Shown here one piece after another: positions 1 through 35,110 of a stretch of 35,110 nucleotides of DNA. The DNA comes from Candidatus Blautia stercorigallinarum. GTDB taxonomy: Bacteria > Bacillota > Clostridia > Lachnospirales > Lachnospiraceae. The stretch covers positions 1-35,110 of the forward strand of contig DXIQ01000020.1 in NCBI GenBank assembly GCA_019112785.1. The letters are read 5' to 3'. Made by a program: the position numbers and the translations under genes. The notes under the pieces were generated by a model. It was not told where the DNA came from. It made no database searches and worked only from the letters and a program-made list of their open reading frames with translations. The number at the start of each line of letters is the position of its first letter. The first letter of the stretch is position 1.

Positions 1-129
1 ACAATGGTTCTGCCTCTGGACAACGGAACAACAGAAGTTCAGGTTGTATCATGGTATGACAACGAGAACTCCTACACAAGCCAGATGGTTAGAACAATCA
101 AATACTTCGGTAAATTATTAAACAAATAA
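1..129 (+). CDS. gap: Glyceraldehyde-3-phosphate dehydrogenase, C-terminal end (partial)
   Basis: The first 42 codons read in frame to a TAA at 127-129 and end in the conserved GAPDH C-terminus: a VVSWYDNENSYTSQMVRT stretch followed by IKYF and GKLLNK. This segment packs against the NAD-binding domain in known GAPDHs. The enzyme oxidises glyceraldehyde 3-phosphate to 1,3-bisphosphoglycerate, the substrate of the next gene, pgk. The start and catalytic Cys lie before the window, so completeness cannot be judged. A strong terminator follows, so gap probably ends its own transcript. Codon use is strongly biased, as expected for a highly expressed glycolytic gene. Confidence 0.95.
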   Translation, partial: TMVLPLDNGTTEVQVVSWYDNENSYTSQMVRTIKYFGKLLNK

Positions 130-161
130 TATAATCCTGAAAGTATTATAAGGCTCATTGA

Positions 162-197
162 GGGTCCGGTCTATTATGGTATGGACCGGGCCCTTTT
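162..197 (+). terminator. Intrinsic terminator after gap
   Basis: A GC-rich arm at 162-170 (GGGTCCGGT) pairs, with one G-U wobble, with GGACCGGGCCC at 183-193. A loop of about 12 nt separates them and TTTT follows at 194-197. The hairpin begins 33 nt past the gap stop codon. The T-run is short, so some read-through to pgk is possible. Confidence 0.8.
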
Positions 198-216
198 CGG
201 CTGTATGAAGGAAAGA

Positions 217-360
217 CACTGTCACAATAGTCACATTTCAGGAATATTTATACATTTTATGCGAATTTGTCGAGCATAGCTTTGAGACCATAGGCTCAAA
301 GCAGCGCAGACTGAGCAATAAAATGTATAAATATTCTTGATTTTGACTAATGTGACAGCG
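217..360. repeat. Long imperfect inverted repeat between gap and pgk (MITE-like or RNA hairpin)
   Basis: The arms at 217-260 and 317-360 are inverted copies. The inner 19 bp are perfect: GAATATTTATACATTTTAT at 242-260 against its reverse complement at 318-336. The outer ends CTGTCACA (219-226) and TGTGACAG (351-358) pair perfectly, and TAGTCA (228-233) pairs with TGACTA (344-349). The loop holds a second hairpin, GCTTTGAG (279-286) with CTCAAAGC (295-302). The element ends 15 nt before the pgk SD. Architecture fits either a small non-autonomous mobile element or a leader structure. No clear target-site duplication is seen and no promoter consensus was found within it. Confidence 0.75.
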
Positions 361-389
361 CCAGAAATCAGAAAAAGGAGGCATTTCCA

Positions 390-1583
390 ATGCTCAATAA
401 AAAATCAATCGATGATATTAACGTAAAGGGAAAAAGAGTACTGGTGCGCTGTGATTTTAACGTACCTCTGCAGGATGGAAAGATCACAGATGAAAACCGT
501 CTGGTAGCGGCCCTTCCAACTATTAAAAAACTGATCGCTGACGGAGGAAAGGTGATCCTCTGTTCTCATCTTGGAAAACCAAAGGGAGAGCCAAAACCGG
601 AATTATCTCTGGCTCCTGTTGCAAAACGTCTGACAGAGCTTCTGGGACAGGAAGTAAAATTTGCCGCAGATCCTGAAGTTGTGGGACCAAACGCAAAAGC
701 TGCTGTAGCGGCTATGAAAGACGGAGATGTGATCTTACTGGAGAACACCCGTTACCGTGCAGAAGAGACAAAGAACGGAGATGAGTTCTCCAAAGAACTG
801 GCTTCCCTGTGCGACGTATTTGTAAATGATGCTTTCGGTACTGCCCACAGAGCTCATTGCTCCAACGTTGGTGTTACCAAATATGTTGATACCGCTGTAG
901 TAGGATATCTGATGCAGAAAGAGATCGATTTCCTGGGAAATGCTGTAAATAATCCAAAGAGACCTTTCGTAGCTATCCTTGGCGGAGCAAAAGTTTCCAG
1001 CAAGATTTCTGTTATCAACAACCTGCTGGATAAAGTAGACACACTGATCATCGGCGGCGGAATGGCTTACACATTCTCCAAAGCTGAAGGCGGAAAGATC
1101 GGTGTTTCCCTTTGCGAAGACGACTATCTGCAGTATGCTCTTGATATGAAGAAAAAAGCAGCAGAAAAAGGCGTGAAGCTTCTTCTTCCTGTGGATAACA
1201 GGATCGGTGACGCATTCTCTAATGACTGTAATATCCAGATCGTACCTACCGGACAGATCCCTGACGGCTGGGAAGGAATGGATATCGGACCAGAGACAGA
1301 AAAACTGTTCTGCGACGCTGTAAAAGACGCTAAGACCGTTGTATGGAACGGACCGATGGGCTGCTTTGAAATGCCGAATTTCGCACATGGTACAGAAGCT
1401 GTTGCCAAAGCTCTGGCTGAATCAGATGCTACCACTATCATCGGCGGCGGTGATTCTGCAGCAGCAGTAAACATCTTAGGCTACGGCGACAAGATGACCC
1501 ACATCTCCACCGGCGGCGGAGCTTCCCTGGAATTCCTGGAAGGTAAAGAACTTCCTGGCGTAGCAGCTGCAAACGATAAATAA
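390..1583 (+). CDS. pgk: Phosphoglycerate kinase
   Basis: Converts 1,3-bisphosphoglycerate plus ADP to 3-phosphoglycerate plus ATP in cytosolic glycolysis. The 397-residue length is normal for bacterial PGK. The N-terminal substrate motif [11 protein letters not shown] is at about residues 17-27; [10 protein letters not shown] and [10 protein letters not shown] form the mid-protein region; the C-terminal nucleotide-binding GGGDSAAAV and [18 protein letters not shown] are intact. AAGGAGG at 375-381 sits 8 nt before the ATG and fixes the start. tpiA follows after 18 nt, so the two are almost certainly cotranscribed. The upstream gap gene is separated by a terminator and a long inverted repeat, so pgk may have its own promoter or depend on read-through. 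Codon bias is strong (CGT/AGA arginine, GGC/GGA glycine), consistent with high expression. Confidence 0.98.
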
Positions 1584-1601
1584 GGAAAGAAGGTAATTCC
1601 C

Positions 1602-2354
1602 ATGGCAAGGAAAAAAATTATTGCCGGAAACTGGAAGATGAACATGACTCCCAGTGAGGCAGTGGAATTAGTAAATACTTTAAAACCATTGGTTGCAAAT
1701 GATGATGTAGACGTTGTTTTCTGCGTACCGGCGATTGACATCGTTCCTGTAGTGGAAGCTGTAAAAGGAACCAATATCCAGGTAGGCGCTGAAAATATGT
1801 ATTTTGAAGAAAAAGGCGCTTACACAGGAGAGATTTCTCCAAACATGCTGGTAGACGCCGGAGTAAAATATGTGATCCTGGGTCATTCCGAGAGAAGAGA
1901 GTATTTCGGAGAGACAAACGAAGACATCAATAAGAAAATGCTGAAGGCATTTGAGCATGGTTTAACACCTATCATGTGCTGCGGTGAGACACTGGAGCAG
2001 AGAGAACAGGGCGTGACTATGGACTTTATCCGTCAGCAAGTAAAAGTTGGATTCCAGGGTATCACAGCAGATCAGGCAAAGGAAGCTGTCATCGCTTACG
2101 AGCCTATCTGGGCTATCGGTACAGGTAAGACAGCTACAACTGAGCAGGCTCAGGAAGTATGCAAGGCTATCCGCGAGTGTATCGCAGAAGTATATGATCA
2201 GGCTACAGCAGATGCTATCCGTATCCAGTACGGCGGATCTGTAAATGCCAAGACAGCTCCTGATTTATTTGTTCAGCCGGACATCGACGGCGGACTGGTA
2301 GGCGGAGCTGCTCTGAAACCAGATTTCGGTTCCATTGTAAACTACAATAAATAA
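1602..2354 (+). CDS. tpiA: Triosephosphate isomerase
   Basis: Interconverts dihydroxyacetone phosphate and glyceraldehyde 3-phosphate. The 250 residues match the usual TIM-barrel length. Catalytic residues are all present: Asn10 and Lys12 in AGNWKMN, His95 in LGHSERR, and Glu167 in [14 protein letters not shown], which also contains the mobile loop 6. The phosphate-binding YGGSV and GGLVGGAAL follow near the C-terminus. A purine-rich SD (AAGGAAAGAAGG) precedes the ATG. It is the second gene of a pgk-tpiA unit and ends at a strong bidirectional terminator. In many Firmicutes gpmI and eno come next; here about 5 kb of other genes intervenes. Confidence 0.98.
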
Positions 2355-2364
2355 AAGTGATTGA

Positions 2365-2434
2365 AAAAAGAACGGCCTCTGAAGCTGGAAAAATCAAAAG
2401 ATTTCTCCGAAAACTTCAGGGGCTGTTCTTTTTT
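2365..2434. terminator. Bidirectional terminator between tpiA and the convergent radical SAM gene
   Basis: AAGAACGGCCTCTGAAG at 2368-2384 pairs with CTTCAGGGGCTGTTCTT at 2414-2430, with two G-U wobbles. A T-run follows on the plus strand at 2429-2434 and the mirrored A-run gives U's on the minus strand. The plus-strand T-run reaches the stop codon of the minus-strand gene (2433-2435). Confidence 0.85.
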
Positions 2435-3344
2435 ACAGTCCTTCCAGATCAAAGGGAGGGGTATATTCCTCTTTGGCGCTGCTTTTTTCCTGCATAAAGC
2501 CTTTGGTAAGGCCAAGAGAAATCGCTTCTTCCAGTACCTTGTCATATTCGTAGGTGGTCAGGCGCCGGTTGATCTGAGGGTATTCACAGCTTTTATAAAA
2601 AGGGGTGTACTGGCTGAGAAGGCTGAGGAGAAAGCCCTCTTCCGGCAGATGCTCCCGTATCCAGTGCAGGATAGAGATAGAATCCTTTCTGGAGCCGGGC
2701 AGGACCATATGGCGGATGATAACCCCTTTCTGCATGATCCCGTCTTCATCAAAAACAGGGCTTCCGGTCTGGGAGATCATAGCTGAGACAGCCTGGGAGG
2801 CCTGAGCAAAATAATCTCTGGCTCCGGAATATCTGGCGGAAAGCTCCGGATCAAAGTATTTCAGATCCGGAAGATAAATATCCACATAACCGTCTAAAAG
2901 CCGGATCACTTCCGGTTTCTCATATCCCCCGCAGTTATAGACAACGGGGATCGAAAGTTTTGGCCGGGCAAGGTCCAGAGCTGTAAGGATCCCCGGAAGA
3001 AAGTGGGTCCCGGTTACCAGATTGATATTATGGGCTCCCTGTTCCTGGAGATCCAGAAAGATCCGGGCCAGCTTTTCCGGAGAAATCTCTTTACCCAGTC
3101 CTTCCTGGCTGATCTGGTAATTCTGACAGTAACAGCATTTCAGAGAGCAGCCGGAAAAGAATACAGCTCCGCTTCCTCTGGTGCCGCTGATACATGGCTC
3201 CTCCCAGTGGTGGAGAGCAGCGCGGGCACATCGTATCCCATCCTTTTCTCCGCAGAATCCGGTTCTTTCCTTGCGGTTTACTCTACAGTTCCTGGGACAG
3301 AGCCGGCAGTCGGTCATATCAAGTAAAGAATTTTCCTCTATCAT
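2433..3344 (-). CDS. Radical SAM protein, PflX-like (pyruvate formate-lyase activase homologue)
   Basis: A 303-residue radical SAM protein. The SAM cluster motif is the CSLKCCYC in FFSGCSLKCCYCQNYQ at about residues 64-79 (C-x3-C-x2-C, as in glycyl-radical activases). A second N-terminal set, CRLCPRNC plus GFCGE, may bind another cluster; this layout is typical of the COG1313 (PflX) group rather than PflA itself. These proteins are presumed to generate a 5'-deoxyadenosyl radical; the substrate is not known. No glycyl-radical enzyme is encoded nearby. AAGGGAG sits 9 nt before the ATG, and a TTGAAT-17-TATTAT promoter lies upstream on the same strand. It is a single-gene unit, convergent to tpiA and divergent from the L,D-transpeptidase. 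The family call is firm; a specific function is not assigned. Confidence 0.88.
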   Translation of the reverse strand: MIEENSLLDMTDCRLCPRNCRVNRKERTGFCGEKDGIRCARAALHHWEEPCISGTRGSGAVFFSGCSLKCCYCQNYQISQEGLGKEISPEKLARIFLDLQEQGAHNINLVTGTHFLPGILTALDLARPKLSIPVVYNCGGYEKPEVIRLLDGYVDIYLPDLKYFDPELSARYSGARDYFAQASQAVSAMISQTGSPVFDEDGIMQKGVIIRHMVLPGSRKDSISILHWIREHLPEEGFLLSLLSQYTPFYKSCEYPQINRRLTTYEYDKVLEEAISLGLTKGFMQEKSSAKEEYTPPFDLEGL

Positions 3345-3382
3345 ATAAATAAACTCCCTTAAAATTGATCATATCTTTTCTA

Positions 3383-3411
3383 ATAATAGTAGAAAAATTG
3401 GTGGAATTCAA
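3383..3411 (-). promoter_or_regulatory. Sigma-A-type promoter for the radical SAM gene
   Basis: Read on the minus strand: TTGAAT (3411-3406), a 17-nt spacer, then TATTAT (3388-3383). It lies about 40 nt before the start codon at 3344. The spacing is ideal and both hexamers are close to consensus. Confidence 0.6.
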
Positions 3412-3526
3412 CAGAAAGGAAGAAAAGCCTTTTAATTTTAAGGGTTTTGGAGTAGAATGACCTGTGAAAAAGATAACCTTCAGGTATAACCTGCGATAAT
3501 AAATAATAAGGAAGTTTGTTAGAAAT

Positions 3527-5005
3527 ATGAAAGATCACAAAAAAGAGAAATTTAAGGAACTGAAAAAAGCAGATGAAAAGCGGAAAAAGGGAAACCGTAA
3601 GAAAAAGAAAAATAAAAAATCGAAAAAAATCCTGGGAGTAGTCCTGGGTGCAGGAGCGGCTGTGATCCTCGCCGGTTACGCAGGCATCGGATTCTACTAT
3701 CAGGATAAATTTTATCCCGGAACCTCTATTAATGGTGTGGACTGCGGCGGAAAAGATACTGCCTATGTAAGAGAGCTGCTGAAGAACAGTGCAGAGACCT
3801 ATTCTCTGACGATCAGAGAAAGAGGAGACCAGACAGAAAGCATAGACGGAAAGACCATACAGCTTTCTTATCAGGACGATAACGAAGCTCAGGAGGTAAA
3901 AAAACAGCAGAATTCCTGGCTCTGGCCAATACAGATTTTCGGAAATAAAAATTATACGGTAAATGCAGACAGTTCTTATAATGAGGAAAGTCTGAATCAG
4001 GCGGTGTCAGCTCTGGCCTGTATGCAGGATGCCAATATGACTCCTGTACAGGACGCGAAAGTAGAAGACAACGGAACTTCTTATGAGATCATTCCGGAGG
4101 TAGAGGGAACTACGCTGGATAAAGAGAAGACTCTGGCTGCTGTTAAAGGGGCAGTGGATCAGCGGCAGACAGAACTTTCCCTGGAAGATGCAGGCTGTTA
4201 TGTACAGCCGGCAGTCCGTCAGGATGATGAAAGCCTGAAAAAAGATGCAGAACAGCTGAATAAATTTACAAGTCTTCAGGCCAGTCTGGATTTCGGGACA
4301 GGAACAGAAACTGTCACCAGAGATCAGCTAAAATCCTGGCTGAAAAAGGGAGACGACGGAAATTACTATTTTGATACAGAGACGGTAAAGCAGACAGTGA
4401 TCGCCTGGTCAGAAAAATATAATACTATCGGCCAGCCCAGGGATTTTGTTACTTCAGAGGGGGCTACCGTGCACCTTACCCAGGGAGATTATGGCTGGAG
4501 ACTGTGGCAGGATAAGACTACAGAATCGCTGGTAAATATGCTCAATGCAGGACAGAGCGGACCGGTAGAACCAACCTGGCTCTATTCCGGAGAAAAACAC
4601 GGGGGCAATGATATTGACGGCACTTATGTGGAGATTTCCATCAGCGAACAGAGAATGTGGTTTTATAAAAACGGAACTCTGCTGGTAGATACTCCTGTGG
4701 TAACAGGAAATCCCAACAATGGAAACGGAACACCTTCAGGCGGAGTATGGAGACTGAAGGATAAGGCAAGCCCTTCTACCCTTGTGGGAAGAAATCCTGA
4801 TGGATCTATTGAATACGAAACCCCGGTAAACTACTGGATGCCTTTTAACGGAGGCGTAGGTATTCACGACCTTACCAGCAGGACCAGCTTCGGGGGAGAT
4901 ATTTATCTTTATAACGGATCTCACGGATGCATCAATACTCCTCTGGATAATGCCAGGACTATTTATGAAAATATCGAAGTCAATACACCTGTGGTTGTGT
5001 ATTGA
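3527..5005 (+). CDS. Membrane-anchored L,D-transpeptidase (YkuD) with PG-binding domain
   Basis: A 492-residue envelope enzyme predicted to make 3-3 peptidoglycan crosslinks or attach stems to other acceptors. The first 34 residues are very Lys-rich and likely cytoplasmic. One membrane segment follows at about 35-58 (ILGVVLGAGAAVILAGYAGI), giving an N-in, C-out single-pass protein. The middle, about 60-330, resembles the PG_binding_4 region found before YkuD domains. The YkuD domain occupies about 365-492 and keeps the catalytic signature: His447 in GVGIHD, then SHGCINTP with nucleophile Cys468. The SD is poor (AAGGAAG, 3510-3516), but the ATG precedes a plausible topogenic start. No terminator separates it from the next operon, whose promoter overlaps its stop codon. 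L,D-transpeptidases can give resistance to some beta-lactams in other species; nothing here shows that. Confidence 0.92.
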   Translation: MKDHKKEKFKELKKADEKRKKGNRKKKKNKKSKKILGVVLGAGAAVILAGYAGIGFYYQDKFYPGTSINGVDCGGKDTAYVRELLKNSAETYSLTIRERGDQTESIDGKTIQLSYQDDNEAQEVKKQQNSWLWPIQIFGNKNYTVNADSSYNEESLNQAVSALACMQDANMTPVQDAKVEDNGTSYEIIPEVEGTTLDKEKTLAAVKGAVDQRQTELSLEDAGCYVQPAVRQDDESLKKDAEQLNKFTSLQASLDFGTGTETVTRDQLKSWLKKGDDGNYYFDTETVKQTVIAWSEKYNTIGQPRDFVTSEGATVHLTQGDYGWRLWQDKTTESLVNMLNAGQSGPVEPTWLYSGEKHGGNDIDGTYVEISISEQRMWFYKNGTLLVDTPVVTGNPNNGNGTPSGGVWRLKDKASPSTLVGRNPDGSIEYETPVNYWMPFNGGVGIHDLTSRTSFGGDIYLYNGSHGCINTPLDNARTIYENIEVNTPVVVY

Positions 5006-5030
5006 TATTTTGGCGGAAAGCTGTTATAAT
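5002..5030 (+). promoter_or_regulatory. Strong promoter of the amino acid ABC transporter operon
   Basis: TTGATA (5002-5007), a 17-nt spacer, and a perfect TATAAT (5025-5030). The -35 box overlaps the TGA stop of the L,D-transpeptidase gene. Transcription should start near 5037, leaving a leader of about 85 nt. In it TATGCATTA (5049-5057) and TAATGCATA (5091-5099) are inverted copies that could fold just upstream of the SD. Confidence 0.75.
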
Positions 5031-5122
5031 CCATTGAAATTGAATAAATATGCATTACTGTTTCCAAGATGTATAGAAAATGAAAAATAATAATGCATAA
5101 ATATAAAAAGGAGAGGAAAAAG

Positions 5123-5923
5123 ATGAAGAAAAAAGTTTTAGCGGTATTCTTAGTATCTGCAGCAGTACTGACAGCAGCTGGCTGTTCAGGAGGTAGCCAG
5201 GCTTCTTCTGAACCAGTGGAGATCCAGTCTGTAGATGATCTGGCGGATCTGAAGATCGGCGTGCAGATCGGTACTACAGGAGATTCTCAGGCCACAGATG
5301 CGGTTAAGGATGATTCCCAGGTAAACCGTTTTAATAAGGGAGCGGATGCTATCGTGGCTCTGAAAAACGGTAAAGTAGACTGTGTGGTTATTGACTCTCT
5401 GCCTGCAGAAAAATTTGTAGAAGCCAATGATGATCTGAAGATCGTTGATGGTATTTTTGATAAAGAGGAATATGCGATCTGCATGAAGAAAGGCAATACA
5501 GCGCTGAGAGATGCTTTTAACAGCGCCCTTGCCGAACTTAAAGAAGAGGGAACCTTAGAGGAAATCCAGAACAATTACATCGGCGACGAGATCGGGGAGC
5601 ACCCCTATGAGTCTCCGGCAGATGTGGACCGTTCTAACGGGGTACTGACCATGGCTACCAATGCAGAGTTTGAGCCCTGGGAGTATAAAGAAGGAGATGA
5701 GGTCGTGGGAATTGATGCAGATATCGCCCAGGCCATCTGTGACAAATTAGGCTATGAGCTGAAGATCGAGGATATGGCCTTTGAAGCGATCCTCACATCT
5801 GTAGATACCGGAAAGGCAGACTTTGGCGCGGCAGGTATGACAGTGACACCGGAAAGAGAAGAAAGCGTGGACTTTACAGATACTTATGCAGAAGCTACTC
5901 AGGTAGTGATCGTTAAAAAATAA
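5123..5923 (+). CDS. Polar amino acid ABC transporter binding lipoprotein, circularly permuted SBP_bac_3 fold
   Basis: Extracellular lipid-anchored substrate-binding protein of an amino acid importer. I start at the ATG at 5123 (266 aa) because AAAGGAG lies just before it; an upstream in-frame ATG at 5093 has no SD and would bury the signal peptide. The lipobox ends at Cys21. The domain order is unusual. Segments normally in the second half of this family come first: KIGVQIGTTG (44-53), KNGKVDCVVID (81-91), EEYAICMKKGN (115-125) and the C-terminal helices up to NNYIG (150-154). Then, after a linker at about 155-173, come the segments normally at the N-terminus: MATNAEFEPWEY (177-188), VVGIDADIAQAI (194-205), DMAFEAI (217-223), GMTVTPEREESVDF (238-251), ending VVIVKK. 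The likely ligand carboxylate Arg (Arg245) and lobe-2 Asp (Asp91) remain. Permease and ATPase genes follow directly. The substrate class is inferred from family only. Confidence 0.9.
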   Translation: MKKKVLAVFLVSAAVLTAAGCSGGSQASSEPVEIQSVDDLADLKIGVQIGTTGDSQATDAVKDDSQVNRFNKGADAIVALKNGKVDCVVIDSLPAEKFVEANDDLKIVDGIFDKEEYAICMKKGNTALRDAFNSALAELKEEGTLEEIQNNYIGDEIGEHPYESPADVDRSNGVLTMATNAEFEPWEYKEGDEVVGIDADIAQAICDKLGYELKIEDMAFEAILTSVDTGKADFGAAGMTVTPEREESVDFTDTYAEATQVVIVKK

Positions 5924-5952
5924 TACCGGGATAAGCAAGGAGGAATTGAGCT

Positions 5953-6645
5953 ATGTGGGAAAATTTCCAACATGAGTTTCAGCGGTATTTTGTGGACAAC
6001 GGAGCCTCGGACTGGTGGCTTAACGGCCTGAAGACTACGATCCTGGTAACCCTTCTGGCCTTGTGTATCGGTGTGATCCTGGGCTTTCTGGTGGCGTTGA
6101 TCCGTTCCACTCATGAACAGACCGGCAAGCTGAAGCTGTTAAATGCAGTATGTGTGGTATATCTGACAGTTATCCGTGGAACACCTTCTATGATACAGAT
6201 TCTGATCTTTTATTCCGTGGTGTTTGCCAGCATACCTTTGAACAACATTATCATCGGAGGCATTGCCTTTGGTATCAATTCCGGAGCTTATGTGGCGGAG
6301 ATCGTCCGTTCCGGTATCATGTCCATTGATAAAGGTCAGATGGAGGCAGGCAGAAGTCTGGGATTAAGTTCCGGTCAGACTATGAAACTGATCATCATGC
6401 CCCAGGCATTTAAAAATGTCCTTCCGGCTCTGATCAACGAGATGATCGTGCTTTTAAAGGAAACTGCCATTATCGGATATATCGGCACGGTAGATATCAC
6501 AAAGGCGGCCACACTGGTACAGAGCCGTACTTACAGCGCTTTCGTACCCCTGATCTCAGCGGCAGTCTTTTATCTGGTACTGGTCATGCTGCTGACCTAT
6601 TTCATGGGCAAGGTAGAAAGGAGGCTGCGCAGAAGTGACCACTAA
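5953..6645 (+). CDS. Polar amino acid ABC transporter permease (HisM/GlnP family)
   Basis: A 230-residue inner-membrane subunit with about five hydrophobic helices, the first at about 25-50 ([20 protein letters not shown]). The cytoplasmic EAA loop that docks the ATPase is clear: [25 protein letters not shown] at about 132-156. The N-terminal [21 protein letters not shown] resembles family members that make homodimeric translocators. AAGGAGG precedes the ATG at 5953 by about 8 nt, 29 nt after the binding protein stop. The 3' end overlaps the GTG start of the ATPase gene by 11 nt, which indicates translational coupling. Only one permease gene is present, so a homodimer is inferred. Confidence 0.93.
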
Positions 6646-7378
6646 GGGCGAAGTATTGATAAAAGTAGAAAATCTCCAGAAATATTTCGGAGAGAATAAG
6701 GTCCTGGACGGGATCAGCACAGAAATACATAAAGGCGAGGTAGTGGCTATCATCGGCCCGTCCGGTTCCGGAAAATCCACTTTTCTCCGTTCTCTGAACC
6801 TTCTGGAGGTCCCTACAGGAGGAAGGATCTTATTTGAAAATGTGGATATTACAGATCCCAAGGTGGATATTAACCGCCACCGGCAGAAGATCGGAATGGT
6901 ATTTCAGCAGTTTAATCTGTTTCCTCATAAGACAGTGAAGGAAAACATCATGCTGGCCCCTGTGACCCTGAAGCTTATGACACCGGAGGAAGCTTCTAAA
7001 AAGGCAGAAGAGCTTCTTGCGAGAGTCGGCCTTCCGGACAAGGCAGATGCCTACCCAGGCAGTCTTTCTGGAGGACAGAAGCAGAGGATCGCCATTGCCC
7101 GGGCTCTGGCTATGAATCCGGATGTGATGCTTTTCGACGAACCAACTTCTGCACTGGATCCGGAGATGGTAGGAGAGGTGCTGGAGATCATGAAAGAGCT
7201 GGCCAGGACCGGTATGACCATGGTAGTGGTGACCCATGAGATGGGATTTGCCAGAGAGGTAGCCAGCAGAGTACTCTTTATTGACGGCGGGAATATCCAG
7301 GAGGATGCTCCGCCAAAAGAATTTTTTGCCTGTCCGAAAAATCAGAGGCTGCGGGAATTTCTTTCTAAGGTATTATAA
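6635..7378 (+). CDS. Polar amino acid ABC transporter ATP-binding protein (GlnQ/ArtP family)
   Basis: A 247-residue ABC ATPase that powers the importer formed with the two preceding genes. Walker [10 protein letters not shown] is at residues 41-49, the Q-loop around Gln91, signature LSGGQ at 144-148, Walker B VMLFDEP at 164-170, and the H-loop His201 in VVTHEMG. Length and motifs are those of the polar amino acid uptake (PAAT) family. The start is a GTG at 6635 inside the end of the permease gene; GAAAGGAGG (6615-6623) supports it with 11-nt spacing. No obvious terminator follows before the gpmI promoter, so some read-through into gpmI is possible. Confidence 0.95.
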
Positions 7379-7383
7379 ATCCA

Positions 7384-7411
7384 TTGAAAAATCCTGTAAT
7401 TCTGTTAAAAT
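7384..7411 (+). promoter_or_regulatory. Probable gpmI promoter
   Basis: TTGAAA (7384-7389), a 16-nt spacer, and TAAAAT (7406-7411), placed about 50 nt before the gpmI ATG. Both boxes are near consensus, but the AT-rich surroundings make chance matches easier. Confidence 0.5.
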
Positions 7412-7461
7412 AAGAAACGGACATAAGGAAAAAAGAAATTTGAGATAAAGGAGAAATCGTC

Positions 7462-9003
7462 ATGAGTAAAAAACCAACCGTATTAATGATTCTTGATGGA
7501 TATGGTCTGAATGATAAGTGTGAGGCCAATGCCGTATGCGAAGGTAAGACACCGATCATGGATCAGCTGATGTCTCAGTGCCCATTCGTAAAAGGAAATG
7601 CCAGCGGCATGGCTGTTGGTCTTCCTGAGGGACAGATGGGAAACTCTGAGGTAGGACATCTGAATATGGGCGCCGGCCGTATCGTATATCAGGAGCTTAC
7701 AAGGATCACCAAAGAGATTCAGGACGGAGATTTCTTTAAGAATGAGGCACTTTTAAAGGCGGTTCATAACGCAAAGGAAAACAATGCAGCCCTTCATCTT
7801 TTCGGACTCCTTTCTGACGGCGGTGTTCACAGCCACATTACACATCTTTTCGGACTGCTGGAACTGGCTAAGAGAGAAGGACTGGAAAAAGTATTCGTTC
7901 ACTGTTTCCTGGACGGAAGAGATACGCCTACTACAGGAGGCAAAGGCTATATCCAGGAACTGAATGACAAGATGAAAGAACTGGGCGTAGGACAGGTTGC
8001 TTCTGTAATGGGACGTTACTATGCTATGGACAGGGATAACCGCTGGGACCGTGTGGAGCTGGCGTATAAAGCTCTGACAAAAGGTGAAGGCATTCAGGCA
8101 GAGTGCCCGGTATGCGCTGTAAAAGCTTCTTATGAAGAAGGAAAGACAGATGAATTTGTCGTTCCTACAGTGATCGTAAAAGATGGAAAACCGGTAGGAA
8201 CCATTCAGGATAAAGATTCCGTGATCTTCTTTAACTTCCGTCCTGACAGAGCCAGAGAGATCACCAGAGCGTTCTGCGCAGATGAATTTGACGGATTTGC
8301 AAGAGAGAAGAGACTGGATCTTACCTATGTATGCTTTACCGAATATGATCCTACTATCCCAAATACAGAAGTGGCATTCCACAAAGTATCTATTAAAAAT
8401 ACTTTCGGAGAATTTCTTGCAGCTAATGGTCTGAAACAGGCCCGTATCGCTGAGACAGAGAAATATGCTCATGTAACTTTCTTCTTTAACGGCGGCGTAG
8501 AAGAGCCAAATGAAGGAGAAGACAGGATCCTGGTAAAATCTCCTAAAGTTGCCACTTACGACCTGAAGCCTGAAATGAGCGCTTACGAAGTATGCGACAA
8601 ACTGGTAGAAGCCATCAAATCCGGAAAATATGATGTGATCATCATTAACTTCGCAAATCCGGATATGGTAGGGCACACCGGAGTAGAATCTGCAGCCATC
8701 AAAGCTATCGAGACTGTAGATGAGTGCGTGGGAAGAGCAGTAGAGGCTATCAAGGAAGTTGACGGCCAGATGTTTATCTGCGCAGACCACGGAAATGCTG
8801 AGCAGCTGGTAGACTATGAGACAGGAGCACCTTTCACTGCTCATACAACGAATCCGGTACCTTTTATCCTGGTAAATGCAGATCCTTCTTATACACTGAG
8901 AGAAGGCGGCTGCCTGGCAGATATCGCGCCGACCCTCATCGAGCTGATGGGTATGGAACAGCCGGCAGAAATGACAGGAAAATCTCTGCTGATCAAAAAA
9001 TAA
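7462..9003 (+). CDS. gpmI: 2,3-bisphosphoglycerate-independent phosphoglycerate mutase
   Basis: Converts 3-phosphoglycerate to 2-phosphoglycerate using two Mn ions and a phosphoserine intermediate; alkaline phosphatase superfamily. The 513 residues match the usual length. Metal ligand Asp12 lies in MILDGYGL and nucleophile Ser62 in GNSEVGHLNMGAGR. Other signatures include HCFLDGRDTPT, SVMGRYYAMDRDNRWDR, NFRPDRAR, NFANPDMVGHTG and the C-terminal CADHGNAE with metal-binding Asp/His. AAAGGAG is 9 nt before the ATG. It has its own predicted promoter and a strong terminator, so it looks like a single-gene unit. Codon bias resembles pgk and tpiA. In many Firmicutes gpmI directly follows tpiA; here it is about 5 kb downstream. 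Confidence 0.98.
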   Translation: MSKKPTVLMILDGYGLNDKCEANAVCEGKTPIMDQLMSQCPFVKGNASGMAVGLPEGQMGNSEVGHLNMGAGRIVYQELTRITKEIQDGDFFKNEALLKAVHNAKENNAALHLFGLLSDGGVHSHITHLFGLLELAKREGLEKVFVHCFLDGRDTPTTGGKGYIQELNDKMKELGVGQVASVMGRYYAMDRDNRWDRVELAYKALTKGEGIQAECPVCAVKASYEEGKTDEFVVPTVIVKDGKPVGTIQDKDSVIFFNFRPDRAREITRAFCADEFDGFAREKRLDLTYVCFTEYDPTIPNTEVAFHKVSIKNTFGEFLAANGLKQARIAETEKYAHVTFFFNGGVEEPNEGEDRILVKSPKVATYDLKPEMSAYEVCDKLVEAIKSGKYDVIIINFANPDMVGHTGVESAAIKAIETVDECVGRAVEAIKEVDGQMFICADHGNAEQLVDYETGAPFTAHTTNPVPFILVNADPSYTLREGGCLADIAPTLIELMGMEQPAEMTGKSLLIKK

Positions 9004-9020
9004 AAAATTTAAAACTTACT

Positions 9021-9053
9021 AAAATCCGCAGGTTTCAGGCCTGCGGATTTTGT
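9021..9053 (+). terminator. Intrinsic terminator after gpmI
   Basis: A perfect 12-bp stem: AAAATCCGCAGG (9021-9032) with CCTGCGGATTTT (9040-9051), 7-nt loop, ending in a short U-run. It is nearly symmetric and could act on both strands. Confidence 0.88.
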
Positions 9054-9067
9054 AAAGTATTCCGGTA

Positions 9068-9096
9068 TTGTTTTTCCGGAGACCAAATGCTATGAT
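9068..9096 (+). promoter_or_regulatory. Predicted distal eno promoter (P1)
   Basis: TTGTTT (9068-9073), a 17-nt spacer, and TATGAT (9091-9096). If used, it gives a leader of about 315 nt before the eno ATG. Confidence 0.45.
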
Positions 9097-9102
9097 GTAA
9101 TC

Positions 9103-9416
9103 ACAGTTCAATCATTAATTTTCAGATCCGGCCATTCGGCCAATATTCCAGAACCACATACATAAAAGAACTGAATACCCACAGGAAAAATCTGTTTCCA
9201 GAAAAATACCTGGTTTGAGAAGTAAGATCCGGGGAATATTATCCATGGGATAAGAGAAAGTATGAGACAGAGCAAAAAGACCATAGGCTAAAGTTTATAA
9301 ACACTATAGAGAAGAAGTTCCATACAGAAAGAGAAAAAGAGTAAAAAATACCCCGGAAAACAGAATACAGAAAAGATACGAAGAGTGTAGACAGAAAATA
9401 ATCAGGAGGTATTGCC
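9103..9416 (+). promoter_or_regulatory. Long purine-rich leader region upstream of eno
   Basis: No gene can be supported in this stretch between gpmI and eno. A second promoter-like pair lies at 9215-9242 (TTGAGA, 16 nt, TATTAT), so eno may have two starts. The part from 9245 to 9410 is rich in A and G and poor in stable hairpins; small stems include GGAAA/TTTCC near 9184 and CCAG/CTGG near 9198. AGACCATAGGCT at 9278-9289 also occurs in the loop of the inverted repeat before pgk (285-296). No known riboswitch is recognised. Confidence 0.4.
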
Positions 9417-10727
9417 ATGGAAAGATATTTACCCATCAGGAAAGTATACGCAAGAGAAGTGCTGGATTCAAGAGGAAATCCTACGGTAGAAGTGGAAGTG
9501 ACTGTAGGGGAAGGCGTTGTGGGAAGAGACGGATATACCGGAAGAGCCATCGTGCCTTCCGGCGCCTCAACCGGGAAGTTTGAAGCTCTGGAGCTCCGGG
9601 ACCGGGAGAAACGATACCAGGGACTGGGCGTGCAGAAAGCGGTGAACAATGTAAACGCCAAGCTGGCAGATGCGGTTCTGGGAGAGAATGCCCTGGATCA
9701 GAGCCAGATCGATCAGCTGATCCTGGAAGCAGACGGGACAGAGAATAAAGAACATCTGGGGGCCAACGCTACTCTGGGGGTATCCCTGGCTGTAGCGGAT
9801 GCGGCGGCAAAAGCCCTCCGGCTGCCTCTGTATCAGTATCTGGGCGGCTGTATCACAGACCGTATGCCTGTGCCCATGATGAACATTTTAAATGGAGGAA
9901 AGCATGCGGATAACACAGTGGATTTTCAGGAATTTATGATCATGCCCGCAGGAGCCTGCTGTTTTAAAGAAGGACTGCGTATGTGCGGAGAGACTTACCA
10001 GAAATTAAAGGAGATCCTGAAAAACAGGAACCTGTCCACCGGGGTAGGGGACGAGGGCGGATTTGCTCCGGATGTAAAAGATGCCAGAGAAATATTTGAA
10101 CTTATGAGTCTGGCAGTCCGGGAGGCAGGCTACGAACCGGGGAAAGAGATTTCCTTTGCCATGGATGCGGCAGCCAGCGAGCTCTATCTGGAAAAGGAAA
10201 ACGCCTACTATTTCCCGGGAGAGTCCTCCATGAAAGGGGAAAAAGTGATCCGGACAGCAGAAGAAATGGTAGAGTACTATGAAAAGCTTGCGGGAGAATA
10301 TCCTCTCATTTCTATAGAAGACGGTCTCTGGGAGGATGACTGGAGCGGATGGAAACTGATGACCGAGAAGCTGGGGGGAAGAGTACAGCTTGTGGGAGAC
10401 GATCTTTTTGTGACCAATGTAAAGCGGGTCCGCAGAGGTATCTGTGAAAAGGCGGGAAACGCGGTTCTGATCAAGGTGAACCAGATCGGAACCCTTACAG
10501 AGGCCATAGCGGCTGTGCGTATGACCCAGAAGGCCGGGTGGCATGCCGTGATCTCCCACCGTTCGGGAGAGAGTGAAGACACTTTTATCGCAGATCTGGC
10601 AGTGGCTGTAGGAGCAGGACAGATCAAGACCGGGGCTCCCTGCAGAGGAGAGCGGACAGCCAAATATAACCGGCTCCTGGCTATTGAAGACCGGCTGGGC
10701 AGCCACGCACTGTACCTGGTACAGTGA
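9417..10727 (+). CDS. eno: Enolase (phosphopyruvate hydratase)
   Basis: Dehydrates 2-phosphoglycerate to phosphoenolpyruvate. The 436 residues are full length. Key residues: [14 protein letters not shown] (49-62), Glu213 in GDEGGFAPD, Mg ligands Asp250, Glu301 ([11 protein letters not shown]) and Asp328 (VGDDLFVTN), catalytic Lys353 ([10 protein letters not shown]), and the [18 protein letters not shown] loop at 380-397. AGGAGG lies 8 nt before the ATG. Codon choice differs from pgk, tpiA and gpmI: CGG arginine, GGG glycine and CTC leucine are frequent, suggesting weaker expression or a secondary enolase copy. The gene is flanked by a long leader and, downstream, by 160 nt with no clear terminator (only weak GC-rich palindromes near 10790-10815). 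Confidence 0.97.
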
Positions 10728-10829
10728 ATAATAAATGACCGGCCATATCAATTGCCTGATTTTTCATCTGCTGCGTTGTCATCAATCGATGCGGCCGCCG
10801 GACAGCCGGAAAAAACATGAGAAAAACGG

Positions 10830-10871
10830 TTGAAATCCTATCTGCCTTGTGTTAAACTTGTTGTGTTTAAC
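10830..10871 (+). promoter_or_regulatory. secG promoter with an overlapping inverted repeat
   Basis: TTGAAA (10830-10835), a 17-nt spacer, and TAAACT (10853-10858) about 30 nt before the GTG of secG. GTTAAAC (10851-10857) and GTTTAAC (10865-10871) form a perfect 7-bp inverted repeat with a 7-nt gap. It covers the -10 box and probable start site, a good position for a repressor operator. Confidence 0.5.
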
Positions 10872-10888
10872 AGGTAGGAGGTGTTACA

Positions 10889-11125
10889 GTGGAGATATTG
10901 AGAATTGTTTTGACGATCCTTTTCGTTATTGATTGTATAGGACTGACTGTGATCATTCTGATGCAGGAAGGAAAATCTCAGGGACTTGGAAGCATCGCCG
11001 GAATGGCCGATACCTACTGGGGAAGAAATAAAGGCCGCTCCATGGAAGGTGCTTTGGTGAAGGCTACACGGATCATGGGAGTTTTATTTTTCGTGCTGGC
11101 TTTAGTATTAAATCTGAATTTTTAA
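10889..11125 (+). CDS. secG: Preprotein translocase subunit SecG
   Basis: A 78-residue membrane protein with two hydrophobic helices (about 4-24 and 56-76) joined by a short Gly-rich loop containing QEGKSQGLGSIAG, the conserved SecG segment. SecG associates with SecYE and stimulates export. The start is GTG, supported by AGGAGGTG about 6 nt upstream. In many Firmicutes secG precedes rnr and smpB, as here. A strong hairpin with a T-run follows directly, so secG message is likely the major product of its promoter. Confidence 0.93.
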   Translation: MEILRIVLTILFVIDCIGLTVIILMQEGKSQGLGSIAGMADTYWGRNKGRSMEGALVKATRIMGVLFFVLALVLNLNF

Positions 11126-11130
11126 GCATG

Positions 11131-11174
11131 AGGCTGCTGCATTAAACGGGAGAGGTTTAGTGGGGCAGCCTTTT
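11131..11174 (+). terminator. Intrinsic terminator or attenuator between secG and rnr
   Basis: AGGCTGCTGCATTAAAC (11131-11147) pairs with GTTTAGTGGGGCAGCCT (11155-11171), with two G-U wobbles and one mismatch; loop of 7 nt; TTTT at 11171-11174. The rnr SD begins only 7 nt later (11181-11185). rnr and smpB therefore depend on read-through or on a promoter inside secG. Confidence 0.85.
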
Positions 11175-11190
11175 CTATGTGGAGGCAAAT

Positions 11191-13425
11191 TTGAAGAAAA
11201 ATCAACAGACTAAAAAAAGAAAAAAAATCGTATACGATCTGATCTGCTGTAAGGAATATCAGCCTATGCGGGCAAAAGAGCTGGCGATCCTGCTCCAGGT
11301 GCCTGCGGGAAAAAGAGAGGAACTTCATAAGGTCCTGGACATGCTCCTGGAAGAAGGGAAGATCACCATCAACAAAAGAGGCAGATATGAGGCGGTAAGG
11401 ACCTCCTCAAAAGATCGTGAAAAAGGAAGAAAGGACAGACAGAAGCAGGAGGATAAAAAAGAAAAAAAAGGCAAGAAAGAAGAAAAAAACCGGAAGAAAA
11501 AAGACCGGTATCTTACAGGAACTTTTATCGGACATCCAAGAGGATTTGGCTTTGTGGAACTGTCTGAAGAAGATGGGGAAGATGTTTATATCCCTGAGGA
11601 GGAGACCGGAGGAGCCTTTCACGGGGATCAGGTCCAGATCCTTCTGAAAAAAGACGAGCGGCCTGGAAAAAGAAGAGAAGGCCGGGTAGTAAAGATCCTG
11701 GAAAGAGGGATGGAAGAGATCGTAGGCACCTTTCAGGAATCTTCCGGTTTTGGCTTTGTAGTACCGGATAATCAGAGATTTCTGAGAGATATTTTTATAC
11801 AGAAGGAAAATTTCCTGGGAGCCAGAGACCAGGATAAAGTAGTGGTCAGGATCCGGGACTATGGCACCAGCAAAAGATCCCCGGAGGGAAAGATCGTTGA
11901 AGTGCTGGGAAGTCCCGGAGAAAAGGGAATTGATGTGCTCAGTGTGGCCAGAAGCTGCGGACTCCCCATGGAATTTCCGGAAAGGGTATTAAACCAGGCG
12001 GAGAAAATACGGGAAACCCTTAATGAAGGAGATTTTTACGGACGTCTGGACCTGCGGGATGTGACTATGGTCACCATCGATGGAGAGGACGCCAAAGACC
12101 TGGATGATGCAGTGTCTCTTACAAAGGAAGGTAATCTGTTCCATCTGGGCGTCCATATCGCAGATGTGAGTAATTACGTCCAGTACAGCAGTGCTCTGGA
12201 CAGGGAAGCTCTGAAGAGAGGGACCAGCGTTTATCTGGTAGACCGGGTGATCCCCATGCTGCCGAAGAAACTTTCCAACGGGATCTGTTCTTTAAATGCC
12301 GGGGAAGACCGCCTGGCACTCAGCTGTCTTATGGATATTGATGAGAAAGGAAGAGTGGTATCCCACGGTATTGCGGAGACAGTGATCCATGTAAACGAAA
12401 GAATGACCTATACAGACGTTAAGAAGATCCTGAAGAAAGAAGATCCGGAAGTGACCAGACGGTATCAGGAGCTGGTGCCTATGTTTTTTCAGATGGAGGA
12501 ATTATCTGCTCTTTTGAGAAAACGGAGAAAAAAACGGGGAGCCATTGATTTTGACTTTCCGGAGACCAAGGTAGAGCTGGACGAAGATGGAAAACCGGTA
12601 CGTATCTATCCCTATGAACAGAATGTGGCAACCAGGATCATTGAAGATTTCATGCTGGCGGCAAATGAGACTGTGGCTCAGGAATATGCCCAGGCGGGAC
12701 TCCCCTTTGTATACCGGACTCATGAAAATCCGGATATGGAAAAAATGGAACCAGTGCTGGAGATGGTGCACAGGGCAGGCGTGAAGGTAAAGAAAAGCAA
12801 AGAAGAGATACAGCCAAAAGAAATCCAGAAGATCTTAAAAGAACTGGAGGGCACCCAGTCTGAACCTTTTTTCTCCCGGCTTATACTCCGTTCTATGAAG
12901 CAGGCAAAATATACCACCCAGTGTACCGGACATTTCGGCCTGGCAGCCAGATATTACTGTCACTTTACCTCTCCTATCCGACGGTATCCGGATCTTCAGA
13001 TCCACAGGATCATTAAGGAAAATCTACGGGGAAAGATGACAGAGGCCAAGATCCGCCACTACGAGGAGATCCTGGATCAGGTAGCCCTTCAGTCCAGCAC
13101 CATGGAACGGAGAGCCCAGGAAGCGGAGCGGGAGACTGTGAAGATGAAGAAGGCGGAATATATGGAGAATCATATCGGTGAAGTTTTTGAAGGAGTGATC
13201 TCCGGAGTGACAGACTGGGGCTTCTATGTGGAGCTTCCCAATACGGTGGAGGGCCTGGTCCATGTGAACGCTCTTACGGACGACTATTATATTTATGATC
13301 CTGCCCGGTACACCCTGACAGGAGAGAAAAATAAAAGAAGTTTTGCTATGGGGCAGACAGTGACCGTCCGGGTATCGGAAGCGGATCCCAGAGAGCGGTC
13401 CGTAGATTTTGTTCTGGCAGAATAA
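11191..13425 (+). CDS. rnr: Ribonuclease R
   Basis: A 3'-to-5' exoribonuclease that degrades structured RNA and faulty messages, and works with tmRNA/SmpB. Domains in order: N-terminal winged helix (about 10-70), a Lys-rich low-complexity stretch (about 74-110), two cold-shock domains (GTFIGHPRGFGFVEL and GTFQESSGFGFVVPD), the RNB catalytic domain starting near DLRDVTMVTIDGEDAKDLDDAV with its cluster of Asp residues, and a C-terminal S1 domain (EVFEGVISGVTDWGFYVEL). I choose the TTG at 11191 (744 aa) because GGAGG at 11181-11185 lies just before it; an in-frame GTG at 11179 would overlap that SD and lacks its own. smpB follows 13 nt downstream, so the two are cotranscribed. Confidence 0.95.
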   Translation: MKKNQQTKKRKKIVYDLICCKEYQPMRAKELAILLQVPAGKREELHKVLDMLLEEGKITINKRGRYEAVRTSSKDREKGRKDRQKQEDKKEKKGKKEEKNRKKKDRYLTGTFIGHPRGFGFVELSEEDGEDVYIPEEETGGAFHGDQVQILLKKDERPGKRREGRVVKILERGMEEIVGTFQESSGFGFVVPDNQRFLRDIFIQKENFLGARDQDKVVVRIRDYGTSKRSPEGKIVEVLGSPGEKGIDVLSVARSCGLPMEFPERVLNQAEKIRETLNEGDFYGRLDLRDVTMVTIDGEDAKDLDDAVSLTKEGNLFHLGVHIADVSNYVQYSSALDREALKRGTSVYLVDRVIPMLPKKLSNGICSLNAGEDRLALSCLMDIDEKGRVVSHGIAETVIHVNERMTYTDVKKILKKEDPEVTRRYQELVPMFFQMEELSALLRKRRKKRGAIDFDFPETKVELDEDGKPVRIYPYEQNVATRIIEDFMLAANETVAQEYAQAGLPFVYRTHENPDMEKMEPVLEMVHRAGVKVKKSKEEIQPKEIQKILKELEGTQSEPFFSRLILRSMKQAKYTTQCTGHFGLAARYYCHFTSPIRRYPDLQIHRIIKENLRGKMTEAKIRHYEEILDQVALQSSTMERRAQEAERETVKMKKAEYMENHIGEVFEGVISGVTDWGFYVELPNTVEGLVHVNALTDDYYIYDPARYTLTGEKNKRSFAMGQTVTVRVSEADPRERSVDFVLAE

Positions 13426-13438
13426 GGAGGATTAGAAC

Positions 13439-13909
13439 ATGGCTAAAGAATCAGGGATTCGTCTGATCGCCAATAATAAAAAGGCTTATCACGATTATTT
13501 TATAGAGGATACCTATGAGGCAGGGATCGAGCTGGTGGGAACGGAGGTAAAATCTCTGCGCATGGGAAGGTGCAGCATTAAAGAATCTTTTGTCCAGATC
13601 GACAAAGGAGAAGTTTTTGTATGGGGCATGCATATCAGCCCCTATGAAAAGGGAAATATATTTAATAAGGATCCTTTGCGGGTGCGCAAACTCCTGCTCC
13701 ATTCCTATGAGATACGGAAAATTGAAGGAAAGATCCGGGAAAAAGGGTATACTCTGGTTCCCTTAAAGGTTTATTTTAAGGGCAGTTTGGTGAAGGTAGA
13801 GATTGGCGTTGCAAAAGGTAAGAAACTTTATGATAAGCGTCAGGATATTGCCAAGAAAGATCAGAGAAGAGAAGCTGAGCGGGAATTTAAAGTGAAAAAT
13901 CTTTATTAA
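13439..13909 (+). CDS. smpB: SsrA-binding protein SmpB
   Basis: A 156-residue RNA-binding protein that escorts tmRNA to stalled ribosomes. Signatures: [41 protein letters not shown] and [23 protein letters not shown]; the basic C-terminal tail enters the empty mRNA channel in known structures. Length is typical. AAGGAGG lies about 8 nt before the ATG. Its partner ssrA is in this window but about 10 kb away on the opposite strand, whereas in many Firmicutes it lies next to smpB. Confidence 0.97.
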
Positions 13910-14000
13910 GGATGAAGTACCGGGGCCGGAAAGCAGCAGGCGGGGAAAGTTCCCGGAAGCGGCAAAAACTACAGAAGAGACAGAAAGGAAGTTGGAACTT

Positions 14001-15674
14001 ATGAAATTTAAGGATATGCCTTATGAGAGAATTGATTTTGAAAAAGCCAGGGAGGAGCTTACAGGATTGATCAAAGCCCTGAAGGAGGCGAAAAGCGGAG
14101 AGGAGCAGTTTGAGATCCACAAAAAGTATTATGTTTTGACAGATCGGGTGACTACCCAGGCTACCCTCTGCTCTATCCGTCATTCGATAGATACTACAGA
14201 TAAATTCTATCAGGAAGAGCAGGATTACTATGACCGGGAAACTCCGGCCTACTCCAATCTTTGCGTGGCTTATCAGAAAGAACTTTTCGCCTCTCCTTAC
14301 CGGAAGACGCTGGAAGAGAAGATCGGTCCGGTGGCCTTTAAGAATATCGAGATCGCCATGAAATCTGTATCCGATGAGGTCATTCCTCTCATGCAGGAAG
14401 AGAATGCTCTGGTGACAGAATATGAAAAGCTTTTGGCCGGAGCCAAGATCGACTGGGAAGGGGAAACACTGAATCTGTCTCTTCTGACGCCCTATTTAAA
14501 GAGCAAAGATCCAAAGATCAGGAGAAAAGCCTGCGAAAAGCAGAATGCATTTTTTCTCAGTATCGAGGATAAGCTGGATGAACTTTATGATAAGCTGGTG
14601 AAGAACCGGACTTTGCAGGCAAAGAAGCTGGGATTTGAGACTTATACACCTCTTGGATACCTTCGCATGCAGAGAAATTGTTATGGAAGAGAAGCGGTAG
14701 AGAACCTCCGCCGCCAGGTGAAAGAAGTATTCGTTCCCTTTGCAGAAAGTCTTTACGAAAAAAGAAGGAAACGTCTTGGAATGGAACATATGACTTACTC
14801 AGATGAGCAGGTATACGGTCCAAATGGCAGTCCAAGCCCCAAGGGAACTCCTGAAGAGATCCTGGCTGCAGGACAGCAGATGTATGAAGAGCTGTCCCCG
14901 GATACAAAGGAATTCTTTGATTTTATGATGGAGAATGAGCTTCTGGATGTTTTTGGAAGAAAGACAAAGGCAGTGGGAGGGTATATGACATACCTGCCGG
15001 ATTATAAAGCGCCTTTTATCTTCGCAAACTTTAACGGAACCAGCGGAGACGTGGATGTGATGACCCATGAGTGCGGCCATGCTTTTCAGGGATATCTTGC
15101 GGCGGCAGACCCTATCCGGGAACATGCGGATATCGGAATGGAAACCGCAGAGATCCATTCTATGTCCATGGAATTCTTTACAGAGCCCTGGTATCATCTG
15201 TTTTTTGATAAGGATACCACAAAGGATTACACCAGTATGCATCTGGAAGAAGCGGTGATGTTTGTTCCTTACGGCTGTATGGTGGATGAATTCCAGCATG
15301 AAGTTTACGATCACCCGGAAATGAGCCCCCAGGAGCGCAAAGAAGTATGGAAAAAGCTGGAAAAGGTATATAAACCGCATATGGACTATGCTGGCCTGCC
15401 ATTTTTTGAAAAAGGAGCTTTCTGGCAGAAACAGCATCATATTTACAGCTTCCCCCTGTACTATATCGATTATGTGATTGCTCAGCTCTGTGCCTTTGAA
15501 TATAAGGCATGGATGGACAAAGACTATCCGGCTGCCTGGAAGAGCTACCTGAAATTATGCAGGATGTCCGCTTCAAAGTTTCATACAGAGCTCCTGAAAG
15601 AGGCCGGGATCGATTCCCCCTTTGCAGACGGAACCATCAGAAAGATTGTGGAAAATCTGGAAAACGAAGTATAA
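14001..15674 (+). CDS. M3 family oligoendopeptidase (PepF-like)
   Basis: A cytosolic zinc metallopeptidase of about 557 residues. The zinc motif HECGH is at residues 356-360 (DVMTHECGHAFQGYL), and the third ligand region ETAEIHSMSMEFF follows about 25 residues later, as in M3 peptidases. No signal peptide is present, consistent with breakdown of short peptides inside the cell. I take the ATG at 14001, about 9 nt after AAGGAAG; an in-frame TTG at 13992 falls too close to that SD. It lies between smpB (91-nt gap with no clear terminator) and the oligopeptide importer, a sensible setting for processing imported peptides. Substrate range is not readable from the sequence. Confidence 0.92.
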   Translation: MKFKDMPYERIDFEKAREELTGLIKALKEAKSGEEQFEIHKKYYVLTDRVTTQATLCSIRHSIDTTDKFYQEEQDYYDRETPAYSNLCVAYQKELFASPYRKTLEEKIGPVAFKNIEIAMKSVSDEVIPLMQEENALVTEYEKLLAGAKIDWEGETLNLSLLTPYLKSKDPKIRRKACEKQNAFFLSIEDKLDELYDKLVKNRTLQAKKLGFETYTPLGYLRMQRNCYGREAVENLRRQVKEVFVPFAESLYEKRRKRLGMEHMTYSDEQVYGPNGSPSPKGTPEEILAAGQQMYEELSPDTKEFFDFMMENELLDVFGRKTKAVGGYMTYLPDYKAPFIFANFNGTSGDVDVMTHECGHAFQGYLAAADPIREHADIGMETAEIHSMSMEFFTEPWYHLFFDKDTTKDYTSMHLEEAVMFVPYGCMVDEFQHEVYDHPEMSPQERKEVWKKLEKVYKPHMDYAGLPFFEKGAFWQKQHHIYSFPLYYIDYVIAQLCAFEYKAWMDKDYPAAWKSYLKLCRMSASKFHTELLKEAGIDSPFADGTIRKIVENLENEV

Positions 15675-15716
15675 ATTATACTGCCAAGAAAAGATATTTG
15701 TCTTTGGTAAAAACAC

Positions 15717-15772
15717 ACAAAATACACAATTTTGTCATAAACGGTTGACAAAAATGCAGATTCTATTATAAT
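15717..15772 (+). promoter_or_regulatory. oppA promoter with adjacent inverted repeat
   Basis: A consensus -35 TTGACA (15745-15750), a 16-nt spacer, and a perfect TATAAT (15767-15772). Just upstream, ACAAAAT (15717-15723) and ATTTTGT (15729-15735) form a 7-bp inverted repeat with a 5-nt gap, a candidate regulator site. The 5' leader is about 108 nt and contains two direct copies of CTATAGTA (15792-15799 and 15820-15827). Confidence 0.75.
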
Positions 15773-15886
15773 AAAGAGGATTGCTCAATCGCTATAGTAG
15801 ACTTATATGGTATGGTTTTCTATAGTAAAGTGGAAAAGAATATTTCTGCAACTAAGACTGAGACATCAGAAAGGGAGGAATCTAAG

Positions 15887-17587
15887 ATGAAAATGAAGAA
15901 AATCTTAGCAATGGCTTTAGCCAGCGCCATGGTCCTGTCACTGGGTGCATGTGGAAGCTCTGATTCCGGCAGTGCTTCCGGTACAGATTCCAGTGCGGCA
16001 AGTGACGGCGCTTCTGAAAGTAGTGACACAGCGTCCACAGCTTTCCCGGGAACCGCCGAGGAGGATACTTATGTAGTGGATCTTCGTGCAGAACCACCTG
16101 AATTAAACAGCATCCTGACTACAGACGTTGCTTCCGGAGATATTCTCCGTGAGGTTATGGTAGGTCTGTATAAACTAGACGCCAACGATACACCGGTTGC
16201 CGACCTGGCTGAGGATACACAGGTCAGCGAAGACGGCCGTGTATACACCATGAAGCTCCGTCAGGACGCAAAATGGACAAACGGCGAGCCTGTGACGGCA
16301 CACGATTTCGTGTTCTCTTATCAGACTATCTGCAGCAAGGAAGCAGCTTCTTCCTATGCCTTCATTGTTTACGATAACCTGTTAAACGGCAATGAAGTAT
16401 ATGAAGGAACTATGGATCCTTCTGAACTGGGTGTTAAAGCTATTGACGATTACACTCTGGAAGTGACTTTTGAAAACCCGATTCCATACGCTGAGCATTT
16501 GTTCTCCTTTGCTTCCTATTATCCAATGAACCAGAAAGCATATGAGGAGATCGGTGCAGATGTATATGGAGACGACGCTGATAAGATTGTGACAAACGGT
16601 GCTTATACAATCTCTGAGTGGGTACACAACGATCATATCACTCTGACACAGAATCCTGATTTCTATGATCCGGACAGATGTGCAGCAGGAACTATCCGCT
16701 ACACAATGATGAACGATGCCAACACACGTATGAACGCTTTCCAGGGCGGACAGGTTGACTGTATCAACATCACAGCAGACCAGACTGCACAGGCTGAGAC
16801 ACTTGGCATCAAAACAGAGAGCTATGTAGACAACGGAAACTGGTACATTCAGTTCAATACACAGAAAACAGACAAGGGCCTTGACAATGCCAATATCCGC
16901 CGCGGTCTTGGTATGGCAATCAATACAGAGAGCCTTTGCAACGACATCCTGAAAGACGGTTCTGTACCGGCTACAGGTCTTGTACCTACAACGATCGCCG
17001 GAGCTAACGGCGAGAAATACCGTGACGCCGTAGGCGATGTGGTTTCCTACAATGCAGAAGAAGCTAAGAAAGCTTTCGAACAGGGACTTCAGGAGACAGG
17101 ACTTTCTGCAGAAGATCTGAATCTGTCGATCCTCTGCGACGACCAGTCACAGGCACAGAGAACTGCAGAGTTCTATCAGGCACAGTGGAAAGAAGTTCTG
17201 GGTATCGACGTTGAGATCACACCTCAGCCATTCAAATCCCGTCTGGCTTCCATGGACAGCGGCGACTTCGATATGGTTTATGCAGGATGGTCACCAGACT
17301 ACAATGACCCGATGACTTTCCTGGATATGTTCACTACTACAAACGGAAATAACTACGGTAAATATTCCAATGCCCAGTATGATGAACTTATTGCAAATGC
17401 TCTGAAGGAAAGCGATGTAGTTGCCCGTCAGGATATGCTGGCTCAGGCAGAAAAGATCGTAACCTATGATGACGCTGCGATTTATCCTCTGTACTTCAGC
17501 GGTGTTACTTACGCCGTATCTGATAAAGTTCAGAACATGACACGTACAGGATTCCAGGAATTCGACTTTACAGATGCAGCAGAATAA
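15887..17587 (+). CDS. oppA: Oligopeptide ABC transporter substrate-binding lipoprotein
   Basis: A 566-residue SBP_bac_5 family lipoprotein that captures peptides outside the membrane. The signal peptide is MKMKKILAMALASAMVLSLGAC with lipidated Cys22, followed by a Ser/Gly/Ala/Asp-rich tether to about residue 55. The family core begins at DLRAEPPELNSILTTD and includes YTMKLRQDAKWTNGEPVTAHDFVFSYQ, the SBP_bac_5 signature. GGGAGG lies about 9 nt before the ATG at 15887; an upstream in-frame ATG (15812) lacks an SD and would displace the signal peptide. Codons are highly biased, as for an abundant protein. Two hairpins separate it from oppB, likely holding its expression above that of the membrane subunits. 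Confidence 0.94.
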   Translation: MKMKKILAMALASAMVLSLGACGSSDSGSASGTDSSAASDGASESSDTASTAFPGTAEEDTYVVDLRAEPPELNSILTTDVASGDILREVMVGLYKLDANDTPVADLAEDTQVSEDGRVYTMKLRQDAKWTNGEPVTAHDFVFSYQTICSKEAASSYAFIVYDNLLNGNEVYEGTMDPSELGVKAIDDYTLEVTFENPIPYAEHLFSFASYYPMNQKAYEEIGADVYGDDADKIVTNGAYTISEWVHNDHITLTQNPDFYDPDRCAAGTIRYTMMNDANTRMNAFQGGQVDCINITADQTAQAETLGIKTESYVDNGNWYIQFNTQKTDKGLDNANIRRGLGMAINTESLCNDILKDGSVPATGLVPTTIAGANGEKYRDAVGDVVSYNAEEAKKAFEQGLQETGLSAEDLNLSILCDDQSQAQRTAEFYQAQWKEVLGIDVEITPQPFKSRLASMDSGDFDMVYAGWSPDYNDPMTFLDMFTTTNGNNYGKYSNAQYDELIANALKESDVVARQDMLAQAEKIVTYDDAAIYPLYFSGVTYAVSDKVQNMTRTGFQEFDFTDAAE

Positions 17588-17633
17588 TAGAAAGTTATAC
17601 GGCTGACAAAGGTATAAAGTGATTTAGCGGATA

Positions 17634-17675
17634 GGAGCCGTTGCCAGGGAATAGAGATGTTCCCGGCAGGGCTCC
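17634..17675 (+). terminator. Hairpin after oppA (partial terminator or mRNA stabiliser)
   Basis: GGAGCC (17634-17639) pairs with GGCTCC (17670-17675), extended inside by GCCAGGGAA with TTCCCGGC. No good T-run follows, so it is more likely a 3'-end-protecting or partial termination structure than a full terminator. Confidence 0.6.
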
Positions 17676-17678
17676 TGT

Positions 17679-17723
17679 CTGTTTATGTAAATCGCAAAGA
17701 ATCTTTGCGATTTACATAAACAG
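17679..17723. repeat. Perfect 22-bp inverted repeat (45-nt palindrome) between oppA and oppB
   Basis: The arm 17679-17700 begins CTGTTTATGTAAATCG and its exact reverse complement is at 17702-17723, with a single A at 17701 between them. No mismatch is present. It starts 3 nt after the preceding GC-rich hairpin and ends 20 nt before the oppB SD. On the plus strand it is followed by TAAAAAAAG rather than a T-run, so it is not a standard terminator. Confidence 0.9.
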
Positions 17724-17759
17724 TAAAAAAAGAAAACACAAGAGAAAGGAGCTGTTATC

Positions 17760-18713
17760 TTGGCGAATCAGATACGCTACATTTTAAAGAGAATCGTCTA
17801 TTCCTTTATTACGATCCTGGTCCTGACCAGCGTCACCTTCCTGCTGATGCAGCTGCTTCCGGGAGATCCTTTTACCGGCGGAAAAGATATCCCCGATACG
17901 GTTATGGAAGCTCTGAAAGCAAAGTATGGTCTGGATAAACCTGTACTCCAGCAGCTGCTGATGTACATCGGCAATGCCCTCCAGGGGGACTTTGGTATTT
18001 CCATACCTGACGGAAGAGAAGTTACCGATATTATCCGGGAGGCTTTCCCGGTTTCTTTTGACCTGGGCATCCGGGCACTGCTCTTTGCATTTATCATGGG
18101 TATCCTGCTGGGTATCGTTGCAGCAGTAAAAAGAGGTACAGCCTGGGACAGCGGCGCTATGTTCCTGGCATTGGTAGGTGTGTCCGTACCTTCCTTCATT
18201 ATGGGTGCCATCCTTCAGTACTTCCTGGCTCTGAAGCTGGGTCAGGCTACAGGAACTCAGGTATTCGCTATTGTGGGCTGGACAGACTGGCACAGTAAGA
18301 TTCTGCCCGCCTTTGCTCTGGCCTTCGGTTCCATGGCTACCGTGAGCCGTCTTATGCGTACCAGTATGCTGGATGTATTAAGCCAGGATTATATTAAGAC
18401 AGCAAAAGCAAAAGGACTGAGCCAGAGACAGATTATTTGGAGGCATGCTGTCCGTAATGCCATCATGCCGGTCATCACGGTTATGGGACCTTTGGTGGCA
18501 GCGATCCTGACGGGAGCCTTTGTTGTAGAAAATATTTTTGCGATTCCAGGTCTTGGAAAATACTTTGTAACCAGTGTACAGACTAATAATTATACGCTGA
18601 TCGCAGGAACTACTGTATTCTACGGTACCTTCCTGATCCTGGCCAACCTGGTGGTAGATATTATCTACGGCCTGATCGATCCCCGTATCAAACTGACAGG
18701 AAGAAAGGAGTAG
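17760..18713 (+). CDS. oppB: Oligopeptide ABC transporter permease OppB
   Basis: A 317-residue membrane subunit with six predicted helices, the first at about 10-31 (YSFITILVLTSVTFLLMQLLPG). It has the N-terminal region typical of OppB/DppB (LLPGDPFTGG, LKAKYGLDKPVLQQ) and the EAA motif AKAKGLSQRQIIWRHAVRNA at about 215-234, which contacts the ATPases. The start is TTG at 17760, chosen because GAAAGGAG (17744-17751) sits 8 nt upstream. oppC follows after 9 nt. Confidence 0.94.
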   Translation: MANQIRYILKRIVYSFITILVLTSVTFLLMQLLPGDPFTGGKDIPDTVMEALKAKYGLDKPVLQQLLMYIGNALQGDFGISIPDGREVTDIIREAFPVSFDLGIRALLFAFIMGILLGIVAAVKRGTAWDSGAMFLALVGVSVPSFIMGAILQYFLALKLGQATGTQVFAIVGWTDWHSKILPAFALAFGSMATVSRLMRTSMLDVLSQDYIKTAKAKGLSQRQIIWRHAVRNAIMPVITVMGPLVAAILTGAFVVENIFAIPGLGKYFVTSVQTNNYTLIAGTTVFYGTFLILANLVVDIIYGLIDPRIKLTGRKE

Positions 18714-18722
18714 AAAAGCACT

Positions 18723-19721
18723 ATGGCAAAAAAGAAACAACCCCAAGCAGTACAGGCCCCAAAGTACACTCCTTATGATGTCAGCGGAAAAATCGGAGCG
18801 GACGCCTTTGAGGTGATCGGATCCGATGCTTCCTCCATGGAGGCCATTGCCCGTCCTTCTATCAGTTTTATGAAGGATGCCTGGAACCGCATCAGAAAAA
18901 GTAAAGTAGCGATTGTATGTATGACGATTCTGGCGCTGATCATTCTGGGGGCTATTTTTCTCCCCATGATCTGTCCGTTTGGCTATGAGCAGCAGAATGT
19001 AGCGTTTCAGAATAAACCTATCATGTCCCCGGATTCTGTGACAGGGCAGATGCATATTTTCGGAACGGACAGCCTTGGACGCGACGTGTTCGCCAGAGTA
19101 TGGTATGGCGCCAGGATTTCTCTGACCATCGCTATCGCCGTGGCTCTGATCGATTGTTTCGTAGGTGTTATCTATGGCGGTGTTTCCGGATATTTCGGCG
19201 GTGCAGTAGATACGGTGATGATGCGTATCCTGGAGATCATCAGCGGTATTCCCTATCTGATCATCGTTATCCTTCTGATGACCGTTATGGACAGAGGGTT
19301 GGGGACTATCATTGTAGCTTATTCACTTACCGGGTGGACCGGTATGGCCCGTCTGGTAAGAGGCCAGGTAGTCAGCCTGAAGGAGCAGGAGTTTGTTATC
19401 GCAGCCAAATCCATGGGTGCATCTCCCGCCCGTATCATCGGTAAGCATCTGGTTCCAAATGTGTTGAGTGTCATCATTGTCAATATCACACTGGACATTC
19501 CAAATGTTATTTTTACAGAGGCTTTCCTGTCTATGCTGGGACTTGGTATCGCACCGCCTCAGTCTTCCTGGGGTATGATGGCCAATGCAGCCATTCAGGT
19601 ATTCCAGATGTATCCTACACAGTTGGTAGTGGTAGCCCTGTTCATCTGTGTAACTATGTTGTCCTTTAACCTGCTGGGAGACCAGCTCCGGGACGCATTC
19701 GACCCGAAATTAAGGAGGTAA
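18723..19721 (+). CDS. oppC: Oligopeptide ABC transporter permease OppC
   Basis: A 332-residue partner of OppB. It has a long cytoplasmic N-terminus (about 60 residues), then a first helix at about 62-82 (VAIVCMTILALIILGAIFLP), the periplasm-facing IFGTDSLGRDVFARVWYGARISL motif typical of OppC/DppC, and the EAA loop AKSMGASPARIIGKHLVPN. The C-terminal LGDQLRDAFDPKLRR is also characteristic. AAAGGAG at the end of oppB precedes the ATG by 12 nt. oppD follows after 6 nt. Confidence 0.94.
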   Translation: MAKKKQPQAVQAPKYTPYDVSGKIGADAFEVIGSDASSMEAIARPSISFMKDAWNRIRKSKVAIVCMTILALIILGAIFLPMICPFGYEQQNVAFQNKPIMSPDSVTGQMHIFGTDSLGRDVFARVWYGARISLTIAIAVALIDCFVGVIYGGVSGYFGGAVDTVMMRILEIISGIPYLIIVILLMTVMDRGLGTIIVAYSLTGWTGMARLVRGQVVSLKEQEFVIAAKSMGASPARIIGKHLVPNVLSVIIVNITLDIPNVIFTEAFLSMLGLGIAPPQSSWGMMANAAIQVFQMYPTQLVVVALFICVTMLSFNLLGDQLRDAFDPKLRR

Positions 19722-19727
19722 AGAACT

Positions 19728-20741
19728 ATGGAAAATGATAATGTCTTAAAGATAGACAACCTCCATGTTTCCTTTGATACTTATGCAGGAGAGGTCCACG
19801 CAGTCCGCGGGGTCAGCCTGGAGGTTAAGAAAGGGGAGGTAATGGCCATTGTTGGAGAATCCGGCTGTGGGAAAAGTGTTACCGCCCAGACGATCATGAA
19901 ATTAAACCCCATGCCGCCCGCCCGTATCAAAGAAGGAAGCATTGATCTCTGCGGCAAGGATATCGTAGCCGCCAGCGAAAAGGAAATGCAGTCTATCAGA
20001 GGACAGCTGGTAAGTATGATCTTCCAGGATCCTATGACCTGTATGAATCCTACCATGAAGGTCGGAAAACAGCTTACCGAGACTCTGGTAAAGAAAAAGA
20101 AGATCGCAAAAGCAGACGCGGAGAAAGAAGCTATCCGTCTGCTGAAACTGGTGCAGATCCCCAATCCTGAGGAAAGAGCAAAACAGTATCCTCATGAGTT
20201 TTCCGGCGGTATGCGGCAGAGAGCCATGATCGCTATGGCTCTGGCCTGCAATCCTCAGCTCCTTATTGCCGATGAGCCTACCACAGCCCTGGATGTGACC
20301 ATCCAGGCCCAGATTATGCAGCTTATGGCAAAGATCAAAGAGGAGACAAAGACTGCCATTATCCTGATTACCCATGACCTAGGAGTTGTGGCAAATCTGG
20401 CGGATGAAGTGTCTGTCATGTATGCAGGAAAGATCGTGGAAAGAGGTTCCGTAAGAGATATCTTCTACAATCCGGGACATCCTTATACCATCGCCCTTCT
20501 GCGAAGCCTTCCTACCATTGATACAAAAAAAGAGGAAGAACTGGTTTCTATCCCAGGTACTCCACCGGATCTTTATGCACCGCCTCAGGGCTGTGGATTC
20601 GCCAGCCGGTGCGAACACTGCATGAAGATCTGCAAGGCAAATCAGCCGCCGGTATTTGAGCTGGGAGAGGGACATTCCGCTTCCTGCTGGAGACTTCACC
20701 CGGATTTTCCGGGAGCAAAGGAGGGAAAGGTAAATGGATAA
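19728..20741 (+). CDS. oppD: Oligopeptide ABC transporter ATP-binding protein OppD
   Basis: A 337-residue ABC ATPase. Walker A is GESGCGKS at about 44-51, signature FSGGMRQRAMIAMALA, Walker B LLIADEPTTALD, H-loop ITHDLGV. The C-terminal oligopeptide-transporter extension contains PPQGCGFASRCEHCMKIC and a final SCW; the spaced cysteines are typical of OppD/DppD proteins, some of which bind an Fe-S cluster. AAGGAGG precedes the ATG. The 3' end overlaps oppF by 8 nt, implying translational coupling and equal supply of the two ATPases. Confidence 0.95.
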   Translation: MENDNVLKIDNLHVSFDTYAGEVHAVRGVSLEVKKGEVMAIVGESGCGKSVTAQTIMKLNPMPPARIKEGSIDLCGKDIVAASEKEMQSIRGQLVSMIFQDPMTCMNPTMKVGKQLTETLVKKKKIAKADAEKEAIRLLKLVQIPNPEERAKQYPHEFSGGMRQRAMIAMALACNPQLLIADEPTTALDVTIQAQIMQLMAKIKEETKTAIILITHDLGVVANLADEVSVMYAGKIVERGSVRDIFYNPGHPYTIALLRSLPTIDTKKEEELVSIPGTPPDLYAPPQGCGFASRCEHCMKICKANQPPVFELGEGHSASCWRLHPDFPGAKEGKVNG

Positions 20742-21690
20742 GCTCATCACATTAGACCATGTGTCCAAACATTTCCACGTAGGAAAAGGACGAACTCTGG
20801 TGGCAGTCAATGATATTTCCCTTAATATTTATAAAGGCGAGACCCTGGGTGTGGTAGGTGAGTCCGGCTGCGGAAAGTCCACCCTGGGACGTGTGGTAAT
20901 GGGGATTTACCCTGCCACAAAAGGTAAGATCCTGTATAACGGAAAAGAAGTGAACATGAAGCATACCAAGGACCGTTATGCATATTCCAGAAAAGCACAG
21001 ATCATTTTCCAGGATCCATATGCTTCTCTGAATCCGCGTATGACCGTTGGAAGCATTATCGCCGAGGGTATGGAGATCCATAAGATGTACGATAAGGAAA
21101 AACGTACTAAGAGAGTCTATGAGCTTCTGGAGACAGTAGGCCTTAACAGAGAGCATGCCAACCGTTTCCCTCATGAGTTCTCCGGCGGTCAGCGTCAGCG
21201 TATCGGTATTGCCCGTGCCCTGGCGGTAGAACCGGAATTTATCGTCTGCGACGAGCCGATCTCCGCTTTGGACGTTTCCATTCAGAGTCAGATCATCAAC
21301 CTGTTAAAGGATCTTCAGAAAACCCATGGTTTTACTTATATGTTCATTGCCCATGACTTGAACATTGTAAAATATATTTCTGACCGTATCGCGGTTATGT
21401 ATCTGGGAAATCTGGTGGAACTGGCAGACAGTGATGAGATCTACGCACATACACTTCATCCTTACAGCCAGGCTCTGCTGGCTTCTGTTCCTATCCCGGA
21501 TCCGGATAAGGAAGCACAGAAGGAAGCAAGTGTTCTTTCCGGAGATGTGCCAAGTCCTATCAATCCTAAACCAGGCTGTCCTTTTGCGAACAGATGTAAG
21601 TATGCAACAGAGAAATGTCATACAGAGTCACCTAAGCTTAGAGAAGCACGGCCGGGACACTTTGTATCCTGTCATCTGGATATGGAATAA
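20734..21690 (+). CDS. oppF: Oligopeptide ABC transporter ATP-binding protein OppF
   Basis: A 318-residue second ATPase of the importer. Walker A GESGCGKST at about 44-52, signature FSGGQRQRIGIARALA, Walker B FIVCDEPISALDVS, H-loop FIAHDLNIV. The C-terminal extension PGCPFANRCKYATEKC with a later SCH carries the oligopeptide-family cysteines. GGAGGG inside the end of oppD serves as its SD. It completes an oppABCDF set, and a strong terminator follows. Confidence 0.95.
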   Translation: MDKLITLDHVSKHFHVGKGRTLVAVNDISLNIYKGETLGVVGESGCGKSTLGRVVMGIYPATKGKILYNGKEVNMKHTKDRYAYSRKAQIIFQDPYASLNPRMTVGSIIAEGMEIHKMYDKEKRTKRVYELLETVGLNREHANRFPHEFSGGQRQRIGIARALAVEPEFIVCDEPISALDVSIQSQIINLLKDLQKTHGFTYMFIAHDLNIVKYISDRIAVMYLGNLVELADSDEIYAHTLHPYSQALLASVPIPDPDKEAQKEASVLSGDVPSPINPKPGCPFANRCKYATEKCHTESPKLREARPGHFVSCHLDME

Positions 21691-21708
21691 AAAGAAGATA
21701 GAATAAAT

Positions 21709-21766
21709 AAAAATCTGCTTTGCAGTTTTGGTGCTCCTGCACCAGGCTGCAAAGCAGATTTTTTAT
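21709..21766 (+). terminator. Intrinsic terminator of the opp operon
   Basis: AAATCTGCTTTGCAG (21711-21725) pairs perfectly with CTGCAAAGCAGATTT (21747-21761); an inner GGTGC/GCACC stem extends the hairpin. A T-run at 21759-21764 follows. It begins about 20 nt after the oppF stop. Confidence 0.92.
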
Positions 21767-21779
21767 TCCCGCGGGCAAC

Positions 21780-21815
21780 GAGCCAAGCGGACATGCTGGC
21801 ATGTCCATTTGACTC
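21780..21815. repeat. 36-nt hairpin element between convergent opp and DUF975 genes
   Basis: GAGCCAAGCGGACATGC (21780-21796) and GCATGTCCATTTGACTC (21799-21815) are near-perfect inverted copies: 14 Watson-Crick pairs, one wobble and two C-A mismatches, with a TG loop. CCCGCGGG (21768-21775) lies directly upstream and CTCCGGAG (21813-21820) overlaps its end. The compact palindromic form resembles dispersed intergenic (REP-like) sequences. It is single copy in this window. Confidence 0.6.
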
Positions 21816-21822
21816 CGGAGTA

Positions 21823-23667
21823 TTAAAGAATTTTCTGATCTGAGGATTCTAAATGACTGGCTTCGATATCTGTGATCCCCGCGCCCTCATTTGGACGGAA
21901 TTGAGAAAACAGCATATCTATACAGAACAGAAGGAGGAGTACCAGGCTTGTGACCTTCACGGCGCCCTCGTTGGCCTTATGGATAAAATTATCTATAAGG
22001 GGCGCCAGGATGTAGACTACGATCATGCCTCCTACGCCGAATACCAGCAGGCCCTCCGCACAGATCCGTCCGTGGAGATTCAGAAAATAGCCGCTGTAAT
22101 CCCACCATTTGGTCCCGTCATTGAATATTTCCATAAGCAGTGATGTCATATATTCCAGGAAGCCGCAGAGGACAACGGCGGCAAAAAATTCTGCGGCCGG
22201 GTTTTTCCGGAGCCTGTACAGAAGTGTCAGGATCAGCACAGCGCCGCTTCCATAAATGGGGATCCAGGGGCCGTTTAGAAAGCCCCGGTTTACAAACTCC
22301 CCGGAAGTGACCAGATGGAGCGTTACTTCCCAAAGCCAGCCGAAGATGGAAAAGCCCAGGAAAATGATCAGCAGTGACCAGATACTGTACTGCCGCGTAT
22401 AGTTGAGGGTTTCTGCCTGGACCCTTTTTTCCTCTTCCGGAATAGGGAACAGACGGGAAGGATACACAAGACCTTTGACTGCGTCTGACAATTCTTTATT
22501 TTTTATCTGACGGGCCTGGACCGCTTCATAGTGTTTTTCCTGTTTTCCCCAGAAGAGTAGAATGCCGAAATTCTTGGCCAGGAAACCTTTCAGGCCGGGA
22601 AGGCCGGGCTCTTCAAGTGGAGGAGTTTCCATGATATCTAAAATATCTACATATTTTTCTGTCAGATCCAGAGCGTCTGCTTTTTTATAGAGATAAGAAT
22701 CATTGAGAAACTCTACAAGAGGGATATTGTTTTCTTTTCCTTTTTTCCGAAGCTGGACATAATATTCGGTAAAAACCGCAGTTTTATACGGATTTGTGAA
22801 AAGAACATTAAAGATCCCAAGAGTCAGCGCTCCCAGGATCATCCATCCTAAAAAGGATAACTCCAGGAGAAAACATTCCCATTTGTGGCCCTTCATTAAT
22901 TTCCTCGACAGCGTAATAGATTGATTGGCGGTCATATCAGGATTTTCCGCAATAATGTAGGGAACAAGAAAATAGGAATAATGCTTAATGAGCCCGCCGA
23001 TAATGGTCAGGGACCAGAGGGACTGATAAATATATTTGACCAGCATATTCCAGGAGGCTTTCATCCACTTTTTTATCCTTAAAAGATAAAGAAAACGGAA
23101 AATAGGAACTTTTTCATAAATACGGCCTTCCAGGAAAATACGGCGAAGAATAACACCGAAAGTATTCTGTATGAAAAACCAGAAAGCAAATAATCCTGCA
23201 GTCCCGAGAAGGATCAGGATGACGATCCCTCCTTTTTCTGTACCTGTAAGAGAATTTACGGCAGCGGCGAAGGTAACCAGGATAGAGCCGGAACTGAACT
23301 GATTGATGATACTGGACAGTACGCCTCTGGTACGGCCGAACATTGGATTGCCTTCCAGAGACCGGGCCACTGCCTGTTCCTGAAGATCCTCAGAGAGCTG
23401 TCTTCCTTCTTCCAGATGATCCGTGAGAACATCTTCCAAAACTTCATTCCAGCCGAGCCCTCTTTTGGAAACAGAAGAGAGTTCGGTATATTCTTCAGGA
23501 TGGGCAGAAATCTCCTGGTAATTCCGAAGTGTGGAAAAATTCAGGGAGCCGCTGAATTCTGAAGCCAGAAAAGCAGAGATCAGGCAGACGGCTGCAAAGA
23601 TCAGGTAATGTTTTTTCAGGGAATGCTTCCCTTTTTGTTTTAAATCTTTTCTTTTTATCATAGGCAT
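21823..23667 (-). CDS. DUF975-CmpB fusion integral membrane protein
   Basis: About 614 residues with roughly ten hydrophobic segments. The N-terminal half has a first helix at about 22-39 and ends with the hallmark of DUF975: YFLVPYIIAENPDMTANQSI, SRKLMKGHKWECFLLELSFLGW and TLGIFNVLFTNPYKTAVFTEYY (about 230-302). A cytoplasmic stretch follows at about 310-425. The C-terminal part (about 428-590) is the CmpB-like putative ABC transporter type IV domain: FGWLWEVTLHL, NRGFLNGPWIPIYGSGAVL, GFLEYMTS, WWDYSGYFLNLHGRICAEG. Neither domain has an established biochemical role and no ATPase is adjacent. I take the ATG at 23667, which overlaps the stop of a short SD-led ORF; an in-frame TTG at 23730 has no SD. 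It is convergent to opp and downstream of ssrA. Confidence 0.82.
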   Translation of the reverse strand: MPMIKRKDLKQKGKHSLKKHYLIFAAVCLISAFLASEFSGSLNFSTLRNYQEISAHPEEYTELSSVSKRGLGWNEVLEDVLTDHLEEGRQLSEDLQEQAVARSLEGNPMFGRTRGVLSSIINQFSSGSILVTFAAAVNSLTGTEKGGIVILILLGTAGLFAFWFFIQNTFGVILRRIFLEGRIYEKVPIFRFLYLLRIKKWMKASWNMLVKYIYQSLWSLTIIGGLIKHYSYFLVPYIIAENPDMTANQSITLSRKLMKGHKWECFLLELSFLGWMILGALTLGIFNVLFTNPYKTAVFTEYYVQLRKKGKENNIPLVEFLNDSYLYKKADALDLTEKYVDILDIMETPPLEEPGLPGLKGFLAKNFGILLFWGKQEKHYEAVQARQIKNKELSDAVKGLVYPSRLFPIPEEEKRVQAETLNYTRQYSIWSLLIIFLGFSIFGWLWEVTLHLVTSGEFVNRGFLNGPWIPIYGSGAVLILTLLYRLRKNPAAEFFAAVVLCGFLEYMTSLLMEIFNDGTKWWDYSGYFLNLHGRICAEGLLVFGVGGMIVVYILAPLIDNFIHKANEGAVKVTSLVLLLLFCIDMLFSQFRPNEGAGITDIEASHLESSDQKIL

Positions 23668-23684
23668 TATTTTCCGGGATCCAT
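23667..23684 (-). CDS. Five-codon upstream ORF (MDPGK) coupled to the DUF975-CmpB gene
   Basis: AAGGAG on the minus strand lies 10 nt before an ATG that reads Met-Asp-Pro-Gly-Lys-stop. The stop and the main ORF's ATG share bases as TAATG (23669-23665). The main ATG has no SD of its own, so a ribosome finishing the mini-ORF could restart on it. This is read from sequence only; a product or regulatory role is not shown. Confidence 0.35.
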   Translation of the reverse strand: MDPGK

Positions 23685-23756
23685 CGCCGGAGTTCTCCTT
23701 CTTTTGTAAAACTGTATTTTCCTGAACCAAATAAGACAGAAAAATAGAAATATTTA

Positions 23757-23791
23757 AAGAAAAAGAGCTGATCTAAAAACAGATCTGCTCT
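23757..23791 (-). terminator. ssrA terminator
   Basis: On the minus strand AGAGCAGATCT (23791-23781) pairs with AGATCAGCTCT (23774-23764), one mismatch and a 6-nt loop, followed by a T-rich run. It lies 22 nt after the tmRNA 3' end and separates it from the DUF975-CmpB gene. Confidence 0.8.
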
Positions 23792-23812
23792 GCTTTTAAC
23801 TCAACTCTTTTA

Positions 23813-24162
23813 TGGACCTGAGGGGAATCGAACCCCTGTCCGAAAGTCTATCCCTTGAAGCGTCTCCCATCACAGTTATTCTTTTAACATTCCCTTACAC
23901 AGCCGCCGGATAACAGGCTGCCGCGCTTGGTAGCTTCATAAAATCTTCCCCAATCTCAAAGCTTTGAAAGTGAAGTTCCCCGCAAGTTTGATGCCAGATT
24001 CCCGGACAGCGGGCGGTTCGGGGCTGACAAGCTGCAATTAGGCAGCTAACGCTACTCTATTATTGTTTGCGTTTATATTTAAGTTCCAGGTTGATACGCA
24101 GTCCCAGAGTCTGCGGATGGCTTCCTCAACTTCAAAACCCCCGTCGAAACCAGTACAAGCCC
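23813..24162 (-). ncRNA. ssrA: tmRNA (transfer-messenger RNA)
   Basis: About 350 nt on the minus strand. The 5' part reads GGGCTTGTACTGGTTTCGAC, a form of the conserved tmRNA start. The 3' end carries the T-arm (GGGG-TTCGATT-CCCC) and CAGGTCC plus discriminator A. GGGCTTG pairs with CAGGTCC, with two G-U pairs, to form the acceptor stem. CCA is not encoded. The tag frame is at 24070-24038: AAACGCAAAC contains resume codon GCA, and the frame encodes ANNNRVALAA followed by TAA, giving a tag A-ANNNRVALAA once the charged alanine is added. It ends in the ALAA degron read by ClpXP-type proteases. SmpB and RNase R, its partners, are encoded at 11191-13909. Confidence 0.95.
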
Positions 24163-24172
24163 TCGTATAAAA

Positions 24173-24202
24173 ATTATAAGGAAAGCTTTTTCTGTAACGC
24201 AA
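24173..24202 (-). promoter_or_regulatory. ssrA promoter
   Basis: On the minus strand TTGCGT (24202-24197), an 18-nt spacer, and a perfect TATAAT (24178-24173), 11 nt before the mature tmRNA 5' end. The short extra leader would be removed by RNase P. Confidence 0.6.
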
Positions 24203-24311
24203 TACAATCCGCGTTTCCGCAAGTTTTAAAGCATATTAATCTTATAATGTTTTTCTTCCCTTGTCAAGATATGAAATGCATAACCCTCTTTTGACCGGAA
24301 TCATATGATAC

Positions 24312-24345
24312 ATAAGAGGAGGTCTTAATACAGGGCCCCTCTTAT
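24312..24345 (+). promoter_or_regulatory. Leader hairpin before the GH25 muramidase gene
   Basis: ATAAGAGG (24312-24319) and CCTCTTAT (24338-24345) are perfect inverted copies. The structure ends 4 nt before the AAAGGAGG SD (24350-24357), so it could affect translation. No T-run follows, so it is not a terminator. No convincing promoter was found in the rest of this 200-nt gap apart from that of ssrA. Confidence 0.4.
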
Positions 24346-24362
24346 CAGAAAGGAGGAAAGAT

Positions 24363-25451
24363 ATGGCTTTAAATGGAATTGATGTCTCTCGTTATCAGGG
24401 AGCTATAGACTGGGATCAGGTGAAAAAGGCAGGAATCTCATTTGCCATGCTCCGGGGCGGATACGGGCAGAATAATGTTGACCCATATTTCCATCAAAAT
24501 GCGGCAGCCTGTCAGAGGCTTGCCATTCCCTTTGGGATTTACTGGTTTTCCTATGCCTATACGATCCAGATGGCGGTCCGGGAAGCGGAGTACTGCATTG
24601 CCCTGGCAAAGCAGTACAAGATCACCTGGCCTCTTGCTTTTGATCTGGAATATGATACGGTCCGTTACGGAGCCCAGAACGGAGTTACCATCGGGAAAAC
24701 CCTGGCGACAGATATGACTATTGCTTTCTGTGAAAAAGTTAAATCCGCGGGATATATACCAATGTATTATACCAATCTGGACTATTACCGGACTATGTTC
24801 GATACGGGACGTCTGCCTTATGATCTCTGGTTTGCACAATATGCTTCGGCACCTTCTATCACCGGTATGGCTATGTGGCAGTATACTTCCACAGGAAAAG
24901 TCCCGGGAATTTCCGGAGACTGTGATAAGAATTATAGTTATAAAGACTATGGGAAAGGAACCGCCAAACCGGGACCTGCGCCTTCTGTTCCAAAAGAATA
25001 TACGGTCCGGCCGGGAGATACGCTTTCGGGAATCGCCGCCCGGTTCGGCACTACAGTAAGCCAGCTGGCGGCGCTGAATGCTATTGCGGATCCTGATAAG
25101 ATCTATGCCGGACAGGTACTGCGTCTTACCGGCAGCCCCTCCCAGGATCAGAACATCTATACGGTAAAAGCAGGGGATACGCTTTCGGGGATCGCCGCTA
25201 GATTCGGTACCACCTATCAGGTTCTTGCACAGCTGAACGGGATCTCTGATCCTGACAGGATCTACCCTGGCCAGACCCTGAGGATCCCCTCTGGCGCTCA
25301 GGCTTCTGCTCAGTATTATACTATCCGCCCCGGAGATACCCTTTCGGGGATCGCCGCCCGGTTTGGAACCACAGTGCGAAGACTTCAGGAACTGAATCAG
25401 ATTTCAGATCCAAATAAAATCTATGCCGGAAACAGGATCCGGATCTCTTAA
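24363..25451 (+). CDS. GH25 muramidase with three LysM repeats
   Basis: A 362-residue peptidoglycan hydrolase. Residues 4-198 form a GH25 lysozyme domain: [13 protein letters not shown] at the N-terminus, with Asp7, and the catalytic pair Asp94/Glu96 in LAFDLEYD. A Pro-rich linker (about 200-210) leads to three LysM domains at about 212-256, 265-308 and 318-361, each with [14 protein letters not shown] and KIYAG or RIYPG motifs. The DNA of the three LysM units is also highly similar, pointing to recent duplication. No signal peptide or membrane anchor precedes the catalytic domain, as in phage endolysins, but no phage genes surround it. AAAGGAGG lies 5 nt before the ATG. It could act in wall turnover or lysis; the export route is not evident. 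Confidence 0.93.
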
Positions 25452-25461
25452 TTTCCGGACA

Positions 25462-25502
25462 GAAAAAACTCAGAGGCAGAAACTGATCTGTCTGCCTCTG
25501 AG
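25462..25502 (-). terminator. Intrinsic terminator of the small lipoprotein gene
   Basis: A perfect 12-bp stem: CTCAGAGGCAGA (25469-25480) with TCTGCCTCTGAG (25491-25502), 10-nt loop. On the minus strand it is followed by TTTTTT (25468-25463). On the plus strand no T-run follows, so it mainly serves the minus-strand gene, though it may stabilise the GH25 mRNA end. Confidence 0.88.
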
Positions 25503-25560
25503 GAGTAATTAGGGAAAGCGTATCAGGAGATAAGGAGCCATCTTAAGGCTTACCGGCACA

Positions 25561-26073
25561 TCAGGATTCCAGATTTTCTATGATTTCAGAAATATTGCTG
25601 ATGTCCAGATAGCTGACCAGCCCCTGATCGTCCGTCTGAGCGGTTCCCTGTATATCTATAGTATCTGCGCCTGATTCGGACTCCAGGTTAAGTGTGCCGC
25701 TGATCTCATAAGTATCCTGGTCTTTTTGGATATCCAGATCCTCCAGATCCATTTCTTTATGGGCTTCATAAGCTTTTGCCGGTATTTCATAAAAAGCCAT
25801 TCCTGTGAAAGAGGCGTACCCTTCTTCTGTCATATCTTCTTTGAACCTTTCCTCTACCCATTGGGGAAGGCCGGTGGAGGTGACAGAATCCGAGGCAGCC
25901 TGGCCATCTGTCTGGCGTAAAGCCTCATATTGAGAATCATCCAGGTCTTCAAAAAGATTCTCCACCACGTCTTTTACATTTTCCTTTCCACTGTCATTTC
26001 CGCCGGAACCGCAGCCTGCCAGAACCAGACATAAAAGAACTCCGCCGGAAAGTAAAATTTTACTTTTTCTCAT
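25561..26073 (-). CDS. Small lipoprotein of unknown function
   Basis: 170 residues. A lipoprotein signal peptide ends in LVLAGC (Cys21), followed by a Gly/Ser/Asp tether. The mature part is acidic and has no recognised catalytic motif. A helical start (ENVKDVVENLFEDLDDSQYEAL) is followed by alternating hydrophilic beta-like segments (YEISGTLNLES, IDIQGTAQ), so an NTF2-like or similar small alpha/beta fold is possible but unproven. GGGGTGG precedes the ATG. It has its own promoter and terminator and is divergent from the two-component genes. Confidence 0.85.
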   Translation of the reverse strand: MRKSKILLSGGVLLCLVLAGCGSGGNDSGKENVKDVVENLFEDLDDSQYEALRQTDGQAASDSVTSTGLPQWVEERFKEDMTEEGYASFTGMAFYEIPAKAYEAHKEMDLEDLDIQKDQDTYEISGTLNLESESGADTIDIQGTAQTDDQGLVSYLDISNISEIIENLES

Positions 26074-26149
26074 AATGTTCCACCCCGCTCTCTTAAAGCT
26101 GTATGCCTTCCGCTGCCGGAAGGTATCTTTTCCTTTTTCCTATATAATG

Positions 26150-26178
26150 ATTATAAGGGAGTGCAGGATCTATTACAA
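26150..26178 (-). promoter_or_regulatory. Promoter of the small lipoprotein gene
   Basis: On the minus strand TTGTAA (26178-26173), 17-nt spacer, perfect TATAAT (26155-26150), about 80 nt before the start codon. The leader contains a small CCTTCC/GGAAGG hairpin (26107-26124). Confidence 0.6.
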
Positions 26179-26190
26179 TATATAATAGAA

Positions 26191-26285
26191 GTAAAACCAT
26201 AATTTTTACATAGGGAGTCGGGTTTTCATTAGAAAGGATATCGGTATTCTTTCTTCTTGACAGAGAAATTTTCCTAGAATATCCT
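26191..26285 (+). promoter_or_regulatory. Promoter region of the two-component system
   Basis: TTGACA (26257-26262), a 17-nt spacer, and TATCCT (26280-26285) lie about 70 nt before the response regulator ATG. A second -10-like TATAGT is at 26325-26330 without a good -35. GTAAAA (26191-26196) and TTTTAC (26204-26209) form an inverted repeat between the divergent promoters, a possible regulator site. Nothing else recognisable lies in this 281-nt gap. Confidence 0.5.
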
Positions 26286-26354
26286 AATAGGAGAAACGTT
26301 CACATTTCGGACAAATTTCTTTGATATAGTAAAGAAAAAGGAGCGGATAAGACT

Positions 26355-27029
26355 ATGGATAAGTGTAAGATATTAGTAGTAGATGATGAAAGCAGGATGC
26401 GCAAACTGGTCCGGGATTTTCTGGTGAAACAGGATTTTGAGGTTCTGGAAGCAGGAGACGGAGAGGAAGCTTTGGATATTTTTTATGAAGTAAAGGATAT
26501 CTCGCTGATCATTCTGGACGTGATGATGCCCAAAATGGACGGCTGGGAAGTTTGCAGGGAGATCCGGAAGGATTCGAAGGTGCCTATTATCATGCTTACG
26601 GCCAGAGGAGACGAGAGAGACGAGCTTCTGGGTTTTGAACTGGGAGTAGATGAGTATATCTCAAAGCCTTTCAGTCCCAAGATCCTGGTGGCCAGAGTGG
26701 AGGCTATCCTGAGGAGGACCAACGCCAGAGGCGCGGAGGATATCCTGAAGGCAGGGGGGATTGAGATCAACAAATCCGCCCATATTGCCACGATTGACGG
26801 GAAACCTATGGAGCTGAGCTATAAGGAGTTTGAGCTTCTTACTTATTTTATGGAAAACCAGGGGATCGCCCTGTCCAGGGAGAAGATCCTGAATTCCGTC
26901 TGGAACTATGATTATTTTGGGGACGCCCGTACCATTGATACTCATGTGAAAAAGCTCAGGAGCAAAATGGGAAAAAAGGGAGAATATATCAAGACTATCT
27001 GGGGTATGGGATATAAGTTTGAGGTGTGA
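26355..27029 (+). CDS. OmpR/PhoB-family response regulator
   Basis: 224 residues. An N-terminal receiver domain (about 5-118) has the acidic pair Asp10/Asp11, phospho-acceptor Asp55 in LIILDVMMP, Thr82 and Lys104. The C-terminal winged-helix DNA-binding domain (about 128-222) carries FELLTYFMENQGIALSREKILNSVW, RTIDTHVKKLRSK and GMGYKFEV. AAAGGAG lies about 10 nt before the ATG. The sensor kinase gene follows after 3 nt, so the pair is cotranscribed. The signal and target genes are unknown; the neighbouring lipoprotein gene and the ung leader contain repeat motifs that could be sites. Confidence 0.95.
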   Translation: MDKCKILVVDDESRMRKLVRDFLVKQDFEVLEAGDGEEALDIFYEVKDISLIILDVMMPKMDGWEVCREIRKDSKVPIIMLTARGDERDELLGFELGVDEYISKPFSPKILVARVEAILRRTNARGAEDILKAGGIEINKSAHIATIDGKPMELSYKEFELLTYFMENQGIALSREKILNSVWNYDYFGDARTIDTHVKKLRSKMGKKGEYIKTIWGMGYKFEV

Positions 27030-27032
27030 TCC

Positions 27033-28541
27033 ATGAAATTTATGAGAAAATTTATGGGAAAATCTATACGGAACCGGCTGGCAGTGACCTTTATCGGCAT
27101 GATGGCCCTTTTTATGATCATTATTTTGCTGCTTAATACTTTCTTTCTGGAAAGAGTTTATACCATCACCAGAGAAAAATGCATTTATCATACTTACAAT
27201 ACCATCAATGAGGCAGATTCCTATGATATCCTAAATACGCCTGATTTCGGAAACTATCTTCTGGAAAATAATCTTTCAGTAGTGATCCTGGATAAGGATT
27301 CCTCCCGTATACTTTACCATTTCGCAAAGGATGCAGAGAATATGAGGGATCGGCTGCTCTTTGGGATTCCCCTGAATCTGGAAGGAGATCAGCAGATCCT
27401 GAATTCAACGGATCAGTATATACTGGAGCGAAGGGTTAATACACAGAGTATTACAGACTCTATCAATATGTTTGGAGATTTGGATAATGGAGATTCTTTT
27501 CTTATCACTACCCCTATAGAGAGCCTTAAGGAAAGCGCCAGGATTTCTAATATGTTTTATTTATCTATCGGAGTGGTGATGATCCTGTTAAGCTCTGCGG
27601 CAGTCCTTCTTCTCTCAGAAAGGATCACAAAACCTCTCCACCGTCTGTCCGAGCTTTCTAAGGAGATGGCAAATCTGAATTTCAGTGTAAAGTATGACAG
27701 CCCAAGCCAGGATGAGGTGGGGGTTCTGGGAAATAATCTGAATATTATGTCCGAGGAACTGGAGCGGACGATTTCAGAACTGAAAACAGCCAATAATGAG
27801 CTGCAGAAGGATATCGAGAAAAAGACCCAGGTGGATGAAATGCGGAAGGAATTCCTTTCTAATGTGTCCCATGAACTGAAGACTCCTATCGCCCTGATCC
27901 AGGGCTATGCGGAAGGGCTCCAGGAATGTATCAATGATGATCCGGAGAGCCGGGAGTTTTACTGTGACGTGATCATTGACGAAGCAGGCAAGATGAACAA
28001 TATGGTGAAGAAGCTCCTGACCTTGAACCAGCTGGAATTTGGCAATGACCAGGTGACCATGGAACGTTTTAATATTACAGAGCTGATCCGGGGAGTAGTG
28101 AATTCTTCCCAGCTGCTGGCTTCCCAGAAGGAAGCGCAACTGCGGTTTGTGCAGCGGGATCCGGTATATGTCTGGGGGGATGAGTTTAAGATCGAGGAAG
28201 TAGTGACCAACTATGTTTCCAACGCTTTGAACCATGTGGATTATGATAAAAAAATCGAGGTAAAGATCCTTCAGAAAAGAGATCTGGTAAGGGTGTCCGT
28301 ATTTAATACAGGGGATCCTATCCCTCAGGAAGATCTGGACAAGATCTGGATCAAATTTTATAAAGTGGATAAAGCCAGGACCAGAGAGTACGGAGGCAGC
28401 GGTATCGGTCTGTCTATTGTTAAGGCTATTATGGACAGCATGCATCAGAAATGCGGCGTGATCAACTATGACAACGGCGTAGAATTCTGGTTTGAACTCC
28501 AGAGCGCCGGGCCGGCGGAAATTTCGATCTTCCCAAATTAA
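27033..28541 (+). CDS. Sensor histidine kinase
   Basis: 502 residues. Membrane helices at about 15-38 (LAVTFIGMMALFMIIILLLN) and 171-194 enclose an extracellular sensor of about 130 residues with no recognised family. A HAMP domain (about 195-247) and short coiled coil lead to the HisKA domain, with phospho-acceptor His280 in FLSNVSHELKTPIALI. The ATPase domain has the N-box (EVVTNYVSNALNHV), the G1 FNTGDPIP and the G2 GGSGIGLSIVK. GAGGTG at the end of the response regulator gene serves as SD. Together they form a standard two-component system. Confidence 0.94.
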   Translation: MKFMRKFMGKSIRNRLAVTFIGMMALFMIIILLLNTFFLERVYTITREKCIYHTYNTINEADSYDILNTPDFGNYLLENNLSVVILDKDSSRILYHFAKDAENMRDRLLFGIPLNLEGDQQILNSTDQYILERRVNTQSITDSINMFGDLDNGDSFLITTPIESLKESARISNMFYLSIGVVMILLSSAAVLLLSERITKPLHRLSELSKEMANLNFSVKYDSPSQDEVGVLGNNLNIMSEELERTISELKTANNELQKDIEKKTQVDEMRKEFLSNVSHELKTPIALIQGYAEGLQECINDDPESREFYCDVIIDEAGKMNNMVKKLLTLNQLEFGNDQVTMERFNITELIRGVVNSSQLLASQKEAQLRFVQRDPVYVWGDEFKIEEVVTNYVSNALNHVDYDKKIEVKILQKRDLVRVSVFNTGDPIPQEDLDKIWIKFYKVDKARTREYGGSGIGLSIVKAIMDSMHQKCGVINYDNGVEFWFELQSAGPAEISIFPN

Positions 28542-28610
28542 AGAAGGAAAAAGGCCGGGAGCATATCTGCAGGAATGGTAAGGAACAGGCCGGGCATGGA
28601 ACCTTCATAC

Positions 28611-28656
28611 AAAATTTGCAGGAAAATTTGCATTTTCGGTAGTATTCTGTTAAACT
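28611..28656 (+). promoter_or_regulatory. ung promoter with two direct repeats at the -35 region
   Basis: TTGCAT (28628-28633), a 17-nt spacer, and TAAACT (28651-28656). AAAATTTGCA occurs twice, at 28611-28620 and 28623-28632, 12 nt apart start to start; the second copy overlaps the -35 box. Such tandem direct repeats are typical binding sites for OmpR/PhoB regulators, and one is encoded just upstream. Confidence 0.55.
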
Positions 28657-28681
28657 AATGAGATGGAAAATATAAGCGGAT

Positions 28682-28746
28682 CATAGGCCTGGCTGTGTAT
28701 TTATGATATTTCGTGAAAGAGAGCCGGCCCTATGGCCGGCTTTTTT
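28682..28746 (+). promoter_or_regulatory. Transcription attenuator in the ung leader
   Basis: A strong terminator, AGCCGGCC (28722-28729) with GGCCGGCT (28734-28741) and a six-T run (28741-28746), lies directly against the ung SD (AGGAGG, 28747-28752). Upstream, CATAGGCCTGGCT (28682-28694) is complementary to the terminator's 5' arm and loop (AGCCGGCCCTATG, 28722-28734) except for one bulge on each side. The two structures exclude each other, as in terminator/antiterminator switches. Confidence 0.6.
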
Positions 28747-28760
28747 AGGAGGATAAAAAT

Positions 28761-29444
28761 ATGCCGCCTTTACAGGGACAATGGCTGGAGGCTTTAAAGC
28801 CGGAATTTAAGAAACCTTATTATAAAGAATTATTTACAAAGGTGGGGCAGGAGTATCAGAGAAGAAAGATCTTTCCTGCTCCAGATGACATTTTTAATGC
28901 TTTTCATCTGACACCTCTGGATCAGGTGAAGGTGGTGATCCTGGGACAGGATCCTTATCACAATGACGGGCAGGCCCATGGTCTGTGCTTTTCGGTAAAG
29001 CCGGATGTGGAGATCCCCCCGTCTCTGGTGAATATTTATCAGGAGCTTCATGATGACTGCGGCTGTTATATCCCGGACAATGGTTATCTGGTGAAATGGG
29101 CCCGGCAGGGAGTGCTGCTCCTGAACACAGTGCTGACCGTCCGTGCCCATCAGGCAAATTCCCACAGAGGTATCGGCTGGGAGGAATTTACCGATGCGGC
29201 CATCCGGGTCCTGAACGAGCAGGACAGGCCTATCGTTTTTATGCTCTGGGGCAGACCGGCACAGATGAAGAAAGCCATGCTGAACAATCCCAGGCATCTG
29301 ATACTGGAAGCGCCTCATCCCAGCCCTTTGTCGGCTTTCCGGGGATTTTTCGGCTGCAGACATTTCAGTAAAGCCAATGCTTTTCTTACAGAGCATGGAC
29401 TGGAGCCTATTGACTGGCAGATAGAAAACAGACAGGGGAACTAG
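28761..29444 (+). CDS. ung: Uracil-DNA glycosylase
   Basis: Removes uracil from DNA to start base excision repair. 227 residues, normal for family 1 UNG. The catalytic water-activating motif GQDPYHNDGQAHGL has Asp64, and the DNA-intercalating loop HPSPLSAFRGFFG has His186. LLLNTVLTVRAHQANSH and FMLWGRPAQMK are also conserved. AGGAGG (28747-28752) is 8 nt before the ATG and immediately follows a terminator hairpin, so expression likely needs read-through. The flippase gene follows after 5 nt. Confidence 0.97.
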   Translation: MPPLQGQWLEALKPEFKKPYYKELFTKVGQEYQRRKIFPAPDDIFNAFHLTPLDQVKVVILGQDPYHNDGQAHGLCFSVKPDVEIPPSLVNIYQELHDDCGCYIPDNGYLVKWARQGVLLLNTVLTVRAHQANSHRGIGWEEFTDAAIRVLNEQDRPIVFMLWGRPAQMKKAMLNNPRHLILEAPHPSPLSAFRGFFGCRHFSKANAFLTEHGLEPIDWQIENRQGN

Positions 29445-29449
29445 CCTAT

Positions 29450-31105
29450 ATGGAAAAGAAAAATGACAATACCTTATTGAAAAATGCTTCCTTTCTCATG
29501 GTAGCGGCTCTGGTATCCAAGATCATCGGCCTGATCTATAAGAGCCCGCTGTCCGCTACGTTAGGAAATGAAAGTTTTGGCTGCTTTAGTTTTGCCCAGA
29601 ACGTATATCTGATCCTTTTGATGATCGCTTCCTACAGCATCCCCCAGGCAGTGTCAAAGATCATGGCGGAGCGGATCGCATTTAAACGTTACAGAGACGC
29701 CCAGAGGATCTTTAAAGGAGCCCTCCTCTATGCAGTGATCGTAGGGGGAGTTGTAGCCGTATTCTGTGTGGTGGGAGCGCCGATCCTTATACCTGACAGT
29801 ATGGCAAATGCAAGACTGGCGCTTCAGTTCCTTGCGCCTACCATCTTTCTCTCCGGAATTCTGGGAGTTTTCCGTGGATACTTCCAGGCATACCGGAATA
29901 TGCTGCCCACTTCTCTGTCCCAGATTTTTGAGCAGATCGCGGTGGCTGTAGTGGCCCTGGCCATGGCAAATTTCATGGTAAATTATTTTGCAGATGCGGA
30001 TACCGACGTGCTCAGAAGCTGGAGCGCAGCGGGAGCCACTATGGGAACCGGAGCGGGAGTTGCCACAGCGCTGCTTTTTATGCTGCTGGTGTACTGGGTG
30101 AACCGGAAAGTCATACAGAAAAAGATCCAGAGAGACACAGTTTCAGTAAATGAAAGTTATTCTTCTGTGATGAAGAATATCGTTCTGATCGTATCCCCCA
30201 TCATTCTCAGCTCCTTCCTGTATAATGTAAATACTTATCTGAACAGCCGGATCTATTCCCAGGTGTCCGGATTTAAAGGAATGGAGAGCAGTCTTATCGA
30301 GGGACTGTATGCAGAGTGCGGATACTTTATGACTTTGATCAATATTCCTCTGACTCTGGCAAGTACAGCGCCTACTTCCATGCTTCCGGAAGTTTCCGGC
30401 GCTTATGCTACAGGAAATATCAAAGAAGCAAAAGAGAAGATCAACAAGGCTACCTGGCTGAGTATGTTTATTTCCATTCCCTGTTCTGTGGGACTGTTTG
30501 TTCTGGCAGGGCCCATCACCAGCCTGCTGTTCCCTGCCACAGACGGAGTGGCAGGCTATCTGATGATGCTGGGAGTGATCACAGTGATCATGAACGGAAT
30601 GTCCAATATCTCCAACGGAGTTCTCCAGGGGATCGGAAAAGCTCATTTGCCGATGATCCATGCGGCCATCGCTCTAGTGATCGACGTTATAGTCATGCTG
30701 GTGCTGATGTTTGCCACAGATCTGGGAATTTACAGTGTAGTCATTGCCATGATCGTATATGCTCTGGTGATGTGTATCTTAAACCATATGTCCATGCGGA
30801 AAGAGCTGGATTACAGAAATCCCTGGAAGGAAGCCTATCTTATGCCATTCCTGGCTTCCCTGCCGATGGGGGCCGCCGCTTTCCTGATCTATCGGGGCGT
30901 CCATGCTCTTACCAGAAGCATACCCGGGGGAAACCTTATCGCCCTTGCGCCGGCCATCGCCATTGGCGCCTGCATTTACTTCCTGATCTACCTGCTGATA
31001 TCAGATCCCAAGGCGGAGGATCTGGCAGGACTTCCGGGAGGCAGAAAGCTGGTGGAGATCGGAAGAAAGCTGCATATTATAAAAGACCATTCCGGAGATA
31101 AATAA
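29450..31105 (+). CDS. Polysaccharide/lipid flippase, SpoVB/MurJ-like (MATE-related)
   Basis: 551 residues with about 14 membrane helices. The N-terminus (LLKNASFLMVAALVSKIIGLIYKSPLSATLG) matches the opening helix of the SpoVB/MurJ/polysaccharide exporter group. The central IPLTLASTAPTSMLPEVSGA and later NGMSNISNGVLQGIGKAHLPM are typical of SpoVB-like proteins. Members flip lipid-linked sugar precursors such as lipid II or carry out spore-cortex functions; which applies here cannot be read from sequence. The SD is weak (AGGGGAAC about 11 nt upstream), and coupling to ung (5-nt gap) is likely. A bidirectional terminator follows. Confidence 0.88.
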   Translation: MEKKNDNTLLKNASFLMVAALVSKIIGLIYKSPLSATLGNESFGCFSFAQNVYLILLMIASYSIPQAVSKIMAERIAFKRYRDAQRIFKGALLYAVIVGGVVAVFCVVGAPILIPDSMANARLALQFLAPTIFLSGILGVFRGYFQAYRNMLPTSLSQIFEQIAVAVVALAMANFMVNYFADADTDVLRSWSAAGATMGTGAGVATALLFMLLVYWVNRKVIQKKIQRDTVSVNESYSSVMKNIVLIVSPIILSSFLYNVNTYLNSRIYSQVSGFKGMESSLIEGLYAECGYFMTLINIPLTLASTAPTSMLPEVSGAYATGNIKEAKEKINKATWLSMFISIPCSVGLFVLAGPITSLLFPATDGVAGYLMMLGVITVIMNGMSNISNGVLQGIGKAHLPMIHAAIALVIDVIVMLVLMFATDLGIYSVVIAMIVYALVMCILNHMSMRKELDYRNPWKEAYLMPFLASLPMGAAAFLIYRGVHALTRSIPGGNLIALAPAIAIGACIYFLIYLLISDPKAEDLAGLPGGRKLVEIGRKLHIIKDHSGDK

Positions 31106-31170
31106 AAAAGAGACAATCCTTTAGAGAATTGGGACTTTAAAAAGTCTATTCTCAGGATTGTCTCTTTTTT
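31104..31170. terminator. Bidirectional terminator between flippase and activase genes
   Basis: A perfect 17-bp outer stem: AAAAAAGAGACAATCCT (31104-31120) with its reverse complement at 31154-31170. GAGAA/TTCTC and GGACTT/AAGTC extend it inwards. U-runs occur on both strands. The left arm begins within the flippase stop codon. Confidence 0.93.
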
Positions 31171-31186
31171 ATTTCTATATGGCTGC

Positions 31187-34100
31187 TTATCCCAGTTTCT
31201 TAAAGGCTGTGGAAAGCATAAGTTTGATCCGGTTCAGCTGGTTTACTTCGCTGGCGCCCGGGTCGTAGTCTACGGCTACGATATTGGCTTCCGGATAGTC
31301 TTTCCGGATAGCCTTGATAACACCCTTGCCTACAATGTGGTTTGGCAGACAGCCGAAAGGCTGGATACATACGATATTAGGCGTTCCCCCGTGGATCAGC
31401 TCCATCATTTCTCCGGTGAGGAACCATCCTTCACCGGTCTGGTTGCCCAGAGAAACGATAGGCTCTGCCATTTTCGCCAGATCTGCGATCTTGGCGGAAG
31501 GAGTGAAATGTTTACTCTTGGCAAATTCTTTGTTTGCCGCGCTTCTTACAAATTCGATGGCGGCAATTCCCAGATTTCCTTCTTTTGCAAGAGTTTTCTT
31601 AAAGCCCAGATAATCGGACTTAAAGTTCAGATTGTAGAAGCAGTAGCACATGAAGTCGATCAGGTCCGGGCACACAGGCTCGGCCCCTTCTTTTTCCAGC
31701 AGTTCTGCCAGATGATTGTTGGCAGCAGGAAGGAATTTTACCAGGATCTCTCCTACAATACCCACTCTCGGCTTCTTCTCATCTGTGATAGGAAGTGTGT
31801 CAAATTCCCTTATCATCTGCCGGCAGATCCGGTTAAACTGGGCGAAAGAAGCATGTCTTCCGGAAAGGAAGGACTTACATCTTTTCTCCCATTTTTTATG
31901 CAGGGCATTGGCAGAACCTTTTACCTGCTCGTAGGGACGCATACGGTAGATACACTTCATCAGGATATCTCCGAAGACTGCTCCGTAAGCCAGACGGATA
32001 GCAAGTTTTGGAGTGATCTTAAATCCCGGATTTTCCTCCAGACCGCTTAAGTTAATGGAGATTACGGGAATATAAGCCATATCTGCCTTTTCCAGGGCAC
32101 GGCGGATAAAGCCGATGTAGTTGGAAGCACGGCAGCCGCCTCCTGTCTGGGACATGATAATGGCAACCTTATGTAAGTCGTATTTTCCGGATAAAAGGGC
32201 CTGCATGATCTGGCCCACAACCATCAGAGAAGGATAGCAGGCGTCGTTATTTACATATTTAAGTCCCACGTCCACCGCCTCTTTATTGTCGTTAGGCAGT
32301 ACCTCCAGATTGTAGCCGCAGGCGTTAAAGCCGGCTTCCAGAATAGAAAAATGGATCGGCGACATCTGAGGACAGAGGATGGTGTAATTCTTCCGCATTT
32401 CCTCTGTGAAAGGCACCTTCTTAATAGAAGAAGGAACAATGGTCCGTTTAATATGCTGCTGTTCTTTTACACGGATAGCAGCGATGAGAGAACGGATACG
32501 GATACGGGCCGCGCCCAGGTTATTTACTTCATCGATCTTCAGACAGGTGTAGATCTTTCCGCTGTTTGACAGGATCTCATTTACCTGGTCTGTGGTTACT
32601 GCGTCCAGACCGCAGCCGAAAGAGTTCAGCTGGATCAGGTCCAGATTGTCTCTTGTTTTTACAAAGTTGGCGGCGGCATAAAGCCTTGTATGGTACATCC
32701 ACTGGTCATTGACACGGAGAGGACGTTCAATAGGAGCCAGGTGGGAAACGGAATCCTCGGTGAGTACCGCCAGACCATAGGAAGTGATCAGATCCGGGAT
32801 ACCGTGATGGATTTCCGGATCGATATGGTAAGGACGTCCTGCCAGGACGATTCCCCGCTTTCCGTTTTCATCCATCCACTTCAGTGTTTCTTCCCCTTTG
32901 CGCATGATATCTTTTCTGCACCGGTCCATTTCCAGCCAGGCTTCTCTGGCCGCATGGCGGACTTCTTCTTCCGGGATATCCGGGAATTCTTCTACCAGAC
33001 GCTGGGTGACAGTCTCTTCACTGGTCAGAGCCAGGAAAGGATTGTGGAACAGGATGCTGGGATCATTTAACTCATCTACGTTGTTTTTAATGTTCTCTGC
33101 ATAGGAGGTTACGATAGGGCAGTTGTAATGGTTTACCGAATCGGAAAACTCCTGACGCTCATAAGGGATACAGGGATAGAAAATGTATTTCACTCCCTGC
33201 TTCAGCAGCCAGGTCACATGTCCGTGAGCCAGCTTGGCCGGATAACATTCCGACTCGCTGGGGATAGATTCAATGCCCAGTTCGTAGATCTTTCTGGTAG
33301 AGGTAGGGGAAAGGACTACCTGATACTTCAGATCTGTAAAGAAAGTATACCAGAAAGGATAGTTCTCAAACATATTCAGGACTCTTGGGATACCCACCTT
33401 TCCTCTTACTGCCTTATCCTCGGAAAGAGGCGTGTAGGAAAAGAGTTTTTTGTACTTATATTCAAACAGGTTGGGCACATGGTCTTTATTCTTTTCCTTG
33501 CCGATACCCCGTTCACAGCGGTTGCCGGAAATATACTGGCGGCCGCCGGAGAATTTGTTGATAGTCAGACGGCAGTGATTGGTACAGCCTTTGCAGTTGG
33601 CCATGGTAGTCTTATATTCCAGAGTGTTGATCTTTTCAATGGGAAGCATAGTGGTTTCTTTTCCCTGATCATAACGTTCTCTGGCAATAAGGGCTGCTCC
33701 GAAAGCACCCATGATACCGGCGATATCCGGACGGATGGCATGGCAGCCCGCGATCTTTTCAAAGCTGCGCAGCACTGCGTCGTTATAGAAAGTACCGCCC
33801 TGGACCACAATGTGCTTTCCAAGTTCTGAAGCATCGGAAACCTTGATAACCTTATACAGGGCGTTTTTAATAACCGAGTAAGCCAGGCCTGCGGAAATAT
33901 CTGCCACAGAAGCGCCTTCCTTCTGGGCCTGTTTTACTTTGGAATTCATAAAGACCGTACATCTGGTTCCCAGGTCGATGGGGTGCTCTGCGAAAAGAGC
34001 GGCTTTGGCAAAATCCTGGACACTATAGTTCAGAGACTTTGCAAAGGTTTCAATAAAGGAACCGCAGCCGGAAGAGCAGGCTTCGTTAAGCTGCACGCTG

Positions 34101-35110
34101 TCTACGGTCTGGTTTTTGATCTTGATACATTTCATATCCTGGCCGCCGATATCCAGGATACAGTCTACCTCAGGATCAAAGAAAGCGGCGGCATAGTAAT
34201 GAGATACGGTCTCTACCTCTCCTTCGTCCAGCATCAGGGCCGCTTTGATCAGGGCTTCCCCATATCCGGTAGAACAGGAGTAAGCGATCTTGGCTCCTTT
34301 CGGAAGCTGGGAATAGATTTCCTGAATGGCCTTGATAGAGGTAGCCAGGGGGCTTCCGTTGTTATTGCTGTAGAAAGAGTACAGCAGGGAGCCGTCTTCT
34401 CCCACAAGAGCCGCTTTGGTGGTGGTAGAACCGGCGTCAATACCCAGGTAGCAGTTTCCTTTGTATGCAGAAAGATCCCCGGTCTTTACATTGTACTGGC
34501 TCTGGCGGCGGTTAAATTCTTCATAGTCTTCCTTTGTGGCGAAGAGAGGCTCCATACGGCTGACCTCAAAATCCATTTTAATGGAAGCCCGCAGCCGGTC
34601 TCTCATGGCAGTTACAGATACGCCTTTGGCGTCCGGCTTTACATTGAGGGCAGAGCCGATGGCTGCAAACAGATGAGAATTTTCCGGCACAATGGTGTGT
34701 TCCTCGTCCAGCTTTAAGGTACGGATAAAGGCTACCTTTAATTCGGAAAGGAAATGGAGAGGACCGCCTAAGAATGCTACATGTCCCCGGATAGGTTTGC
34801 CGCAGGCAAGACCGCTGATAGTCTGGTTTACCACTGCCTGGAAAATGGAAGCAGCCAGATCTTCCTTGGTAGCTCCGTCATTGATCAGGGGCTGGATATC
34901 TGTTTTTGCGAAAACACCGCACCGTGCGGCAATAGGATAAAGGGCTTTATAATGCTTTGCGTATTCGTTAAGGCCTGTAGCGTCTGTCTGTAACAGAGAT
35001 GCCATCTGATCAATAAAAGAACCTGTACCGCCGGCACAGATACCGTTCATACGCTGTTCTACGTTTCCACCTTCAAAGTAGATGATCTTGGCGTCCTCTC
35101 CTCCCAGCTC
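31187..35110 (-). CDS. Giant acyl-CoA dehydratase activase/dehydratase-like protein (5' end outside window)
   Basis: At least 1307 residues; the frame stays open to the window edge, where it reads [20 protein letters not shown] before the first Met, so the true start lies beyond 35110. Two ASKHA-fold activase modules occur in tandem. The first shows [15 protein letters not shown] (near 35050-35005). The second has the phosphate loop [13 protein letters not shown] (near 34455-34415) and [12 protein letters not shown] (near 34090-34050), whose cysteines would bind the bridging [4Fe-4S] cluster. A Cys-rich [10 protein letters not shown]...NRCERGIG region and a DUF2229-like segment follow. The C-terminal half carries [26 protein letters not shown] and [14 protein letters not shown], resembling 2-hydroxyacyl-CoA dehydratase subunits. 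Such activases use ATP to push electrons to low potential. No separate dehydratase genes are nearby, so the substrate is unknown. Confidence 0.9.

Follow-up and report, generated by a model that had tools for sequence, protein, structure and literature searches.

A binding-protein gene of Candidatus Blautia stercorigallinarum encodes a natural circular permutant of the SBP_bac_3 family (PF00497), in which the chain is cut at the first inter-lobe hinge and lobe 2 precedes lobe 1. The gene lies in a stretch of 35,110 nucleotides that was analysed as a whole and is called the window here. With a probability of about 0.9, its product is a lipid-anchored binding protein that serves an ABC importer for polar amino acids with a single permease.

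Rotated chain order and gene setting

PF00497 is the sole Pfam family that matches the whole binding protein above cut-off (126.5 bits, curated cut-off 26.4), and it does so as two stretches in swapped order; the usual collinearity of lobe 1 and lobe 2 is absent. An earlier note, made from the sequence alone, had proposed a rotated order cut at the first inter-lobe linker and had suggested aligning residues 43-154 and 174-266 separately. Scanned alone, each piece matches the opposite end of the profile: residues 75-154 of the first correspond to profile positions 49-131 (E 4e-9), and residues 175-266 of the second to positions 1-92 (E 1.4e-27). The same swap is seen when phmmer is run against PDB sequences, where 6svf, 4zv1 and 4prs are each matched by two swapped stretches (i-E 5e-19 to 6e-18 each). 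On TmArgBP (6svf), residues 168-266 of the window protein lie on 5-104 and residues 36-147 on 112-221. Most of the sequence relatives listed from the PDB are binders of amino acids. BLASTP against canonical relatives again gave two swapped HSPs, at 66% and 52% for L024 and at 72% and 46% for L165. After in silico rotation, both of the relatives tried gave one collinear HSP, at 57.9% over 216 columns (L024) and 57.0% over 221 columns (L165). An ordinary collinear binding protein, which would have refuted the earlier note, is therefore rejected, since the stretches found with PF00497, phmmer and BLASTP are all swapped. The C-terminus of the window protein, ...QVVIVKK, is the hinge strand that normally enters lobe 2, so the proposed cut site also stands. 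Because Pfam scores permuted proteins well above cut-off, they can pass as ordinary binding-protein genes in annotation.

The features of the gene and its neighbours are given in Table 1. The gene is an uninterrupted frame of 266 codons. An alternative in-frame ATG is located 30 bases 5' of 5123, and the first ATG in the relatives L002, L003 and L004 is the equivalent of 5123. The signal peptide was read by the lipobox rule. Cys21 is present in every member of a smaller alignment of 15 permuted proteins, though not throughout an alignment of 52. Asp91 and Arg245, the ligand pair that the earlier note had found retained, are invariant in 52 of 52 aligned permuted proteins; we assume that they make the same contacts as their counterparts in GlnBP and HisJ.

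Table 1. Positions of the permuted binding-protein gene, its parts and its neighbours in the window.
Feature	Position	Strand	Basis or remark
SBP_bac_3 solute-binding lipoprotein gene (putative lipid anchor), circularly permuted, type A (lobe 2 - lobe 1)	5123..5923	+	stop included
Predicted signal peptide, lipobox-like end LTAAGC	5123..5185	+	sequence and alignments
Segment 2a, start of lobe 2 (IGVQIGTTGD ... VVIDSLPAEKFVE), residues 34-101	5222..5425	+	
Asp91 codon, expected contact to the ligand amino group	5393..5395	+	invariance in 52 aligned proteins
Segment 2b, final lobe 2 strands and C-terminal helices, residues 102-156	5426..5590	+	
New linker from old C-terminus to old N-terminus, residues 157-171	5591..5635	+	
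Lobe 1 (GVLTMATNAEFEPWEY ... QVVIVKK), residues 172-266	5636..5920	+	ends with first inter-lobe hinge strand
Arg245 codon, expected contact to the ligand carboxylate	5855..5857	+	invariance in 52 aligned proteins
Cognate permease (BPD_transp_1 / HEQRo_perm_3TM)	5953..6645	+	profile matches
Cognate ATPase, GlnQ/TcyN-like, below equivalog cut-offs	6635..7378	+	profile matches; GTG start overlaps permease
Upstream neighbour with YkuD L,D-transpeptidase domain, syntenic marker	3527..5005	+	70.1 bits, cut-off 23.4

The one permease and one ATPase with which the earlier note had grouped the gene are found directly downstream, supported by profile matches. The permease exceeds the TIGR01726 cut-off (66.6 vs 42.2 bits), and the ATPase scores 322 bits to GlnQ, which is below the equivalog cut-off of 379. 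A binding protein, a HEQRo-type permease and a GlnQ-type ATPase thus stand side by side as a polar amino acid ABC importer (PAAT) set. The gene is the sole binding-protein gene between its neighbours. In the rest of the source genome, which is 91% complete, one further PF00497 place is found besides the gene's own two stretches.

Several observations concern the surroundings of the operon. The importer operon is located inside a glycolytic cluster (window 390-10727), whose genes around the importer we take to be pgk-tpi-gpmI-eno. Within this cluster, a gene on the opposite strand (2433-3344) is presumably a radical-SAM activase-like gene. Elsewhere in the window (15812-21690) there is an ABC importer of usual gene order, with an SBP_bac_5 binding protein; we take it to be an oligopeptide-type importer in which two permeases and two ATPases follow the binding protein.

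Relatives, selection and predicted fold

The same order was sought in other genomes, as the earlier note had suggested, and is widespread among relatives. A genome-wide scan with a 12-sequence profile confirmed at least 555 relatives, of which the nearest 80 named loci were kept. Each kept locus spans query residue 44 or lower to 260 or higher; such a span could also come from two swapped segments, so the order itself was checked in the 80 loci. In 79 of them (the best 80 of at least 555) segments 2a, 2b and 1 follow each other in one stop-free frame, a uniformity that gives no frequency because similarity to the window protein was the ranking criterion. L109 is the sole exception among the 80 and is interrupted, with 2a in one open stretch and 2b-1 in another. 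An in-frame stop occurs inside the match in two of the 80, L109 and L065, and in L065 it is near the match start. By record title, 46 of the 80 loci belong to Lachnospiraceae, 19 to Oscillospiraceae, 2 to Acutalibacteraceae and 2 to Eubacteriaceae, and 11 carry no family. The closest among the best 80 of at least 555 are from Blautia (L045 at 87%, L046 at 80%). The rotated order is carried, among others, by Ruminococcus bromii YE282 (L097), by Roseburia hominis (L071) and by a complete Ruminococcus chromosome (L062). The chain end lies within 6 residues of the hinge strand in 68 of 70 stop-free named relatives with frames of up to 480 residues.

An artefact of assembly or gene calling, in which two neighbouring genes or a frameshift fake the order, might be considered for an assembly of 111 contigs. 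However, the frame is intact, the 117 and 29 bases that separate the gene from its neighbours could not contain a lost lobe, and the rotated order is also found in genomes listed as a single contig (G004, G005, G009 and G010) and in the 79 named loci. The artefact is rejected, with a probability that is negligible.

The permuted gene has been maintained in this form. Over residues 34-266, dN/dS is 0.039-0.050 (Nei-Gojobori; window gene vs eight congeners, six of the eight pairs computable), and dS ranges from 0.4 to 2.8 in the six pairs, which is close to saturation at the upper end. Constraint is seen in each of the three parts (lobe 2, linker and lobe 1), with a linker dN/dS of 0 to 0.10 in the six computable pairs. 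The rotated order is kept under purifying selection.

Fusions and lipoboxes were counted in 77 of the 80 loci, leaving out L065 and L109 for their in-frame stops and L101 for a contig edge. In seven of the 77 the frame runs on by one permease length, with a single binding unit each, and a Pfam permease was confirmed in both of these that were scanned (L110 and L114), as well as in a further single-unit fused frame, L281. An AlphaFold2 model of a permease fusion, built with seven sequences, was poor (mean pLDDT 64.5). The lipobox pattern is unmatched in 18 of the 77, a few of which still show a Cys. These 18 proteins and the two loci with in-frame stops would fit a decaying or non-transport relative, such as a pseudogene, a sensor or a scavenging decoy. 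This is highly improbable for the rotated gene: the low dN/dS, the permease and ATPase directly after a sole binding-protein gene, the fusions to a permease and the presence of just one other PF00497 place in the source genome all argue against it.

Variations in the anchor region and at the chain end were observed in relatives. Nine type A proteins (L049, L052, L054, L057, L060, L067, L080, L088 and L105) lack a lipobox Cys, and their signal peptides end in an AxA-like motif; these proteins may therefore be secreted rather than anchored. In L078 (3110-4573), about 220 residues of an acidic repeat (AETEEATEAVTE-like) lie between the lipobox and the permuted binding protein. In the permuted clade of L033, L317 and L321 the chain continues for 12-16 residues past the hinge strand (DSxIxxxxxL), with the stretch that would enter lobe 2.

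AlphaFold2, run with 52 permuted sequences, gave a monomer model with a mean pLDDT of 89.3 and a pTM of 0.81, in which 211 of 266 residues reach 90 or more. In its order of strands and helices lobe 2 comes first and the long strand 256-265 comes last. Foldseek is order-bound, and its full-length fits to canonical type II folds reached a query TM of at most 0.48 with rmsd mostly of 6-10 Å (best 50 of 1056 matches). Lobe 1 was fitted to domain 1 of TmArgBP (6y16) with a TMt of 0.64, 36% identity and rmsd 8.4, and the second match was the GlnPQ tandem SBD1-SBD2 (6h30) with rmsd 20. Poor order-bound fits are expected from rotated connectivity, and a different fold could give the same picture in such a search. 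The window protein most likely has the two-lobed type II Venus flytrap fold.

Canonical proteins of this fold have two strands that cross from one lobe to the other, and their C-terminal helices pack against lobe 1. As the cut is at the first crossing, each lobe of the window protein would be contiguous, with one covalent crossing left. In this type of permutant the lobes would thus share a single covalent strand where there are normally two, as the earlier note had proposed, and hinge motion may be affected.

The proposed chain would start with lobe 2, continue with the C-terminal helices, reach the old N-terminus over a new linker of about 15-18 residues and end at the first hinge strand. 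It would fold into an ordinary two-lobed Venus flytrap, hold an amino acid between the lobes via Asp91 and Arg245 as they close, and hand the ligand to the downstream permease, with the adjoining ATPase driving transport. That the importer binds and transports an amino acid is suggested by its sequence.

It could also be that the protein forms a lobe-exchanged dimer, in which lobe 2 of one chain and lobe 1 of another assemble the sites in trans. At 18 residues from one profile edge to the other, the new linker of the window protein is short, and linked homologous domains are known to swap. However, the confidence of the monomer model is mostly high across the linker (pLDDT 86 for residues 151-160 and 96 for 161-170), the seven named permease fusions have one unit each, and no sequence feature demands lobe exchange. 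The exchanged dimer is therefore considered unlikely, and the monomeric flytrap is preferred.

Cut points, repeated origin and tandems

Three cut points were found in the family. Type A is the hinge cut with the order 2a-2b-1, type B is cut in the middle of lobe 2 and has the order 2b-1-2a, and type C is cut inside 2a after the first lobe-2 helix. Type C is represented by one case, L305, from the phylum-level sample. With their cuts inside lobe 2, types B and C would keep both crossings between the lobes.

Among 20 genomes of the source genus, 16 have type A (G002 is counted here, with a match that a contig end cuts before lobe 1) and the other 4 have type B. Both types are located downstream of the same transpeptidase gene in the genus loci. 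In the genomes of L036, L026, L028 and L029 (4 of 20), type B and a permease of its own occupy this chromosomal slot. In L036 (G014, 4121-4993) the gene pair found downstream in the window follows as well; we take this pair to be phosphoglycerate mutase and enolase. The genes tpi, gpmI and eno flank the slot in L036 too. The permeases of the type B and type A loci are only 37% identical in the pair compared (L027 vs L001), so it is probable that the whole operon was swapped at a fixed address and not that one gene was re-cut.

At order level (392 genomes), at least 39 genomes have a full-length type A match, defined as query residue 33 or lower to 264 or higher with at least 173 bits and with G377 set aside. 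Fourteen of these 39 were read as DNA and each was confirmed, while 25 rest on match coordinates. Type B was found in at least 23 genomes of the same sample (22 at E 3e-104 or better, and G155), all 23 confirmed in DNA. Both counts are lower bounds, since up to 6 candidates per genome were scored and matches weaker than E 1e-30 were dropped. Frame lengths suggest a permease fusion in 19 of the 39 type A genomes; fusions were confirmed in G027 by sequence and in G088 by Pfam. With the source genome included, full-length type A is found in 13 of 245 genomes at class level, and a full-length match at E <1e-40 in 2 of 199 at phylum level. The weaker phylum-level matches include L317 and L321, both type A, and L314, an array.

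Classing of 332 loci with three segment profiles gave 127 type A frames, 124 canonical frames and 44 type B frames, plus tandems; these numbers are not frequencies, because the loci were fetched as kin of permuted proteins. Among the loci read, the hinge cut is the commonest. Some candidates from the match tables were rejected. Read as DNA, G377 is a canonical triple tandem and not a permuted one, which makes the type A count 39 and not 40. L315 had looked like a lobe 1-2-1 intermediate, and its frame is cut by a contig edge. G386 and G318 had suggested a further cut site, and they are canonical on DNA (L156, L157).

For trees, the segments of all proteins were set in one common order. From 313 units a tree of 104 rows was built, and with a stricter fill filter 300 units gave 89 rows, from which the partial canonical neighbour of L175 was left out. 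Parsimony counts switches and not gains, with reversals possible among them. The 104-row tree needs 14 canonical/permuted switches, of which well-supported branches force at least 9; 9 involve type A (at least 6 forced) and 5 type B (at least 4). On the 89-row tree there are 12 switches, at least 8 forced (9 for type A, at least 6; 3 for type B, at least 3). The AU test rejects one clade for type A (p 1.4e-90), for type B (p 6.2e-8) and for all permuted rows (p 7.4e-90), groups that were set by chain order. It also rejects a clade made of the window clade plus L031 (p 4.5e-5) or plus L033 (p 2.2e-5), pairings that were chosen after the tree had been seen.

Lobe-by-lobe comparisons point the same way for two of the clades. 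Permuted L031 and canonical L176 are 77/67% identical per lobe, whereas L031 is 30% identical to the window protein. For the canonical pair L176/L177 the lobe identities to L031 are 78/71%, against at most 55/37% for the other permuted clades listed. L033 likewise has 60/47% to canonical proteins and 35/36% to the other permuted clades listed. The permeases of L031 and L176 are 61% identical, so the same kind of importer is found with either chain order.

Not every permuted clade listed is a separate event. L304 (type A) and L305 (type C) match each other best in both lobes (56/56%). B-iv and B-v share one clade (100/86, 89-row tree), and canonical neighbours are about as near as permuted ones for L168 and B-i and, in lobe 2, also for L023. 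The window clade, moreover, branches without resolution in both trees and may itself be one event. One could take the L304/L305 pairing, the shared clade of B-iv and B-v and the poorly resolved window clade as traces of one ancient permutation, inherited vertically or transferred, with the canonical admixture being tree error. This is very unlikely; a single origin of the permuted order is rejected by the AU tests under the model used, and L031 and L033 are nearer to their canonical kin than to other permuted clades. The chain order of SBP_bac_3 has been switched repeatedly in the source phylum, with several phylogenetically separate occurrences.

A likely path to a rotated chain leads through tandems. 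A (1-2)(1-2) tandem, arising by fusion or duplication, would give a 2-1 chain upon loss of the outer lobes. The 2-1 chain corresponds to the interior of such a tandem, and a canonical tandem is found in the same bacterial family. L158 (2410-5313, -), from the same-family genome G377, is a permease-fused canonical triple tandem of 967 aa with near-identical domains, and it is 54% identical to the window protein over two stretches that span 2-1. In the GlnPQ tandem 6h30, the best sequence match places query residues 32-259 on chain 100-323, which can be read as the end of SBD1 and the start of SBD2. A comparison of the L158 linkers with the window linker gave no plain sequence likeness, so for the window clade this route stays a proposal. 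From the sequences, duplication and trimming is probably the likeliest route to the 2-1 chain.

Permease fusions that carry two, three or five 2-1 units in an array were also observed (L034, L159, L160, L161 and L314, up to 1525 aa; the L159 frame is at 1571-6148, -). The permease was recognised by Pfam in L034, L159, L160 and L161, and by sequence in L314. In L034 and L035 an ATPase is part of the same chain, together with a C-terminal stretch that has no Pfam match. The best Pfam stretches pair the array lobes in canonical order, and the arrays may consist either of permuted units or of canonical domains flanked by two split lobes.

Known systems and biological meaning

GlnH, HisJ and TmArgBP represent the canonical SBP_bac_3 class (cluster F / type II). 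The window protein has both lobes homologous to theirs, the same Asp/Arg pair and the same operon partners, and presumably shares the flytrap mechanism. It differs in being rotated, with the N-terminal anchor on lobe 2 and the C-terminus free at the first hinge, and it would have one covalent lobe-lobe crossing where the canonical proteins have two. To our knowledge, few natural circular permutants of binding proteins have been published.

The open-access literature outside bioRxiv was searched by titles and the beginnings of abstracts, together with parts of PMC4990184, PMC2912341, PMC7683729 and PMC8025302. Among the matches listed, no permuted SBP_bac_3 protein was found; the nearest were Tp0684 and engineered sensors, Tp0684 being the one solved natural permutant. 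Tp0684 (TpMglB-2, 'Type Ic') of Treponema pallidum is described in the parts of PMC4990184 consulted as a natural circular permutant binding protein of class I that still binds glucose and changes conformation. Its first three N-lobe strands have moved to the C-terminal part, which raises the hinge crossings from three to four, and its authors suggest in those parts that the moved part may derive from another gene (PMC4990184). Like the window protein, Tp0684 is a natural permutant of an ABC-type binding protein. However, as far as those parts describe it, Tp0684 has a class I sugar-binding fold with MglB homology, while the window protein belongs to SBP_bac_3 and not to the class I sugar binders. 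Hinge crossings rise in Tp0684 and would fall in type A, and the moved part of Tp0684 is perhaps foreign, whereas both lobes of the window protein are plain homologues of canonical sisters.

GlnPQ (6h30), in the parts of PMC8025302 consulted, has a tandem SBD1-SBD2 of complete canonical domains linked to a permease. The window protein resembles the inner 2-1 part of a GlnPQ-like tandem standing alone. L158 has close SBP_bac_3 domains and a permease fusion, but its order is (1-2)(1-2)(1-2), unlike that of the window protein. A binding-protein permutant as such was thus already known from Tp0684; what is new, as far as the matches listed go, is that permutants of amino-acid binding proteins are widespread, under selection and repeatedly evolved.

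The permuted forms are found in common gut genera, namely Blautia, Ruminococcus (including R. bromii) and Roseburia. Models copied from canonical structures would give such proteins the wrong connectivity. Canonical sisters that are 67-77% identical per lobe provide matched natural pairs for comparison. These pairs bear on whether the two-strand hinge sets flytrap kinetics, on how discontinuous and contiguous domains fold, and on the gene path of circular permutation.

A broader reading, which is tentative, is that SBP_bac_3 proteins of Clostridia and their phylum are prone to permutation (at least 8 switches, three cuts) within importer operons of otherwise ordinary make-up, and that the one-strand hinge alters opening and closing in a way used by selection. 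If this is true, the hinge cut might give faster release to the permease or freer attachment, and topology would be an evolvable dial of flytrap dynamics.
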